Source of the DNA: Microbispora hainanensis
GTDB lineage: Bacteria; Actinomycetota; Actinomycetes; Streptosporangiales; Streptosporangiaceae
Assembly: GCF_006874475.1 (NCBI RefSeq)
Contig: NZ_VIRM01000019.1
Location: 1-64,000, forward strand
Direction: 5' to 3'
DNA length: 64,000 bases
Of the stretch, positions 1 to 64,000 are shown piece after piece; the stretch's first letter is position 1; every line of letters begins with the position of its first letter. A program made the position numbers and the translations under genes. Under the pieces are notes generated by a model. It saw only the letters and a program-made list of their open reading frames with translations, did not search any database and was not told the origin of the DNA.

Positions 1-1169
1 CGGCCGAGGCCGAGGCCGACCCCGCCACTGCCCCCGCCACTGCCCCCGCCACTGCCCCTGCCGCCGACTCCGCCATCGACCCTGCCTCTGGCTCTGGCGA
101 CGCCGCGACCGGACTTCGCGATGAGGAGTCTCGCGGCTGCGGAGTCGGTGAGCGCGAGGCCCCTAAGCGACGGCCTAGCGAGTGCGCGCCGGACGACACC
201 GCGAGCACCAGTTCCGCCGACTACGACGAGAGCCCGCCCGCCAAGGACGGAGACGGCGACCACGCTGCGGCCCCGTCTGGAGCAACCCACGGCACGCGGC
301 GCGCGTCGGCATGGCCCGCCGACGCTGGCCGGCGTTCGCGCACGGCCCCTTCGGACACGGCGTCTTCGGGCGCACCGCTATCGCAGGTAGCGCCTTCGGA
401 TGCAGCGCTTTCGGAGGCGGCACAGCCGGATCCTCCACCCGAGGACGCCTCCCCAGGTCACACCCACGCCGGGCCTCGGCCTGCGGGGGAATGCCGGCAT
501 GGCCAGGGCACGTGCCGGTGCGACGGCGAGGCGCGCTGCTCGCGTGCGACGCAGGCACCGGGAACGTCGGGCACACCGGAAGCCGGGCGAGGGACACCGG
601 GAGCGGCGCAAGGAGCATCGCAGGGTGCGTCACCGGGGGCAGCTCCGGGAGCGTCGGCAGGCACGCCGCTCGGGGCTCCGCTGGGGACGTCACTAGGACC
701 AGCGTTGGGGGCGTCGCTGGGGGCGTCACTGGGACCAGCGTTGGGGGCGTCGTTGGGGATGGTGCCGGGATTGTTGCTGGCGACCGGGCAGGTGCTGCCC
801 GTCTCCAGCGTGCACCGCCTCGCCCGCACCTCCACCCTCGTGCGGATCGTGATGAACGCCGACGGGCAGGTCCTCGACATGGGCCGCAAGGTCCGCCTGG
901 CCACTCCGGCGCAGCGGCGGGCGGTGTTCGCCCGGTATGCCACCTGCTGGATCGACGGCTGCCCCCTGCCCGCGACCATGTGCCAGATCGACCACGCCGA
1001 CAACTGGAGCACCGGCGGCCTGACCGACCTGAAGCTCCTCGGACCGGCCTGCCAGTTCCACAACCGCGACCGCTACCAGCGCCCCGAGCGCTACACCCGC
1101 CGCAAAGAAGGCAAAGACCGCTGGGCCTTCACCTACCACCGGATCGGGAGCAGGCGGCTGCGCGAGTGA
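1..1169 (+). CDS. DUF222/HNH endonuclease-family protein, C-terminal part (5' end outside window)
   Basis: The frame beginning at base 3 is open without a stop to the TGA at 1167-1169, so at least 388 residues belong to one protein and the internal ATG at 705 is not the likely start. The first ~250 visible residues are low-complexity Ala/Pro/Ser/Gly sequence with 12-nt repeats (ATAP units at 24-59) and a repeated LGASLGPALGA block (about 665-765). The last ~130 residues hold the HNH core: VLDMGRKVRLATPAQRRAVF, then C-x4-C (CWIDGC), IDH, W-x-x-GG, a Cys and HN. This layout is typical of the abundant actinobacterial '13E12 repeat' DUF222-HNH family, in which a disordered insert separates DUF222 from HNH. 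The DUF222 domain would lie upstream. The family's biological role is not settled. Confidence 0.85.
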   Translation, partial: AEAEADPATAPATAPATAPAADSAIDPASGSGDAATGLRDEESRGCGVGEREAPKRRPSECAPDDTASTSSADYDESPPAKDGDGDHAAAPSGATHGTRRASAWPADAGRRSRTAPSDTASSGAPLSQVAPSDAALSEAAQPDPPPEDASPGHTHAGPRPAGECRHGQGTCRCDGEARCSRATQAPGTSGTPEAGRGTPGAAQGASQGASPGAAPGASAGTPLGAPLGTSLGPALGASLGASLGPALGASLGMVPGLLLATGQVLPVSSVHRLARTSTLVRIVMNADGQVLDMGRKVRLATPAQRRAVFARYATCWIDGCPLPATMCQIDHADNWSTGGLTDLKLLGPACQFHNRDRYQRPERYTRRKEGKDRWAFTYHRIGSRRLRE

Positions 1170-1286
1170 GGGAGGCACGACGCGCGGACAGGCCCGGGCG
1201 ACTGCGGGAGTGAGGCGGGAGGCACAGTGGGCACCCCGCAGGCAGGCCCGCGCAACGCGGGCAAGCCGGGCGACGCGCAGACAGGG

Positions 1287-1314
1287 CCGGGCGGCGGCGC
1301 GAGTAGCCGCCCGG
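1287..1314. terminator. G+C-rich hairpin between convergent HNH gene and rraA
   Basis: The arms CCGGGCGGC (1287-1295) and GCCGCCCGG (1306-1314) pair perfectly over 9 bp around a 10-nt loop. There is no T tract. Its position between two convergent genes suggests a bidirectional terminator. Confidence 0.5.
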
Positions 1315-1320
1315 GGAAGC

Positions 1321-1804
1321 TCAGGTGTGGAGGCGGTGGTCGCTGACCAGGATGCCGTCCTCGTCGCTGTAGAGCCATGCACCCGGGGCGAAGGTCACGT
1401 CGCCGAAGCTCACGGGGACGTCGACCTCTCCCAGACCGGTCTTGGCGCTCTTGCGCGGATTGGTGCCGAGCGCCTTGATGCCGAGGTCGAGGCCGGCCAG
1501 GGCGGCCGTGTCCCGTACAGCGCCGTTGATCACTACGCCCGCCCAGCCGTTCTCCGCCGCGGAGGCGGCGATCATGTCGCCGAGCAGTGCTGTGCGCAGC
1601 GATCCGCCGCCGTCGGCCACCAGCACCCGGCCATCAGCGGGTGTCGCGAGCACCTGTTTGACGAGCGCGTTGTCCTCCAGGCAGCGGATTGTGGAGATCC
1701 GGCCGGAGAATCGCGCGCGTGAGCCGTACGAGCGGAACTGGGTGACACAACTGCGCAGCGCGTCACCGTGGGCGTCGTAAAAGATCAGCGGTCGCGAAGC
1801 TCAT
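1321..1804 (-). pseudogene. rraA: RraA-family protein (RNase E regulator / HMG-type aldolase), frameshifted
   Basis: Residues from the ATG at 1804 read MSFATADL, and the next 150 residues in another frame read [15 protein letters not shown] and on to [24 protein letters not shown] and the C-terminal [10 protein letters not shown]. This is a full-length RraA of about 160 residues. The two parts join only if one base is removed from the TTTT run at 1779-1782 (minus strand CTTTTAC). The total length, 484 nt, is 3n+1. RraA proteins either inhibit RNase E or act as class II 4-hydroxy-4-methyl-2-oxoglutarate aldolases; the glycine-rich loop and the NGAVRD stretch are intact. As read, translation from the natural start stops after 13 residues. 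It may be a true loss or a homopolymer sequencing error. Confidence 0.75.
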
Positions 1805-1833
1805 GGCGCATTGTTCCCCAGGCAACCGTTCCG

Positions 1834-2847
1834 TCAGGGCAGCGTACGGCTCTCGCCGACGGCGAGGTCCCACAGGTCGGCGGGATCGAGGCCGCGTGAC
1901 TCCCATACCGCGCGGGCCTCGCGCACGGGCTCCAGCAGCGGCTCGCCCGACAGCACGAACGTGCCCCAGTGCATGGTGGCCATCCGCCGCGCGCCGACGT
2001 CGAGGCAGCCCTGCACGGCCTCGGCGGGATCGACGTGGGAGACCTTCATGAACCAGCGCGGCTCGTAGGCGCCGACCGGCATGAGGGCGAGGTCGATGCC
2101 CGGGTAACGCTCGCCGATCTGGGCGAACCGCTCCCCGTACGCCGTGTCGCCGGCGAAGTAGACCCGATGCTCGGGGGAGGTGAGCACCCACCCACCCCAC
2201 AGGGTGCGGCAGGTGTCCCAGAGGGTACGGCGGCTCCAGTGGTGCGCCGGGACGAAGTCGAAGGTCACGTCGCCGAGGCGGGCCGACTCCCACCAGTCCA
2301 GTTCGGTCACGTTGCGGAACCCGCGCCGCCGGAACCAGCCGCCGAGCTTGGCGGGCGCGAAGACGGCCGTGTCCCGTGGGAGGCGGCGGATCGTCGGCGC
2401 GTCCAGGTGGTCGTAGTGGTTGTGGCTGATCACGACCGCGTCGATCGTGGGCAGGTCGGACCAGGCGACGCCGGGAGGAGTGAGCCGCTGGCGCACGCCG
2501 GGGATCTTGCGGGACCACACCGGGTCGGTCAGCACGGTGAGCCCGCCGATCTGGAGGACGAACGTCGCGTGGCCGACCCAGGTCGCCACGGTCTCGGTCG
2601 CGGCGGCGCGGGGCAGGCCGACGCGGTGGACGGGAATCTGGTCGCTGTCACCGATGTCGGGCCGCAGCTGGCCGTGCCACATGACGCTGGTGACCTCGCG
2701 GAAGTCCGGAAGAGGGGCGGTCAGCCTGTCGGCGAAACCGGACGGCCACCGGCGGGGCCCGGCCGGGCGAACAACCGGCGCCTTCGGAACGGGAGAAACG
2801 GAGATTTCTGGAACCTCAGGGCTTTCCGGATGAATCGTCTGCGACAT
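1834..2847 (-). CDS. UlaG/NAPE-PLD-like MBL-fold metal-dependent hydrolase
   Basis: This 337-residue protein carries the zinc motif H142-N-H144-Y-D146-H147, an upstream WVGHATFVLQIGGLTVLTDPVW strand-loop, FVPAHHW and the later GDT and MHWGTF motifs of the metallo-beta-lactamase superfamily (UlaG / N-acyl-phosphatidylethanolamine phospholipase D-like branch). The ATG at 2847 is preceded by GGAAGGGAG at a good ribosome-site distance, so I reject the longer frame reaching 3036. No signal peptide is seen, so it is probably cytoplasmic. The substrate cannot be read from the sequence; lactonase, phosphodiesterase or phospholipase activity are all possible. It stands alone, reading towards rraA. Confidence 0.85.
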   Translation of the reverse strand: MSQTIHPESPEVPEISVSPVPKAPVVRPAGPRRWPSGFADRLTAPLPDFREVTSVMWHGQLRPDIGDSDQIPVHRVGLPRAAATETVATWVGHATFVLQIGGLTVLTDPVWSRKIPGVRQRLTPPGVAWSDLPTIDAVVISHNHYDHLDAPTIRRLPRDTAVFAPAKLGGWFRRRGFRNVTELDWWESARLGDVTFDFVPAHHWSRRTLWDTCRTLWGGWVLTSPEHRVYFAGDTAYGERFAQIGERYPGIDLALMPVGAYEPRWFMKVSHVDPAEAVQGCLDVGARRMATMHWGTFVLSGEPLLEPVREARAVWESRGLDPADLWDLAVGESRTLP

Positions 2848-2936
2848 GGGGAACTCCCTTCCGTTCTCCATGATCCCCGCAGAGCCGAAAGTATTCCTCC
2901 TACGACCGGTCGATAACGGCCGACTTCGCTCCGTCC

Positions 2937-3374
2937 TCAGGAGGAACGGGACCTCCTCCACCGTCTCGTCCACCAGGGATGCACCCGGGGATAACCGCCG
3001 TCGTCCAGGCCGGCCATCCGCTCGAAGAGATTCCACGAGGCCGGATGACCGCAGACGGCGTACGAGACGGCCGAGGCGAGCACGTACAGCACGAGCATGG
3101 GCAGGCCGACGCAGAACGCGTACTGGGTGGCGTGGCGGGACTCGTGGTCGAGCAGGCAGCCGGTGAGATAGCCCTCGCCATGCTTGGTCAGGACGACGTT
3201 GCCCACCGTGAACGCCCCGGCGACGGGGAACGGGATGCGGTAGCCGTGCGCGTAGACGAGGCCCCGCTCTCCCCTGCGGGTGCCGGCTCCGCCGATCCGC
3301 GCGATCAGCAGCCCGAGGGGCGTGGAGAGGTTGACGTAATTGATGACCTGCCTGACCCGGTGCGACCGCCGCAT
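2937..3374 (-). CDS. Small membrane-associated protein with HExxH motif, function unknown
   Basis: The product is 145 residues from an ATG with GAGG upstream. It begins with a basic segment, has a hydrophobic stretch at about 55-63 and a strong membrane segment at about 86-105. Just before that segment is H77-E-S-R-H81 (LLDHESRHATQY), which matches the HExxH zinc-peptidase signature. The protein resembles conserved actinobacterial proteins of unknown function and lacks a recognisable full peptidase fold. The C terminus is Trp/Arg rich. The motif could be a genuine zinc site or chance; no third ligand can be assigned. Confidence 0.65.
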   Translation of the reverse strand: MRRSHRVRQVINYVNLSTPLGLLIARIGGAGTRRGERGLVYAHGYRIPFPVAGAFTVGNVVLTKHGEGYLTGCLLDHESRHATQYAFCVGLPMLVLYVLASAVSYAVCGHPASWNLFERMAGLDDGGYPRVHPWWTRRWRRSRSS

Positions 3375-3422
3375 GTCCTCAGCATCGGCGACCGGTCCCG
3401 CCCGGACAAGCTGCTGGACAAG

Positions 3423-3857
3423 CTACGGGCGGCCGTACGCCTTCAGCAGCCACGAACCGGTGGAGCGGGTGACGACCACGGCCGCCGCGACGGCGGCGGC
3501 GCCGCCGTAGAGGTACCAGTAGCCGGCCGAGTTGCCCGCGATGGCGAGGTCGCCGGCCCGCTGCGGCGTGGCCAGCAGGAACGACGCGAGGAGCCAGCCG
3601 ATGGCGGGGACGAGCGCGCCCAGCTTGCCGCCCATCAGCCTGCCCATCGCGTACGGCACGGCGAACAGGGCGGCCAGCCAGCCGATCGCGGCGACGGGCA
3701 CCTCCCCGGCGTACCACGCGTGCTGGAAGCCCCCGACGACACCGAGCACCACACCCAGCAGGAAGAGCACGCCGTACGCCGCACCCGTCACGACCCCGGC
3801 CAGCGGGCCGGGGACGTTCTCGGCGGGTTCGACGCCGATATGCGTCTCCTGGGTCAT
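3423..3857 (-). CDS. DUF6113-like four-helix membrane protein next to mshB
   Basis: The product is about 144 residues (ATG at 3857; a TTG at 3866 is an alternative) with an acidic N terminus and four hydrophobic segments at roughly 22-45, 57-72, 82-98 and 108-128. I recognise the general pattern of the small DUF6113 family that often sits beside mshB in actinomycetes, but its function is unknown. It follows mshB on the same strand with a short gap, so co-transcription is likely. No catalytic motif is seen. Confidence 0.65.
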   Translation of the reverse strand: MTQETHIGVEPAENVPGPLAGVVTGAAYGVLFLLGVVLGVVGGFQHAWYAGEVPVAAIGWLAALFAVPYAMGRLMGGKLGALVPAIGWLLASFLLATPQRAGDLAIAGNSAGYWYLYGGAAAVAAAVVVTRSTGSWLLKAYGRP

Positions 3858-3879
3858 ACCGCCCAACTTATCCGATACC

Positions 3880-4785
3880 TCAGCCGATGCCGGTGAACAG
3901 GTCGATCTCGCGGTTGTACGGCTCGCCGAGGCCGCCGACCTCGGGCGGAGCGCCGATGCCGGGCTTGCCGGGGACCCCCGCCCGCAGGATGAAGTGTTCG
4001 ACCCCGAGGACCTGCTGGCCGACGTTGTTCGACAGCGCGAACCACGGCGCGTCCACGGCGATCTGCGTCGCGTGCGCCCGCATCGCGTCGAGCTTGGCCT
4101 CCACGTAGGGCCGGGCGTCGATCTCCGTCGTCACGTGGTCGTCGGCGCACCCCGGCATGTCGTCGATCGACTCCGGCACCCAGAAGTCGATGTCGGCCTC
4201 GCGCATGGTCTCGATGGTCCGCCGCAGCACCGATCTCGGCATGGCGGTGAGGTAGAACTTGGCGATCCGCCACGGCTCCCCGCCGGGGAACGCGGGGTCG
4301 GCGGCCAGTTCGAAGGCCCGCCAGGAGACGCGGTGCGCCTGGATGTGGTCGGGATGGCCGTAGAAGCCGTTCTCGTCGTAGGTGACGAGGACCTGGGGCC
4401 TGACGTCGCGGATCACCTTGACCAGCTCGCCCGCGGCCTCGTCGAGGTCGGCCCGCCAGAAGCAGCCGGGGCGGTCGTTGGTCGCCGCGCCCATCATGCC
4501 CGAGTCGCGCCAGCGGCCGGCCCCACCGAGGAACCGGTGATCGGTGACGCCGAGCGCCTTGCACGCGGCGGCCAGCTCGCCGATGCGGTGCTGACCGAGG
4601 GTGTCGTCCCTGTCGGCCGCGACGTGCGCGAGCTCCGGGGGGATGACCTCGCCTTCCTCGCCCAGCGTGCAGGTCACGAGCGTCACGTGCGCGCCCTCGG
4701 CGGCGTACTTGGCCATGGTCGCGCCGGTGCCGATCGTCTCGTCGTCGGGGTGGGCGTGCACGAGCAGCAAGCGACGGTCAATCAT
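3880..4785 (-). CDS. mshB: N-acetyl-GlcN-myo-inositol deacetylase (mycothiol biosynthesis)
   Basis: The product is 301 residues of the PIG-L/LmbE deacetylase family. The zinc-site motif AHPDDE gives H12 and D15, and [15 protein letters not shown] supplies H147, matching the His13/Asp16/His147 triad of M. tuberculosis MshB. MshB removes the acetyl group from GlcNAc-inositol to give GlcN-Ins, the second step specific to mycothiol synthesis in the cytoplasm. The ATG at 4785 gives [16 protein letters not shown], which is the correct family start. The gene is divergent from the S9 peptidase with 42 bp between the starts and is followed by the DUF6113-like gene. Its presence fixes the organism as an actinomycete that makes mycothiol. 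Confidence 0.95.
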
Positions 4786-4827
4786 GCCTCCGAGGGTAGT
4801 GCCCTCGTACTGGCAGTATGAGGAGCT

Positions 4828-6939
4828 ATGACGGAGAGCTTCCCGCGGTTGCATGCCAGGACCCGGCGGTTCACCCTCGGGGTGCCGCGCAACTTCACGA
4901 TCTCCCCTGACGGCGGTCGGGTGATCTTCCTCAGGACGAGGTCGGGCACCGATCCGGTGACCTGCCTGTGGGAGCTGGACGTCGCGTCCGGAGCCGAGCG
5001 GCTCGTCGTCGATCCCCTCGCCCTCGGCGCCGCCGACGAGGACCTCCCGCCGGAGGAGCGCGCCCGCCGCGAGCGGTCGCGGGAATCGGCGGGCGGCGTG
5101 GTGGCGTACGCCACGGACCAGGAGGTACGGCAGGCCGTCTTCGCGCTGTCGGGCGACCTCTACCTCGCCGACCTCGCCTCGGGCGAGGCGCGGCGGCTCC
5201 CGGCGGCCGGGCCGGTCATCGACCCCCGGATCGACCCCACCGGCGCGCGGGTCGCGTACGTCACGGGCGGCGCCCTGCACGTGCTGGAGATCAACACTGG
5301 CCCTGAAACCGGCCCTGAAACCGACGCCGAAACCGGCCCTGAAACCGACGCTGACACCTCGCTGGCCGAGCCGGAAAACAACCTGATCACCTACGGCCTC
5401 GCGGAGTTCATCGCGGCCGAGGAGATGAACCGGATGCGCGGCTACTGGTGGTCGCCCTCCGGCGACCGCCTGCTCGTGGCCCGCGTGGACGAGTCGCCGG
5501 TGGCCCTGTGGCACATCGCCGACCCGGCCAACCCCGACCGGCCGCCAGTCCAGCAGCGCTACCCCGCCGCCGGCACGGCCAACGCCGAGGTCACGCTGCA
5601 CGTCATCGGCCTGGACGGCGCGCGTACGGCGGTGCCGTTCGAGCAGGAGTATCTGGTGACGGCGGTCTGGGACGCGCACGGCCTCGCGATCGTCACGCTC
5701 TCGCGGGACCAGCGGACCATGCGCCTGCTGTCGGCCGACCCGGACACGGGCGAGACGACGCTCCTGCGCGAGGACACCGACCCGGCCTGGGTGGACATCG
5801 TCCCCGGCGTCCCGGCCCGCCTGTCGGACGGCACGCTCGTGTGGGTGGCCGACTCGGACGGCGGCCACCGCCTCGTGGTCGGCGGCAAGCCGGTCACGCC
5901 GCCGTCCCTGCAGGTCCGGGCGGTGCTGGACGTGGACGGCGACACCGTGCTCTTCTCCGCGAGCGGCGAGCCGACCGAGATCCACCTGTGGACCTACACG
6001 GCGGGCACGCTCAGCCCGGTGACCACCGAGCCGGGCGTCCACTCCGGCCGCCGGGCGGGCGGCGTGACGCTCGTCGCCCGGCAGAGCCTCGACACCGAGG
6101 GCACGACGGTGACCGTGGGGCCAGGATCAGGGGGTGCGGCTTCTATTAGATCTTTGGCCGAGCGCCCGGGCCTGGAGCCGCGCGTGTCGCTCGTCCGGGC
6201 GGGCGAGCGGGAGCTGTCCACGGCGGTCCTGCTGCCCTCGTGGCACGTGCCCGGCTCGGGTCCGCTGCCCGTCCTGATGGACCCGTACGGCGGCCCGCAC
6301 GCCCAGCGGGTGCTGTCGGCCCGGCGGATGTTCCTGGAGTCCCAGTGGTGGGCCGAGCAGGGCTTCGCGGTGATCGTGGCCGAGGGGCGGGGCACGCCGG
6401 GACGCGGCCCGGCCTTCGAGCGGGAGATACTGCACGACTTCACGATGTCGCTGCAGGACCAGGTGGACGCCCTCCAGGGCGTGGCGGCCCTGCACCCGGG
6501 CGACCTCGACCTGTCGCGAGTGGCTATCCGGGGCTGGTCGTTCGGCGGCTACCTCTCCGCGCTGGCCGTGCTGCGCCGCCCCGATGTGTTCCACGCCGCC
6601 GTCGCGGGGGCGCCGGTCACCGACTGGCGGCTGTACGACACCTGCTACACCGAGCGCTACCTCGGCCACCCCGACGAGGGGCACTACGAGAGGTCGTCCC
6701 TCCTCGGCGATGCCGAGAAGCTGGAGCGCCCGCTGCTGCTGATCCACGGCCTGGCCGACGACAACGTGGTCGCCGCGCACACGCTGCGGCTGTCGTCGGC
6801 CCTGCTCGCGGCCGGCCGCCCGCACACCGTGCTCCCGCTGTCGGGCGTCACCCACATGACGCCGCAGGAGGTCGTCGCGGAGAACCTGCTGCTCCTGCAG
6901 CTCGACTTCCTCAGGAAGTCGCTGAGCATCACCGGCTGA
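4828..6939 (+). CDS. S9 family serine peptidase (prolyl oligopeptidase / DPP-IV-like)
   Basis: This 703-residue protein has an N-terminal beta-propeller part (about 1-440, with a DPP-IV-N-like [19 protein letters not shown] stretch) and a C-terminal alpha/beta hydrolase. The catalytic triad is visible as Ser571 in GWSFGGY, Asp644 in HGLADDNVV and His676 in SGVTHM, with DPYGGPHAQ as the oxyanion region. The family cleaves Xaa-Pro dipeptides or short peptides. There is no signal peptide, so the enzyme is probably cytoplasmic. The glutamate pair EE in AEEMNR corresponds to the substrate N-terminus clamp of DPP-IV. An unusual in-frame array of five 12-nt units (5299-5358) inserts GPET/DAET repeats into the propeller. 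It starts 42 bp from mshB on the other strand. Confidence 0.93.
5299..5358 (+). repeat. Five 12-nt tandem units inside the S9 peptidase gene
   Basis: Units of the form GGCCCTGAAACC occur at 5299, 5311 and 5335, and diverged units GACGCCGAAACC and GACGCTGACACC at 5323 and 5347. They encode [12 protein letters not shown] repeats and keep the frame. They probably expanded by slippage in a surface loop of the propeller. Confidence 0.9.
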
Positions 6940-6944
6940 CGTGA

Positions 6945-8693
6945 CTACCGGGCGGTGCCGTGCCAGCTGTCCCACAGCGCGGCATAGGCGCCGCCCGCCG
7001 CCACCAGCTCGTCATGGGACCCCAGCTCGCTGACCCGGCCGTCCTCCACCACGGCCACCCGGTCGGCGTCGTGCGCCGTGTACAGCCGGTGCGCGATGGC
7101 GATCACCGTACGGCCGTCGAGCACGGCCGCGAGCGACCGCTCCAGGTGGCGGGCGGCCCGCGGGTCGATCAGCGAGGTGGCCTCGTCCAGCACGAGCGTG
7201 TGCGGGTCGGCCAGCACCAGCCGGGCGAGCGCGAGCTGCTGGGCCTGCGCCGGGGAGATCGCCGTGCGGCCGGAGCCGACGGCCGAGTCCAGGCCCTCCG
7301 GCAGCGCGGCCACCCACTCCCAGGCGTCCACGGCCTCCAGCGCGCGGCGCATCTCGGCGTCGGAGGCGTCGGGCCTGGCGATCAGGAGGTTGTCGCGCAG
7401 CGTGCCCCGGAACACGTGGTGCTCCTGGGTGACCAGGGCGACGTGCCCGCGCAGCTCGGCGAGCGGCAGCTCGGCCAGCGGCACCCCACCGACCGTGACC
7501 GACCCGCTCGCCGGCGCGTGCACCCCGGCGATGAGGCGGCCCAGCGTCGACTTGCCCGCCCCCGACGGCCCGACCATGGCCAGGCGCTCCCCTGGGCGTA
7601 CGTCGAGGTCGATGCCGTGCAGCACGTCGTGGCCCTCGCGGTAGGCGTATCGCACGCCGCTGACCTTCAGCTCCTCCCCCACCGGCCGGGCGTCGCCCGC
7701 GACGCGGTCGTCGGGCACGTTGGCCACGCCCAGCAGCCGGGCCATCGAGGCCCCGCCGACCTGGAGCTCGTCCACCCACGACAGCAGCCGGTCGAGCGGG
7801 TCGATGAGCTGCTGCACGTAGAGCGTGGCGGTCGTCACCTGGGCCACGGTCACCCAGCCCTCGATGGACAGCAGCCCGCCGATGAGCAGGGTCGCCACGA
7901 CCGGGACGACGTAGCCGAACTCGACCGCCGGGAACCACACCATGCGCAGGCCCAGGGTGTAGCGCTCGGCGGCGAACGACCGGGCGATGTCCCGGTCCGT
8001 ACGGGCGCGGCGGCGGGCCTCCAGACCCAGCGCCTCGATCGTGCGCGCGCCCTCGACGGTCTCGGCCAGGCCCTCGGTCATGTCGGCATACGCCGCGTTC
8101 TCCCGCAGGTAGCCGTCTCTGGCGCGGTTGAGGTACCACCGGGTGGCGCCCCACAGCAGCGGCACGGCGACCAGCGACGGCACCGCCATCACCGGCCCGA
8201 CGAGGATCACCGCGCCGACGACGAAGGCGCCGGTCACGACCGCGATCAGGGTCTCGGGCACGGCGTGCCGCACGCTCCGCGACAGCGCGTCCACGTCCCG
8301 GGACGTACGCGTGATGAGGTCGCCTGAGCCGGCCCGCTCGACGGTCGAGAGCGGCAGCGCGAGCACCCGGCCGACGAAGTCCTCCCTCAGCTCGGCCAGC
8401 ACCTTCTCGCCCAGCCGCGACGAGGCGTACACCGCGAACCTGACCAGCACGGCCTGCGCCGCCACGAAGACGGCGATGGCCAGGGCGACGGTGTCCACGT
8501 GCAGGTCGGCGCGGCCCTTGGCCAGCCCGTCCACGAGGTCGCCGAGCATGCGGGGCGCGACGAGCCCGGCGATCGCCGCGAGCGCGTGCAGAGCGAGCGC
8601 GAGGCCGAGCTCGCGCGGATATTTCAGCGTCAGCCGCCGCGCGTAGGCGCGCACCTGCGCCCGGTCGGCGACCGGCAGGATCTCGCGGGCCAT
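6945..8693 (-). CDS. ABC exporter half-transporter, catalytic-Walker subunit
   Basis: The product is 582 residues: a six-helix ABC membrane domain (about 30-315) followed by a nucleotide-binding domain. Walker A is intact (GPSGAGKST), as are the Q-loop (VTQEHH), Walker B (TLVLDEATSL) and the H-loop (AIAHRL). The ABC signature is not LSGGQ but ISPAQAQQ. Its partner, encoded just upstream, has the opposite defects, so the two should form a heterodimeric exporter with one good ATP site. The ATG at 8693 lies 2 nt after the partner's stop, indicating translational coupling. The gene converges on the S9 peptidase with 5 bp between stops. The substrate is unknown; drug, lipid or peptide export is possible. 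Confidence 0.9.
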   Translation of the reverse strand: MAREILPVADRAQVRAYARRLTLKYPRELGLALALHALAAIAGLVAPRMLGDLVDGLAKGRADLHVDTVALAIAVFVAAQAVLVRFAVYASSRLGEKVLAELREDFVGRVLALPLSTVERAGSGDLITRTSRDVDALSRSVRHAVPETLIAVVTGAFVVGAVILVGPVMAVPSLVAVPLLWGATRWYLNRARDGYLRENAAYADMTEGLAETVEGARTIEALGLEARRRARTDRDIARSFAAERYTLGLRMVWFPAVEFGYVVPVVATLLIGGLLSIEGWVTVAQVTTATLYVQQLIDPLDRLLSWVDELQVGGASMARLLGVANVPDDRVAGDARPVGEELKVSGVRYAYREGHDVLHGIDLDVRPGERLAMVGPSGAGKSTLGRLIAGVHAPASGSVTVGGVPLAELPLAELRGHVALVTQEHHVFRGTLRDNLLIARPDASDAEMRRALEAVDAWEWVAALPEGLDSAVGSGRTAISPAQAQQLALARLVLADPHTLVLDEATSLIDPRAARHLERSLAAVLDGRTVIAIAHRLYTAHDADRVAVVEDGRVSELGSHDELVAAGGAYAALWDSWHGTAR

Positions 8694-8695
8694 GC

Positions 8696-10399
8696 TCAGC
8701 CTTCCCCTCTGGTGACGGTCGCGCGGTAGCCGGGCGCGCCGTCGAGCAGCTCCCGGTGGGTGCCCTGGGCCCGCACCACGCCGTCCTCGACGTACAGCAC
8801 GTGGTCGGCCCGGTCGAGCACGAGCGGGCTGGTAGTGCAGACCAGGGTCGTCCGGCCCGCCCGCGCCTTGCCCAGCCGTCCGGCGACGCGTGCCTCCGTG
8901 TGCGCGTCGACGGCGCTGGTGGGCTCGACCAGGATCAGGATCTCCGCATCGGCGAGCAGCGCCCGGGTCAGCCGCAGCCGCTGCTGCTGACCGCCGGAGA
9001 ACTCGCGGCCCGACTCGGCCACGTGCGCGTCCAGGCCCTCGGGCAGCGCCGCCACGATGTCCTCGGCGCACGAGGCGTACAGCGCCTGGCGGACGTCCTC
9101 GTCGGTGGCCGTGCCCCGCACGTCGAGCTCGTCGCGCAGCCGTCCGGTGAACAGTCGCGCGCCGTTGTCGGCCACCAGGATGTGCCGCCTGAGCTCGGCG
9201 ATCGGCAGCTCCGCCAGCGGCGTGCCGCCGAGCGTGACGTCGCCGGGGGCGAACCTGCCCAGGCGGTCGGCGATGGCGATGGCGTCCTCCGGCGTGGCCG
9301 CCGCGAGCGCGGTGAGCCGGCCGGGCCGGACCTCGACGCCCGACTCTCCGTCGCGCAGCGTGCCCGGCAGCGCGTGCGGGTCTCCGGAACGGCGGTCGCC
9401 GCCGGTGATCTCGGGCTCCAGCGACAGGATGCGGCAGACGCGGCGCGCCGCCACGTGCCCCTTGGTCAGCTTGTCGGCGGCCTCGGTGAGCGTGCGCAGC
9501 GGCGCGATCAGGAAGACCGCGTATCCGTAGAACGCGACGAGCTGACCGGGAGTGATGCGGCCCTCCAGCGCGAAGTGCGCGCCGAGCCAGGTCACGCACG
9601 CGATCAGCACGCCGGGCAGCAGGACCTGGGCGCCCTCCAGCAGGGACTCCACCGAGGCCACCCGCACGCCCGCCTGCCGTACGCGCTGCGACTCCTCGCG
9701 GTAGCGGGCGGCGAAGACCTGCTCGCCGCCGATGCCGCGCAGCACCCGCAGGCCGGCCACGATGTCGGCGGCCCGGGTGGCCAGGTCGCCCTGCAGGTCG
9801 CGCTGCGCGTGCTGGCGCCGGTGCAGCGGCTTGAGCAGGGGACCCACCGCGGCCGCCATGAGCGGCACTCCGATCAGCACGACCAGGCCGAGCGGCACCG
9901 AGGTGGCGATGAGGATCACGGTCACCGCGACGACGGCGACGGCCGCACCGGTGCCTCGCAGGAGGATGTCCATGGCGTTGCCGATGTGCGCGATGTCGGA
10001 GTTGCCCACGCTGACGACCTCGCCCGTCGAGAGGCGTTTCGGCAGCGTCGCCCCGAGCCGGGTCGCCTGCCGTACGGTCACCTGCACGGTGCGGTAGGCG
10101 GCCGACAGCCAGGTCACGACGGCGAAGCGGTGGCGCATGACCCCCGCGACCGCCTGGAGCACGCCGAGACCGAGCACCACCGCCGACCACCTGATCAGCG
10201 TGTCCGCGTCCCGCTGGGCCATCGCGTCGACCGCCTTGCCCAGGGCCGCCGGCACGAGCGCCTGCCCCAGCCACCACAGCACCGCCAGGCCGACTCCGGC
10301 CAGCATCGTAGAGCCCTGGCCGCGGGCCACCCACCACAGGTAGCGCAGCGGCCCGCGGGCGTCTGGAATGCCGGGATCGGCCACAGGAAGAGTGCGCAT
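8696..10399 (-). CDS. ABC exporter half-transporter, degenerate-Walker subunit
   Basis: The product is 567 residues from the ATG at 10399 (MRTLPVADPG). It has an ABC exporter membrane domain (about 20-305) and a nucleotide-binding domain whose P-loop is lost: the Walker A position reads AAATPEDAIA instead of GxxGxGKST. Walker B is ILILVEPTSAVD, so the usual Asp before the Glu is Val. The signature FSGGQQQRLRL is intact. The H-loop position lies in LVCTTSPLVL, where the usual His is absent. This is the non-hydrolysing partner of a heterodimer whose good site combines its own signature with the Walker A/B of the downstream gene. The operon faces the HTH gene across two operators (10465-10508), which may control it. 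Confidence 0.9.
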   Translation of the reverse strand: MRTLPVADPGIPDARGPLRYLWWVARGQGSTMLAGVGLAVLWWLGQALVPAALGKAVDAMAQRDADTLIRWSAVVLGLGVLQAVAGVMRHRFAVVTWLSAAYRTVQVTVRQATRLGATLPKRLSTGEVVSVGNSDIAHIGNAMDILLRGTGAAVAVVAVTVILIATSVPLGLVVLIGVPLMAAAVGPLLKPLHRRQHAQRDLQGDLATRAADIVAGLRVLRGIGGEQVFAARYREESQRVRQAGVRVASVESLLEGAQVLLPGVLIACVTWLGAHFALEGRITPGQLVAFYGYAVFLIAPLRTLTEAADKLTKGHVAARRVCRILSLEPEITGGDRRSGDPHALPGTLRDGESGVEVRPGRLTALAAATPEDAIAIADRLGRFAPGDVTLGGTPLAELPIAELRRHILVADNGARLFTGRLRDELDVRGTATDEDVRQALYASCAEDIVAALPEGLDAHVAESGREFSGGQQQRLRLTRALLADAEILILVEPTSAVDAHTEARVAGRLGKARAGRTTLVCTTSPLVLDRADHVLYVEDGVVRAQGTHRELLDGAPGYRATVTRGEG

Positions 10400-10464
10400 G
10401 GTCGTTCCAGGCTCGCAAACACGCAGGTCGAGGGGCAAACCGTTTTCCCCGCACACACCGGTTC

Positions 10465-10480
10465 GTCAACCAAGGTTGAC
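10465..10480. promoter_or_regulatory. Palindromic operator 1
   Basis: GTCAACCAAGGTTGAC is a perfect inverted repeat with 7-nt arms and a 2-nt centre. It lies between the divergent ABC exporter operon and the HTH gene, with its centre 28 bp from a second copy of the same half-site pair. The spacing is nearly three helical turns, which suits two dimers on one DNA face. Confidence 0.75.
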
Positions 10481-10492
10481 ATCCGGCCATCT

Positions 10493-10508
10493 GTCAACCT
10501 ATGTTGAC
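10493..10508. promoter_or_regulatory. Palindromic operator 2
   Basis: GTCAACCTATGTTGAC has perfect 6-nt arms, GTCAAC and GTTGAC, around 4 nt. It ends 3 bp before the ATG of the HTH gene at 10512, leaving no room for a Shine-Dalgarno. The HTH messenger is therefore probably leaderless and blocked when this site is occupied. Confidence 0.75.
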
Positions 10509-10511
10509 GAC

Positions 10512-10745
10512 ATGAGCGATACGGCACAACTGGCGAGCGACGCCGGCAGCCGCGACCCGGCCGTCGGCCTGCGGGCCGTACGGGCCCTGCGGCTCCTGGT
10601 GGAACGGCTCGAAGCGCTGCAGGTGGAGAACGCCCGCAACGCCGGGTGGTCCTGGCAGGACATCGCGCTCCTGCTCGGGGTGTCCCGGCAGGCGGTGCAC
10701 AAGAAGTACGCGGGCGGGCGAGGACTGCTGAGACGGGAGAAGTAG
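10512..10745 (+). CDS. Small HTH DNA-binding protein, probable local autoregulator
   Basis: The product is 77 residues from the ATG at 10512. Nearly all of it is a helix-turn-helix: a leading helix (VRALRLLVERLEALQVENA) and then GWSWQDIALLLGVSRQAVHKKYAG, a sigma-region-4-like recognition unit, ending in RRLLRREK-type basic residues. Upstream in-frame sequence is the operator region, so I reject longer starts. The stop codon (TAG 10743-10745) directly abuts the ATG of the Clp-N gene, so the two are one operon. The paired GTCAAC/GTTGAC palindromes beside its start are the natural target. Similar HTH plus Clp-N pairs occur in other actinomycetes; their role is not established. Confidence 0.8.
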   Translation: MSDTAQLASDAGSRDPAVGLRAVRALRLLVERLEALQVENARNAGWSWQDIALLLGVSRQAVHKKYAGGRGLLRREK

Positions 10746-11303
10746 ATGCTGGAAAGGTTCACCAACGACGCCCGGCAGGTCGTCGTACACGCCGAGGAGC
10801 AGGCCAGGGAGCTCAGGCACGGGCAGGTGGGCACCGAGCACCTGCTGCTCGGCCTGCTGAGCCGTCCGGAGACGCTGTCGGCCCGGCTCCTCGCGGCCCG
10901 CGGGATCACCCACGAGCGGGTGCGGACGGAGGTCGTGCGGATCCTCGGCGACGCCACGGGCGGGGACATCGACGCCGAGGCCCTGGAGTCGATCGGAATC
11001 GACCTGTCGGCCGTCCGGGAGAAGATCGAGGAGGTCTTCGGCGTCGGGGCCCTCGACCGGGAGCCGCGCCGCGATCGCCGGGGGGCTCTCCTCAGCGGGC
11101 GCCGGGCCCCGTTCAGCCCGCGGGCCAAGAAGACGCTCGAACTCGCGCTGCGCGAGGCCATCGCGCTCAAGAGCAGGGACATCCGCGACGGGCACGTCCT
11201 CCTCGGCGTCATCCGCGAGGGCGAGGGCCTGGGCGTACGGATCCTGACCGGCGCCGGGGTCGACCTGTCCGAGCTGCGGACGGAGGTCAGGAGCGCGCTC
11301 TGA
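10746..11303 (+). CDS. Clp N-terminal (Clp_N) double-repeat protein
   Basis: The product is 185 residues containing two Clp_N repeats: MLERFTNDARQVVVHAEEQARELRHGQVGTEHLLLGLL (about 1-70) and FSPRAKKTLELALREAI...GHVLLGVIREGEGLGVRIL (about 108-180). These are the substrate/adaptor-binding repeats found at the N terminus of ClpC and ClpA. No AAA+ module follows, so it is a stand-alone Clp_N protein. It may act as an adaptor, decoy or sensor for Clp unfoldases; this is inference. It is translationally coupled to the upstream HTH gene (0 bp gap) and converges on the first STAS gene. Confidence 0.88.
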   Translation: MLERFTNDARQVVVHAEEQARELRHGQVGTEHLLLGLLSRPETLSARLLAARGITHERVRTEVVRILGDATGGDIDAEALESIGIDLSAVREKIEEVFGVGALDREPRRDRRGALLSGRRAPFSPRAKKTLELALREAIALKSRDIRDGHVLLGVIREGEGLGVRILTGAGVDLSELRTEVRSAL

Positions 11304-11332
11304 CCTGCTTCAGCCGCGCCATTCAGCCGCTG

Positions 11333-11755
11333 TCAGCCGTCCAGCGCCGCCACGGCGTCCTCGACGGTCTCGTGGATGGGGAACGCGGCGTGGAGCCCGG
11401 TCACCGTGAGAATCCGCAGGAAAACGCCCCGGACTCCGGCGAGCTTCAGGAACCCGCCCGCCTCCACGGCGTGGTCGTGCGTCTCCAGCAGCAGCCTCAG
11501 GCCCATGGAGTCGCAGAAGGTCAGCTCGGAGGCGTCCACGACCAGCCGGACGGCGCCCTCGTCCGGCAGCGTGCCGAACGACGTGCCGAACGACGTGCCG
11601 GACGACGTGCCGGACGACTCGCCGGACGACTCGTCGAACAACTTGCCGAACACGGTGCGCAGCCGCTCGCCGGAGATCACGTCCAGCTCGCCGGTCAGGG
11701 TGACGAGAGTGTGCGTCGCCTCATGGCGCACCGTGACGCCAAGTCTCGTCGTCAT
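11333..11755 (-). CDS. STAS-domain anti-anti-sigma factor with repeat insert
   Basis: The product is 140 residues from the ATG at 11755, preceded by GAGGGCAGGCG. It has a STAS core: HTLVTLTGELDVISGERLR, then LVVDASELTFCDSMGLRLLL, where the Ser of CDS-x-GL is the usual phosphorylation site of SpoIIAA/RsbV proteins, then LAGVRGVFLRILTVTGL. Between beta-2 and the DASEL strand lies an insert encoded by six 12-nt units, giving SSGESSGTSSGTSFGT. It presumably works in partner switching with an anti-sigma kinase that is not in this window. The downstream neighbour on the same strand (higher coordinates) is a second STAS gene. Confidence 0.88.
   Translation of the reverse strand: MTTRLGVTVRHEATHTLVTLTGELDVISGERLRTVFGKLFDESSGESSGTSSGTSFGTSFGTLPDEGAVRLVVDASELTFCDSMGLRLLLETHDHAVEAGGFLKLAGVRGVFLRILTVTGLHAAFPIHETVEDAVAALDG
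11571..11642 (-). repeat. Six 12-nt tandem units inside the STAS gene
   Basis: On the plus strand the units are GTGCCGAACGAC (twice), GTGCCGGACGAC (twice), TCGCCGGACGAC and TCGTCGAACAAC. They are in frame and encode SSGE/SSGT/SFGT-like tetrapeptides in a loop of the STAS fold. Confidence 0.9.
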
Positions 11756-11860
11756 CGCCTGCCCTCGTCGCGGAAGACCCTCCTCATGGAGGATCTGCAC
11801 AGAAGATCTACACAGAAGTTACACCTCCGGCCACCCTCGAAGGCAGGGGGAGGCAGGCGC

Positions 11861-12280
11861 TCAACGGCCGCCGGCGATCTCGTACAACCCGCCGGTATCG
11901 GAGTCAGAGCCTCCGTCCGTCGCCTGGGCGAGCGCCTCCGCGACCGTCGGGTGCTGCTCGAACACGTTGCGCAGGCCGGTGATCGTCAGCACCCGGCGCA
12001 GCACGCCCTGCACGCCGCTCAGTATGAACCGGACGTTCAGGGCCTGGCCGCGCTGCAACGCGGAGATCAGCTCGCTGAGCCCGCGCGAATCGCAGAACCC
12101 CAGTTCGGCCACGTCGAGCACGATGACGGACGTCCCGGGCGACTTCCAGAGCCCATCCAGCTCGTCATGGAGCAGGTGAACGGTGCCGGCGTCGAGGTCG
12201 CCTTCCACCCGCACGACGACGGCCGCGCCGTGGACTGCGGACGCGACCTTCAAGGTGGAACGTGGACCGGTCACGGACAT
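11861..12280 (-). CDS. STAS-domain anti-anti-sigma factor
   Basis: The product is 139 residues. The ATG at 12280 follows GAGGGAGTGAGC, a good ribosome site; a GTG two codons upstream is a weaker choice. The STAS core reads VVVRVEGDLDAGTVHLLHDEL, IVLDVAELGFCDSRGLSELI with the phospho-acceptor Ser, and LSGVQGVLRRVLTITGL. This is the RsbV/SpoIIAA type: when dephosphorylated by a PP2C phosphatase it would bind an anti-sigma factor and free a sigma factor. It is close in sequence to the neighbouring STAS gene at 11333, suggesting an old duplication. The RsbU-like phosphatase at 17117 is a possible partner. Confidence 0.88.
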   Translation of the reverse strand: MSVTGPRSTLKVASAVHGAAVVVRVEGDLDAGTVHLLHDELDGLWKSPGTSVIVLDVAELGFCDSRGLSELISALQRGQALNVRFILSGVQGVLRRVLTITGLRNVFEQHPTVAEALAQATDGGSDSDTGGLYEIAGGR

Positions 12281-12393
12281 GCTCACTCCCTCGCCTGCGG
12301 AGACACGGCAGGCGTGTTACGCCAACACAAAGCACACGTTACCCAGGAGGTGAGGTCATTATGTTCCGGCCGACCGGCCCACGTCCTCTTCCG

Positions 12394-13130
12394 CTACTTG
12401 GAAGCCGCCTTGAGGTAGTCGGCGTTCATCCGGGCGATCGTGTCGAACGGGATGCCCTTCGGGCACACCGCCGTGCACTCGCCGGTGTTGGTGCAGCCGC
12501 CGAAGCCCTCGGCGTCCATCTGCTCGACCATCGCCCGGGCGCGCGACTCGCGCTCCGGCTGGCCCTGCGGCAGCAGGCTCAGGTGAGTGATCTTCGCCGC
12601 GGTGAACAGCGACGCCGAGCCGTTCGGGCAGGCCGCGACGCAGGCGCCACAGCCGATGCAGGTCGCGGCGTCGAACGCGGCGTCGGCGTCGGCCTTGGGC
12701 ACCGGGACGGAGTGCGCCTCCGGGGCGGACCCGGTGGGCACGGAGACGAAGCCGCCCGCCTGGATGATCCGGTCGAACGCCGACCTGTCCACGACGAGGT
12801 CCTTGACCACCGGGAACGCCGCGGCCCGCCACGGCTCGATCGTGATGGTGTCGCCGTCCTTGAAGTGCCGCATGTGCAGCTGGCAGGTCGTGGTGAGCTT
12901 CTGCTCGCCGTGCGCGACGCCGTTGATGACCATGCCGCACATGCCGCAGATGCCCTCGCGGCAGTCGTGGTCGAAGGCGACCGGGTCGTCGCCCTCCAGG
13001 ATCAGCCGCTCGTTGAGGACGTCGAGCATCTCCAGGAACGACATGTCAGGCGAGACGTCGTCGACCCGGTAGGTCACCATCCGTCCCTTGTCCGACGAGC
13101 CGTTCTGCCGCCAGATCTTGAGGGTCAGGT

Positions 13131-13134
<4 letters not shown>
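12394..13134 (-). CDS. sdhB: Succinate dehydrogenase/fumarate reductase iron-sulfur subunit (complex 1)
   Basis: The product is 246 residues. The N-terminal ferredoxin domain has the [2Fe-2S] set [10 protein letters not shown] plus a later C (TTTCQLH). The C-terminal domain has [12 protein letters not shown] and [12 protein letters not shown], which supply the [4Fe-4S] and [3Fe-4S] ligands. It carries electrons from the flavoprotein to the membrane anchor. The GTG start at 13134 overlaps the sdhA stop by four bases (GTGA), so translation is coupled. It is the last gene of a minus-strand sdhC-sdhA-sdhB operon. Confidence 0.95.
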
Positions 13135-15068
<1,934 letters not shown>

Positions 15069-15109
15069 GGTCTCCTCCTCCTGCTGCTGCTGCGCGCGGC
15101 GACGGAACT

Positions 15110-15889
15110 TCACTTGACCACTCCGATCAGAATGCAGACGGGCGCGGAGACGAACCCGATCACCAGCACCGCCGAGACCGCGACTGCGGTCGTCTGCAGC
15201 GTGCTGCGGACGCGGGGACGGCGGGTCAGGCCGAGCGTCTGGAACGCGCTCCACAGGCCGTGGCGCAGGTGGAAGCCGACCATCACCATGGCGACCAGGT
15301 AGAACAGCGCCACCCACCAGCGGTCGGGCTGGAAGCCGGCGATCATGCGGGCGTACGGCGTGGCGTCGCCGCCCTCGGGGTTCACCGTGCCGAAGGTCAT
15401 GTCCAGCAGGTGCCAGATCACGAACAGCACGATGATCACGCCGCCATACCGCATGGTGTGCGTGGCATACCCGTTGGCCTGCGACTTCCGCTTGGCCGCG
15501 TACTTCACGGGCCGCGCCTTGGCCGCCCGGCGGGCGAGCGACACCGCCGCCCACATGTGCAGCACGACGCAGACCACGAGCACGATCTCGGTGATCGTCA
15601 GCACCGTCCGGTTCGGCAGCGCCGGCGAGCCCACGGTGCGCAACCATTCGGCATAGTGGTTGAAGGAGTCGGCACCCAAGAAGATCTTGAGGTTGCCCAG
15701 CATGTGGGCGATCAGGAAGAGCACGAGAACGGCGCCCGTGACGGCCATGACGGCCTTCCTGCCGGCCGAGGTGCCGAGCAGGCCACGACGGGCGGGTGTG
15801 CGGGGGGAACTATGCGTGGGGACCGGCGCGGTCGCCGAACCGCGATCCGCGGAAGCGGAGTCCACATTGTGGTCAACAGTGGCAGTCAC
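15110..15889 (-). CDS. sdhC: Succinate dehydrogenase cytochrome b membrane anchor (complex 1, type B)
   Basis: The product is 259 residues starting at a GTG, with a disordered N terminus of ~40 residues and five membrane helices. Each of several helices has a His that can bind the two hemes b or quinone: [26 protein letters not shown] and [11 protein letters not shown]. This single-subunit anchor is typical of type-B succinate:menaquinone oxidoreductases and fumarate reductases. It is the first gene of the operon, divergent from the LysR gene. A promoter (-35 TTGGAC, -10 TAGCGT on the minus strand, 15898-15927) lies immediately upstream. Confidence 0.93.
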
Positions 15890-15897
15890 GGCTCCAC

Positions 15898-15927
15898 ACG
15901 CTAGGTTTGCGCTGTTCAGACGTCCAA
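15898..15927 (-). promoter_or_regulatory. Probable promoter of the first sdh operon
   Basis: Read on the minus strand, TTGGAC (15927-15922) and TAGCGT (15903-15898) are separated by 18 nt. The GTG start of sdhC is about 9 nt after the -10, so the messenger would have almost no leader. One LysR-type palindrome lies about 22-36 bp upstream of the -35. Confidence 0.6.
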
Positions 15928-15948
15928 GTCATGGCAGGTCTGGTTTCG

Positions 15949-15963
15949 ATAGCCCGGGGCTAT
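15949..15963. promoter_or_regulatory. LysR-type box 1 in the sdhC-lysR intergenic region
   Basis: ATAGCCCGGGGCTAT has perfect 6-nt arms (ATAGCC / GGCTAT) and a 3-nt centre and contains the T-N11-A core of LysR regulator sites. The same arms recur at 16068. Confidence 0.75.
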
Positions 15964-16067
15964 GTGCTCTGCCCCACCCCGTTTCCCAGAGTCGAAGGTC
16001 CCGGGGATGTGCGACGAAATTCACACCCGGGGGCTACCCGTGGGGGCGCATGAAGCCGACTTTCGCG

Positions 16068-16082
16068 ATAGCCCTAGGCTAT
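16068..16082. promoter_or_regulatory. LysR-type box 2 at the lysR start
   Basis: ATAGCCCTAGGCTAT has the same perfect arms and T-N11-A core as box 1. It ends 6 bp before the GTG of the LysR gene, a position that would allow autorepression. A looser half site, GGGGGCTACCC, lies between the two at about 16030. Confidence 0.75.
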
Positions 16083-16088
16083 TGAGGT

Positions 16089-17015
16089 GTGCAGCTCCAG
16101 CAACTGGCCTATTTCACGGCCGTGGCCGAGACGCGGCACTTCACCCAGGCCGCGGAGCGGATGCGGGTCGCCCAGCCGTCGCTGAGCAAGCAGATCAAGA
16201 GCCTGGAGACCGAGCTGGGCGCGCCTCTGTTCAGCCGGGCCCGGGGCAACGTCACGCTCACCGCGGCGGGTGAGGCGCTGCTCCCGCTCGCGCGCCGCAT
16301 GCTCGCCGACGCCGAGACCGCCCGGCGCGAGGTCGCCGAGCTGGCCGGGCTGCGACGGGGACGGGTGCGCCTCGGCGCGACCCCGTCGCTGTGCGCCGGG
16401 CTGCTGGCCGACGTGCTGGCCCGCTTCCACCGCGACTACCCCGGCGTGGAGCTGAAGGTCGAGGAGGGCGGGTCGCGCGACCTCGTCCGCGACCTCGCCC
16501 GGGGCCAGCTCGATCTGGCGCTGATCATCCTGCCGCTGCAGAGCAGCGACCCCTCCCTGGTGACCCAGGAGATCCTGAGCGAGAACCTCGTCGTCGCCTC
16601 CACCTCGCCCCGGGGGCGCAGGCCGTACATGCGGATCGAGGACCTGCGCGGACGGCCCATGGTCATGTTCCGCCGGGGCTACGACGTGCGCGAGGCGACG
16701 CTGGCGGCCTGCCGGCAGGCGGGGTTCGAGCCGCGCTTCGCCGTGGAGGGCGGGGAGATGGACGCGGTGCTGCGGTTCGTCGAGGCGGGGCTGGGCATCG
16801 CGGTGGTGCCCTCGATGGTGCTGGAGAACCGGCCGAGGCTGACGGGCACCCCGTTGCTGCCCGGGCTGCGCCGTACGGTCGCCCTCGCGCACCGCAAGGA
16901 CGTGGAGCCGACCCGGGCCGCGCAGGCCTTCCGCGCCACGCTGTTGTCGTTCCTCGGCGAGGCCGCGCGTGATGGAACCCTTCCTCAGGGAATAGAGGCG
17001 CTCGTTGACGTTTGA
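16089..17015 (+). CDS. LysR-family transcriptional regulator, probable controller of sdh
   Basis: The product is 308 residues from a GTG at 16089. The N-terminal winged HTH reads MQLQQLAYFTAVAETRHFTQAAERMRVAQPSLSKQIKSLE, and the rest is the two-lobed effector domain (RVRLGATPSLCAGLLADVL; GLGIAVVPSMV). LysR proteins commonly control the divergent gene, here sdhC, and themselves. Two identical-arm palindromes in the 199-bp shared region support this. The effector is not evident; a TCA acid is a reasonable guess only. Confidence 0.92.
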   Translation: MQLQQLAYFTAVAETRHFTQAAERMRVAQPSLSKQIKSLETELGAPLFSRARGNVTLTAAGEALLPLARRMLADAETARREVAELAGLRRGRVRLGATPSLCAGLLADVLARFHRDYPGVELKVEEGGSRDLVRDLARGQLDLALIILPLQSSDPSLVTQEILSENLVVASTSPRGRRPYMRIEDLRGRPMVMFRRGYDVREATLAACRQAGFEPRFAVEGGEMDAVLRFVEAGLGIAVVPSMVLENRPRLTGTPLLPGLRRTVALAHRKDVEPTRAAQAFRATLLSFLGEAARDGTLPQGIEALVDV

Positions 17016-17116
17016 GCCCTGACCTCCCCGACCTCCCTGACCGAGCGGTTTCCAGACGATAGGTTTGTGCGAACGATGCTGCACGACGATGCTGCCGACG
17101 CTGACGAGAGGCGTTC

Positions 17117-18268
17117 GTGACCCCCCTCTCCCCTGATCTGCCCGATCCGCTCACCCTCCTGCTGATCGAGGACGACGCCGGCGACGCGTTTCTCGTCGAG
17201 GAGCTGCTGGCGGGCGCCGAGAGGCCGCCGAAGATCACCTGGGCGCGGACCCTCGCCGAGGGGCGGGCGCGGCTCACCGACGACGTGCAGTGCGTGCTCG
17301 TCGACCTCTCCCTTCCCGACGCGTCGGGGCTGGAGGCGCTGCAGCAGGTCCTCGCCATGGCCACGGACACGGCGGTGCTCGTCCTCACCGGGCTCGGGGA
17401 CGCGCACGTCGGCATCGAGGCGGTCGCCGCCGGGGCACAGGACTTCCTCGTCAAGCAGGACGTGGACGCCCGGCTGCTCATCCGCGCCATCCGCTACGCG
17501 ATCGAGCGCAAGCGCGCCGACCTCGCCATGCGCGAGCTTCTGCAGGAACGCATCGTCAGCAAGGAGAACTCCCGGCTCGAACGCGGCCTGCTGCCCGTCC
17601 CCCTGCTCGACCCCGCGCTCCTGCACCACCAGGCCCGATATCTTCCCGGGCGTGCGGGCGGGCTGCTGGCGGGCGACTTCTGGGACACGGTGCAGACGCC
17701 CGACGGCGCGGTGCACGTGCTGATCGGCGACGTGTGCGGGCACGGGCCCGACGAGGCCGCCCTCGGCACGGCGCTGCGCATCGCCTGGCGCACGCTCGTG
17801 CTGGCCGGGCAGACCGGCAACGACGTGCTGCGCACGCTCGACACGCTGCTGCGGCACGAGCGCAAGTCGCCGGAGATCTTCACCACGATGTGCACCGCGG
17901 CCATCGCCCCCGACCTGACCACCGCCCGCCTGCACGTGATCGGGCACCCGCCGCCGCTGCTGCTGCGCGACGGCGAGCTCGGCGTGGTCACCGAGACGCC
18001 GTCGGGCCCGCCGCTCGGGATCTTCCCGGGCATCGAGTGGACGTCCATCGACGTCACGCTGGGCGACCGGTGGTCGCTGCTGCTCTACACCGACGGCCTG
18101 ATCGAGGCCACGGTCGGCGAGAACCGGGACCTGCTCGGCACCGAGGGGCTCGCCAACCTGATCCGCGCCCAGGCGGGGATCGACCTCGACCGCATCATCG
18201 CCAGCCTCGACGGCGCCATGCACGACGACGTCGCGGCCGTCCTCGTGTCGCGGGGTGACGGCGAGTGA
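17117..18268 (+). CDS. Response regulator fused to PP2C-type (SpoIIE/RsbU) phosphatase
   Basis: The product is 383 residues from a GTG at 17117. Residues 10-130 are a receiver domain: acidic pair LIEDDAGD, phospho-acceptor in CVLVDLSLPD, and the Lys in DFLVKQDV. Residues ~165-380 are a PP2C phosphatase: AGDFWD, IGDVCGHGPDEA, LLLYTDGLIEA and HDDVAAVLV keep the metal-binding Asp residues. Phosphorylation of the receiver probably switches the phosphatase, which would dephosphorylate a STAS anti-anti-sigma factor such as those at 11333 and 11861. It is first in a three-gene operon; its stop overlaps the next start as GTGA. Confidence 0.93.
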   Translation: MTPLSPDLPDPLTLLLIEDDAGDAFLVEELLAGAERPPKITWARTLAEGRARLTDDVQCVLVDLSLPDASGLEALQQVLAMATDTAVLVLTGLGDAHVGIEAVAAGAQDFLVKQDVDARLLIRAIRYAIERKRADLAMRELLQERIVSKENSRLERGLLPVPLLDPALLHHQARYLPGRAGGLLAGDFWDTVQTPDGAVHVLIGDVCGHGPDEAALGTALRIAWRTLVLAGQTGNDVLRTLDTLLRHERKSPEIFTTMCTAAIAPDLTTARLHVIGHPPPLLLRDGELGVVTETPSGPPLGIFPGIEWTSIDVTLGDRWSLLLYTDGLIEATVGENRDLLGTEGLANLIRAQAGIDLDRIIASLDGAMHDDVAAVLVSRGDGE

Positions 18269-19836
18269 GCTCCCCGGCCCCGCTGCCTCCGCTCACGCCG
18301 TACGCCCGGGGCTCGCGCCTGCCCGTCGGCCGATGGTTCGTGCTCGCCGGAGCCGGCGTCCTGGCCGTCTTCGTGGTCGCGATCGCCGCCATCCTGCTCG
18401 CGCTGTCCACGACCCACGAGGCCCGGGAGACCCTGGTCGACGCGGTGGACCCCGCCGCCCTGCAGACGCTGCGCGTCGCCCGCGCGGTGCAGGCCCAGGA
18501 GGGCGCGATCCGCGGATACGGGCTCACCGGCGAGCAGCAGTATCTCGACGCCTACCGCCAGGGGGTCGCCGAGGAGCGCGCGGCGACCGGCGAGATCGCC
18601 AGGCTCGCCCCCCGATTGCCCGAGGGATACGGCGTGCGCCGCCAGATCCGCGCGATCGACGACGCCACGACCGCCTGGCGGCGCGACTACGCCGAGCCCG
18701 TGGTCACGCGGACCCTCAAAAGCGGCCCCGGCTCGCTCACCGACCTGGCCAGGAACAACCTCCAGCGCTTCTCCGCGGTCAGGAGCGCGCTCGACACACA
18801 GCAGGCCCTGCTCGGGCGGCTGCACGACGTCGCCAGAGACCGGCTCTATTCCGGCTGGAACACCATCTATATCGCGGTCGCGGCGCTGGCCGGCGCGATG
18901 GTGCTGGCGATCGTGTTCTGCGCGCTGATCGTGCGCCGCGCCGTCACGGGCCCGATCGCGCGGCTGACCCGGCAGGTCCGGGCGGTGGCGGCGGGCGACT
19001 TCGACCACGAGCTCGGGGTCGAGCGCCCGGCCGAGCTGTGGGAGCTGTCGGGCCACGTCGACGGCATGCGCCGCCGGATCATGACCGAGTGGCGGTCGGC
19101 CGCCGAGGCCCGCCGGCAGCTCGCCGAGCAGGCCGAGGAGCTCAGGCGCTCCAACCGCGAGCTGGAGCAGTTCGCCTACGTCGCCAGCCACGACCTGCAG
19201 GAGCCGCTGCGCAAGGTGGCGAGCTTCACCCAGATGCTGGAGCAGCGCTACGCCGACCGGCTCGACGACCGCGCCCGGCAGTACATCGCCTTCGCCGTCG
19301 ACGGCGCGCGCCGCATGCAGCTGCTGATCAACGACCTGCTCGACTTCTCGCGCGTGGGGCGGGTCGGCGGCGAACGTGCGGAGATGGACGCCGGCGACGC
19401 GCTGGCCGGCGCCCTGCGCAACCTCGACGCCCGGCTGTCGGAGACCGGCGCGACGGTCACCCACGACGACCTGCCCACGGTCGTCGGCAACCGCACGCTG
19501 CTGACCCAGCTGTTCCAGAACCTCGTCAGCAACGCGCTCAAGTTCCGCTCCGAGGAGCCTCCCCGCGTCCACGTCGGCGTACGGCGGGACGGCGACATGT
19601 GGGAGTTCGGCTGCTCGGACAACGGAATCGGCGTCGAGCCGAAATACGCCGACCGCATTTTCCTGATCTTCCAGCGGCTGCACCCGAGGGACGTCTATCC
19701 CGGGACGGGCATCGGACTGGCCCTGTGCCGAAAAATCGTCGAATATCATGGCGGCCGGATCTGGCTGGACACGAACGAGGGCGCCGGAGCCACGTTCCGC
19801 TGGACCCTGCCGGCCATAGGAGATCCCGATGACTGA
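18265..19836 (+). CDS. Membrane sensor histidine kinase (CHASE3-like, HAMP, HisKA, HATPase)
   Basis: The product is 523 residues. TM1 is at about 24-47, followed by an all-helical extracytoplasmic CHASE3-like region (about 50-205) and TM2 (about 210-230). HAMP follows ([23 protein letters not shown]). The phosphorylation site is His309 in [14 protein letters not shown], the phytochrome-like HisKA type. ATP-binding boxes are [15 protein letters not shown] and [13 protein letters not shown]. Its GTG overlaps the phosphatase stop, and its own stop overlaps the next start by 8 bp. It should phosphorylate one or both of the receivers on either side. The signal is unknown. Confidence 0.93.
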
Positions 19837-20266
19837 ATTCCGCCCGATCGAGGTTCTCCTGGTCGAGGACGACCCGGGCGACGTCCTGCTCTGCCAGGAG
19901 GCGTTCTCCTACAACAAGGTCGGCAACAACCTCCACGTGGTCAACGACGGCGAGCAGGCGCTGGCCTTCCTGCGCGGCGAGGGGCCGTACGGCTCGGCGC
20001 CCCGGCCCGACCTCGTGCTGCTCGACCTCAACCTGCCCCGCGTGAACGGCTTCGAGGTGCTGGAGGAGGTCAAGAAGGACCCCTCGTTGCGCACCATCCC
20101 CGTTGTGATCCTCACCACATCGGAGGCCGAGCAGGATATTCTGCGGGGATACAACCTGCACGCCAACGCGTACATCACCAAACCGGTGGATTTCGACCAG
20201 TTCACCCGGGTAGTACGGCAGATCGATGAATTCTTCGTGACCGTGGTCAAGCTGCCGGGGAAGTGA
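19829..20266 (+). CDS. Single-domain response regulator (Rcp1-like)
   Basis: The product is 145 residues, entirely a receiver domain: VEDDPGD, phospho-acceptor in [13 protein letters not shown], the Thr in VVILTTSE and the Lys in AYITKPVDF. No output domain follows. Such Rcp1-type regulators pair with kinases carrying the SHDLQEPLR phosphorylation box, as the gene just upstream does. The ATG overlaps the kinase by 8 bp. It could relay phosphate to, or compete with, the phosphatase receiver. Confidence 0.93.
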
Positions 20267-20282
20267 CCGAGATCACATGGAG

Positions 20283-20299
20283 GAGGAGTGACGCTCCTC
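20283..20299 (+). terminator. Small hairpin after the signalling operon
   Basis: GAGGAG (20283-20288) and CTCCTC (20294-20299) can pair around TGACG, 16 bp after the response-regulator stop. The stem is only 6 bp and no T tract follows. A near-palindrome, CACTTCATGATGTG at 20301-20314, comes next and could be an operator for the second sdh operon. Confidence 0.3.
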
Positions 20300-20413
20300 A
20301 CACTTCATGATGTGCTCGTCGTAATGTGTGCCCCACCAAATACGCGCACGGCCTGAGCAGTACGGCGCGGTCGCTCCGGCGTGCGCGGAGTCAGTGAGGG
20401 TGGAAGGTCTCCG

Positions 20414-21217
20414 ATGACCCAGACAACGGCCGAGAGCGCGACAAGGAAACAACGCGCGCAGATCAGGGTGCGCACTCTTCGCACCGACCGATGGTGGCTG
20501 GCTCCGGCGCTCACGTTCGCCGGGCTCTTCTTGTTCTTGATTTATGGCTTCTGGGCGATGTTCGACCTGAGCGTGCTGGCCGGGCCGTACATCGCCCCCT
20601 TCTCGTCGCCCTGTCTGGCGGCGGCGACATGCCCCGAAGGGGCCCGATTGTTCGGGTTCGCCCCGTTCGGCGACTGGTACACCCTGCCGCCGGGACTGCT
20701 GATCCTCGCCTTCCCCGGCGGGTTCCGGCTCACCTGCTACTACTACCGCAAGTCGTACTACCGCTCCTGGTGGCTCTCGCCGCCGGCCTGCGCCGTGGCC
20801 GAGCCGCACCGCAAGTACACCGGCGAGACGCGCCTGCCGCTGATCCTGCAGAACAGCCACCGCTACTTCTTCTACGTGGCCGTGGTCATCGGTCTGATCC
20901 TGACGTACGACGCGGTGCTGTCGTTCCGCGACGAGAACGGCAACTGGGGACACATCGGCCTCGGCTCGATCATCCTCGTGGTGAACGCCATCCTGGTCCT
21001 TTGCTACACGTTCGGCTGCCACTCGTGCCGGCACATCACCGCCGGGCGCCTGAACCACTTCTCGAAGCACCCGCTGCGCTACAAGATGTGGACCCTGATC
21101 TCCAAGCTCAACGCCAGGCACCAGCAGTTCGCCTGGGCGTCCATGGCCTCGATCGTGATCGCCGACCTGTACGTCCGGCTCATGGCCAAGGGCGTCATCA
21201 ACTTCCCGTTCGCATAA
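20414..21217 (+). CDS. sdhC: Succinate dehydrogenase membrane anchor (complex 2, mycobacterial Sdh1 type)
   Basis: The product is 267 residues; the ATG at 20414 follows GGAAGG. It has about five membrane segments (roughly 37-55, 90-105, 150-170, 188-206 and 240-258). Conserved-looking features are NSHRYFFYVAVVIGLILTYDA and CYTFGCHSCRHITAGRLNHFSKHP. The last is a Cys/His cluster in a loop. The size and layout match the single anchor of mycobacterial Sdh1 (Rv0249c), and the two following genes are its SdhA and SdhB. It would pass electrons from the Fe-S subunit to menaquinone. Confidence 0.85.
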   Translation: MTQTTAESATRKQRAQIRVRTLRTDRWWLAPALTFAGLFLFLIYGFWAMFDLSVLAGPYIAPFSSPCLAAATCPEGARLFGFAPFGDWYTLPPGLLILAFPGGFRLTCYYYRKSYYRSWWLSPPACAVAEPHRKYTGETRLPLILQNSHRYFFYVAVVIGLILTYDAVLSFRDENGNWGHIGLGSIILVVNAILVLCYTFGCHSCRHITAGRLNHFSKHPLRYKMWTLISKLNARHQQFAWASMASIVIADLYVRLMAKGVINFPFA

Positions 21218-21226
21218 GGATTTCAA

Positions 21227-23113
21227 GTGGAGCGTCACGAATACGACGTCGTCGTCATCGGAGCCGGTGGAGCGGGCCTCCGCGCGGCGATCGAGGCGCG
21301 GCAGCAGGGCAAGCGGACGGCGATCGTCTGCAAGTCGTTGTTCGGCAAGGCCCACACGGTCATGGCCGAGGGCGGCGCCGCGGCCGCGATGGGCAACGTC
21401 AACCCGAACGACAACTGGATGGTGCACTTCCGCGACACCATGCGCGGAGGCAAGTTCCTCAACAACTGGCGCATGGCGGAGCTGCACGCCAAGGAGGCCC
21501 CGGACCGCGTCTGGGAGCTGGAGGCCTGGGGCGCGCTGTTCGACCGCACCAAAGACGGCAAGATCAGCCAGCGCAACTTCGGCGGCCACGAATACCCGCG
21601 CCTCGCCCACGTCGGCGACCGCACCGGCCTGGAGCTGATCCGCACCCTCCAGCAGCGCGTCGTCGCCCTGCAGCAGGAGGACGAGAAGCTGCACGGCGAC
21701 CCCGAGGCGTACATCAAGGTCTTCGCCGAGTGCACGATCACCCGGCTGCTGAAGGACGGGGACTCCATCTCCGGGGCCTTCGGCTACTGGCGTGAGACGG
21801 GCGACTTCATCGTCTTCGACGCCCCCGCCGTGGTGCTGGCCACCGGCGGCATCGGCAAGTCGTACGTCGTCACGTCGAACTCCTGGGAGTACACCGGTGA
21901 CGGTCACGCGCTGGCCCTGCTCGCCGGCGCGAAGCTCATCAACATGGAGTTCATCCAGTTCCACCCGACGGGCATGGTCTGGCCCCCGTCGGTGCGCGGC
22001 ATCCTGGTGACCGAGTCGGTGCGCGGCGACGGCGGCGTCCTGCGCAACTCCGAGGGCCGCCGCTTCATGTTCGACTACATCCCGGACGTGTTCAAGGACA
22101 AGTACGCCACGACCGAGGAGGAGGCGGACCGCTGGTATGACGACCAGGCCAACAACCGGCGTCCGCCGGAGCTGCTGCCCCGTGACGAGGTGGCCAGGGC
22201 GATCAACGCCGAGGTGAAGGCCGGACGCGGGTCACCGCAGGGCGGCGTGTTCCTCGACGTGTCCACCCGCCTGCCCGCCGCCGAGATCATCCGGCGGCTG
22301 CCGTCGATGCACCACCAGTTCAAGGAGCTGGCGGACGTCGACATCACCAAGGAGCCCATGCAGGTCGGCCCGACCTGCCACTACATCATGGGCGGCGTCG
22401 AGGTGGACGCCGACACCGGCGCGGCGTCGGTCCCCGGCCTGTTCGCGGCCGGCGAGGTCTCCGGCGGCATGCACGGCTCCAACCGGCTCGGCGGCAACTC
22501 GCTGTCCGACCTGCTGGTGTTCGGCCGCCGGGCCGGCGCGGGAGCCGCGGCGTACGTGGACGGGCTGGCCAAGCGGCCGGCCGTGACCGGGATCGAGGAG
22601 GCCAAGGCCGAGGCCCTGGCCCCGCTCGAGCGGACCGGCGGAGAGAACCCGTACGAGGTCCACCACGAACTGCAGCGCACGATGAACGACCTGGTCGGCA
22701 TCATCCGCAAGTCGGAGGAGATCAGCGAGGCCCTCCAGGTCATCGAGAAGCTCAAGGAGCGGGCCAAGAACACCGCCTCCTCGGGCAGCCGGATCTACAA
22801 CCCCGGCTGGCACCTCGCGATCGACCTGCGCAACATGCTGCTGGTCAGCGAGTGCGTGGCGAAGGCCGCGCTGCTGCGGGAGGAGAGCCGCGGCGGTCAC
22901 ACCCGCGACGACCACCCCGGCATGTCGGCCGAGTGGCGGCGCAAGCTGCTGGTCTGCTCCGTGAAGCCGGACGGCACGTCCATCACGGTCGAGGAGAAGG
23001 TCCAGCCGTCCATGCGGGGCGACCTCATCAGCCTGTTCGATCGCTCCGAGCTGGAGAAGTACCTCACCGAGGAAGAGCTGGCGGAATACGACGCCGCGGT
23101 CAAGGAGTCGTGA
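21227..23113 (+). CDS. sdhA: Succinate dehydrogenase flavoprotein subunit (complex 2)
   Basis: The product is 628 residues from a GTG at 21227, after AAGGA at 21216-21220. FAD-binding motif: VVVIGAGGAGLRAAIEARQQG. The FAD-linking His is in GKAHTVMAEGGAAAAMG. Other motifs are QFHPTGMVWP, VTESVRGDGG, GPTCHYIMGGVEVD and GGMHGSNRLGGNSLSDLLVFGRRAG. It differs clearly from the SdhA at 13131 and resembles mycobacterial Sdh1 SdhA. It is the middle gene of the operon; its TGA shares one base with the sdhB ATG. Confidence 0.95.
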   Translation: MERHEYDVVVIGAGGAGLRAAIEARQQGKRTAIVCKSLFGKAHTVMAEGGAAAAMGNVNPNDNWMVHFRDTMRGGKFLNNWRMAELHAKEAPDRVWELEAWGALFDRTKDGKISQRNFGGHEYPRLAHVGDRTGLELIRTLQQRVVALQQEDEKLHGDPEAYIKVFAECTITRLLKDGDSISGAFGYWRETGDFIVFDAPAVVLATGGIGKSYVVTSNSWEYTGDGHALALLAGAKLINMEFIQFHPTGMVWPPSVRGILVTESVRGDGGVLRNSEGRRFMFDYIPDVFKDKYATTEEEADRWYDDQANNRRPPELLPRDEVARAINAEVKAGRGSPQGGVFLDVSTRLPAAEIIRRLPSMHHQFKELADVDITKEPMQVGPTCHYIMGGVEVDADTGAASVPGLFAAGEVSGGMHGSNRLGGNSLSDLLVFGRRAGAGAAAYVDGLAKRPAVTGIEEAKAEALAPLERTGGENPYEVHHELQRTMNDLVGIIRKSEEISEALQVIEKLKERAKNTASSGSRIYNPGWHLAIDLRNMLLVSECVAKAALLREESRGGHTRDDHPGMSAEWRRKLLVCSVKPDGTSITVEEKVQPSMRGDLISLFDRSELEKYLTEEELAEYDAAVKES

Positions 23114-23865
23114 TGGGATACAAGGCGAAGTTCCGCATCTGGCGTGGTGAGGGCGGCGAGGGCCGCCTGGAGGACTTCACGGTCGAGGTGAACGAGGGCG
23201 AGGTCGTCCTCGACGTCATCCACCGGCTCCAGGCCACGCAGGCCCCCGACCTCGCGGTCCGCTGGAACTGCAAGGCCGGCAAGTGCGGGTCGTGCTCCAT
23301 GGAGATCAACGGCAAGCCGCGGCTGGGCTGCATGACCCGGATGTCCACCTTCGAGGAGAGCGAGACCATCACGGTCACGCCGATGCGGACGTTCCCGGTC
23401 ATCAAGGACCTGGTCTGCGACGTGTCGTTCAACTACCAGAAAGCCCGCGAGATCCCGTCGTTCACGCCGCCCGCCGACGTGAAGCCGGGCGAGTATCGCA
23501 TGCAGCAGGTCGACGTCGAGCGCTCGCAGGAGTTCCGCAAGTGCATCGAGTGCTTCATGTGCCAGAACGTCTGCCACGTGATCCGCGACCATGAGGAGAA
23601 CAAGGCGAACTTCGCCGGCCCGCGCTACCTCATGCGGATCGCCGAGCTCGACATGCACCCGTACGACGTGGCGGACCGCAAGGAGTCGGCGCAGGACGAG
23701 CACGGCCTGGGCTACTGCAACATCACCAAGTGTTGCACCGAGGTCTGCCCCGAGCACATCAAGATCACGGACAACGCGCTGATCCCGATGAAGGAGCGCG
23801 TGGTCGACCGGAAGTACGACCCGCTGGTCTGGCTGGGCTCGAAGATCTTCAAGCGGCAGCGCTGA
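23113..23865 (+). CDS. sdhB: Succinate dehydrogenase iron-sulfur subunit (complex 2)
   Basis: The product is 250 residues. The [2Fe-2S] ligands are in CKAGKCGSCSM and GCMTR. The C-terminal clusters are CIECFMCQNVCH and CCTEVCPEH. The spacing CxxCxxCxxxC is intact. The ATG overlaps the sdhA stop by one base (TGATG). A strong hairpin terminator follows 10 bp after the stop, closing the operon. Confidence 0.95.
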   Translation: MGYKAKFRIWRGEGGEGRLEDFTVEVNEGEVVLDVIHRLQATQAPDLAVRWNCKAGKCGSCSMEINGKPRLGCMTRMSTFEESETITVTPMRTFPVIKDLVCDVSFNYQKAREIPSFTPPADVKPGEYRMQQVDVERSQEFRKCIECFMCQNVCHVIRDHEENKANFAGPRYLMRIAELDMHPYDVADRKESAQDEHGLGYCNITKCCTEVCPEHIKITDNALIPMKERVVDRKYDPLVWLGSKIFKRQR

Positions 23866-23874
23866 GATCCTGCA

Positions 23875-23913
23875 AGAAAGGCGCCGATCGGTCCGCCCGA
23901 TCGGCGCCTTTCT
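23875..23913 (+). terminator. Strong intrinsic terminator of the second sdh operon
   Basis: The arms AGAAAGGCGCCGATCGG (23875-23891) and CCGATCGGCGCCTTTCT (23897-23913) pair perfectly over 17 bp with a 5-nt loop, followed by GTTTTGG. It is the best terminator in the window. Confidence 0.93.
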
Positions 23914-24029
23914 GTTTTGGTCAGCCCTGTTTGGTCGGCCCTGTTTGGTCGGCGCTGTTTTGGTCGGCGTTGTTTTGGTCGGCGTTGTTCGGTCAGCGCT
24001 GTTTTGGTCGGCGCTGTTCGGTCAGCGCT
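23914..24029. repeat. Eight 14-15 nt tandem units across a gene end
   Basis: Units of the type GTTTTGGTCGGCGCT begin at 23914, 23929, 23943, 23957, 23972, 23987, 24001 and 24016. They run from the terminator into the 3' end of the minus-strand gene; the stop codon of that gene (24022-24024) lies within the last unit. The unit length is not a multiple of three, and most of the array is non-coding. Confidence 0.92.
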
Positions 24030-25011
24030 GGTTGTTCGGATCCTCGCCCTCGCCGACCGCCTGACTCCAGGGGTCGGGCTGTGCCTGCTGCTGGGCCTGC
24101 ATGTGGGCCTGCTGCTGCGCCTGCATCTGGGCGGGGTCGGCCACCGGATATCCGTACGGCTGGGGGTAGCCGTACTGCACCGGGTAGCCGTAGGGCTGCT
24201 GCGGATAGCCCACGGTGTAGGGCTGGACGGGCACGAAGCCCACCATCGGGGCGTAACCGGGGGTGGCCGCCGCCGGGTAGGCGACTGCCGCCGCCTCGGA
24301 AGCCGGCGTCCGTGCCGCGGCCGGGCCTCCCCGCCGTACGGCGGCGGCGTGCGCCATCCTGCGCAGCCGGCCCTCGAAGATCAGCCAGGCGATCAGCGCG
24401 ATGCCCACGAGCACCCCGGCGGGGATGGCGAGCCGGTGGGCCAGCGTGGGCTTGTCATACTCGGGCGTCGCGTTGCGGATCTCGATCGGCACCGTCTGGG
24501 GATCGGGCTGCTCGAACGACACCCCGCCCGGGGTGGGGCTCTGCTGCGCCGTGTCCGGCGTCGGCTCGGCCGACGCGGGGGGCAGGCTGACCTCCCCGTT
24601 CTGCTCCGGCGTGGGGCTGGGATTCGTGAGAGGGTTGTCGGTCAGCGTCGGGATCGACTGCGTGGCGTTCTGCCCGGTGTTCTGCTCGGTCGTGGACGCG
24701 GGGGGAGCGGTCGTCGTCGTGACCGGCTTGGGCGACTTGCTCTTGCTCGGCGACGGCGTCGGCGTGATAGTGACGGTCTTGGTAACCACGGGCTCGGCCG
24801 TGGAGCTCCCGCTGGGCGAGGACCCGATCGGCGGCGTCTGGGTGACGGTCACCGTGACGACGGCGCACTGGGGGTCCGTGGTGGGATCACACGGCTCCAC
24901 CGGCTCGGCGTTGGCGCCGATCATCGGGCCCACGGCCAGAACCGCCAGCGTGGCGATGGCCACGGACGCGGCAGCCGACGACGCGGCTCTCAGGTACACG
25001 CGTCCGATCAC
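24022..25011 (-). CDS. Mucin-like single-pass membrane protein of unknown function
   Basis: The product is 329 residues from a GTG with AGGAGG upstream. A signal sequence occupies about 1-35. A Thr/Ser/Pro-rich extracellular stalk (about 36-190) follows, then one membrane helix (about 195-215, LAIPAGVLVGIALIAWLIF), basic residues, and a cytoplasmic tail rich in Tyr-Gly-Tyr-Pro and Gln-Ala repeats (YGYP units, MQAQQQA twice). I do not recognise a family. It follows the Nudix gene on the same strand after 93 bp and so may be the last gene of the secretion-like operon. A cell-wall-spanning stalk role is plausible only as inference. Confidence 0.75.
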   Translation of the reverse strand: MIGRVYLRAASSAAASVAIATLAVLAVGPMIGANAEPVEPCDPTTDPQCAVVTVTVTQTPPIGSSPSGSSTAEPVVTKTVTITPTPSPSKSKSPKPVTTTTAPPASTTEQNTGQNATQSIPTLTDNPLTNPSPTPEQNGEVSLPPASAEPTPDTAQQSPTPGGVSFEQPDPQTVPIEIRNATPEYDKPTLAHRLAIPAGVLVGIALIAWLIFEGRLRRMAHAAAVRRGGPAAARTPASEAAAVAYPAAATPGYAPMVGFVPVQPYTVGYPQQPYGYPVQYGYPQPYGYPVADPAQMQAQQQAHMQAQQQAQPDPWSQAVGEGEDPNNQR

Positions 25012-25104
25012 CGCTCGCCTCCTGTCGGCCCTGCTATGAGGTCAGAACCGATTGTAGATTGGTAAAAGCAGGAGCAAAGCCCGATCTTGCGAACGATTCG
25101 GCGA

Positions 25105-25506
25105 CTATCCGCCGTGTTTCGGCAGCAGTTTCTCGATCGCGGCGACGACCGGCAGATCCGCGGGAAGCCAGGGGACGTCGTAGAGCTCGTGCGGCTCCAG
25201 CCAGCGCAGCGCGAGGTGTTCCAGCGGGCGGGGCTCACCCGTGACGACGGTGGCGAGCCACACGCGCATCACCCAGTCGCCGTGCAGGGGCCAGTCGCCG
25301 CCCACGCGGCGTCCGAGGGCGACCTGGACCCCGAGCTCCTCGGCGCACTCGCGCACCAGCGCCGCGTGCTCGTCCTCCCCCGGGTCGACCTTGCCGCCGG
25401 GAAACTCCCAGCCGCCGCGCAGCGCGGGCGGCGCGGACCGCTGGGCGGCCAGGAGGCGGCCGCCCTCGACGATCGCGGCTCCGACGACGAGACGCGGGCC
25501 CGTCAT
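25105..25506 (-). CDS. Nudix hydrolase (MutT-like)
   Basis: The product is 133 residues with a canonical Nudix box, GGKVDPGEDEHAALVRECAEELG (split here as GGKVDPGE then DEHAALVRECAEELG), matching Gx5Ex7REUxEExGU. An N-terminal VVGAAIVEGGRLLAAQRSAPP and a C-terminal WLEPHEL..LPWLPAD-like segment resemble MutT proteins that remove oxidised nucleotides. The substrate is not proven. The ATG at 25506 overlaps the stop of the upstream NlpC/P60 gene (ATGA), so it is translated as part of the secretion-like operon, an odd partnership. Confidence 0.9.
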   Translation of the reverse strand: MTGPRLVVGAAIVEGGRLLAAQRSAPPALRGGWEFPGGKVDPGEDEHAALVRECAEELGVQVALGRRVGGDWPLHGDWVMRVWLATVVTGEPRPLEHLALRWLEPHELYDVPWLPADLPVVAAIEKLLPKHGG

Positions 25507-26651
25507 GTCTGGGCCCGCTTGAGCTGCTCGGTGACGGTCTCGTTCGCCAGCGGCCGGGTGAACCCGACGATGTTGGGCCGGTCGCGGTACGTCGAGACCT
25601 TGATGGGCCCGCACAGCGTGCACCGCGCCTCGATCATCTTGCCGGGCGACACGACCATGCCGACATGCCCGGGATTGTCCTCAGAGGTGCCGGGACCGGC
25701 GTTGAAGAAGACGAGGTCGCCGGGCTGCTCCTCGCCCGCCTCGATCTTCACGCCGAAGGGCCACTGGCCGAAGGTCGTGCGGGGAATGGTCAGACCCGCG
25801 TTGCGGTAGGCCATGTAGATGATCCCCGAGCAGTCGAAGGCGTCCGGTCCCGTGCCGCCCCACCGGTACGGCTTGCCCCGCTGCGCGAGAGCGTACTCGA
25901 GGATCTTGCGGACGACGTCGTCGGGGGCGCTGTCGACGAAGCCGGAGTCGCAGGCCGGGTCGGCGTCGGGCGGCAGGCCGATCTCCCCGGTCGCCGCGTA
26001 GCGCTTGGCGATCTCCAGCACCTGGTCGACGTACCAGGTGGCCCGGTTGTAGACGAAGATCGCCCTCCTGAGGTCGTCGGGCGCGCCGTTGCGCTTGAGC
26101 ATCTTGGCCGCGCCGAGGATGGCATCCGCCGGGTCGTAGACGTCGCCGTAGCCGTCGCCGTCGCCGTCGGAGGCGTAGCCGTTGATCCCCGGCTCGATCT
26201 TCATCCTCGGCTGGCCGCCCCAGGTGCTGATGAGGAACTGCATCGGCCCCGCGGCCCCCGCGTAGTTGGTGCCGCTGCGCACCCCCGGCAACGTCGAGCG
26301 GCCGTGGTTCGTCTCCCGCTTGCCGATGGCGGCCAGGACGTTCCACTGCACGCCGATCTGCTTGCCGAACTTCTTGTAGAGCTCCAGGTAGTCGGCCGGG
26401 ATGTCGCCCTGGGCGGTCTGCGAGACGTCGGCGGCGGCGCCCTCCCCCGTGGCCGCCTGCGCGCAGTTCTCCGCCGCGCCGCCGCCGAAGAGGATCGACG
26501 GGCTGGGGGTCATCAGGATGATCGAGCCGAACAACGTGGCCGGGACGATCACGATGAGGGCCACGGCGATCGTCCGCCAGTCCCGCCCCGCCGACGCGAG
26601 CCTGCGTACGACGCGCGTCGAGGCGGGAGTCATGCGCGGCGGAGCGGTCAC
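25503..26651 (-). CDS. Lytic transglycosylase + NlpC/P60 cell-wall hydrolase (VirB1/TcpG-like)
   Basis: The product is 382 residues from a GTG. A membrane helix at about 27-48 anchors it. Residues ~85-225 are a lysozyme/transglycosylase-like domain with Glu113 in GKRETNHGRS and GPMQFLISTW. Residues ~245-360 are NlpC/P60, with Cys274 in FDCSGI and His329 in PGHVGMVV. It should cut both glycan strands and peptide stems, opening the wall for a trans-envelope machine, as VirB1 and TcpG/CwlT proteins do in conjugation systems. It overlaps the genes on both sides by 4 bp. Confidence 0.9.
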   Translation of the reverse strand: MTAPPRMTPASTRVVRRLASAGRDWRTIAVALIVIVPATLFGSIILMTPSPSILFGGGAAENCAQAATGEGAAADVSQTAQGDIPADYLELYKKFGKQIGVQWNVLAAIGKRETNHGRSTLPGVRSGTNYAGAAGPMQFLISTWGGQPRMKIEPGINGYASDGDGDGYGDVYDPADAILGAAKMLKRNGAPDDLRRAIFVYNRATWYVDQVLEIAKRYAATGEIGLPPDADPACDSGFVDSAPDDVVRKILEYALAQRGKPYRWGGTGPDAFDCSGIIYMAYRNAGLTIPRTTFGQWPFGVKIEAGEEQPGDLVFFNAGPGTSEDNPGHVGMVVSPGKMIEARCTLCGPIKVSTYRDRPNIVGFTRPLANETVTEQLKRAQT

Positions 26652-27295
26652 GGCGTGCTGTCCCCGTCCTGACCGGCGTCGGCCAGTTGCAGGTCGTAAA
26701 CCCGCCAGTCGGTCCCCGCCTTGATCACGGTCACGGCGAAGCGCTCGGGCACGTCCTTCTGGCCGTTCTTGTCCGTCACGTGACGGACCGAGTCGACGAC
26801 GAACACCACCTGGTCGGCCGTCATGTCGCGGATCGTCGTCACCTTCGCCGATCCCTTGGAGTTCACCTGGTCGGTCTTGTTCTGCTCCACCACGGCGGGG
26901 TCGGTGACGGTCCTAGTGAGCTGGCCGCCGAACTCGTCGGTCGCGAACCGCTTCAGCCGGTCGGCCCGCGCCGCCGGCTCCTCTCCGGGAGAGAAGGTGC
27001 CGTACGCCTCGGTGAAGCGGCGCGCCAGGTCGGCCGCCGCGCCGATCTCCTCCTTCGACAGCGGCAGGTACGCGTACACGTCGAAGGCGCCGGGGGTCGT
27101 GGCCACCGGGCTGGGCTCGCGGGCCGCGGCCGTCGCCCGCGAGGTGACGACGACCGACTGCTCCCTCGTCTGCTCGTCACCAGAGGAGGAGTCGGACGGC
27201 CCGCTCATCGTGAGGTAGACGCCGACGGCGGCGAGCACCACGACGGCCGCCGCGAAGGCGAGGCCCTTCCCCCGATCACTGTTTCGGCTTCTCAT
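26648..27295 (-). CDS. Membrane-anchored NTF2-like protein of the secretion-like operon
   Basis: The product is 215 residues from the ATG at 27295. One membrane helix lies at about 10-30, followed by a Ser/Thr-rich linker and a domain (about 70-210) with a helix LARRFTEAYGTFSPGEEPAARADRLKRFATDEF and later strands ending in WRVYDLQLAD. This resembles the NTF2-like/VirB8-type fold of small conjugation proteins, but the identity is not certain. It is 19 bp after the VirB6-like gene and overlaps the next gene by 4 bp. Confidence 0.7.
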   Translation of the reverse strand: MRSRNSDRGKGLAFAAAVVVLAAVGVYLTMSGPSDSSSGDEQTREQSVVVTSRATAAAREPSPVATTPGAFDVYAYLPLSKEEIGAAADLARRFTEAYGTFSPGEEPAARADRLKRFATDEFGGQLTRTVTDPAVVEQNKTDQVNSKGSAKVTTIRDMTADQVVFVVDSVRHVTDKNGQKDVPERFAVTVIKAGTDWRVYDLQLADAGQDGDSTP

Positions 27296-27314
27296 GACAG
27301 CGCGGAGGTTCCCG

Positions 27315-29873
27315 TCAGTCGCCGGAGTCGCGGTCGGCGGGCTTGGCCCAGAACGGGGCGGGCGCGTCGCCGTCGCGGCGCGTGCTCTCTCCCCTGCTCG
27401 GCAGCCAGAGCGGGGGCGGCTCGGCCGAACGGGGACGGCTGGACGACCCGCCGAAGATGCCACCCGACGAACCACCGGACGAACCCGAGTCGCGCGGGGC
27501 GGGCCGGGCCCGGCCGCCGTCGCTGCGGCGGGACGACCCGCCGAAGATGCCGCCCGAAGAACCGCCGGACGAACCACCCGACGAACCGCCGGACGAACCA
27601 CCCGACGACCGGTTCGAGGACCTGCCAGACGAACCGCGCGAACCACCGCCGAAGAACCCGCCCGAGCCGCCGCCGGACGACCGGGTGGACGACGGCCGGG
27701 AGGCCCAGCCGCCACCGGACCTGCCGCCGAACCAGCCGCCACCGGACCCACCGGACGACCCGCCGCTCGATCCGCCGCTCAGGCGGCCGCGGGACGGTGC
27801 GGGCTGTGCTGTGGATGACCCAGTGGATGACCCAGTGGATGACGCTGCGGACGGAGCGGGCGCGGGGGACACGCCGGTGATCCGCTGCGGCGGGCTTCCC
27901 GCCGACGCCGCAGACACAGCCTGGGCCGCCTGTGCCGCCTGTGCCGCAGGGCGCGGGCCTGACGGCATGGACGCCCGTACGGCCCCGGCGGGGCGCACCC
28001 CCGACAGGTTGAGCGGCGGGGCCGTTCCCGGACGCGAGGCGGTGACCCCTGCCTTGCGGCGGCCGGCCCCCTGCGCGTCGGTGTCGAGCGGCGCGGGTTG
28101 CGCCCCCGCACGCGCTCCCGCCTGGGCGGGGACGTTGCCCGCCCCCTCCTCGCCGCGTACGCGGCCCTGCGCCACGCCCGTCGCGGCGGCCGCCGCCGTG
28201 CCCGCACCGGTCGCCATCGCGACCGCGCCCATGACCGGCTCGGCCTTGCGCAGCCCCCATCGGGCCGCCCGGGCCGCCGCGACCGGCGGCAGCGCGTTGG
28301 CCGCCCGCGAGAGGGTCGGCGCGGTCGCGGCCTCGCCGAGCATCCGGGTGGTGATCGTGTGCCCGTCCATGGAGGCGAACAGGTGCTGGAACGGCCGTCT
28401 GTAGAAGAAGACCGCGATCGTCAGCAGCGCCATGAACAGGATCTGCATGCCCCAGGGCAGGCTGGTCGAGATGATCAGCGCGTAGCCGTACACGAGGACG
28501 CCCAGCACCAGGGCCAGCACCGCCTGACGCAGCAGGGTGCCGACCAGCATCTCCACCCAGCGCATGGCGATGATGCGGCCGGAGCCCGGATGCACGCCGA
28601 TCAACAGGAAGACCGGCCCGAGCATCAGCAACAACAGGAAGCCGACCTTCAGCACGAGCAGCGACACCGCGACGAGGAAGATGAGCAGACCGGCGACCAT
28701 CGCCGCGATGAACGCGCCGATCGCGATGCCCAGGCGGCTGGTCCAGTCCTTGCCCTGGAACAGGAAGTACGCCGGGGTGCTCTGCATGGGCTTGGCGACC
28801 TCCTCCTCGAACCGCTGCTGGTGCGAGTCGGAGGCCGGCGTCTGGTCGGCGGCCTGCTCGGCGGCGTCGATCGCCTGGAGGTTGAGCAGCTTGGCGCCCA
28901 GGCCCTTCACGAGACCGGAGTCGGGGTCGGCCGTGCCGAACTCGCCCATCAGCCACGGCTTGCAGACCAGGACCGACCACAGCGCGTCGGCGTTCTGCTC
29001 GACGCCGGGCGTGCCCTGGCGGCCGTAGCCGCCCGCCGTCGGGGCGCTCGGCACCTCGCCCGGCGCGGTCTCCTTCATCGGCAGGCACGACGCGCCGCCC
29101 GCCCCGGGCAGCCCGGAGAACGCCGAGTTAACGATCTCGCCGGTCTTGTCCGTCACGGTCTTCCCGAGGCTGGTGAAGTCGCCCGGGCGGCTGAAGAACC
29201 AGATGGCGACCGTGACCGCGAGCACCATCCAGATGACGCCCTCGGTGGTCGTCGTAGCGCGCTTGCGGATCAGGCCGTACCACGCCAGCCAGATCGCGCC
29301 GAGGATGACGATCGGCCGCAGGTAGGGCCAGTACATCGCGTTGGCGAGGTTGGTGACGATCTCGTCGGCGACGTCCTTGATGGGCTGCAGCGGGCCCTCG
29401 GTCGCCGCCGCCTGGTAGGTGCTGATCGTCAGCCGGTCGACGGCCTTGGCCCACGAGAAGACCGTGTTGGCCCACGCGTTGCCGAGCACGGCCGTGACGT
29501 CGGAGCACCCGAGGTCGTAGGTGTGCCAGAACTGGCCGGCCATGCCGTAGCGCTCGTAGTTGGTCTGCGGCTCCTTCGGCGCCTGCCCGGTGTTCTGGCC
29601 AGAGTTCTGGCCGGCGTTCTGACCGGCCGCCGCGTCGTCGGTCGCCGGCGGCTGGACCAGCCCGTCGACGCCGCCGCCCACGATCTCCGGGGCGAGGGCG
29701 GGCGACAGGTCACAGGGCCCGACCGCGCTCGCCGTACCGGCGGGAAAAATCAGCGGAAGCGTCACGAACGCCGCGAAGGCGACGAAAAGCAGGGCCAGGG
29801 TCCGGCGGACCCGCCTGCCGCGTCTGCCGCCCTCCCGGGTGCGACCCCTGGGACCGTTCCTGCGCACGCTCAC
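27315..29873 (-). CDS. VirB6/TrbL-like polytopic membrane protein with Gly/Ser-rich tail
   Basis: The product is 852 residues from a GTG. A hydrophobic segment at about 25-47 is followed by several membrane helices (roughly 190-205, 215-232, 395-425, 425-445, 465-490). Among them is the KVGFLLLLMLGPVFLLIGVHPGSGR region that I associate with TrbL/VirB6 channel proteins. From about 560 onward the tail is disordered; the last ~200 residues are SGGS/GGSSGG repeats. It would be the inner-membrane channel core. Its GTG overlaps the VirB4 stop by 4 bp. Confidence 0.75.
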   Translation of the reverse strand: MSVRRNGPRGRTREGGRRGRRVRRTLALLFVAFAAFVTLPLIFPAGTASAVGPCDLSPALAPEIVGGGVDGLVQPPATDDAAAGQNAGQNSGQNTGQAPKEPQTNYERYGMAGQFWHTYDLGCSDVTAVLGNAWANTVFSWAKAVDRLTISTYQAAATEGPLQPIKDVADEIVTNLANAMYWPYLRPIVILGAIWLAWYGLIRKRATTTTEGVIWMVLAVTVAIWFFSRPGDFTSLGKTVTDKTGEIVNSAFSGLPGAGGASCLPMKETAPGEVPSAPTAGGYGRQGTPGVEQNADALWSVLVCKPWLMGEFGTADPDSGLVKGLGAKLLNLQAIDAAEQAADQTPASDSHQQRFEEEVAKPMQSTPAYFLFQGKDWTSRLGIAIGAFIAAMVAGLLIFLVAVSLLVLKVGFLLLLMLGPVFLLIGVHPGSGRIIAMRWVEMLVGTLLRQAVLALVLGVLVYGYALIISTSLPWGMQILFMALLTIAVFFYRRPFQHLFASMDGHTITTRMLGEAATAPTLSRAANALPPVAAARAARWGLRKAEPVMGAVAMATGAGTAAAAATGVAQGRVRGEEGAGNVPAQAGARAGAQPAPLDTDAQGAGRRKAGVTASRPGTAPPLNLSGVRPAGAVRASMPSGPRPAAQAAQAAQAVSAASAGSPPQRITGVSPAPAPSAASSTGSSTGSSTAQPAPSRGRLSGGSSGGSSGGSGGGWFGGRSGGGWASRPSSTRSSGGGSGGFFGGGSRGSSGRSSNRSSGGSSGGSSGGSSGGSSGGIFGGSSRRSDGGRARPAPRDSGSSGGSSGGIFGGSSSRPRSAEPPPLWLPSRGESTRRDGDAPAPFWAKPADRDSGD

Positions 29874-32347
29874 GATCGCACCTCCTGCGCGACCCCCGAC
29901 CGACCGGAGCCCCCGTCAAGAAGATCATGCACGTTCTCGTTGGGTTTGTCGTGTGTCGGATTGGTGTCAAGCCAGCGCAGCAGCTCTTCCGAGATAAGGT
30001 CCACCCCGATACGGCCGGCCCGGCCGTCCAGATCCCGGAAGACGCACTCCCCGTTGCCCAGGGAGCGCAGCACCGCCTTGTGCTCCTCCGACGGGTCGAC
30101 GCCCAGGAGCTCCATCACGTGCTCGACCTCCACGCGTTCCGTCGAACGGAACGCGAAGACCGACGACAGACAGTTGGTCACCTGCTCGTTGAGCAGGTCA
30201 CCGGCGTTCTGCGAGACCAGGACGAGCGCCGTGTTGCGTGAGCGGCCCATCCGGGAGACCTCCGGCACGAGCTTGGCGCCCTCGGGAGTGGACGTGATCG
30301 CCCACGCCTCGTCGAGGAAGATCGCCTTCGGCGTGCGCCGGTCGAGCCCGTTCATCAGCCGGCGCGCGAACTGCGACACCAGATAGAGCAGCGCGACCGA
30401 CAGCCGCTGCTCGTAGGAGTAGTCGTCCCTTACCGTCATCGCGTCGGGCAGCGTGAGGCCGCCGAGCGTGAACACGGTCGTCCAGCCCTCGGTGTCGATC
30501 TGCTCGCCGCCCGAGGCGTCGAAGCACAGCCGGGCCAGGTGCATCTCCGACATCGACCGCAGCACGGCGCCGAGGTTCTTCGACGCCGGGTCGGTGGAGT
30601 GCTCCAGGTGGTCCACGACCTTGCCCAGCGAGGGGTCGGGCTCGTTGGAGACCGCGGCGACCGCCTGGATCATGGCGGACTCGCGCTCCTCCGACATCCT
30701 CGGCAGCAGCAGCCGCAGGGTCTCGGTCGCCATCGTCTTCTTCGTCGCGATGTCGTCGCCGAACGAGAACGGGTCGAGCAGGCCCGGCGCGGCCGACCCC
30801 AGCGGAATGACCCTGGCCTTGCGGCCCCGGCCGCGCAGCAGCCGTACGAGCGACTCGGCGTCGCCCTTGGGGTCGATGACCGCGATCGTGACGCCGCGCA
30901 GCGCCATCTGGTAGATCAGCAGCAGCGCGAGCGTGGTCTTGCCGCCGCCCGGCTCACCGGTGATCGCGATGGCGGTCGGGCGGTTGCGCGCCGCCGCGAC
31001 GAGCGGGTCGAAGTGCACGATGCTGCGCGCCCGTCCCAGCGTCTCCCCGACGTACGGCCCGATCCAGCCGGCGTTCGACTCGTCCACCCGGTCGCCGAGC
31101 TCGACGGTCGCGGTGGCCATGCCGCCCGCGATCGTGCGCAGCGGCTGCCGCTGGGCGTACGCGTTGACCCGCAGCCGCTCGCCGGGAAGGGCCTCGCAGA
31201 ACAGCGAGAACTGGTCGCCGGTGGAGTTGACGACGTCGATGCCGATGTCGCGGTAGTGCTCCACGACGGCCTCGACCCGCTGGACGCACATCTCCTCGGT
31301 CGGCGCGCTGACGCTCAGCCGGTGCCAGCCGTACACGAACGGCAGTCGTTCCTTGGTGATGCCGTGCTCCAGCATGCGGGCGGCGTCGATCTGCTCGGCC
31401 AGCGCGAGCGGCGCCTCCGCGCCCGCCTCGCGGATGTGGATGTCCATGTCGCGGGCGTGGGCCAGCTTGCGCGCCACGTCCTTGCTCGCCCTGACCGGGG
31501 GGATCAGCCGCATCCGGCTGGAGACCTCCACCGGGAACGGCAACTGGTCGGCGAAGTGCAGCCACGGCTCGCCGTCGGGGAACGGCATGAGGTCGGGGAA
31601 CCGGGCGAACGACAGGTGCGCGGTGTAGGAGTCTCCGGCCGGCTGCTCGATCCGCAGCAGCGACCTGCCGTTGTGGATCTGCCCCTCGACCAGCGACTCG
31701 ATCTCGCCCTTGCCCCACCTGCGGCGCGGCGTGGCCGAGGGGGACGGCTCGCCGAGGCCGCCCGCCGCCGCGTGCTGGAACAGCCAGGCGATCTCCGTGG
31801 AGGTGGCGTGGCGGGCGTAGAGCGCGCTGGAGGCCAAGGCCCGGCCGAGCCGCTCGGCGGCCTCGGTCCACCGGGTGATCTCCTTGTCCGGCACGTGGTC
31901 GTCCTCGATGCCGAGCGCCTTCTCGCTGCGCTGGTAGAAGCCGAAGAGCTGGGCCAGCACGCCGGTGCCGAGCTGCGCGCCGCGCGGCCCGAGCCGTACG
32001 CCGAGGTAGACCTCCTTGCTCCAGAAGTCCTTGGCCCAGACGTGGCGGTACATCTCCTCCAGGTACTCCCGCCAGCCCGGGCCCTCGTCCGAGGTCGAGT
32101 TGAGCGCCATCGCCCACTCCGCCGCCGGGTAGGCCCGGTGCGCGATCCGCAGGTGCACCTCGGCGTCGGACATCCTGATCGCGGCCAGCGCGATCGTGAT
32201 GTTGGTGGCCAGCGCCTCGCGCTCCTCGGGGGTGAGGAACTCGTAGCTCACCGTCGGCAGCCGGAAGTAGGCCCAGGCCGCCGAGTCGGTGAGAAGAACC
32301 CGGTCGTCGAAGTAACGCACCGCGAGGCGACTGCGCGCCCTGCTCAT
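29870..32347 (-). CDS. VirB4/TraC-like conjugation ATPase
   Basis: The product is 825 residues. Walker A is GEPGGGKTT (Lys470), and Walker B is KAIFLDEAWAI (Asp679-Glu680). VSQNAGDLLNEQVTNCLSSVFAFRS is the motif-3/arginine-finger region of VirB4 proteins. The N-terminal ~400 residues match the VirB4-type membrane-interaction domain (the RHATSTEIAWLFQ and YGWHRLSVSAP region). VirB4 energises assembly or transport in type IV secretion systems. It sits between the TcpE-ATPase fusion and the VirB6-like gene, the usual order in Gram-positive conjugation modules. All active-site residues look intact, so it is probably functional. Confidence 0.92.
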   Translation of the reverse strand: MSRARSRLAVRYFDDRVLLTDSAAWAYFRLPTVSYEFLTPEEREALATNITIALAAIRMSDAEVHLRIAHRAYPAAEWAMALNSTSDEGPGWREYLEEMYRHVWAKDFWSKEVYLGVRLGPRGAQLGTGVLAQLFGFYQRSEKALGIEDDHVPDKEITRWTEAAERLGRALASSALYARHATSTEIAWLFQHAAAGGLGEPSPSATPRRRWGKGEIESLVEGQIHNGRSLLRIEQPAGDSYTAHLSFARFPDLMPFPDGEPWLHFADQLPFPVEVSSRMRLIPPVRASKDVARKLAHARDMDIHIREAGAEAPLALAEQIDAARMLEHGITKERLPFVYGWHRLSVSAPTEEMCVQRVEAVVEHYRDIGIDVVNSTGDQFSLFCEALPGERLRVNAYAQRQPLRTIAGGMATATVELGDRVDESNAGWIGPYVGETLGRARSIVHFDPLVAAARNRPTAIAITGEPGGGKTTLALLLIYQMALRGVTIAVIDPKGDAESLVRLLRGRGRKARVIPLGSAAPGLLDPFSFGDDIATKKTMATETLRLLLPRMSEERESAMIQAVAAVSNEPDPSLGKVVDHLEHSTDPASKNLGAVLRSMSEMHLARLCFDASGGEQIDTEGWTTVFTLGGLTLPDAMTVRDDYSYEQRLSVALLYLVSQFARRLMNGLDRRTPKAIFLDEAWAITSTPEGAKLVPEVSRMGRSRNTALVLVSQNAGDLLNEQVTNCLSSVFAFRSTERVEVEHVMELLGVDPSEEHKAVLRSLGNGECVFRDLDGRAGRIGVDLISEELLRWLDTNPTHDKPNENVHDLLDGGSGRSGVAQEVRS

Positions 32348-32377
32348 CGACCTCTCACCAGCTTCCTCGCTCGCCCC

Positions 32378-34957
32378 TCATCTGGCCACCTCCTGCTTGG
32401 CCTGGACAGCCGCCAGGCCGCTCACGATCACACCCGCAAGCGCAACGTACGCCCTGCGGCCGCCCATTCGGAGGTGATTGACGTCGACCGGTCCCGGCCG
32501 CCCGGGAGCCAGTTCGTCCTCCCACGGCACCCGGACGATCGCCCGGCAGCGGCCGCTGGCCACCGCCTCGGCCTGCTCCACGTCGGGGAGGCTGCGGCGG
32601 CTCACGCCGTTGATCACCATCACGGCGCGTCGCCGCAGGTCGGAGCAGCCGTGCCCGTCGAGCCACTCGTAGGTCATCGCCACCGCCTCGGAGGCGTCCT
32701 CGCTCGCGGGGGCGACCAGCACGAGCTGGTCGGCGTACGGCAGGAGCCGGGCCGCCAGCGCGGCCGCGGGGTCGATCACGGTAAGCCGGTAGTGCCGGTC
32801 GAGCGCGGCGAGCGTCCTGCGCCAGTCGGCCAGGAACGCGCGTTCGGCCAGGCGCTGCGTGACCCGGTCGTCGGTGTCCGCCCCGACGACCTCCAGTCCC
32901 GATTCACAGCGCGTCGTGTACGCCCGCATGCCGAGGTAGCCGTTCACCTCTTCCGAGCTCTCGATGAGCGAGCTCAGCGTCTCGGGTGACTCTGCGGCGA
33001 TCCTCGTGGTGAGCGTGTCCTCTCCGGTGTTCGCGTCGAGCGCGAGCACACGGTCATCGCGATAGCGGGCCAGTGTGTGGCCCAGCATTAACGCCGTGGT
33101 CGTCTGCCCGGCGCCGCCCGTGCAGCCGAGCACCATGATCCGCCTGCTCGTGGTGAGCGGGATGCGGGTCCTGGCCTCGTCGACCTCCATGCCGTCCGTA
33201 CGGCTGCCGCCCACGACGACCTGCGCCAGGCGCCGCCAGCCGCCGGAGGTGTCACGGCCGACGACGGCCTCGACGCGGCGCAGCCGCGGCGGCTCCTCGT
33301 GCGCCGGCCTGCCGGGGGTGGGCGTCCCGGGGGTGGGCAGCGACGGCCGGGCGGGCCCGGCCGGGCCCGCGGCGCGCGGACCCACGGGCACGGCCCGGAT
33401 CGACACTCCCGCCGAACCCGCAGTGCCTACAGCGCCCACAGGGCCCACAGCGCCCGCAACGCCCTCGTACGGCCTGGACCCCGTGTGGTGGGCCGCCTCC
33501 CGCGCGGGCGTGTCCTGCGTCTCCGGTCGGGAAGCAGTGGAGGCGTCGGAGACGCCGGCCGCCGGCTCCAGGGGCTCAGTGGGCTCCATGGGCACTCGGG
33601 ACGCCGCGGCCGCGGGGGGCGCCACCTCCGAGGCCGCGTGGACCACGGGCGCCTCGCTCGCCGGCTCGCCGGCTGCATCGGCTGCATCTGCTGGCACCCG
33701 GGGCGGCCGCACGAGCCGCGGCGGACGGCCCTTCCGATGCTGGGCAAGGGCCTCGGCGTCGTGCACGCGCGCGTCGCGTGGACGCTCCTCGTGCACGGGC
33801 TCCACCGCGACCGGCTCGGACTCGGGCGCGGGCTCCGGCTCCGGCTCTGGTTCGGGCTTCGGCTCGGTGAAGGGGGCCGCACCGGACGGCCGTACCGCAC
33901 GGGGCTCGGGACCCTGTTCGGGGCGTTCGGGGCGTTCGGAGCGGGGCTCGAGATGGGGCTCGGGGCGGGGCTCGGCCGAGGCGGCGAGCCTGCGCAGGCG
34001 GCGCAGCGTCTCGGTGCCGATGGGCGGGGCGGCAGGCGCCTCCGCCTCCGGTGCCTCAGTGGGCACGGCGGGCGCGGCGGCGGCCGGGAGCGCCTGCTCC
34101 ACCGGTCCCTGCACAGCGCCCTGCACAGCGCCCTGCACAGCGCCCTGCACGGAGTCCTGCACAGCGCCCGGCACACGGCCCGGCACACGGCCCGGCTCGT
34201 GGCTCTCTTCGCGGCTCTCGGGAAGCTCCTGGGGCTCGCGTTCCCGCTCCGGCTCCGCCGGCGGCAGGGGCGGGGGCACGGACGACATAGGCGGCGCGGG
34301 CGGCTCCGTGAGGTAGACGACGCGATCACCGGCGGCAGCGGCCCGGGAGGCGGCACCGCTTCGGGGCAGGAGGGCGGGAGGTGCGTCCGCGACCGGCGCG
34401 GCGGCGGCAGCCGCGGCCGCCACGGCCGGGCGTACGACACGTGACGGATCCACCTGATGCGCGCCCACTCGTGCGGCGGCCCCCAAGGCCGGCCGTACGC
34501 CGCTCCTGGAGACCTTCGGGACGGGCACCTTGACCGAGACCGCGCGGCGCGCCTTGCGCTCCGCCCTGCCCTGCTCCATCGCGACCGGCGGCGTGGTCCG
34601 CCAGACACGTGCCGTCAGCGCGACCTCGTCCGGCTCGTCGAACGGGGCCATACGGCACCACGTGCGGGGCTCGCTCATGTAGCGGAGCTGCGACTGGAGC
34701 AGCTCGGTGAGGCGCTTGCTCTCGATGACGGGACGGGTGGACAGCCAGGTGAGCACACCCGGAGGAACGAGGTAGATGACGTGCCAGGGGGCCGCGAACG
34801 GCAGTCCGATCAGGTAGAGGAAGACCGACCACGGCACGGAGACACCCACGAACACACCGATCCAGACGACCGGAAGCGGCATCGGCAGCCGTAGGTCGTA
34901 CAGCTTGTACAGCCGCTTCTCAATACGCCAGATATTGGTATATGTGGGCAGATCCAC
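32378..34957 (-). CDS. TcpE-like membrane domain fused to a degenerate MinD/ParA-type ATPase
   Basis: The product is 859 residues. I choose the GTG at 34957 because it follows GGAGAGGAGG; a TTG at 34993 is weaker. Residues 1-~115 (MDLPTYTNIWRIEKRLYKLYDLRLP, two membrane segments at about 30-70) match TcpE of Gram-positive conjugation systems. A ~450-residue Pro/Glu/Ala linker with VQGA repeats follows. The last ~254 residues are a MinD/ParA-like domain: RIMVLGCTGGAGQTTTALML, LALDANTGEDT and TVIDPAAA. Both P-loop lysines of the KGGxGKT motif are missing (T and Q), so ATP hydrolysis is doubtful. The joining of a TcpE part and a pseudo-MinD part in one chain is unusual. Confidence 0.8.
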   Translation of the reverse strand: MDLPTYTNIWRIEKRLYKLYDLRLPMPLPVVWIGVFVGVSVPWSVFLYLIGLPFAAPWHVIYLVPPGVLTWLSTRPVIESKRLTELLQSQLRYMSEPRTWCRMAPFDEPDEVALTARVWRTTPPVAMEQGRAERKARRAVSVKVPVPKVSRSGVRPALGAAARVGAHQVDPSRVVRPAVAAAAAAAAPVADAPPALLPRSGAASRAAAAGDRVVYLTEPPAPPMSSVPPPLPPAEPEREREPQELPESREESHEPGRVPGRVPGAVQDSVQGAVQGAVQGAVQGPVEQALPAAAAPAVPTEAPEAEAPAAPPIGTETLRRLRRLAASAEPRPEPHLEPRSERPERPEQGPEPRAVRPSGAAPFTEPKPEPEPEPEPAPESEPVAVEPVHEERPRDARVHDAEALAQHRKGRPPRLVRPPRVPADAADAAGEPASEAPVVHAASEVAPPAAAASRVPMEPTEPLEPAAGVSDASTASRPETQDTPAREAAHHTGSRPYEGVAGAVGPVGAVGTAGSAGVSIRAVPVGPRAAGPAGPARPSLPTPGTPTPGRPAHEEPPRLRRVEAVVGRDTSGGWRRLAQVVVGGSRTDGMEVDEARTRIPLTTSRRIMVLGCTGGAGQTTTALMLGHTLARYRDDRVLALDANTGEDTLTTRIAAESPETLSSLIESSEEVNGYLGMRAYTTRCESGLEVVGADTDDRVTQRLAERAFLADWRRTLAALDRHYRLTVIDPAAALAARLLPYADQLVLVAPASEDASEAVAMTYEWLDGHGCSDLRRRAVMVINGVSRRSLPDVEQAEAVASGRCRAIVRVPWEDELAPGRPGPVDVNHLRMGGRRAYVALAGVIVSGLAAVQAKQEVAR
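34109..34168 (-). repeat. 12-nt tandem units in the TcpE-ATPase linker
   Basis: The plus-strand unit CTGCACAGCGCC occurs at 34109, 34121, 34133 and 34157, with a variant CTGCACGGAGTC at 34145. The units encode VQGA repeats in the disordered linker and stay in frame. Confidence 0.9.
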
Positions 34958-34979
34958 CCCGAACCTCCTCTCCGCCCGA

Positions 34980-35267
34980 TCACTTGATGCCAAGTGCGCC
35001 CGCGATCGCCTTCGCCGTCACCTCGATGATGTTGGGAACGTAGAAGATCACGCCGATCGCGATCGCCAGGATGATGAACTGGACGAACCTGGTGATCTCT
35101 CGGGTGAAGAGGAAGAAGATCGCCACGACGGAGACGACCGCGAGGAAGAGCGGAGCGAAGAACCTCCGGAGGAAGTCGGCGAGACCTTCGGTGTTGATGC
35201 CCGCCGTCGGCGCCGGTGACGGCGCGGCGAGATCAAGGAAGTGGTCCGCGATGGTCTTCAGTATCAA
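34980..35267 (-). CDS. Small two-helix membrane protein of the secretion-like operon
   Basis: The product is 95 residues from a TTG start at 35267, supported by GGAGGGCGAG just upstream. Membrane segments lie at about 38-53 and 60-80, with a short basic bend between them. Position (between the TcpC-like and TcpE-like genes) and shape fit the small TcpD/PrgI-type or VirB2/VirB3-type subunits of conjugation machines, but there is no family signature I can name. It could be a pilin-like or channel subunit. Confidence 0.75.
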   Translation of the reverse strand: MILKTIADHFLDLAAPSPAPTAGINTEGLADFLRRFFAPLFLAVVSVVAIFFLFTREITRFVQFIILAIAIGVIFYVPNIIEVTAKAIAGALGIK

Positions 35268-35317
35268 CTCTCGCCCTCCCGGGGGGATGGATCAGCGATG
35301 TCTTTGCCGGGCATGCG

Positions 35318-36328
35318 CTACCCCACGGACCGGTTCGCACCCTGGATGTCCCTGACGAACCACTTGCCGCCCTGCTTTTCGATGGTCAGCTGATAGGCCT
35401 GTTCGAGACCGGCCGGCTGTGCCGCCGGGTCCTGCGACGGGCTCGCCACCGCCGCCGACTGTCCTGACGCGACCGCCCACACGACCACGGCCGTGACCTT
35501 CCTGCTGTCGGAACCGCCCGGCGGGACCAGCACGTCCTTCAGCTCGGCGAGGGTGAACTCGCCGTTGAACCCGTTGACGGTCACCCCGCTCGCCACGTAG
35601 CGCTGGAGGTCGACCTGGTTGCCCGCGGCGTACGCCTTGAAGAAGCCTTCGAGCTGGGGACGCAGTTCGGCCTCGGTGGCGGAGTCGCGGTCGGGGTCCG
35701 GGAGCTGCGGCAGGCCCGCCGGGCCGGGCGCGGGCAGCAGAGCGGGCTGGGCCGAGACCACGAACCGGCCGTTGTCGTAGTAGACCGGCACGGACAGCAG
35801 ACCGCGGGTGCCCCCCGTCTGGTAGGTCACGGTCACCCGCGCGTTGTGCTCGTCGATCACGTCGATGCCGGTGAACTGGAAGGCCCCCGCCGACATGCGT
35901 CCGTAGCCGTTCCAGCCGAACTGCTCGTCGGCGCCCTCCGGCAGGAACGACCTCAGCCGTTCCGCGCGCTGCTGGGGATTGGCCGCGTCGTAGTTGAGGT
36001 AGACCGCCGCGAACTGGTTGGCGAAGGCCGCCGCCTGCGTCGCCGGGAATCCGGACGTGGCCGAGCCGGTGGGGGCCACGCCGGCCGAATCGTCCTGCGT
36101 CAGCCGTTCGAACGGAGCGCGCACGCCGTTGACCACGATCACGATGATCAGCGCCCAGAGGATGACCCGCCCGGTCCAGACGAGCCAGCGGCCTCCACCA
36201 CCGCTCCAGCCTCTGCGACGGGGGACCGTGCCGTGCGCCGCGCTCGCCGCCTCGAAACCTTCCAGTGGGTACGGGTCAGGGTCGCCAGCGATCCGCGGAT
36301 CCTGCTGGACGTCTGACCTGCGAGCCAT
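35318..36328 (-). CDS. TcpC-like conjugal transfer protein
   Basis: The product is 336 residues. I choose the ATG at 36328, preceded by GGAGG; a GTG one codon upstream is possible. A cytoplasmic Pro/Gly-rich N terminus is followed by one membrane helix (about 49-68) and an extracytoplasmic region with two NTF2-like domains (about 90-195 and 220-335). The helix AAAFANQFAAVYLNYDAANPQQRAERLRSFL and the repeated domain plan match TcpC, the VirB8-like scaffold of pCW3 and Tn916-type conjugation. It is the first gene of the operon, so the promoter should lie in 36330-36450. Confidence 0.85.
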   Translation of the reverse strand: MARRSDVQQDPRIAGDPDPYPLEGFEAASAAHGTVPRRRGWSGGGGRWLVWTGRVILWALIIVIVVNGVRAPFERLTQDDSAGVAPTGSATSGFPATQAAAFANQFAAVYLNYDAANPQQRAERLRSFLPEGADEQFGWNGYGRMSAGAFQFTGIDVIDEHNARVTVTYQTGGTRGLLSVPVYYDNGRFVVSAQPALLPAPGPAGLPQLPDPDRDSATEAELRPQLEGFFKAYAAGNQVDLQRYVASGVTVNGFNGEFTLAELKDVLVPPGGSDSRKVTAVVVWAVASGQSAAVASPSQDPAAQPAGLEQAYQLTIEKQGGKWFVRDIQGANRSVG

Positions 36329-36331
36329 CAC

Positions 36332-36681
36332 GCCTCCGCTCGCGCCGATCCCTCCGGCTGGCGCGGTTTCCTCTTGCTCTCGATCCGGTTAACCGCATTG
36401 AAGTATTCACCCTAGCGGCCTCGCCAATTCTTCCAGGTAAGCCACGCCCATGGTGCAAGCATCGCCGCGACCGAGCAAACCAGGTCTACATCCCTGGAGA
36501 GACGCCCCACACCTATCCACTCCGCGGAAAAGCACGTTACGCCTGGCCAGCGGGGACATCGATTACCTAACCGCCACCTATTGCTGTCTTCGCAGCTCGC
36601 AGGCATAACGAAACCGTCCATACGCGCCACGACGGCCCCGCCCGAGCGGGACCGTCGTGCCTCTGAGCTACGCCCGCACCC
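36332..36681. other. 350-bp non-coding region upstream of the secretion-like operon
   Basis: No credible gene is seen here. The segment is notably less G+C-rich around 36395-36600 than its surroundings, as expected for a promoter region serving the minus-strand operon. It also holds the hairpin at 36628-36659 behind the next gene. I could not assign a clear -35/-10 pair. Confidence 0.6.
36628..36659 (-). terminator. Hairpin after the secreted repeat protein gene
   Basis: CACGACGGCCCCGC (36628-36641) and GCGGGACCGTCGTG (36646-36659) pair over 14 positions with one mismatch and a 4-nt loop. It is 23 bp beyond the minus-strand stop at 36682. No T tract is present. Confidence 0.7.
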
Positions 36682-37464
36682 TCACTGGCACGCCTCAGAG
36701 GAGGACGCGGAGGACGACTGCGACTCGGTCGACGCCGGCGGGATGGCCGCAGGCGGAACGCTCTCCGGATTCGAGATCTCGGGCGGGACGTTCTCCGGCG
36801 TAATGCCCATGGCGCTGCCCGGCGCGCTCTCCGGGGCGCTCCCTGGGACGCTCTCAGGGGCGCTCTCCGGCAGCGAGGAGGTCTGCGACTCGCTCGCGGA
36901 CGACTGCGCCGGTGATTGGGCCGGTGATTGGGCCGGTGATTGGGCCTGAGATTCGGCCTGAGACTCGGCCAGCGATTGGGCCTGCTCCGACAACTGCTGC
37001 TGGGCGCGCTGGGACATCTCCTCGATGCGCTGCTGCGCGCACGCCGCCTCCTGCATGATCCGCTGCTTGGCGCTGCTCGCCTCGTCCCTGATGCTCTGGC
37101 GGGCCTCCTCCGCCATCTCCTCCATCGATGCCGCGCTCATGCCCGGCAGCGCCTGGCTCCGCAGGCTCGCACCGCTGTACCAGCCGGCGGACCACTGCGC
37201 CGGGAGCTCCGCGACCGTCATCATCGGCATGCCGAGCTGCATCGTCTCGGGCATGGACTCGGACATCAGCATCGGCTCGCCGACGCTGGTGGTGTACGAC
37301 GTCGCCCGCATCGATCCGCCGGGCTCGCTCGCCTGCGGCGCCCACGCCGACCACGGGGCGCCCGTCGCCGCGGAGGCGGCGCCGCCGAGCAGCGCGACTC
37401 CGGCGGCCGCGAGCGTCGAGACGAAAATCGCCGCGAGAGCCGGCTGTCTGGATTTCCGATGCAT
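36682..37464 (-). CDS. Secreted coiled-coil protein with Ser/Gln/Pro/Glu repeat tail
   Basis: The product is 260 residues from the ATG at 37464, which follows GGAGGGGACC. A signal peptide covers about 1-33 (basic start, LAAIFVSTLAAAGVALLGGAASAA). A Met-rich region (SESMPETMQLGMPMMTVAEL) is followed by a helical stretch (about 110-165, EEMAEEARQSIRDEASSAKQR, QQRIEEMSQRAQQQL) that could form a coiled coil. The tail has QSPA repeats (three exact 12-nt units at 36908-36943) and PESAPES-type repeats. I do not know the family. It precedes the secretion-like operon on the same strand with 353 bp and a hairpin between, so it is a separate unit and a conceivable substrate. Confidence 0.75.
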   Translation of the reverse strand: MHRKSRQPALAAIFVSTLAAAGVALLGGAASAATGAPWSAWAPQASEPGGSMRATSYTTSVGEPMLMSESMPETMQLGMPMMTVAELPAQWSAGWYSGASLRSQALPGMSAASMEEMAEEARQSIRDEASSAKQRIMQEAACAQQRIEEMSQRAQQQLSEQAQSLAESQAESQAQSPAQSPAQSPAQSSASESQTSSLPESAPESVPGSAPESAPGSAMGITPENVPPEISNPESVPPAAIPPASTESQSSSASSSEACQ

Positions 37465-37776
37465 GGTCCCCTCCTTGGGTCCGATCGGGCCTCGCCAGGT
37501 CAGGCCGCCTGGGCTTTTCCCGGTGCCCGAAATCGGCCGGCATCCCCTTCCGCTGTGCCGGATTACGGCAGCGAAGAGATTTGTCACGAAAAGGGATTCA
37601 AACGGCGACTACGCGCCAAACGGCCTCATCTCGATGCTTCAACGAAGCTCACGAATGCGTCTAGGGCAGTTGGCCCAAGCGTTTCCGCTGGCCATGGAGG
37701 ATCTGACCAGAGGGAGAGGTGTGGCAGGTGATGACGCTCACCACCATGACCACCCCTTTTGCCCGACCCGGCCGTC
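37465..37776. other. 312-bp non-coding region
   Basis: It lies between the start of the secreted repeat protein (minus strand) and the end of the sigma-regulator gene. I see no supported gene, hairpin or repeat. It should contain the promoter of the secreted protein gene, but no clear consensus was recognised. Confidence 0.55.
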
Positions 37777-38700
37777 TCAAGGCCGTTCGAGATCGTAGGC
37801 CACATCCGCCACGCGAACCGTCCGGACCAGCGGATCCTCGATGATCTTCCGCAGCTCGCCGATCGTCACCGACGAGTCCACGTAGGCGTAGGCCAGGCCG
37901 TCGTCCGCGGCCTTGCGCAGCCGCGCCAGGCTGAGATCGAAGTCGTGCAGGTTGCCGTCGTCGTAGTCCTTGAGGATGCCGGCCCAGCGCCGGAAGTTCG
38001 CGAGGTCGGACCTGAGCGGTTCATCGTCCTCTCCCGGCATCGGGACCCGGTCCCATGTCGTCGTCCCTCCCCAGGTGATGGGGATCGACCCGGGTCGCCG
38101 CTCGAAAACCACCTTGTCGGCGTACGACTTGTACCTCCGGGTGAAGGCGGCCAGCTCATCGATGGTGAGCGGCGTGACGAACTCGACAACCGCCAGCGCG
38201 TTGAGCCCCTCGGGGAGCCTGGCCAGGACCTTGCGGCTGTCCTCCTTGGGCTGGTTGCCCGTCCCCACGTTCATCAGCGCGAGGTTCAGCGTGGTGCCGG
38301 CGCTCGCGCCGAGCGGCAGCCTGCCCACATGGCCGAAGAAGTCCTGGGTGACCACGTGCTCGGCGCCGCCGTATCCCTCGGCGAAACCTCCGACGGCCCG
38401 CATGGGCCTCGCGGCCACGGTGAACGACATCGACAGCGGCGTGGTGGCACCCCAGTTGCGGACCTCGATGTCGTAGCTCGGGTTGTAGATCTTGAAGGCG
38501 GTGCCCAGCACGTCGGTCATGCGCTGCTCCCTGTCGCCGCGCCGCTGGATCAGGCCGGAGCCCACCGTCGCCGCCAGGACGAGGACGAGCAGTGCCGCCA
38601 GCACGGTGATCGCAGTGCGGGCGATACCCCGCCGTACGGCCCGGCGGGCCGCGCTGGGATCGAAGTCGGGCATGGGCGGCAGCAGAGCGTCGTCAGTCAT
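37777..38700 (-). CDS. Membrane regulator of the ECF sigma factor (anti-sigma-like)
   Basis: The product is 307 residues. A cytoplasmic N terminus (about 1-25, FDPSAARRAVRRGIART), one membrane helix (about 27-50) and a large extracytoplasmic domain follow. The outer domain starts with YNPSYDIEVRNWG and ends with VRVADVAYDLERP. This plan matches the 'sigma factor regulator' N/C domain type of anti-sigma factors rather than the zinc (HxxxCxxC) type. The ATG overlaps the sigma gene's stop by 8 bp, so the pair is co-translated. It probably holds the sigma factor until an envelope signal arrives. Confidence 0.75.
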   Translation of the reverse strand: MTDDALLPPMPDFDPSAARRAVRRGIARTAITVLAALLVLVLAATVGSGLIQRRGDREQRMTDVLGTAFKIYNPSYDIEVRNWGATTPLSMSFTVAARPMRAVGGFAEGYGGAEHVVTQDFFGHVGRLPLGASAGTTLNLALMNVGTGNQPKEDSRKVLARLPEGLNALAVVEFVTPLTIDELAAFTRRYKSYADKVVFERRPGSIPITWGGTTTWDRVPMPGEDDEPLRSDLANFRRWAGILKDYDDGNLHDFDLSLARLRKAADDGLAYAYVDSSVTIGELRKIIEDPLVRTVRVADVAYDLERP

Positions 38701-39180
38701 GAGGGCCTCCGTAAAGATCGGCGAAGGCCGCCCTGGCACGCCACACGGCCGTCTTGACGGCGGCGTGCTTCCTGCCGGTCATCGCGGCCACCTCGACCAG
38801 CGAGAAGCCCTCGAAATAGACCAGGGTGAGCAGCCTGCGGTGCTCCTCGGCCAGCCGGTCCAGGACGTCGCGTACGGCCAGCGACTCGACGTGCAGCGGA
38901 GGCACGCCGAGCTCGTCGGGGTGGGGCAGGTCCAGCTCGCGGCGGTGACGCCGCACGTGGTCGACGAGAACGTTGCGAGCGATGACGAGCAGCCATGCCG
39001 CCGGGTTCCCGCCGCGCCAGCCGAGCAGGGCCCTGGTCGCCTTGACGAACGTCTCCTGGGCCAGGTCCTCGGCGAGGTGGGGATCGCGGGTGCGGCGCAA
39101 CAGGAACCCGCACACGAGCGCCCAGTGCTCGCGGTACAGCTCCTCGATGATGATGCCCCCCGCGTCTTCGTGTCTGTCAC
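38693..39180 (-). CDS. ECF-type RNA polymerase sigma factor (probable frameshift near the start)
   Basis: The core is clear: region 2 (LYREHWALVCGFLLRRTRD, HLAEDLAQETFVKATRAL) and region 4 (LTLVYFEGFSLVEVAAMTGRKHAAVKTAVWRARAAF). The first in-frame usual start is a GTG at 39115, but that removes part of region 2. Upstream in-frame codons encode IIIEELYREHWAL without any ATG/GTG/TTG. A GTG at 39180 (MTDTKTRGG) enters the same frame only if one G is added to the G6 run at 39156-39161. The region is 488 nt (3n+2), consistent with one missing base. Either the base is a sequencing error, or an unusual ATC start or slippage is used. It is coupled to the membrane regulator. Confidence 0.8.
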
Positions 39181-39262
39181 AACAGACCAGACGCGATCGG
39201 GCGGGGAATGGTCACCCGCAAAATCTCTTGCCGTCCGCCGGGCCGGCAGGAAGGGTGCGGAG

Positions 39263-39739
39263 GTGGCCCTATCGCAGCAGGAGCACCCGGTGCGGCAGGC
39301 GAGGCCGTCCGACGCCGCTGTCGTCGCCGAGTTGCTGGACGCCTTCAACCGCGAGTTCGACACGCCGACACCGGGCACGGACGTGCTCACGGAACGCCTC
39401 CGCCGGCTGCTCGCCGGAGATGACCTCGTCGCCCTTCTCACCGGCGAACCGGCCGTCGGCGTCGCGGTTCTGACCTTCCGGCCCGACGTCTGGCATGACG
39501 GCCCGTCCGTCGTCCTCGACGAGCTGTACGTGCGGCCCGGCATGCGCGGGCAGCGGTTCGGACACGCCCTGCTGGAGGAGGCGTGCCGCCTCTCACGGGA
39601 TCGCGGCGCGGAGATCCTCGCGATCAACGTCGACGGTGAGGACACCGACGCGCGCCGCTTCTACGAGGCGCACGGCTTCGCCCACATCGAGCCCGGAGCG
39701 GCCGAGCCGATGTTCTCCTACTACCGCGACCTCGCCTGA
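39263..39739 (+). CDS. GNAT-family N-acetyltransferase
   Basis: The product is 158 residues from the GTG at 39263, with AGGAAGGG upstream. The fold is visible: VRQARPSDAAVVAELLDAF, LDELYVRPGMRGQRFGHALLEEA (the acetyl-CoA-binding R/Q-x-x-G-x-G/A loop) and FYEAHGFAHIEPG at the end. The acceptor substrate is unknown; small molecules or protein N termini are possible. It is divergent from the sigma operon and followed by a 10-nt tandem repeat array. Confidence 0.9.
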   Translation: MALSQQEHPVRQARPSDAAVVAELLDAFNREFDTPTPGTDVLTERLRRLLAGDDLVALLTGEPAVGVAVLTFRPDVWHDGPSVVLDELYVRPGMRGQRFGHALLEEACRLSRDRGAEILAINVDGEDTDARRFYEAHGFAHIEPGAAEPMFSYYRDLA

Positions 39740-40079
39740 GCACGGTCTGAGCGCACGTCTGACCACGTCTGACCACGTCTGAGCACGTCTGAGCAGCACA
39801 AACATTCTATGGCTCGCGTTCCAACATTCTCTGCCATAACCGAGCGCGACCGAACGTACGCGCACGCCTGAAACGTTCATCGCGGGCGACGGCCGTCAGC
39901 CGCGTTTCCGCTGCACGCCAGTTCAGCCAGATTCACACGCCAACTTTCCCGCCTGACCGCGCCTTGACATGCCCCAACCGCTCTGACAATTTCAAACGGC
40001 TTCCAACAGAAAGCGATCCGGCAGGGTCGGTGGACCGCCCGTCACCCATCCCCCACACGGACAGCCCCGGAGGTCCGGC
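39740..40079. other. 340-bp region: tandem repeats, then promoter region of the GH59 gene
   Basis: The first 56 bp hold 10-nt repeats of the type GACCACGTCT (clean copies at 39751, 39761, 39771 and 39781) directly after the acetyltransferase stop. The rest is non-coding. TTGACA at 39964-39969 with GACAAT at 39985-39990 (15-nt gap) is a possible promoter for the GH59 gene. GGAGG at 40070-40074 is its ribosome site. Confidence 0.55.
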
Positions 40080-42497
40080 ATGCGCAAACGTCGACCAGTC
40101 GGCGACAGGAAATGGATCCGCATCATCATGGCGGCGGTCACAGCGGCCGTGACCGGCGCCGGCGCGGTGGTGATGACCGCGCCGGCGGCCGAGGCGGCCA
40201 CGACGACCATCACGCTGAACGGCGGCTCGACGGGTCGCACGTTCGACGGGGTGGGGGCGATCAGCGGCGGCGGCGGCAACTCGCGGCTGCTCATCGACTA
40301 CCCGGAGACGCAGCGCTCCCAGATCCTGGACTACCTGTTCAAGCCCGGGTACGGCGCGGCGGTGCAGTTGCTGAAACTGGAGATCGGCGGTGACGCCAAC
40401 TCCACCGACGGCTCCGAACCCAGCATCGAGCACACCCGCGGTGACATCAACTGCAACGTCGGCTACGAGTTCTGGCTGGGCGAGCAGGCGGTGGCGCGCA
40501 ACCCGAACATCAAGCTGATCGCGCTGCCGTGGACCGCGCCCGGCTGGATCGGCGGCGGGAACTTCTGGTCCCAGGACATGATCGACTACGACATCTCCTG
40601 GCTCAACTGCGCCAAGCAGCACGGCCTGACGATCAGCTACATCGGCGGATGGAACGAGCGCGGGCACAACAAGACCTGGTACAAGAACCTCCGGTCGGCC
40701 CTCGACTCCAACGGCTACGGCAACGTGCAGATCGTCGGCGACGACAGCTTCGGCCTGTCCACCGCGGACGACATGCTGAGCGACCCCGCGTTCAAGGCCG
40801 CGGTCGGCGTGGTCGGGGCGCACTACCTGTGCGGCTACCTGAGCGACGCCACCTCGTGTCCGTCCAGCGCGAACGCCGTGGCCACCGGCAAGCCGATCTG
40901 GAACAGCGAGTTCGGGTCGCAGGACTACATCAGCGGCTCGGCCCCCTACATCCGCAGCATCACGCGGGGATACCTCGACGGCCAGATGACGGGCTTCGTC
41001 AACTGGCCGCTGGTGGCCGCGCTCTATCCGAACCTGCCCTTCAACACCACCGCCCTGGCGGTCGCCAACTCGCCGTGGTCGGGCTCCTATCAGGTGGGCC
41101 GCAGTCTGTGGGCGAACGCCCAGGTCGCCCAGTTCACCCAGCCGGGCTGGCGCTTCCTCACCGGCTCCGCGAGCGGATACCTCGGCGGGAACCGGAGCAA
41201 CGGCAGCTACATCTCCCTGAAGTCCACGAACAACACCGACTACTCGACCATCTACGAGACCAGCACGTCGACGACCACGCAGACCGTGAACGTCAACGTG
41301 ACAGGCGGGCTGAGCACCGGGACCGTGCACGTGTGGTCCACCGACCTCGGGTCGAACAACCCCGCCGACTGGTTCGTCAGGCAGCCGGACATCGTCCCCA
41401 GCAACGGCTCCTACTCGCTCACCATGCAGCCGAACCGGATCTACTCGGTGACCACGACCACCGGCCAGGGCAAGGGCACGGCGACCGGACCGGCGAGCGC
41501 GCCGCTGGCGCTGCCGTACTCCGACGACTTCGACGCCTACGCCTCCCGCACCGAGGCCAGGTACTTCTCCGACATGCAGGGATCCTTCGAGGTCCGGCCC
41601 TGCGCCGGCGGCCGGGCCGGTCAGTGCCTGCAGCAGGTGACACCTATGCGGCCGATCGAATGGCAGGACGACAGTGACGCCTTCGGCCTGGTCGGAGACC
41701 CGTCCTGGAGCAACTACAAGGTCAGCGTGGACGTCAACTTCCAGCAGGCCGGCACCATCACGCTGCTCGGGCGGGCGAACACGCAGTCACGCCCGCAGAG
41801 CCACCAGGCGGCCTACCAGTTGCGGCTGAACAGCTCCGGCGCCTGGTCGATCGCCAAGAGCACCACGTCCGGCACGGTGAGCACCCTCGCCTCGGGCTCC
41901 CGGAGCTCGCTCGGGACCAACACCTGGCACACGATCTCGCTCGGCTTCTCGGGCAACCAGATCAGCGCCGCCCTCGACGGCGCCGCGCTCGGCTCGGTGA
42001 CGGACAACTCCTACTTCAGCGGACAGGTCGGGCTCGGAGTGGTCGGATACCAGACCGACATGTTCGACAACCTCTCCGTCACCGAGACCAGCGGCGGAAA
42101 CGGCAACACCGGCGTCGGTCCCATCAGGGGCCAGGCCTCCGGCCGCTGCGTCGACGTCCCCAACCAGTCCCAGGCCAACGGCACCCAGGTCGCGCTCTGG
42201 GACTGCAACAGCGGCGCCAACCAGACCTGGACCCTCACGCCGTCCAAGCAGCTGATGGTCTACGGCACCAAGTGCCTGGACGCCTACGGACAGGGCACGG
42301 CGGACGGGACCCGGGTCGACATCTACGACTGCAACGGCGGCACCAACCAGCAGTGGACGCTCAACTCCGACGGCACGATCGTCGGAGTCGGCTCGAACAA
42401 GTGCCTGGACGCCTACGGCGGCGGCACCGCCAACGGCACGCAGCTGGTGATCTGGACGTGCAACGGCGGCGGGAACCAGAAGTGGTCCCGCAGCTGA
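40080..42497 (+). CDS. Secreted GH59 galactosylceramidase-like glycoside hydrolase with ricin-type lectin
   Basis: The product is 805 residues with GGAGGTCC upstream of the ATG. A signal peptide covers about 1-40 (ending APAAEAA). Residues ~45-350 follow human galactocerebrosidase closely: RTFDGVGAISGGGGNSRLL, RSQILDYLFKPGYGA, KLEIGGDANSTDG, WTAPGW, GGWNERG with the acid/base Glu193, and WNSEFGS with the nucleophile Glu277. FTQPGW begins the second beta domain. A lectin-like domain (about 475-665) follows. The last ~125 residues are a ricin B-type (CBM13) trefoil with NQTW, NQQW and NQKW. GH59 enzymes release beta-linked galactose. The natural substrate here may be plant or microbial galactoside rather than ceramide. 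Confidence 0.9.
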   Translation: MRKRRPVGDRKWIRIIMAAVTAAVTGAGAVVMTAPAAEAATTTITLNGGSTGRTFDGVGAISGGGGNSRLLIDYPETQRSQILDYLFKPGYGAAVQLLKLEIGGDANSTDGSEPSIEHTRGDINCNVGYEFWLGEQAVARNPNIKLIALPWTAPGWIGGGNFWSQDMIDYDISWLNCAKQHGLTISYIGGWNERGHNKTWYKNLRSALDSNGYGNVQIVGDDSFGLSTADDMLSDPAFKAAVGVVGAHYLCGYLSDATSCPSSANAVATGKPIWNSEFGSQDYISGSAPYIRSITRGYLDGQMTGFVNWPLVAALYPNLPFNTTALAVANSPWSGSYQVGRSLWANAQVAQFTQPGWRFLTGSASGYLGGNRSNGSYISLKSTNNTDYSTIYETSTSTTTQTVNVNVTGGLSTGTVHVWSTDLGSNNPADWFVRQPDIVPSNGSYSLTMQPNRIYSVTTTTGQGKGTATGPASAPLALPYSDDFDAYASRTEARYFSDMQGSFEVRPCAGGRAGQCLQQVTPMRPIEWQDDSDAFGLVGDPSWSNYKVSVDVNFQQAGTITLLGRANTQSRPQSHQAAYQLRLNSSGAWSIAKSTTSGTVSTLASGSRSSLGTNTWHTISLGFSGNQISAALDGAALGSVTDNSYFSGQVGLGVVGYQTDMFDNLSVTETSGGNGNTGVGPIRGQASGRCVDVPNQSQANGTQVALWDCNSGANQTWTLTPSKQLMVYGTKCLDAYGQGTADGTRVDIYDCNGGTNQQWTLNSDGTIVGVGSNKCLDAYGGGTANGTQLVIWTCNGGGNQKWSRS

Positions 42498-42519
42498 GCC
42501 GGCGGTGACACCGGCCGGC
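42498..42519. terminator. G+C-rich hairpin between convergent GH59 and ychF genes
   Basis: GCCGGCGG (from 42498) and CCGGCCGGC (to 42519) can pair with one bulged base around TGACA. The site follows the GH59 stop directly. No T tract is present. Confidence 0.45.
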
Positions 42520-42541
42520 GAGCACGGCGGACGGCGCCGGT

Positions 42542-43630
42542 TCAGACGTTGAAGCGGAACTCCACCACGTCGCCGTCGCGCATCACGTAGTCCTTGCCCT
42601 CGATGCGGGCCTTGCCCGCGGCCCGGGCCGCGGGCATCGAGCCGGCCTCCACCAGGTCGTCGAACGAGATGACCTCGGCCTTGATGAAACCGCGCTGGAA
42701 GTCGGTGTGGATGACTCCGGCGGCCTCGGGGGCGGTCGCGCCCTTGCGGATCGTCCAGGCCCTGGCCTCCTTGGGCCCGGCCGTCAGGTACGTCTGCAGG
42801 CCGAGCGTCTCGAAGCCGACCCGGGCGAGCTGGGCGAGGCCCGACTCCTCCTGGCCGACGGACTGCAGCAGCTCCAGCGCCTCGTCGTCGGGCAGCTCCA
42901 CGAGCTCGGACTCGATCTTGGCGTCGAGGAACACGGCCTCCGCCGGCGCCACGAGCGCCGAGAGCTTGGCCCGCAGGTCGGTGTCGGTCAGCTCGTCGGC
43001 GTCGAGGTTGAACACGTACAGGAACGGCTTGGCCGTGAGGAGGTGGAGCTCGCGCAGGTCGGCGAGGTCGATCCCGGCCGCCTTGCCCCCGGCGTACAGG
43101 GTCGTGCCGGTGTCGAGCAGCTTCGCCGCGGCCTCGGCGGCCTCCAGGAGGACCTTGCGGTCCTTGTTGTTGCGCGCCTCCTTCTGCAGGCGGGGCAGCG
43201 CCTTCTCGATCGTCTGCAGGTCGGCGAGGATCAGCTCGGTATTGATCGTCTCGATGTCGCGCTCCGGCGCCACGTCGCCGTCCACATGGGTGACGTCGGG
43301 GTCGGAGAAGACGCGGATGACCTGGCAGATCGCGTCGGTCTCGCGGATGTTGGCAAGGAACTGGTTGCCCCTGCCCTGGCCCTCCGACGCGCCCTTCACC
43401 AGGCCCGCGATGTCGACGAACTCGACCTTGGCCGGGAGGATGCGCGCGGAGCCGTAGATCTCCGCCAGCTTGCCCAGACGGGAGTCCGGCACGCCGACGA
43501 TGCCCACGTTCGGCTCGATCGTGGCGAACGGGTAGTTGGCCGCGAGGGCGTTCCCGCTCTTGGTCAGGGCGTTGAAAAGCGTGGACTTGCCGACGTTGGG
43601 CAGGCCGACGATGCCGATGCTCAGGCTCAC
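42542..43630 (-). CDS. ychF: Ribosome-associated GTPase/ATPase YchF (OLA1 family)
   Basis: The product is 362 residues, the family length, from the GTG at 43630 (SLSIGIVGLPNVGKSTLFNALT). The P-loop GLPNVGKST is followed by DIAGLVKGASEGQGRGNQFL (switch II) and the altered G4 motif NLDADE in place of NKxD, which gives YchF its ATP preference. The C-terminal TGS-like domain ends AWTIRKGATAPEAAGVIHTDFQRGFIKAEV. It binds ribosomes and takes part in stress responses. I reject the longer frame upstream of the GTG. It is one end of the conserved block seen in mycobacteria (Rv1112 position). Confidence 0.96.
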   Translation of the reverse strand: MSLSIGIVGLPNVGKSTLFNALTKSGNALAANYPFATIEPNVGIVGVPDSRLGKLAEIYGSARILPAKVEFVDIAGLVKGASEGQGRGNQFLANIRETDAICQVIRVFSDPDVTHVDGDVAPERDIETINTELILADLQTIEKALPRLQKEARNNKDRKVLLEAAEAAAKLLDTGTTLYAGGKAAGIDLADLRELHLLTAKPFLYVFNLDADELTDTDLRAKLSALVAPAEAVFLDAKIESELVELPDDEALELLQSVGQEESGLAQLARVGFETLGLQTYLTAGPKEARAWTIRKGATAPEAAGVIHTDFQRGFIKAEVISFDDLVEAGSMPAARAAGKARIEGKDYVMRDGDVVEFRFNV

Positions 43631-43730
43631 GTACCACGAGTTTAGGGGCCTCGGGGGGTGCGGCTGACATCGACGGCCTCGTGGTCCTGCTCGACCCGCC
43701 CGCAGGCGCGCCTCCCTGTTTGGGACGCCA

Positions 43731-45053
43731 ATGCCTGAAATCATCCAGACCGTGGATGTCGTGGCGCTCGCACTGGGACTGGTGATCGGCGTGGTGGTCG
43801 GCGCGGCCCTGGCCGGGATGCGGGCCGCGGGCCGGACCGCCCAGGCGGCCGCCAGGGTGGCCGAGGCCGAGGCGCGGACGCGGGCGGCCGAGGACAAGGT
43901 GGCCTACATGGAGAACCAGCTCACCGAGCGGTTCCAGGCCCTCTCCGCCCACGCTCTCGACGTGGCCAACCTGCGTTTCCTCGAACTCGCGGAGAACCGG
44001 CTCAACACCACCAGGGCCGAGGCGGCCGGGGACCTCGACCAGCGCAGGCAGGCGGTCGAGAACCTCGTCGCGCCGCTGCGGGAGACGCTCGCCAAGGTGG
44101 AGAGCCAGCTCAGGGAGAGCGAGTCGGGCTCGCGCGCCGCCCGCGCCGAGCTGAGCAAGCAGATGGAGTTCGTACGGGAGAGCTCCGATCGGCTCAAGGC
44201 CCAGACGGACGCGCTGGTGCGGGCGCTCCAGCGGCCGGAGGCCCGGGGGCGGTGGGGAGAGCTGCAGTTGCGCCGGGTCGCGGAGATCGCCGGAATGGCC
44301 CGCTTCTGCGATTTCGACGAGCAGGTGAGCGCCGTCACCCGTGACGGTGTGGTCCGGCCCGACATGGTCGTACGGCTCAGCGGTGGCAAGAACATCGTCG
44401 TGGACGCGAAGGTCTCGCTCGCGGCCTACCTGGAGGCGGCCGAGGCCGCCGACCCCGCGTTCGCCTCGGCCCGGCTGGACGCCCACGCGCGGCACGTACG
44501 CGAGCACGTGGACCGGTTAGCCGCCAAGTCCTACTGGCAGGCGTTCAACCCGTCGCCCGAGTTCGTGGTCCTGTTCATCCCCGGCGAGGCGTTCCTCGCG
44601 CCCGCTCTGGAGCGCGACCCGGGGCTGCTGGAGTATGCGATGCGCAGGCGCGTCCACATCGCCACTCCCACGACGCTCGTCACGATGCTCCGCACCGCGC
44701 AGTACGCCTGGCAGCAGACGGCCGTCAGCGAGAACGCCAAGGCCGTCTTCGATTTGGGCAAGGAACTGTACGAGCGGCTCGGCGGCCTCGGACGGCACGT
44801 GGACAACCTCGGCAAGGCGCTCACGCGAGCGGTCACCGCGTACAACCAGACGGTCGGCTCGCTGGAGAGCAGGGTCCTGGTCAGCGCGCGGAGGATGAAC
44901 GACCTCGGTCTCGTGGACTACGCGCTCGACGCCCCGTCGGCGGTCGAGGAGGTCCCCCGGCCGGTCGCCATCCCCGAACTCGAAGGTGAAGAGCGGGTAA
45001 GCCCCCCTCCCCCGCATCGTCAGAACGGTAAATTGACGCGAGACTTGTCGTAA
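43731..45053 (+). CDS. rmuC: DNA recombination protein RmuC
   Basis: The product is 440 residues. A membrane helix at about 8-30 is followed by a long coiled coil (about 35-165: RTAQAAARVAEAEARTRAAEDKV, and SQLRESESGSRAARAELSKQ). The RmuC nuclease-like domain then begins: RGRWGELQLRRVAEIAGM, RPDMVVRLSGGKNIVVDAKVSLAAY and EFVVLFIPGEAFLAPAL. RmuC limits inversion at short inverted repeats. It is divergent from ychF and 10 bp before the DUF6542 gene. Confidence 0.93.
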   Translation: MPEIIQTVDVVALALGLVIGVVVGAALAGMRAAGRTAQAAARVAEAEARTRAAEDKVAYMENQLTERFQALSAHALDVANLRFLELAENRLNTTRAEAAGDLDQRRQAVENLVAPLRETLAKVESQLRESESGSRAARAELSKQMEFVRESSDRLKAQTDALVRALQRPEARGRWGELQLRRVAEIAGMARFCDFDEQVSAVTRDGVVRPDMVVRLSGGKNIVVDAKVSLAAYLEAAEAADPAFASARLDAHARHVREHVDRLAAKSYWQAFNPSPEFVVLFIPGEAFLAPALERDPGLLEYAMRRRVHIATPTTLVTMLRTAQYAWQQTAVSENAKAVFDLGKELYERLGGLGRHVDNLGKALTRAVTAYNQTVGSLESRVLVSARRMNDLGLVDYALDAPSAVEEVPRPVAIPELEGEERVSPPPPHRQNGKLTRDLS

Positions 45054-45063
45054 GGGGGGCCCG

Positions 45064-45558
45064 ATGACAGGCACCGGTCGAGCGGGGCTGCGGCTGACCG
45101 CTCGGGGGGCGATCGTCATGCTCTTCGTGATCACTTTGGTGGGCATGCCGTTCCTGCCCGGACCCGTGTTCGTGGCCGGGTGCCTGGCGGCGGTCCTGTT
45201 GGTGCGTCCCCGCGACCTGCTGCCGCTGGTGGTGACGCCTCCGCTGGTCTTCTTCGCCGCGGCGCTGCTGGTGGAGCTCGTGCGGGCGCTCGGCTCCGCT
45301 TCGACGCTCCCGACGTTCGGGCTCGGGATGTTCACCGCGCTGTCGTCCGGCGCGCCGTGGCTGTTCCTCGGGTCCGCGCTGGCCCTGGGCGTCGCGTGGG
45401 TGCGGGGCCTGCCCGCCAATCTGCGCGAGTTGCGTGGCGCGCCCGAACCCGAGCCGGCACCGGCCTCCCGCTCACGCCGTGGCCGGGCTCGTACGTTCGA
45501 CCCGGAGCCGGAGGGTTACTTCGAGCCCCGGGTGTACGGCCGGGCCGCCGACGAGTGA
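45064..45558 (+). CDS. DUF6542-like membrane protein
   Basis: The product is 164 residues with RBS-like AAGGGGGG upstream of the ATG. Four hydrophobic segments (about 14-28, 32-48, 55-72 and 97-112) are followed by a charged tail (PEPEPAPASRSRRGRARTFDPEPEG). It sits where mycobacteria have the DUF6542 gene between ychF and ispH (Rv1111c). The function is unknown. It probably shares a transcript with rmuC. Confidence 0.75.
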   Translation: MTGTGRAGLRLTARGAIVMLFVITLVGMPFLPGPVFVAGCLAAVLLVRPRDLLPLVVTPPLVFFAAALLVELVRALGSASTLPTFGLGMFTALSSGAPWLFLGSALALGVAWVRGLPANLRELRGAPEPEPAPASRSRRGRARTFDPEPEGYFEPRVYGRAADE

Positions 45559-45605
45559 ACCGGGTTTTGTGACTCGAGTTTTGCGAACCGGGTTTTGCGA
45601 ACCGG
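45557..45605. repeat. 14-nt tandem units at the end of the DUF6542 gene
   Basis: GAACCGGGTTTTGT, GACTCGAGTTTTGC and GAACCGGGTTTTGC (45557, 45571, 45585) are followed by a partial fourth unit. They start inside the TGA stop codon and fill the space before the ispH stop. They are non-coding. Confidence 0.88.
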
Positions 45606-45610
45606 GCCGA

Positions 45611-46576
45611 TCAGACGGCGCGGAGATCCTTGCGCAGCTCGTGGGGCAGGGCGAACCGCATGCTCTCCTGCACCGACTCGACCTCCTCGACGTCGGTGAA
45701 GCCGTGGTCGGCCAGCTTGGCGAGCACGCCCCGCAGGAGGTCCTCCGGGACGGAGGCGCCGCTGGTCAGGCCGACCGTGCGCACGCCCTCCAGCCACTCG
45801 TCCCGTACGAACGAGGCGTCGTCGACGAGGTAGGACGCGGCGGCGCCGTAGTCCTTGGCGACCTCGACCAGCCGCTTCGAGTTGGAGGAGTTGGCCGAGC
45901 CGACGACGATGACCAGGTCGGACTCGGCGGCGATCTGCTTGACCGCGGCCTGCCTGTTGGAGGTGGCATAGCAGATGTCGTCGCTCGGCGGGTCGATGAG
46001 GTTGGGGAACCGCGTCCGCAGCCGCGCGACCGTCTCGGTGGTCTCGTCCACGGACAGGGTCGTCTGAGAGAGCCAGACCACCTTCTCCGGGTCCCGTACG
46101 GACACGCCCTCGACGCCGTCGAGCCCGTCCACGAGCTGGATGTGCTCGGGCGCCTCGCCGGCGGTGCCCTCGACCTCCTCGTGCCCCTCGTGCCCGATGA
46201 GCAGGATGTCGTAGTCCTTGGCCGCGAACCTCTTGGCCTCGTTGTGCACCTTGGTCACCAGAGGGCACGTCGCGTCGATGGTACGCAGACTGCGGCTCGC
46301 GGCCTCCTCGTGCACGGCGGGTGCGACACCGTGGGCGGAGAAGACGACGATGGCACCCTCGGGGACCTCCTCGGTCTCCTCCACGAAGACGGCGCCGCGC
46401 TCCTCCAGCGTCTTCACGACGTGGGTGTTGTGCACGATCTGCTTGCGTACGTAGATGGGCGCGCCATACTGCTCCAGCGCCCGCTCGACCGCCTGCACCG
46501 CTCGGTCGACACCCGCGCAGTAACCGCGGGGCTTGGCGACCAGGACACGACGGGTCGCTGAGGTCTGCACGTCCAT
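45611..46576 (-). CDS. ispH: 4-hydroxy-3-methylbut-2-enyl diphosphate reductase
   Basis: The product is 321 residues. The three cysteines that hold the [4Fe-4S] cluster are Cys20 ([13 protein letters not shown]), Cys104 ([11 protein letters not shown]) and Cys202 ([11 protein letters not shown]). His-containing motifs HNTHVV and [11 protein letters not shown] and the [10 protein letters not shown] substrate loop are intact. It catalyses the last step of the MEP isoprenoid pathway, giving IPP and DMAPP. It converges on the DUF6542 gene and is divergent from the lipid-droplet-like gene. Confidence 0.96.
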
Positions 46577-46665
46577 GTTCCTATGCTATGTGGAACGCGA
46601 GCCACCTCTTGACCCTGGTCTTGCAAGACTGGGTGTACCAGATACGCATCTCCCCGGGAGCCGAA

Positions 46666-47805
46666 ATGTCCGTCCTTAGAGCAATAACGACCGTTCTTCA
46701 GACCGCTCTGAACGGGGTCGGACAGGCGTTGCTGGCCGGCGACAAGATCAAGTCCAGTATCAAGGAGCGCTTCGCCGGTGGCGAGGCGCAGGACGGCGAG
46801 CGCCGCGAGACCGCCGAGACGCCGCGGGCCGAGGAGGGCACCGAGCAGGCCCCAGAGCAGGCCGCCGGGGAACGGCCCGCGCGCCGGGATCCCGTCATCT
46901 TCGCGCCCCGCCCGAGCAAGGCCGAGAAGACCGAGAAGGTTGAGGAGGCCGAGAAGGCCGAGGCCGGCAAGACCGACGCGGTGACGACCGAGGCACCGGT
47001 GGCACCTGCCGCTGAGAGCGCCCCCGCCGAGGCACCCACTGCGGCATCCACTGCGACAGAGGCGGCGTCTACCGAGGCGCCGGTCGCGGAGAGGGCCCCT
47101 GCCGAGGCGCCCGCCGCCGCTGAGGCGGCGCCCGCCGAGCCGCAGGCCGCCGAGACCGTCGAGCCGGAGCCCGTCGCGGCCGAGCCGGAGCCCGAGGCCG
47201 CCGCCCCTGCCGCCCCTGCCGCCCCTGCCGCGCCTGCCGCGGCGAAGAAGCCGCGCACCCGCCGGAAGCCCGCCGCCGAAACCGCGGAAACCCCCGCAAC
47301 CGCCGCGACCGCTGAGGCCTCCGCGACGGCCGCGACCCAGGAGGAGGCCGCGCCCGCCGCCCCCGCCGCGCCGAAGAAGCCGCGCGCCCGCCGCAAGGCC
47401 ACTGCCGAAACCCCCGAAGCCGCCGCGAGCAGCGCTGAGAGCGGCACCACGAGCACTGAGAGCGCCGAGAGCACCGAGAGCGCGGCCGCCGCGCCGAAGG
47501 CCACCAGGACGCGCAAGAAGCCCGCCACCACGGCGGCCGAGCCGGCTGAGCAGCCCACTGCACAGCCCACAGCGCAGCCCGTCAAGCAGCCCGAGGAGCA
47601 GCCTGCGGCGGAGACGGCCACCGAGGCGGCGGAGCCGATGCCGGGCTACGCGAACCTCTCCGTGGCGTCGCTCCGGGCGCGGATGCGCGGCAAGTCGGCC
47701 GAGCAGCTGCACGCGCTGCTGGACTACGAGCAGGCGCACCTGAACCGCCCCGAAGTGGTCCGGATGTTCCAGAACCGGCTGTCCAAGCTCCAGTCCGAGT
47801 CCTGA
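46666..47805 (+). CDS. Lipid droplet-associated-like protein with Ala/Pro/Glu and RTRRK repeats
   Basis: The product is 379 residues from the ATG at 46666, after GGGAG. An N-terminal amphipathic helix (MSVLRAITTVLQTALNGVGQALL) precedes a ~270-residue Ala/Pro/Glu-rich disordered region. Three basic blocks interrupt it: KKPRTRRKP, KKPRARRKA and ATRTRKKP, like the lysine-rich DNA-contacting tails of actinobacterial nucleoid proteins. The last ~50 residues (YANLSVASLRARMRGKSAEQLHALLDYEQAH, EVVRMFQNRLSKL) are a conserved C-terminal helical domain I associate with proteins annotated as lipid droplet-associated. A DNA-binding role is possible. It precedes xseA. Confidence 0.7.
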   Translation: MSVLRAITTVLQTALNGVGQALLAGDKIKSSIKERFAGGEAQDGERRETAETPRAEEGTEQAPEQAAGERPARRDPVIFAPRPSKAEKTEKVEEAEKAEAGKTDAVTTEAPVAPAAESAPAEAPTAASTATEAASTEAPVAERAPAEAPAAAEAAPAEPQAAETVEPEPVAAEPEPEAAAPAAPAAPAAPAAAKKPRTRRKPAAETAETPATAATAEASATAATQEEAAPAAPAAPKKPRARRKATAETPEAAASSAESGTTSTESAESTESAAAAPKATRTRKKPATTAAEPAEQPTAQPTAQPVKQPEEQPAAETATEAAEPMPGYANLSVASLRARMRGKSAEQLHALLDYEQAHLNRPEVVRMFQNRLSKLQSES

Positions 47806-47815
47806 TCCCGGGCCG

Positions 47816-47844
47816 CGCCCGCCCGGCCGTACGCCGGGCGGGCG
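47816..47844 (+). terminator. Perfect 12-bp hairpin before xseA
   Basis: CGCCCGCCCGGC (47816-47827) and GCCGGGCGGGCG (47833-47844) pair perfectly around CGTAC. The hairpin is 10 bp after the stop of the preceding gene. No T tract follows, as is common in actinomycetes. Confidence 0.8.
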
Positions 47845-47932
47845 GATGAGGCGTCCTCCGCCTGGTCGCCTGTGGATTGTCGGCGGGTGCCGCTAGCCTG
47901 CAGGTGCGAGCCGGTCCAGGCGAGGAGGGCAC

Positions 47933-49138
47933 TTGAGCGCGAAGACGTCCCCTGAGGCGCCACTGCCGATCAGGTCGGTGCTGCAGATGGTCGCCCAGTG
48001 GATCGGCAAGCTGGGCACCGTCTGGGTCGAAGGGCAGATCACCGAGCTGACCGCCCGGGGCGGCACCGTCTTCCTGACACTGCGCGATCCCGTGGCCAAC
48101 GTCTCGGCGCGGATCACCTGCGCCCGGGGCGTCTACGAGGCCAGCGTGCCGCGTCCCGTCGACGGCGCGCGCGTCGTGATGCACGTCAAGCCGGACTTCT
48201 GGGTCAACAAGGGCTCGTTCGCGTTCACGGCCCTGGAGATCCGCCCGGTCGGCATCGGCGAGCTGCTGGCCCGGCTCGAACGGCTCCGCCAGGTGCTGGC
48301 GGGCGAGGGCCTGTTCAACGTCGACAGGAAGAGGCGGCTGCCGTTCCTGCCGGGCACCGTCGGGCTCGTCTGTGGGCGCGACTCGGCGGCCGAGCGCGAC
48401 GTCTTGGAGAACGCCCGCCGCCGCTGGCCCGCCGTGCGGTTCAAGGTGGAGCAGGTCGCCGTCCAGGGGTCGTACGCCGTGGGCGAGGTGACCGAGGCAC
48501 TACGCAGGCTCGACGCCGACCGCGAGGTCGACGTGATCATCATCGCCAGGGGCGGCGGCTCTCTGGAAGACCTGCTGCCGTTCTCCGACGAGTCGCTGGT
48601 GCGGGCCGTGGCGGCCTGCCGTACGCCGGTGGTGAGCGCGATCGGCCACGAGCAGGACAGCCCCCTGCTCGATCTGGTCGCCGACGTGCGCGCCTCGACT
48701 CCGACGGACGCGGCCAAGAAGGTCGTGCCCGACGTGGGCGAACAGCTCACGCTCGTCCATCAGCTCAGAGACCGGGGCCGCCGGGTGCTGCGGGGCTGGG
48801 TCGAGCGCGAGATGTCCTGGCTCGAGTCCGTGCGCTCCCGGCCGTCGCTCGCCGATCCCGTCCGTGAGCTCGACCGGCGGGCCGAGCAGGTCGACGCGCT
48901 GCGCGAGCGGTCACGGCGCTGCCTTTCCTCGTCCCTGGACCGCTCGGCCGACTCGCTGGAACATCTCAGGGCCCGGTTGGTGGCCCTGTCCCCCGCCGCC
49001 ACGCTGGAGCGGGGTTACGCCATCGCGCAGCGTCCTTCCGGAGAGGTCGTCCGCCTGGCCGGGGACGTGAAGCCGGGTGACGAGCTCACGATCCGCTTCT
49101 CGGACGACCGGGTGACGGTGACCGCCCAGGACGCGTAG
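47933..49138 (+). CDS. xseA: Exodeoxyribonuclease VII large subunit
   Basis: The product is 401 residues from a TTG at 47933, with GAGGAGGGC just upstream. The N-terminal OB fold ([27 protein letters not shown]) is followed by the nuclease core: [39 protein letters not shown] and [27 protein letters not shown], then a coiled coil and C-terminal [18 protein letters not shown]. ExoVII degrades single-stranded DNA. Its small subunit XseB is encoded 2 kb away, beyond the oppositely oriented asnB. Confidence 0.96.
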
Positions 49139-49159
49139 CCGGGAGCCCCAAGGCGGCGG

Positions 49160-51001
49160 TCAGATCATGAGACGCACGTTGTACGCCTCAAGCCAGGAGT
49201 TGATCTGCAGGATGCCCTCCAGCGACGTCCGGGCGCCCTGCAGGCTGACCTCGCCCACGGGCTGGTCGAGGATCCTGCGCACCTTCGCCGCGTCCACCAG
49301 GCTCCCGATGGCCGGGTCGCCCTCGAGCACGCGGGCCACCTCGGCACGCAGCGCGCGCTCGTACGCCGGGTCCTGTGTGGAGGGGTAGGGCACCTTGCGG
49401 CGCTCGAGCACCGAGCGGGGCAGCACGTCGGCCGTCGCGGCGCGCAGCAGGCTCTTCTCGCGCCCGTCGAAGGTCTTCATCGACCAGGGGGCGTTGAAGA
49501 CGTACTCGACCAGGCGGTGGTCGCAGAACGGCACCCGGACCTCCAGGCCGACGGCCATGCTCATGCGGTCCTTGCGGTCGAGCAGGATCTGCACGAACCG
49601 GGTCAGGTGCAGGTAGCTGACCTCGCGCATCCGCTTCTGCAGCCCGGTCTCCCCCGGCACCCGGGGCACCTCGGCCAGCGCCCGCTGGTAGCTGTCGGCG
49701 CGGTAGGCGGGCAGGTCGAGCTTGCGCAGCAGGTCCTCGTTCAGGAACTCTCCCCGGGTGGACAGCCCTGTCGGGCCCTGCATGGCGAGCCACGGGAAGG
49801 TGCCGGAGTTGACCGCCTCGGGATCGTGGAACCACCGGTAGCCGCCGAACACCTCGTCGGCGGACTCCCCCGACAGCGCCACCGTCGAGTGCTTCCTGAT
49901 CGCCTTGAAGAGCAGGTAGAGCGAGGTGTCCATGTCGCCGATGCCGAGCGGGAGGTCCCGTGCCCGCAGGACGGCCGCGCGTACGGCGGGATCCATGAGA
50001 TCGGCCGAGTCGAGCACGATGTCGGTGTGATCGGAGCCGACGTGCCGCACGACGTCGTGGACGTACGGGGTGTCCGGGGTGTCGCGCATGTCGTCGGCCT
50101 GGAAGTTCTCGCTGTAGCCGGCGAAGTCGACGGAGAACGACCGCACCGCGCCCCGGCCGGCCAGCGCGCGGGCCGCGAGCGCGGTGACCGCGCTGGAGTC
50201 GAGCCCGCCGGACAGCAGCGTGCACAGCGGGACGTCGGAGATGAGCTGCCGTTCGATGACGTCGTCGAGCAGCTCCCGCACGGTCCTGATGGTCGTCTGC
50301 AGGTCGTCGGTGTGCTCGCGACCTTCCAGCCGCCAGTAGCGGCGCTTGCTCAGGCCCTCGCGGCGCACCTTCACCACGTGGCCGGGCCGCACCTCGTACA
50401 TCCCGCGGAAGACGGCGCACTCGGGCGTCTTGACGAAGGACAGGATCTCGCGCAGGCCGTCGGCGTCGACCACCCGCTCGGCGAGCGGGTTGGCCAGGAT
50501 GGCCTTGGGCTCGGAGCCGAACAGCACGCCGTTCGGCGTCGGGTAGTAGTACAGGGGCTTGATCCCCATGCGGTCGCGCACGAGCAGCAGTTCATCGCGG
50601 CGGACGTCCCAGATGGCGAAGGCGTACATGCCGTTGAGCCGGGAGACGAAGTCCTCGCCCCATTCGAGGTACGCCTCCAGGACGACCTCGGTGTCGCTCT
50701 GGGTCCGGAAGCGGTGCCCGCGCTGGGTGAGCTCGGCGCGCAGTTCCCTGAAGTTGTAGACCTCGCCGCTGTAGGTGAGCGCGGCCACGACCTCACCGCC
50801 GGCGTCGGCGGTCATGGGCTGGCGCCCGCCCTCGATGTCGATGATGGCCAGTCGCCGGTGGCCGAACGCGGCGTGCGGAGCGAACCACATCCCTTCGGCG
50901 TCGGGCCCCCGGCACGCCATCGTGTCCGTCATGGCCTGCACGGTCTCCCGCTCGCGACGAAGGTCGCGCCCGTAGTCCACCCAGCCGCTGATTCCACACA
51001 T
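49160..51001 (-). CDS. asnB: Asparagine synthase (glutamine-hydrolysing)
   Basis: The product is 613 residues. Cys2 (MCGISGWVDY) is the glutaminase nucleophile, followed by RGPDAEGMW, GHRRLAIID and YSGEVYNF (class II amidotransferase domain). The synthetase domain has the ATP motif LLSGGLDSSAV and GESADEVFGGYRWF, and RVPFCDHRLVEYV. It makes Asn from Asp, Gln and ATP, or amidates another carboxylate. It lies between xseA and xseB on the opposite strand, an insertion into a normally tight pair. Confidence 0.95.
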   Translation of the reverse strand: MCGISGWVDYGRDLRRERETVQAMTDTMACRGPDAEGMWFAPHAAFGHRRLAIIDIEGGRQPMTADAGGEVVAALTYSGEVYNFRELRAELTQRGHRFRTQSDTEVVLEAYLEWGEDFVSRLNGMYAFAIWDVRRDELLLVRDRMGIKPLYYYPTPNGVLFGSEPKAILANPLAERVVDADGLREILSFVKTPECAVFRGMYEVRPGHVVKVRREGLSKRRYWRLEGREHTDDLQTTIRTVRELLDDVIERQLISDVPLCTLLSGGLDSSAVTALAARALAGRGAVRSFSVDFAGYSENFQADDMRDTPDTPYVHDVVRHVGSDHTDIVLDSADLMDPAVRAAVLRARDLPLGIGDMDTSLYLLFKAIRKHSTVALSGESADEVFGGYRWFHDPEAVNSGTFPWLAMQGPTGLSTRGEFLNEDLLRKLDLPAYRADSYQRALAEVPRVPGETGLQKRMREVSYLHLTRFVQILLDRKDRMSMAVGLEVRVPFCDHRLVEYVFNAPWSMKTFDGREKSLLRAATADVLPRSVLERRKVPYPSTQDPAYERALRAEVARVLEGDPAIGSLVDAAKVRRILDQPVGEVSLQGARTSLEGILQINSWLEAYNVRLMI

Positions 51002-51089
51002 GAGGATGACCCCCCGATCATCGCCCCCGAAGATGGTTAGTACCTCTAAGTAACGGACAATGTCTATGATTTATGCCCAAAACGGACAG

Positions 51090-51129
51090 ACCTAAGAGGC
51101 CGCGGAGTGTCGGTGTCGGCCTCTAAGGT
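51090..51129. promoter_or_regulatory. Imperfect inverted repeat in the asnB-xseB intergenic region
   Basis: ACCTAAGAGGC (51090-51100) and GCCTCTAAGGT (51119-51129) are inverted with one mismatch, ending 6 bp before the xseB GTG. A further CCTCTAAG copy lies near 51040. It could be a regulator site or a leader hairpin. Confidence 0.4.
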
Positions 51130-51135
51130 GGGGAC

Positions 51136-51411
51136 GTGGCTGAGGACAAGCAGACCCCGCCGGACAAGCAGACCGCGCCGGAGAAGGCGACCCCGTCGTA
51201 CGAGCAGGCCCGCGAGGAGCTGACCGAGGTGGTGCGCCGCCTGGAGACCGGCGGGCTCACGCTGGAGCAGTCGATCGAGCTGTGGGAGCGGGGAGAGCGG
51301 CTGGCGGCGATCTGCGAGGAGTGGCTGCAGGGCGCCCGCGCCAAGCTGGCCGCCGCGATGGCCCAGCGCCAGGAGCCCCAGCCGAACGGCCCCGGGGAGG
51401 CTCCCTTCTGA
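51136..51411 (+). CDS. xseB: Exodeoxyribonuclease VII small subunit
   Basis: The product is 91 residues from a GTG at 51136. After a ~20-residue charged N terminus, the family core is SYEQAREELTEVVRRLETGGLTLEQSIELWERGERLAAICEEWL, the helical hairpin that binds XseA. It is separated from xseA by asnB, so it needs its own promoter. Confidence 0.93.
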   Translation: MAEDKQTPPDKQTAPEKATPSYEQAREELTEVVRRLETGGLTLEQSIELWERGERLAAICEEWLQGARAKLAAAMAQRQEPQPNGPGEAPF

Positions 51412-51424
51412 CCCCGGCAGGCGG

Positions 51425-51960
51425 CTAGGCCTGCCAGAGGGCGGCGAGCTGCCGGGTGGCCGGCCGGGACGGCACGGCGCGCAGCAGCGTGTCGCGTAGC
51501 CAACCGGCGACGCCGGTCTGGGAGGTCAGCCGCGACTGCCGGGCCGCCGCCAGCATCATGCGATTGGCTCGGGGCCTGCGCTCGGCGTCGTAGCGCAGGA
51601 GCCGCCGGTCGACATCGGCCGGCTCGGCCCCGGCCAGATGGCGGATCAGCGCGGCGGCGTCCTCGAACGCCTGGCTGGCGCCCTGGCCGAGGTCGGGCGA
51701 CATGGCGTGCGCGGCGTCGCCGAGAAGCGCGATCCTGCCCATCGCGAACGAGGGCAGGGGCTCGGCCAGGCGGGCGATCGGATCGACGTGGATGCCGGCG
51801 GGCGGGGTCGCCTCGATCAGTGCCGTGACGAGAGGGTGCCAGTCGGCCATCAGAGACAGCATCTGCCGGCGTGCCTCGACCGCGTCCGGCGGTGGGCCGT
51901 GCAGGACGGAGTCGGTGAACGAGTAGAGGCGGTCCGCGCCGACGTCAAGCGGCCCGGCAC
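51425..51960 (-). pseudogene. FAD-dependent monooxygenase, C-terminal remnant
   Basis: The minus-strand frame encodes LDVGADRLYSFTDSVLHGPP, then WHPLVTALIEATP, and the GDAAHAMSPDLGQGASQAFEDAAAL motif that binds FAD in group A flavin monooxygenases, followed by YDAERRPRANRM. This is about the last 45% of such an enzyme. The N-terminal GxGxxG Rossmann part and the DG motif are missing. Upstream, the reading frame runs into the plus-strand TetR remnant at about 51945-51960 without a start. A deletion appears to have removed the 5' half. Confidence 0.8.
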
Positions 51961-52192
51961 GCTGGCCGACCTGCTGACGGAGTCGTTGCTCACGGCGGCG
52001 ACCACGCTGCGCACCCGCTATCTGGCGATCTTCGAACTGCAGCTGGAGTCCGCGCGCCGACCGGCGCTCGCGGCGGCTCTCGCGCGCCTACAGGACACGG
52101 CGGTGCTGATCACCGCCGGGCACCATGACGAACTCGGCCTCGACATTCCGCTGGAGAAGATCCCCGCCATGATCGAGCGCTCAGCCCGATGA
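51945..52192 (+). pseudogene. TetR-family regulator, C-terminal remnant
   Basis: The plus-strand frame VKRPGTLADLLTESLLTAATTLRTRYLAIFELQLESARRPALAAALARL and on to IPAMIERSAR (52192) looks like the ligand-binding half of a TetR regulator. The DNA-binding HTH half and start are missing. The remnant begins where the monooxygenase remnant ends, head to head. In intact loci a TetR repressor is often divergent from the monooxygenase it controls, so one deletion across the shared promoter explains both. Confidence 0.7.
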
Positions 52193-52741
52193 CGGCACCG
52201 ATGACGGCACTGGGGAGGGCTTGGGCTGCGGGGCGAGGGTGCGGGCGAGGGCGGTCAGCTCCTCCCAGTCGGCCGTCCCCGTGACGACCACCGCGTGATC
52301 GGGGAAGACCCGGACCAGCGTCCGCTGGTTCTTGTCCTGGCGGAACCGCTCCTCCCAGGTCGCACCGTCGATCTGCCGGCTCCCGCCGGGCTTGTCGGTG
52401 CCGGCCATGCGGTTCACGAAGTCCGCGGACGGCCTCTCGTCGCTCTGGGCGAGCATGGCGTGCTGCCGCTTGGCGGTCGCGAACCCCAGCCGCCACGTCA
52501 CGACGCCGTTCTTCTCGGTCAGCGACGTGCTGTTGGGCACCCAGTTGGGCGGCACCTGACCAGGGGCGACGACCTCGTACGACGCCGCGCGCGCCGCGTT
52601 GACCCGGTCGATCGAGAAGTCCACCCGGGGGATGTGCTCGGTGCGGCTCTGCGGCGTGACGAGCAGGAACGCTCCGACCGCGGCGAGGCAGACGAGGAGC
52701 GCGAACGCGTAGCCGTAGATGCCCTGGGTGAATCGTCCCAC
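52181..52741 (-). CDS. DUF4245 membrane protein
   Basis: The product is 186 residues from a GTG at 52741. One membrane helix (about 10-29) anchors an extracytoplasmic domain: SYEVVAPGQVPPNWVPNSTSL, WRLGFATAKRQHAMLAQSD, DGATWEERF and HAVVVTGTADWEELTALARTL. This is the DUF4245 family that sits beside glpX in mycobacteria (Rv1100). The function is unknown. Its 3' end overlaps the TetR remnant by 12 bp. Confidence 0.88.
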   Translation of the reverse strand: MGRFTQGIYGYAFALLVCLAAVGAFLLVTPQSRTEHIPRVDFSIDRVNAARAASYEVVAPGQVPPNWVPNSTSLTEKNGVVTWRLGFATAKRQHAMLAQSDERPSADFVNRMAGTDKPGGSRQIDGATWEERFRQDKNQRTLVRVFPDHAVVVTGTADWEELTALARTLAPQPKPSPVPSSVPSSG

Positions 52742-52787
52742 GTAAGGCGAGACTAGTCGGTGGGGTGAGCGGTGGCCGTATCGGCCG

Positions 52788-53381
52788 TCAGGGGTGCCGA
52801 ATTTCGCCGATGATGCGAAGAGCGTCCTCGGCGATCCTCCGGGCGTGTTCCGGGTCTTCGGACAGGGTGACCTCCTGCACGACGGCCGCCAGGGCGCCGG
52901 TGACGACGACGACCAGGGCGTCCTCGTGCTCGAACAGCGCGGCGGTGCGCCTGGCCCACTGCCGGAGGCGGTCGCGCATGATGACCTCGAACCCGGGCGG
53001 CGCGTCGCCGCGGAGGAAGAGCGCGGCGAGATCGCGCTCGGCGAGGCAGCCCTCCAGGTAGGCCCGCGCGGCGGCGAGGAACTGGGGCATGGGGTCGGTC
53101 TCCCCGGCCGCCCGCGCCTCCTGCACGGCCTGCCGGGTGCGCTGGGTCTGCCGCTTCTGGAACTCCTCGAACAGCGTCAGGTAGAGGTCGGCCTTGCCGG
53201 AGAAGTGGTGATAGAGGCTGCCGACGCTGGCGCCTGCCCTGGCCACGACGTCGGTGACGCCCGCCTCGGCGAAGCCGCTCGTGATGAACGTCTCCTTCGC
53301 GGCGTCCAGGAGAGCTACCCGGGTCGCCGCGCCGCGCTCCGACGTGCGCATCGTCACTGGTCGTTCGGTGTCGCCGCTCAT
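52788..53381 (-). CDS. TetR-family transcriptional regulator
   Basis: The product is 197 residues from the ATG at 53381. The HTH is [53 protein letters not shown], near the N terminus as in all TetR proteins. The C-terminal ligand domain contains [20 protein letters not shown]. It is inserted between DUF4245 and glpX and divergent from glpX with 147 bp between starts. It may repress itself; the target and ligand are unknown. Confidence 0.92.
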
Positions 53382-53528
53382 GCGGCGACGATATCCCCGA
53401 CCCGTCCGTTCCGGTGGGCCGCGCCCGCAAATGGCCTCCTACCTGCCCCAACAGGTTCAGACCAATCGGACAAAGAACCGCTTCCCGAACTACGATCGCT
53501 GGAACGGCACCTACCTAAAAGGGGACCA

Positions 53529-54557
53529 ATGGCTGATCACGTACCGGCCGCTCTCGCGACGGGGGAACGCGCACCCGACCGCAACCTGGCCCTGGAACTG
53601 GTCAGGGTGACCGAGGCCGCGGCCATGGCCGCCGCGCGCTGGGTGGGACGCGGCGACAAGAACGGAGCGGACGCCGCCGCGGTGAACGCCATGCGCCAGC
53701 TGATCAACACCGTCTCGATGAAGGGCGTCGTCGTGATCGGGGAGGGCGAGAAGGACAACGCCCCGATGCTGTTCAACGGCGAGGAGGTCGGCGACGGGAC
53801 CGGCCCCGAGTGCGACGTCGCCGTGGACCCGATCGACGGCACCCGGCTGTGCGCGCTCGGCATGAACAACGCGATCTCCGTGATCGCGGTCAGCGAGCGC
53901 GGCTCCATGTACGACCCGTCGGCGGTCTTCTACATGGAGAAGCTCGTCACGGGCCCGCAGGCGGCCGAGCACGTGGACATCAACGCCCCGGTGGCCGACA
54001 ACATCCGGGCCGTGGCCCGGGCCAAGGGCGCCAAGCCGTCCGACGTCACCGTGGTGATCCTCGACCGGCCCCGGCACGAGCGGATCGTCAAGGAGATCAG
54101 GGAGACCGGCGCCCGGATCCGCTTCATCACCGACGGCGACGTGGCCGGCGCGATCATGGCGGCGCGCAACGGCACCGGCGTCGACCTGATGCTCGGCATC
54201 GGCGGCACACCCGAGGGCATCATCGCGGCCTGCGCGCTCAAGTGCATGGGCGGCGTCATCCAGGGCAAGCTGTGGCCGCGCGACGAGGAGGAGCGTCTCA
54301 AGGCCCTCGACGCCGGGCTCGACCTCGACCAGGTGCTCACCACGGACGACCTCGTACGCTCCGACGACGTGTTCTTCGCCGCGACCGGCATCACGGACGG
54401 CGAGCTGATGCACGGCGTGCGGTTCCAGGGCGGCGCGGCGGTGACCCACTCCCTCGTCATGCGGGCACGGTCGGGCACGATCCGCAAGATCGAAAGCGAG
54501 CACCAGCTCTGGAAGCTCGGCGCCTACAGCGCCATCAACTTCGACACCGCCGTCTAA
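53529..54557 (+). CDS. glpX: Class II fructose-1,6-bisphosphatase
   Basis: The product is 342 residues; the ATG follows AAAGGGGA. It carries [51 protein letters not shown], the metal-binding VDPIDGT and the [15 protein letters not shown] and [18 protein letters not shown] motifs of GlpX. It removes the 1-phosphate in gluconeogenesis, which actinobacteria do with this class only. The usual DGTT is DGTR here; the first Thr (catalytic Thr84 of M. tuberculosis GlpX) is kept. Its TAA overlaps the stop of the convergent gene. Confidence 0.95.
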
Positions 54558-55201
54558 CGACCGAACAGGCGGCGGCGGGGGCGCTTCGGCGAGCGGGCGA
54601 CGACCCTGCCGCCGAAGACGAACCCGGCGAGCTCGATCACGGGCGCGTCCGGCGCGAAGTCGGTCGCGCCCGGCGGGAGCCGCACCTCGTTCCTGAGCGA
54701 CCGGACGCGGGCGTCCGGGGCGGTCACGATCCGCACGCCCTCGGGGACCGTCAGGTTGACCGTGCCGGCCATGACGGCGAGCTGCACCACCACGTGCCGC
54801 GACTGGAGCAGCGCCTCGCACAGGTCCATCGTGACCGTGCCGCCGAGGGACGTCACCGGCACCTGGGAGGGCACGACCCACCGGCCGCCGCGGGTCTCCG
54901 TACGGAAGAAGGCGGTGACCGGGCGGCTGTCCATCCGGAACGGCTGGCTCTCGGGCGGCAGCAGGTCGACGGTCAGCTCGGCCAGCTCGCCCAGAGTCCG
55001 CGCGGCCCAGACACGCTCGATCCGTTCCTCGTGCTCCAGCGGCGTGAGCCGCCCGTCGGTAACGGCGTCCGAGAGCACCTCGACGATCCGCTCCCGGTCG
55101 GCGTCGGAGGCCCGCAGCAGGGAGGGGTCGGGCGTGTCCGGAGTGCGCTGCGAGAGGAAGGCGGAGATCCACTTCGCGGCTGAGGACTCGCTGCTGCTCA
55201 C
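54554..55201 (-). CDS. DUF1707 + LiaF-like membrane-associated protein
   Basis: The product is 215 residues from the GTG at 55201 ([10 protein letters not shown]); an ATG at 55240 is less family-like. The DUF1707 segment [52 protein letters not shown] (in pieces) is at about 29-80. A beta-rich C-terminal part with [26 protein letters not shown] and [15 protein letters not shown] is of the cell-wall-active antibiotic-response (LiaF) type. It has no membrane helix. The role may be envelope stress sensing, by analogy only. Confidence 0.82.
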
Positions 55202-55271
55202 ACCATCGAGAGTAAGCGGTCCGCGAAGGACGGTCACCATGCGACGCGACGCCGGGCGTCGCCCCCGGGAA

Positions 55272-55301
55272 TTGACCGGGGACTTCGCGGCCGCTTAGCG
55301 T
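55272..55301 (+). promoter_or_regulatory. Promoter of the LuxR-family gene
   Basis: TTGACC (55272-55277) and TAGCGT (55296-55301) are separated by 18 nt. Transcription would start near 55308, which makes the GTG at 55300 impossible as a start and favours the GTG at 55309 on a leaderless messenger. Confidence 0.7.
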
Positions 55302-55308
55302 GAGGAGA

Positions 55309-57696
55309 GTGGTCGCGGGGGCGGTGACACGGCAGGTCGGCAACCTTCCGGCCGACCTGACGAGTTTCGTCGGCCGAAGGCGTGAGCTGGCCGAGATCAG
55401 GCGCCTGCTTTCCGTCTCACGCCTGGTGACCCTCACGGGCGTGGGCGGTGTGGGCAAGACCCGGCTGGCCCTGCGGGCCGCCGCCGAGCAGCGCCGCGCG
55501 TTCGACAGCGTCTGGCTGGTGGACCTCAGCACCGTCACCGATCCCGCGCTCGTGGCCGAGACGGTGGCGGCGACCATGGGCATACGGGACGAGTCGGCGG
55601 GCTGCCCGATGGACGCGCTGGAGCGGGTGCTCTCCTCGCAGCGGACCCTGCTCGTGCTGGACAACTGCGAACACCTGCGTGACGCCTGCGCCGTGCTCGC
55701 CGACCGGCTCCTGCGCGCGGCCCCCGAGCTGCGCATCCTCGCGACGAGCAGGCAGTCGCTCGGCATCATCGGCGAGCACCGGATGAAGATCTCGCCGCTG
55801 CCCGTCCCGGAGCCGGGCCGGCCGCTCAACCGCAGATCACTGGAGCTGTACGACGGGATCAGCCTGCTGACGGAACGGGCGGCGGCGGTCCAGCCCGGCT
55901 TCGCCGTCACCGAGGACAACCAGGCGGCCGTCGCCGAGCTGTGCCGCCAGCTCGACGGCATCCCCCTGGCCATCGAGCTCGCCGCCGTACGGCTGCGGGC
56001 CCTGTCGGTGAACGCGCTCGTCGAGCGCCTGCGCGACCGCTATCGTCTGCTCACCCGAGGCAGCAGTACGGCGGTGCCGCGTCAGCAGACCCTGCACGCG
56101 CTGGTCGACTGGAGCTTCCAGCTGCTGGCCCCGGCGGAGCGGACACTGTGGAGCCGCCTGTCGATCTTCCCCTCCCACTTCGACCTGGACGCCGTCGAGG
56201 CGGTGTGCACCGGCGGCGGCATCGAACGCGACGACGTGCTCGACCTGCTCGACGCGCTGCTGGACAAGTCGCTGCTCCTGCGCGAGGAGTACGAGGGCAC
56301 GGTGCGCTACCGCATGCTCGACACCCTGCGCGAGTTCGGCCGCATGCGGCTCAGCGGGCCCGCGGAGCGCCGGGCGCTCCAGCGGCGGCACCGGGACCAC
56401 TATTTCCTGCTGGCGCAGCAGGCGGCCGCCGAGTGGTTCGGCCCCGACCAGTCCTCCTGGCTCAGGCGGCTGAACCTGGAGCAGGCGAACATGCGCGCGG
56501 CGATGGACTTCTGCCTGCAGGAGCCCTGCGAGGCGGAGACCGGGCTGCGGATGGCGCTCTTCCTGGCCGAGCCCTGCTGGATGGGCAACGCGCACTACAA
56601 CGAGGGCCGCCACTGGCTCGACCGCATGCTGCGGGCGGCGCCCGAGCCCACCGCCCTGCGGGCGCTGGCGCTGTGCGCCGAAGCGAAACTGGTGCTCACC
56701 CAGGGCGACACCGAGGAGGGCAGGCGCCTGCTGGCCGAGTGCAGCGCGCTCGCCGAACGTCTGGACGACCCGGAGGTGCGCGCTCAGACCTGCCTTGTCG
56801 CCGGGCTGGCGGAGCACTTGGCCGGCGACTACGCGAAGGCGGTGCCGCTGCTGGAACAGGCCGCGGCGCGGGAGGAAGCCGTCGGCAACCTGATCGGCCT
56901 GCTGATCGCCCTGATCACGCTGGCTGCGGGTGTCGGCTACCTCGGCGACCGGACCCGCGCCACGGAGCTGTTCGAGCGTGCCCTCGCCCTGACCGAGGCC
57001 CACGGCGAGCGCTCCGGCCGGGCCTGGGTGTTCACGATCTTCGCCATCCACCTGTGGCAGTGCGGGGACAACGCCCGCGCGCTGGAGATGGCGCGCGAGG
57101 GTCTCCTGCTCGGCCGCGACCTGGGCGACCGGACCAACATCGCCACGAGCCTCGGGGTCATCGCCTGGGTGCAGGCCGGCGAAGGCCGGCACGCTCTCGC
57201 GGCCCGGCTTCTCGCGGCCTCCGAGGAGATCGGCCGTTGCGTGGGCCTGGCGCCGAGCCGCGACAAGCGCTTCGGCGAGTTCCACGACCGGTGCCTCACC
57301 GACCTCCGTACGAGGCTGGGCGACCGGGGCCTGAGCCGCGAGACCCGCAAGGGGCACCGGCTGACGATGCACGAGGCGATCGAGGAGGCGATCGGCGGCC
57401 CGGCCGAGCGCGAGCCGGCGCGCGTGGACGAGACGGTCGCGGAGGCCGAGCCCACGCCGCCCGAACGCCCGGCGGCGGCGCCGGCGGCCGAGCCGTCCCC
57501 GCTCACCCGGCGTGAGCAGGAGATCGCCGAGCTGATCGCCCAGGGACAGAGCAACAAGGAGATCGCCTGCTCTCTCGTCATCTCCCAGCGGACGGTGGAG
57601 GGCCACGTCGAGCACATCCTCGACAAGCTCGGCTTCGCGTCCCGGGCCCAGATCGCCGCCTGGATGGCCGCACGCGGGGCGGCCGGCAGGTCCTGA
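55309..57696 (+). CDS. LuxR-family regulator with AfsR/NB-ARC-like ATPase and TPR repeats
   Basis: The product is 795 residues from the GTG at 55309 (other GTGs at 55300 and 55324). LPADLTSFVGRRRELAEIRRLL introduces an ATPase with Walker A GVGGVGKTR (Lys50) and Walker B TLLVLDNCEHL, then LATSRQSLGI and GIPLAIELAAVRL, typical of the STAND group. A winged-helix segment (TLHALVDWSFQLL) and TPR-like repeats fill about 360-660. After a Pro/Glu linker the C-terminal LuxR HTH reads LTRREQEIAELIAQGQSNKEIACSLVISQRTVEGHVEHIL. It is a ligand-sensing transcriptional activator; the target may be the MFS gene downstream. Confidence 0.93.
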   Translation: MVAGAVTRQVGNLPADLTSFVGRRRELAEIRRLLSVSRLVTLTGVGGVGKTRLALRAAAEQRRAFDSVWLVDLSTVTDPALVAETVAATMGIRDESAGCPMDALERVLSSQRTLLVLDNCEHLRDACAVLADRLLRAAPELRILATSRQSLGIIGEHRMKISPLPVPEPGRPLNRRSLELYDGISLLTERAAAVQPGFAVTEDNQAAVAELCRQLDGIPLAIELAAVRLRALSVNALVERLRDRYRLLTRGSSTAVPRQQTLHALVDWSFQLLAPAERTLWSRLSIFPSHFDLDAVEAVCTGGGIERDDVLDLLDALLDKSLLLREEYEGTVRYRMLDTLREFGRMRLSGPAERRALQRRHRDHYFLLAQQAAAEWFGPDQSSWLRRLNLEQANMRAAMDFCLQEPCEAETGLRMALFLAEPCWMGNAHYNEGRHWLDRMLRAAPEPTALRALALCAEAKLVLTQGDTEEGRRLLAECSALAERLDDPEVRAQTCLVAGLAEHLAGDYAKAVPLLEQAAAREEAVGNLIGLLIALITLAAGVGYLGDRTRATELFERALALTEAHGERSGRAWVFTIFAIHLWQCGDNARALEMAREGLLLGRDLGDRTNIATSLGVIAWVQAGEGRHALAARLLAASEEIGRCVGLAPSRDKRFGEFHDRCLTDLRTRLGDRGLSRETRKGHRLTMHEAIEEAIGGPAEREPARVDETVAEAEPTPPERPAAAPAAEPSPLTRREQEIAELIAQGQSNKEIACSLVISQRTVEGHVEHILDKLGFASRAQIAAWMAARGAAGRS

Positions 57697-57709
57697 CCGG
57701 CCGACCCCA

Positions 57710-57738
57710 TTGACCGGGCGGGTGACGGCTCCTACGCT
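57710..57738 (+). promoter_or_regulatory. Promoter of the MFS transporter gene
   Basis: TTGACC (57710-57715) and TACGCT (57733-57738) are 17 nt apart, a good housekeeping-sigma promoter. The ATG at 57780 follows a leader of about 35 nt with GTGGAGG as ribosome site. Confidence 0.65.
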
Positions 57739-57779
57739 GGCCGAAACTTGAACCCCCCTCATGTTCGTGGAGGCCCACG

Positions 57780-59033
57780 ATGCCAGTAGAGGACACGGCG
57801 TCGGCGCGGGGCACGGCGCCCGCTCCCCGCGACCGGCAGGCGCGGCTCGCCACGTTCGCGGTGTTCTTCGTCCAGGGCCTCACCTTCGCCACGCTGCTCA
57901 CCCAGGTGGCGGCGCTGCAGAAGAAGCACGGCCTGACCGACGGCGAGCTGACCATCCTGCTCCTCGTCGTCCCGGTCATAGCAGGGGCCGGAAGCGCACT
58001 CGCCGGCGCCGCCGCGTCGCGGTGGGGCAGCCGCCTGATCCTGCGCGTGGTGCAGCCGCTCGCCTGCGCCGCCGTCGTGCTCGCGGGCCTCGCCCCCAAC
58101 GTCCCCATGCTGGTGGCGGCCAACATCCTGTTCGGCCTCGGCCTTGGCGGGGTGGACGCGGGCATGAACATGCAGGGCGTCGCGGTCGAACGCGAGTATG
58201 GCCGGGCGGTGCTCACCGGGTTTCACGCGCTGTGGAGCGTGGCGGCGGTCATCGGCTCGGTGTGGGCCTCCGCGGCGGCCACACTCGATCTCGGCCTGCC
58301 CGTCACGTTCGCCATCGCCCTCGTGCCGGCCGCCGCCGTCTCCGTCCTAGCGTCGCTCTGGCTCTACCGGCCCGAGGAGGAGCACCGCGCGGTCCCGGCC
58401 CCCGCCGCGACCACGGGCGAGACCGCGGGCGCGGCCAAGCCGGCCGGGGTCGCGTGGCGCCCGATCATCCCTCTGTGCCTCGCGATGGCGTTCCTCTACG
58501 TCGGCGACTCGTCGATCTCCAACTTCGGCACGGTCTTCATGGACAAGGTCGTGCACGCATCGGCGACCGTGATCCCGCTGGCCCTGGGGGCCTACCAGCT
58601 CACCACGTTCCTGGTGCGGGTCGGCGGCGACTTCGCGGTGCGCCGGTGGGGCCCGGCGGCCATCGTGCGCGCCGGAGGCACCGTCGCGACTCTGGGCTTC
58701 GTCGCCATCGTGGCCGCGCCGACGGTGCCGCTGGCGATCGCGGGCTTCGCCCTCACCGGGATCGGCCTGTCCGTCGTCGCCCCGCAGTCGTTCTCCGCGG
58801 CCGGCCGCCTCGACCCCGCGGGCACCGGCGTGGCGATCGCCCGCGTCAACATGTTCAACTACGTGGGGTTCATCGTCGGAGCCGCGCTCGTCGGCGGCCT
58901 CGCCGACGCCTCCGGCTTCCGGGTCGCCTTCGGCGCGCCGCTCGTCCTCGCCGCCGCGATCATCCTGCTCGCACGCGGCTTCCAGCCGCGCGAGGCCGAA
59001 CCGGCCACCGCGACCACCGTCGTCACCCCCTGA
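57780..59033 (+). CDS. Major facilitator superfamily transporter (YbjJ-like)
   Basis: The product is 417 residues with 12 predicted membrane helices in two halves, separated by a charged loop at about 195-225 (PEEEHRAVPAPAATTGETAGAA). NILFGLGLGGVDAGMNMQGVAVEREYGRAVLTGFHALWS and the symmetrical second half resemble the YbjJ-like MFS group. The substrate is unknown. Its 3' end overlaps the convergent MocR gene by 11 bp. Confidence 0.9.
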   Translation: MPVEDTASARGTAPAPRDRQARLATFAVFFVQGLTFATLLTQVAALQKKHGLTDGELTILLLVVPVIAGAGSALAGAAASRWGSRLILRVVQPLACAAVVLAGLAPNVPMLVAANILFGLGLGGVDAGMNMQGVAVEREYGRAVLTGFHALWSVAAVIGSVWASAAATLDLGLPVTFAIALVPAAAVSVLASLWLYRPEEEHRAVPAPAATTGETAGAAKPAGVAWRPIIPLCLAMAFLYVGDSSISNFGTVFMDKVVHASATVIPLALGAYQLTTFLVRVGGDFAVRRWGPAAIVRAGGTVATLGFVAIVAAPTVPLAIAGFALTGIGLSVVAPQSFSAAGRLDPAGTGVAIARVNMFNYVGFIVGAALVGGLADASGFRVAFGAPLVLAAAIILLARGFQPREAEPATATTVVTP

Positions 59034-60455
59034 CGTCCCCTCCGGCGTTCTTCGCCAGGACGCGTACGGCCTCGGCGACGCGGTGGGCGGGCAGGCGGGC
59101 GAAGCCGATCACCAGCCCCGGCGATCCGTGCGCCGAGGTCACGACCTCCGCGGACAGGCCCGCGGCGCGGGCGGCCTCGGCCAGGCCGGACGGATCACTC
59201 CCGTCCTCGGCGTCCATCTCGGCGTACAGGTGCAGCCCGGCGGAGATGCCGCGCACGGTCATCCTGGGCAGGTGCTCGGCCAGGGCGCCGACGAGGGCGT
59301 CCCTGCGCCGCCGATATTCCCGGCGCACCCGGCGCAGGTGCCGGTCGTACGCCCCGCCCTCGATCAGGTGGGCGAACACGTACTGGTCGATGACCGGCGA
59401 GCCGAGGTCGGACTCGCCGCGCGCGAGCCGTACGGCACGGGCGACGTGCGGGGGCGCCGCGATCCAGCCGAGCCGCAGCCCCGGGGCGAGGGCCTTGCTC
59501 ACGCTGCCGGCGAGCACGACCCGGTCGGGCGCGAGACCCTGCAGGCATCCGACGGGGTCGCGGTCGAAGCGGAACTCGGCGTCGTAGTCGTCTTCGAGCA
59601 CGAGGGCGCCCGTGCGGGCCGCCCACTCGACCAGCGCGGCGCGGCGGGCCGGGGACAGCACGACCCCGGTCGGATATTGGTGCGCGGGCGTGACCACCAC
59701 GGCGTCGGCGTCGTCCGGCAGGGCCCCGACGACGATCCCTTCATGGTCGACGGGCACGGGGACGATCTCCGCCTCGGCCCGCCGGAGCAGCGGAAGCATG
59801 CGCGTGCTCGTCGGGTCTTCGACGGCCAGGACGATGCGCCGGCCCCGGTCGAGCACCAGGGCCTCGACGACGAGGCTCATCCCCTGAGCCACCCCGGTCA
59901 TGATCACCAGGTCGTCCGGCGAGGCGTCGGCCGCGCGCACCCGGCCGAGATATGCGGCGAGCTCGCGGCGCAGGGCGGGCACGCCGCCGGGATCGCCGTA
60001 GTCGAGCCCGTCGTTGGGCAGCAGGGCCAGCACGTGCCGGACGGCGGCGAGCCATGCCTGCCGGGGAAACAGGCCGAGGTCCGGAGACGTGGGCCGATGG
60101 TCATAGTGGGGCCGGCCGTCCTCCCGCCGGTCTCCCGGCCGCTCTCCCGGCCGCTCTCCCGGCCGCTCGGAGGCGGCCTGCCGCCCGGCCCCCGCCGCGC
60201 CCGCCGCCGCGACCCTTGCCGCGACCCTGGTGCCGGCGCCCGTTTTCGATTCGAGAAGTCCCTCGGCCACGAGCTGCTCGTACGCCTCGACCACGACGCC
60301 GCGCGACAGGCCGAGATCGCGGGCGAGTCACGGGTGGCGGGAATGCGGGCGCCGGGGACGAGCCGCCCGTGCCGGACCGCCTCGCGCAGCTCGCGGGCGA
60401 TCTGCCCGGCGAGCCCGCCGGCGTCCCTGTCGACCACGAGATGAAGATCGGCCAT
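59023..60455 (-). pseudogene. MocR/GntR-type regulator (aminotransferase-like), frameshifted
   Basis: The ATG at 60455 starts MADLHLVVDRDAGGLAGQIARELREAVRHGRLVPGARIPATRD, the GntR HTH start. The rest of the HTH (ARDLGLSRGVVVEAYEQLVAEGLLESKTGAGTRV) and the whole aminotransferase-like domain (GDPGGVPALRRELAAYLGRVR, TPAHQYPTGVVLSPARR, LVLEDDYDAEFRFD and SVSKALAPGLRLGW with the PLP Lys) are in another frame. Adding one base near 60327 (GAC-TCGCC to GACCTCGCC) restores RDLARDLGLSRG. The length is 3n+2. The linker has ERPG repeats. MocR proteins regulate PLP or transport genes; the divergent EamA gene is the likely target. Confidence 0.82.
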
Positions 60456-60521
60456 TGGTCCACTCTAACGGCGGCCGATTGGACCAGGAGCCAGGACCAA
60501 GTCATCCCTAGCATCCCTCGC

Positions 60522-61505
60522 ATGAACACTCATGTGGCCGGAGCCGCGGGTGCGATGTTCCTCGTGGGGACGTTGGCGGCGGTCTCCGGCGTCATCGCGG
60601 ACTATCCGGTCTATGGAGGGCAGGCGGTCCGCTACGCCCTCGCCGCCGTGGTCATGCTCGCCGTCGCCCGGACGCGCGGCCTCGGCTACGTACGGCTCCG
60701 GCCGCGCCAGTGGGGGTTGCTCGTCGCGATAGCCCTGACGGGGCTCCTGCTGTTCAACCTCTGCGTGGTCGAGGCGAATCGCGCGGCCGGGCCCGCGCTG
60801 CCCGGCATCGTCCTCGGCACCGTGCCGCTGGCGCTCGCCCTGGTGGGCCCGATCTTCACCGGCGCCCGGCCCTCCCCGCGCGTCGTGGCCGCGGGTCTGG
60901 TGGTGGCCGCCGGGGCCACCCTGGCGACCGGCGCCGGCAGCGGGAATCTGCCCGGCCTGCTGTGGTCTCTGGGCGCCCTGGTCTGCGAGCTGTGCTTCTC
61001 GCTGCTGGCCCTGCCGCTGCTGCCGCTGATCGGCCCCCTCAGGCTGTCGGCGTGGACGGCGGCGCTGTCGGTGCCGTTCCTGCTGGTCACCGGCCTCGTC
61101 CTGGACGGCCGTGACGTGCTGCGTGCCCCGACCGCCGCGGAGGCGGGCGGTCTCGCCTACCTCGCGCTGGTGGTGACGACCGTGGCGTTCTTCCTGTGGT
61201 ATCGCTCGCTGCCCCACCTGGGCCCGGACCGGGCCGGGCTGTTCGCCGGGGTGGTCCCCGTCGGCGCGCTCGCCACAGCCGCCCTTCTGGGGGTCGCCGT
61301 CCCCTCAGCGGCCGACCTGGCGGGAGCGGCTCTCGTGATCAGCGGGATCGCCCTCGGGCTCCGGTCGCCCGCTCGGCCTGTTCGGGGCGCTCGGTCTCCG
61401 CGGTCCGCTCGGCCTGTTCGGGGCGCTCGGTCTCCGCGGTCCGCTCGGCCGGCGGCGGCTCCTCGCGCGGCGTCCGCCGCCCCCCGGGAGGGCTCCACCA
61501 GGTGA
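60522..61505 (+). CDS. EamA/DMT-family transporter
   Basis: The product is 327 residues with ten hydrophobic segments and the two EamA halves: FLVGTLAAVSGVIADYPVYGGQAVRYALAAVVML and LGALVCELCFSLLALPLL. Such carriers export amino acids or other metabolites. It is divergent from the MocR regulator with 66 bp between starts, a common regulator-target layout. The last ~50 residues (RPVRGARSPRSARP repeats) lie beyond the transporter fold and are antisense to the small gene at 61339. Confidence 0.88.
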   Translation: MNTHVAGAAGAMFLVGTLAAVSGVIADYPVYGGQAVRYALAAVVMLAVARTRGLGYVRLRPRQWGLLVAIALTGLLLFNLCVVEANRAAGPALPGIVLGTVPLALALVGPIFTGARPSPRVVAAGLVVAAGATLATGAGSGNLPGLLWSLGALVCELCFSLLALPLLPLIGPLRLSAWTAALSVPFLLVTGLVLDGRDVLRAPTAAEAGGLAYLALVVTTVAFFLWYRSLPHLGPDRAGLFAGVVPVGALATAALLGVAVPSAADLAGAALVISGIALGLRSPARPVRGARSPRSARPVRGARSPRSARPAAAPRAASAAPREGSTR

Positions 61506-61611
61506 TGTCGCCCTCCTTGACCTGCCGCAACACAAGCGTCAGCAGCGACACCGCCAGGCCCACGAGAATGCCGATCGCGAAGACGACCATGACCCACACT
61601 TCGCCATGCAT
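61339..61611 (-). CDS. Small membrane protein with charged repeat tail
   Basis: The product is 90 residues; the ATG at 61611 follows GGAGGGGCC. One membrane helix (about 7-27, VMVVFAIGILVGLAVSLLTLVL) is followed by a cytoplasmic tail with two copies of a 12-residue unit, RTAETERPEQAE. I do not recognise a family. The last 167 bp overlap the EamA gene on the other strand, and the 36-nt repeat pair lies in the overlap. Good start signals support it as a gene. Confidence 0.65.
   Translation of the reverse strand: MHGEVWVMVVFAIGILVGLAVSLLTLVLRQVKEGDITWWSPPGGRRTPREEPPPAERTAETERPEQAERTAETERPEQAERATGARGRSR
61371..61442. repeat. Two exact 36-nt units in a convergent gene overlap
   Basis: The units begin GCTCGGCCTGTTCGGGGCGC at 61371 and 61407 and are identical over 36 nt. 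They encode RTAETERPEQAE repeats on the minus strand and RPVRGARSPRSA on the plus strand. Confidence 0.9.
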
Positions 61612-61803
61612 GGCCCCTCCCCTCTCTGTCCTCTGTCTTAATTATCCCGCTTTATGGTCGAATATTCGGTTTGAAGTTATTCAAAACGCACGCATGGCCC
61701 GGACATGATGACCGTCGCCCGCGAGCCGTACGCTGTGCAAAGACCATGGGCGGTCCGCGGGGCGGGCACGCCCGACCAGGCAGACCACGAGGAACCGAGG
61801 ACG

Positions 61804-63456
61804 ATGCCGGAGTTCGACTACACCGACCTGCTCCCGCTTGGACCGGACGAGACGGAGTACCGCCTGATCACCAGCGAGGGGGTGCGGGTCACCGAGGCCG
61901 CCGGGCGCAGGTTCCTGGAGGTCGAGCCGGAGGCCCTGCGGCTGCTCACCGAGACCGCGATCCACGACATCTCGCACTACCTGCGGGCCTCCCACCTGGC
62001 CCAGCTCCGCAAGATCGTCGACGACCCCGAGTCGAGCGGCAACGACCGCTTCGTCGCCCTCGACCTGCTCAAGAACGCGAGCATCTCGGCCGGCGGGGTG
62101 CTGCCGATGTGCCAGGACACCGGCACCGCGATCGTCATGGGCAAGCGCGGCAGGCACGTGCTGACCGACGGACGCGACGCCGAGCACCTCAGCCGCGGCG
62201 TCTACGACGCCTACACCAAGCTCAACCTGCGCTACTCCCAGATGGCCCCGCTGACCATGTGGGACGAGAAGAACACCGGCTCCAACCTGCCGGCCCAGAT
62301 CGAGCTGTACGCCGAGGACCCCAACGGCCACCCGGACGAGTACAAGTTCCTGTTCATGGCCAAGGGCGGCGGCTCGGCCAACAAGTCGTTCCTCTACCAG
62401 GAGACCAAGGCGGTGCTCAACGAGAAGCGCATGCTCGCCTTCCTGGAGGAGAAGATCCGCTCGCTCGGCACCGCCGCCTGCCCGCCGTACCATCTCGCGA
62501 TCGTCGTGGGCGGCACCAGCGCGGAGTACGCCCTGAAGACCGCGAAGTACGCCTCGGCCCGCTATCTCGACTCCATCCCCACCGAGGGCTCCCCGAGCGG
62601 GCACGGCTTCCGCGACCTGGAGATGGAGAAGAAGGTCTTCGAGCTGACCCAGAAGCTGGGCATCGGCGCGCAGTTCGGCGGCAAGTACTTCTGCCACGAC
62701 GTACGCGTCATCCGGCTGCCCAGGCACGGCGCGTCGTGCCCGGTCGCCATCGCGGTGAGCTGCAGCGCCGACCGGCAGGCGCTCGCCAAGATCACGCCGG
62801 AGGGCGTCTTCCTCGAACAGCTGGAGACCGACCCCGCCCGCTTCCTGCCCGACACGACGGACGAGCACCTCGGCGGCGACGTGGTCGGCATCGACCTCAA
62901 CCGCCCGATGCCGGAGATCCTCGCCGAGCTGAGCAAATATCCGGTGAAGACCCGGCTGTCGCTCACCGGCCCCCTCGTCGTGGCCCGCGACATCGCCCAC
63001 GCGAAGATCGCCGAGCGGCTCGACGCCGGCGAGGACATGCCGCAGTACATGAAGGACCACGCCGTCTACTACGCCGGCCCGGCCAAGACCCCCGAGGGCT
63101 ACGCGTCCGGCTCCTTCGGCCCCACCACCGCCGGGCGGATGGACTCGTACGTCGAGCGCTTCCAGGCGGCGGGCGGCTCGATGGTGATGCTGGCCAAGGG
63201 CAACCGGTCGAAGCAGGTCACCGAGGCGTGCCAGAAGTACGGCGGCTTCTATCTCGGCTCGATCGGCGGCCCGGCCGCCCGGCTGGCCCAGGACTGCATC
63301 AAGAAGGTCGAGGTCCTGGAATATCCGGAGCTGGGAATGGAGGCGGTCTGGAAGATCGAAGTCGTGGACTTCCCGGCCTTCATCGTCGTCGACGACAAGG
63401 GTGACGATTTCTTCGCCGACACGACCGGTCCCGTCCTTACCATCGGGAGGCGCTGA
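61804..63456 (+). CDS. Class I fumarate hydratase ([4Fe-4S])
   Basis: The product is 550 residues from the ATG at 61804; an ATG at 61705 would add a leader unlike the family. Motifs of iron-sulfur fumarases: [20 protein letters not shown] with the cluster Cys, [57 protein letters not shown] and [27 protein letters not shown]. The C-terminal beta domain has [20 protein letters not shown] and [12 protein letters not shown]. It converts fumarate to malate, using the product of the two succinate dehydrogenases in this window. Mycobacteria have a class II enzyme at the matching position. Confidence 0.95.
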
Positions 63457-63554
63457 TCTGCGGGGAGGTTGTCAGGATCTTTGACAGAAGATCTCAACAA
63501 TTTCCCGGCATGGTCTCTACAGGTCGCACTACACAAATCGGTAAGCTGCCACCC

Positions 63555-64000
63555 ATGCGTGCGCCGTCCGGATACTTGCTAGCCGCGCGCTATCGGCTGA
63601 TCGAGCCGGTCGGGCGCGGCGGGATGGGCACTGTGTGGCGCGCGCGTGACGAGCTGCTCGACCGCGAGGTGGCTGTCAAGGAGGTGCGGCTCCCGCTGGT
63701 CCTCGACGAGGAGCTGCGGGCGGAGCTGTGCGCGCGCACCGAACGCGAGGGCCGGGCGACCGCCATGGTCGCCCATCCCTCGGTCATCACGGTCTTCGAC
63801 GTCATCACCGAGGACGACCGTCCCTGGATCGTGATGGAGCTGCTCAGGGCGCGGTCGCTGGAGGAGCTGATCCGCCAGGAGGGCCCGCTGCCGCCGCGCC
63901 GGGTGGCCGACATCGGCCGGCAGGTGCTCGGCGCGCTGCGCGCCGTCCACGCCAAGGGCATCCTGCACCGGGACGTGAAGCCCAGCAACGTGCTGGTGAC
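63555..64000 (+). CDS. Ser/Thr protein kinase, N-terminal part (runs off the window)
   Basis: The frame is open from the ATG at 63555 to the window end (148 residues). LAARYRLIEPVGRGGMGTVWRARD is the glycine loop, Lys42 in VAVKEV the ATP-binding Lys, and HRDVKPSN (138-145) the catalytic loop, all intact. This is a PknB-type actinobacterial kinase. The TAAGCT hexamer at 63542-63547, 7 nt before the ATG, could be the -10 of a leaderless messenger. Confidence 0.93.
   Translation, partial: MRAPSGYLLAARYRLIEPVGRGGMGTVWRARDELLDREVAVKEVRLPLVLDEELRAELCARTEREGRATAMVAHPSVITVFDVITEDDRPWIVMELLRARSLEELIRQEGPLPPRRVADIGRQVLGALRAVHAKGILHRDVKPSNVLV

Follow-up and report, generated by a model that had tools for sequence, protein, structure and literature searches.

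Does a complete conjugation apparatus in the chromosome of Microbispora hainanensis mark a fragment of a mobile element, or a machine that the host cell keeps for itself? The genes in question lie on the minus strand of a 64,000-nucleotide stretch of contig NZ_VIRM01000019.1 (the window) and form an eight-gene operon for a mating-pair apparatus of the Gram-positive MPF-FA type, with a Nudix gene coupled to it. A 2025 review (PMC12857230) notes with surprise that almost all functions known for Gram-positive type IV secretion systems (T4SS) are in DNA transfer and treats other functions as a long-standing question. A complete MPF-FA apparatus without transfer genes, under housekeeping-level constraint in essentially every species of an antibiotic-producing soil family, bears on whether such machines can serve the Gram-positive cell itself.

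Results

Gene content and order

Seven genes for a mating-pair apparatus had been listed in an initial annotation of the window, and coordinates and Pfam matches placed all seven where it had put them (Table 1). The profile searches that it had recommended, for TcpC, TcpE, VirB4 and VirB6, all gave matches within the operon. The parts by which an MPF-FA apparatus is recognized were present, namely VirB4/TcpF with intact Walker motifs, TcpE, VirB6/TrbL, VirB8/TcpC and a VirB1-like hydrolase, and the TcpE-family (PF12648) gene was directly upstream of virB4 at a gap of 30 nt. The proposed resemblance to Gram-positive mating-pair gene order is more than chance, as the order recurs in 81 compared loci; absent parts fell at contig ends with the exception of VirB6, which was not found by tblastn in 3 of the 81 loci despite room for the gene.

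Table 1. Features of the M. hainanensis operon and its surroundings
Feature	Position	Strand	Evidence
Leader/promoter region, non-coding, conserved	36325..36588	-	TANNNT -10-like box; hairpin 5' of ribosome-binding site
TcpC, VirB8-like, one TM	35318..36331	-	PF12642 1.4e-17; 3ub1 (TcpC) E 0.0014; TM
Small protein, two TM, TcpD/second VirB3-like position	34980..35267	-	Position, TM
TcpE (VirB3-like) + ParA/MinD-like domain fusion	32378..34993	-	PF12648 3.7e-21
VirB4/TcpF ATPase	29870..32347	-	AAA_10 1.2e-68; TcpF 3e-72
VirB6/TrbL, polytopic	27315..29873	-	PF04610 (TrbL) 7.5e-9; five hydrophobic segments; Ser/Gly-rich C-terminal tail
Second VirB8/TcpC-like (NTF2-like), one TM	26648..27295	-	PF12642 0.0015; OmamC 3.1e-5
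SLT + NlpC/P60 peptidoglycan hydrolase, membrane-anchored, VirB1/CwlT-like	25503..26651	-	NLPC_P60 2.4e-20; SLT_2 2.5e-5
Nudix (MutT-like) enzyme	25105..25506	-	PF00293 3.7e-19; start overlaps SLT-NlpC stop
Thr/Pro/Ser-rich mucin-like protein, signal-like + TM segments	24022..25011	-	Weakly conserved neighbour

Overlaps of 4 nt were read from the sequence between VirB4 and VirB6, between the NTF2-like and SLT-NlpC genes and between the SLT-NlpC and Nudix genes, the last of which bears out the claimed coupling of the Nudix gene. The latter, a lineage-specific neighbour, was present in 69 of the 81 loci, and the other 12 stop short of its position. A mucin-like TM gene does follow, as had been noted, but a gap of 93 nt separates it from the Nudix gene, and no other gene of the set is so poorly conserved (present in 64/81 loci, identity 33-80%, dN/dS 0.55-0.59). 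The NTF2-like gene is likewise present; the ATG at 27295 is a likelier start for it than one in the long ORF running to 27751.

Some assignments rested on matches near or under model thresholds. Thus, the matches of VirB4 to TcpF (NF052333) and of VirB6 to the CD3337/EF1877 family (3.3e-23) were each under the model's own cut-off, and the SLT_2 match of the hydrolase was just under that of Pfam (24.1 vs 24.3 bits). The NTF2-like protein matched the TcpC family only at the E value in Table 1, and its profile (A4) matched the solved protein OmamC better than the TcpC structure 3ub1 (only 0.068). No family match above cut-off was obtained for the small TM protein with Pfam and further family models; its Bacillus plasmid and Nocardiopsis plasmid copies were 41% identical over 41 aa. 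A PDB search with a single VirB4 sequence gave two matches only, HerA-like YjgR and a VirB4-like protein. A tRNA-Pro call within the TcpE gene was taken as spurious.

Active-site motifs were intact. The VirB4 Walker A sequence GEPGGGKTT was present in 132/132 rows of a redundant set that included two plasmid rows. Of 96 hydrolase rows, 92 had the SLT Glu and 93 had the NlpC Cys and His; in the remaining rows the residue position was outside alignment coverage. The dN/dS of VirB4 was 0.06-0.12. Judged from the sequence, the operon very probably encodes an active envelope machine rather than a relic.

Relaxase, coupling protein and integrase genes

No match to relaxase, coupling protein or integrase families was obtained among the 57 window proteins scanned, in agreement with the earlier statement that the window holds no DNA-processing or mobility genes. 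Whether a relaxase ever accompanies the locus in related genomes, a question raised by the same annotation, was answered in the negative for PF03432 in 47 genomes: none of 11 matches was near the locus, all of them lying elsewhere in 10 of the genomes, and 37 genomes gave no match at all. The TraG/VirD4-type family (PF12696) gave 43 matches in 28 of the 47 genomes, one of them within 20 kb of the locus (G255), and no TraG-D_C match was found in the other 19; the operon was kept in all. FtsK-family proteins were found in 47/47 genomes, their positions being listed only in part, and an unlinked motor of this type may serve the apparatus. A search with the FtsK profile did not pick up the DUF87 coupling protein on a Bacillus plasmid, so distant coupling proteins could escape such a search. 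Elsewhere in the M. hainanensis genome, further contigs carry VirB4 and TraG genes of mobile type.

Distribution and chromosomal place

VirB4 was present in 294 of 297 family genomes and in all 263 of those at least 90% complete; the three genomes without it were only 67-74% complete. With presence so close to universal, there is no empty site against which att sites or excision could be compared. In loci long enough to show the neighbour, the operon adjoins ychF. Divergence of VirB4 and YchF was correlated over 60 loci (r 0.90) with mean identities of 0.883 and 0.864, respectively, so VirB4 evolves about as slowly as YchF. Because VirB4 is so widespread, stands beside ychF and changes at this rate, the operon is not an ICE fragment, and its near-universal rather than patchy presence sustains the domestication first proposed from the window. 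Thus, occurrence in nearly the whole family at one fixed chromosomal place without DNA-processing genes suggests that a conjugation-type machine was tamed long ago for a host-cell job. Domestication is well supported, and we hold with high confidence that the operon is a host machine.

The TcpE-ParA fusion

The protein labelled TcpE-like/ATPase in the initial annotation retains the first half of that name, while the supposed ATPase part proved to be ParA/MinD-like, its P-loop being degenerate. A long Pro/Ala-rich linker joins this domain to TcpE, and its matches to CbiA/AAA_31 were below cut-off. The fusion was noted in 79 of 81 chromosomal loci where both ends were placeable. The P-loop reads GCTGGAGQTT, with GCTGGAGQ in 79/79 fused proteins, and the canonical deviant Walker A motif K-G-G-x-G-K-[ST] was not found in the fused domain. 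Both signature lysines were replaced, by T and Q, in 79/79 fused proteins and 34/34 chromosomal rows of alignment A1, counts that set aside A to T variation. The stand-alone plasmid ParA has an intact KGGVGKTT. A VirB3 fusion with conserved loss of both ParA lysines is a defined, testable module.

The leader region

Matches to the leader were obtained with nhmmer in the window, in all 66 named loci (L063-L142) having upstream sequence and in L042. Its last 150 nt were 60-95% identical to the window as opposed to 60-71% at VirB4 fourfold sites. No Rfam match, and hence no known riboswitch or RNA family, was found; the consensus fold showed almost no covariation, and its covariance term was unfavourable. 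A short ORF (MGVAYLEELARPLG in Microbispora) was rejected, as start and frame were not conserved. A regulon motif was also rejected, the core being unique in the M. hainanensis genome; at 3 mismatches it gave 6 further matches vs 4 for a reversed control. Known developmental binding-site patterns upstream of the operon occurred at shuffled level except for GACAC (54/67 vs 32 shuffled), an excess for which relatedness alone may account. A consensus promoter scan found nothing.

Plasmid relatives

The nearest mobile relatives were on two plasmids, of Nocardiopsis exhalans (NZ_CP099838) and N. changdeensis (NZ_CP074136), with VirB4 75% and 71% identical to that of the window. The plasmid module also has small TM, TcpE, TcpC, VirB6, SLT and ParA genes. 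Unlike the chromosomal operon, its genes form two opposed blocks, ParA has an intact P-loop and is separate from TcpE, and VirB6, ParA and SLT have diverged far. That the plasmid copies represent the ancestral mobile form is unsupported for VirB4, as plasmid VirB4 nests among chromosomal copies in a set of 18 rows, 16 of them chromosomal (support 100/100); an inner set with 8 g26 rows (91/80) was drawn open.

Discussion

The explanation that we favour, and consider probable as a whole, is a domesticated MPF-FA export complex with a positioning part and a developmental use. An MPF-FA conjugation apparatus would have been fixed in the chromosome of the family ancestor, its relaxase and coupling protein lost or never brought along, and passed on vertically as core genome. 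TcpC, the second VirB8-like protein and VirB6 with TcpE would form an envelope-spanning complex, for which the SLT-NlpC hydrolase would open the cell wall and which VirB4 would assemble or drive by ATP hydrolysis. The ParA/MinD-like domain, presumably no longer a classical switch, could have become a fixed docking or positioning module at the hyphal tip or septum, a role to which we give slightly less than even weight. The complex may export or pass a host substrate during mycelial growth and sporulation; protein is the likeliest candidate, with the balance against DNA about even. A bolder version, which would make the operon a non-conjugative MPF-FA T4SS fixed as core genome, is doubtful: that a whole mycelial family depends on a conjugation machine turned core, perhaps a near-essential developmental conduit across envelope or septum, with its own conserved leader, with VirB3-ParA as a new positioning module from a catalytically silenced ParA, and with a translocon core retaken by plasmids.

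Contact-dependent or general protein secretion (antagonism or secreted enzymes) without a developmental role is an unlikely alternative to such a developmental complex. The wall hydrolase and channel parts for it are complete and proteobacterial MOBless T4SS are described as mostly protein exporters (PMC3158045), but no conserved effector or immunity gene stands beside the operon, there is no coupling protein in it, and systems for antagonism are not usually retained so near to universally. A host-encoded mating channel lent to resident plasmids or AICEs, which would supply the relaxase or FtsK/TraB while the chromosome supplied the pore, would fit the closeness of Nocardiopsis plasmid VirB4, TcpE and small-TM genes to the chromosomal ones and the commonness of FtsK-type and TraG-type genes in the examined genomes; it is improbable given that the operon persists in genomes without PF03432 relaxase or TraG-D_C, and it is difficult to see why selection at housekeeping level would act for the benefit of selfish elements. 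DNA uptake, of which ComB of Helicobacter is an example, or exchange of DNA between kin has a similarly small chance, as the neighbourhood holds no DNA-related pointer but the 8-oxo-dGTP-type Nudix enzyme. In its favour, archaeal Ced, itself a domesticated T4SS, has homologues of VirB4 and VirB6 and lacks a plasmid relaxosome (PMC9905601); machines of this kind can function without a relaxase. An ordinary ICE, or a decaying remnant after loss of relaxase and integrase, is exceedingly improbable despite the transfer-module content and order and the mobile-type genes elsewhere in M. hainanensis, as a patchy or decaying state is refuted by the distribution, the constant neighbours, the VirB4 dN/dS and the intact active sites.

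Comparison with known systems

MOBless T4SS as defined in PMC3158045 are VirB4 clusters without relaxase, as here; that survey, in the parts drawn on, describes T4SS as scarce in Actinobacteria and does not mention a family-wide MPF-FA system of this kind. The T4SS of Patescibacteria, as described in PMC12102498, are similarly chromosomal, lineage-wide, monoderm-type and mostly without relaxase; unlike the operon, they belong to the MPF-FATA type and include pilins and a VirD4-like protein.

CmdABCDEF (SCO4126-4131) of Streptomyces coelicolor is also described as chromosomal and relaxase-free, with membrane proteins and a VirB4-like ATPase, and its deletion is reported to impair sporulation and chromosome segregation and to leave transfer of an SLP2-derived plasmid unchanged (PMC2782261). 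The Cmd locus was placed by two published cmdB primers with mismatches of 1 and 4 (L045) and 5 and 4 (L044), in loci from a group (f20/g42) that is Streptomyces by inference. CmdB (about 470 aa) and the C-terminal half of the operon VirB4 shared 22-23% identity, no operon protein matched the other Cmd-like proteins better than E 0.4, and no close CmdB match was found among the family genomes listed; the operon was accordingly rejected as a Cmd ortholog. The second M. hainanensis VirB4 (C235) was also rejected as CmdB, a TraG-like and a third mobile-type gene being beside it. Because Cmd is not orthologous, a developmental role is suggested by analogy only, and we propose it tentatively.

TadZ/CpaE, which position Tad machines, are MinD-like proteins of an atypical kind. 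As in TcpE-ParA, a ParA/MinD-like domain with an altered P-loop is tied to a secretion machine; unlike TcpE-ParA, they are not fused to a VirB3-like protein.

Among MPF-FA conjugation modules (Tn916, ICEBs1, pCW3 Tcp), the one compared here, on a Bacillus subtilis FUA2231 plasmid (L167), has the same order of TcpC, small TM, TcpE, VirB4, VirB6, a further protein and an SLT/C40 hydrolase. Its VirB4 is about 30% identical over 97%, and genes upstream encode a coupling-type protein (DUF87) as well as a replication-relaxation protein. Unlike these modules, the Microbispora operon is without coupling protein and relaxase, its TcpE carries a fused ParA-like domain, and operons of its type are fixed in the chromosome across the whole family.

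Organization of the operon

The minus-strand set of mating-pair-type genes described in the initial annotation was confirmed, as were its overlap-coupled end (the Nudix start overlaps the stop of the wall hydrolase gene) and the mucin-like protein that follows, whose gene lies 93 nt beyond the Nudix gene. The absence of DNA-processing and mobility genes also held: a Pfam scan covering 57 window proteins placed none in a relaxase, coupling protein or integrase family, and the proteins recognized included YchF, LytB/IspH, both the large and small subunits of exonuclease VII, GlpX, RmuC and succinate dehydrogenase subunits.

Operon genes (closely spaced) and other features of the window
Feature	Place	Coordinates	Strand
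Operon of eight genes		36331 to 25105	minus
TcpC	first gene		minus
95-aa protein with two TM segments	after TcpC		minus
TcpE fused to ParA/MinD-like domain	after 95-aa protein		minus
VirB4	after TcpE-ParA		minus
VirB6	after VirB4		minus
Second VirB8-like protein	after VirB6		minus
SLT-NlpC/P60 wall hydrolase	after second VirB8-like protein		minus
Nudix enzyme	last of the eight		minus
Conserved non-coding leader	the approximately 265 nt that precede tcpC	36325-36588	minus
tRNA-Pro (ARAGORN), probably spurious	within TcpE-ParA linker	33877-33945	plus
ECF-type sigma factor gene overlapping TM protein gene (possible anti-sigma factor)	upstream of operon	37777-39115	
SpoIIE-phosphatase response regulator, histidine kinase, response regulator	beside sdh genes	17117-19836	

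Other genes occupy the place of the sigma factor/TM protein pair in one of the genomes compared (G001).

Distribution and chromosomal location

The family referred to here is that of the genome collection and is wider than the classical Streptosporangiaceae, since NCBI places Nocardiopsis in Nocardiopsaceae. VirB4 was found in 294 of 297 family genomes, the best E-value in each being at most 2.8e-231, and in all 263 family genomes that were at least 90% complete; the three without a match were 67-74% complete. Outside the family, the best match among 296 genomes sampled from the class was 31% identical. In an order sample, VirB4 was present in the single genome of family f2 (81%) and not in the three of family f3 (one without a match, two with weak matches of 29-30%). 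One scan of the collection gave 278 candidate stretches, 253 of which encoded a relative, and the best 80 of these 253 loci, which are the named loci, were all from classical Streptosporangiaceae genera, the nearest being Microbispora (VirB4 95-98% identical).

Gene order from TcpC through the mucin-like protein to sdhB/sdhA was kept in 81 loci wherever sequence reached. Upstream ychF was noted in 56 of these, the remainder being too short or without a match within 10 kb. Most loci examined from distant family members retained upstream ychF and the T4SS genes but not Nudix and sdh; in two such genomes (G098 and G306) the available upstream stretch carried other genes, and several loci of genus g26 had a few genes inserted within the operon. 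The near-universal presence of the locus contradicts patchy, strain-specific occurrence, which the initial annotation had named as the mark of an ordinary ICE fragment. The interpretation of the operon as a domesticated, vertically inherited, relaxase-free MPF-FA apparatus is well supported.

Relaxase and coupling protein genes elsewhere in the genomes

In 47 genomes, relaxase PF03432 gave 11 matches in 10 genomes, all on other contigs or megabases away, and MobA/MobL PF03389 had no match in the Microbispora hainanensis genome. TraG-D_C PF12696 gave 43 matches in 28 of the 47 genomes, and only in G255 did one lie near the operon, approximately 10 kb from VirB4. This match corresponds to a TraG/VirD4-like ORF of 585 aa beyond the operon (L147:7649-9406), which by eye adjoins an M48-like peptidase ORF. 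FtsK-family proteins were found in 47/47 genomes, with positions listed for some of them, as expected from chromosomal FtsK and type VII secretion. Because the FtsK profile missed the DUF87 coupling-type protein of a plasmid from Bacillus subtilis FUA2231, these genomes may encode an unlinked coupling protein of divergent sequence.

Selection and active sites

Values of dN/dS for VirB4 against three Microbispora species were 0.071, 0.063 and 0.124, and that for YchF, from one comparison, was 0.076, whereas the second VirB8-like protein (0.32-0.49) and the mucin-like protein (0.55-0.59) were much looser; TcpE-ParA gave 0.17-0.46. Over 60 loci, divergence of VirB4 was correlated with that of YchF (r 0.90), with a mean identity of 0.883 for VirB4 and 0.864 for YchF. 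Walker A (GEPGGGKTT) and Walker B (FLDEAW) motifs of VirB4 were present in all 132 rows of a redundant set that included two plasmid rows. Of 96 hydrolase rows, 92 retained the SLT glutamate and 93 the NlpC cysteine and histidine; in the others the alignment did not cover these sites. As judged from sequence, the apparatus is a working machine and no relic.

TcpE and the ParA-like domain formed one ORF in 79 of the 81 chromosomal loci where both ends were placed and were split in the other two loci (L057 and L115). All 79 fused proteins carried the P-loop G-C-[TA]-G-[GS]-A-G-Q-[TS], and the altered P-loop was shared by 34/34 chromosomal rows of a domain alignment. The ParA of two Nocardiopsis plasmids has the canonical KGGVGKTT, and its homology to the window's domain extends past the P-loop, with identities of 32 and 31%. 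Among proteins of solved structure, McdA, VpsO and MinD come closest in sequence. Conservation of the altered P-loop argues for a retained, non-classical role of the domain. Our best guess is that the apparatus serves as a developmental export complex positioned by its ParA-like part.

The leader before tcpC

Matches to the leader were obtained from the window, from all 66 named loci whose sequence extends upstream (six of them partial matches) and from L042, an 11.85-Mb Nonomuraea gerenzanensis record (NZ_LT559118.1) filed as a plasmid in PLSDB that looks like a chromosome. Among distant family members, G264 alone gave a match, which was weak and partial. The last 150 nt were 60-95% identical to the window as opposed to 60-71% at fourfold sites; in Thermoactinospora (L134), a far genus, both identities were 0.60 and the excess conservation is therefore lost. 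An ORF was rejected, no Rfam family matched and hardly any covariation was noted. An invariant hairpin precedes the RBS, and the presence of a TANNNT box suggests that the leader may comprise promoter, operator and 5' UTR.

Mobile relatives

The Bacillus subtilis plasmid carries the same module as the operon but with DNA-processing genes in front, in the order DUF87 protein, replication-relaxation protein, TcpC, small protein, TcpE, VirB4, small protein, VirB6, further protein and SLT/C40. The closest mobile copies are on two Nocardiopsis plasmids (L040 and L041). Identity to the chromosomal copies of genus g26 is 83-95% for the small TM protein of the plasmids and 75-79% for their VirB4, but only approximately 31-37% for VirB6, ParA and SLT; between the two plasmids the latter three are 62-66% identical. 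The plasmid apparatus is a mosaic, with a translocon core close to the chromosomal copy and far-diverged VirB6, ParA and SLT. Both plasmid copies fell inside the chromosomal set in the VirB4 tree (support 100/100 for the 18-row set and 91/80 for the inner set), the outer branches of which were very long and of unsure order. From this nesting of one gene, VirB4, transfer of the translocon core seems to have run from chromosome to plasmid and not the reverse.

Comparison with other chromosomal systems

Two genomes of family f39 (L046 and L049) have a different chromosomal T4SS-like cluster, in which VirB4 is 1133-1282 aa long and a small TM homologue is present; in both, the flanking genes resemble, by eye, those of folate biosynthesis. 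Several genomes of genus f21/g60 gave VirB4 matches of 24-25% in ORFs of approximately 900-1000 aa, possibly a further such system. A search of the open-access literature for T4SS of these genera, which covered PMC2266912, PMC3158045, PMC12102498 and PMC9905601, found nothing on the operon; PMC2266912 notes that three Frankia strains have one conserved VirB4-like gene.

CmdABCDEF of Streptomyces coelicolor has been shown to be co-transcribed, with the VirB4-like ATPase CmdB located in the membrane; aerial growth, chromosome segregation and septation do not proceed normally without it, plasmid transfer being unchanged (PMC2782261); transposon insertions in cmdBCDEF and tgdA are reported to raise actinorhodin (PMC6585502). 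A cmd-type locus was located in collection genomes by primer match, and CmdB was found at 92-100% in ten f20/g42 genomes. In the CmdB search, the 11 family genomes among the matches listed gave at best 9.3e-16 (26-29%, mobile-type), and one was without a match. The Cmd-type ATPase is 22-23% identical to the operon VirB4, other Cmd-type proteins gave no match to operon proteins better than E 0.4, and a gene adjoining the cmd-type locus has its NlpC part in common with the operon hydrolase. The Cmd lineage and the operon's family thus seem to have separate chromosomal T4SS-like systems, and the likeness to Cmd is to be read as an analogy rather than as homology of function.
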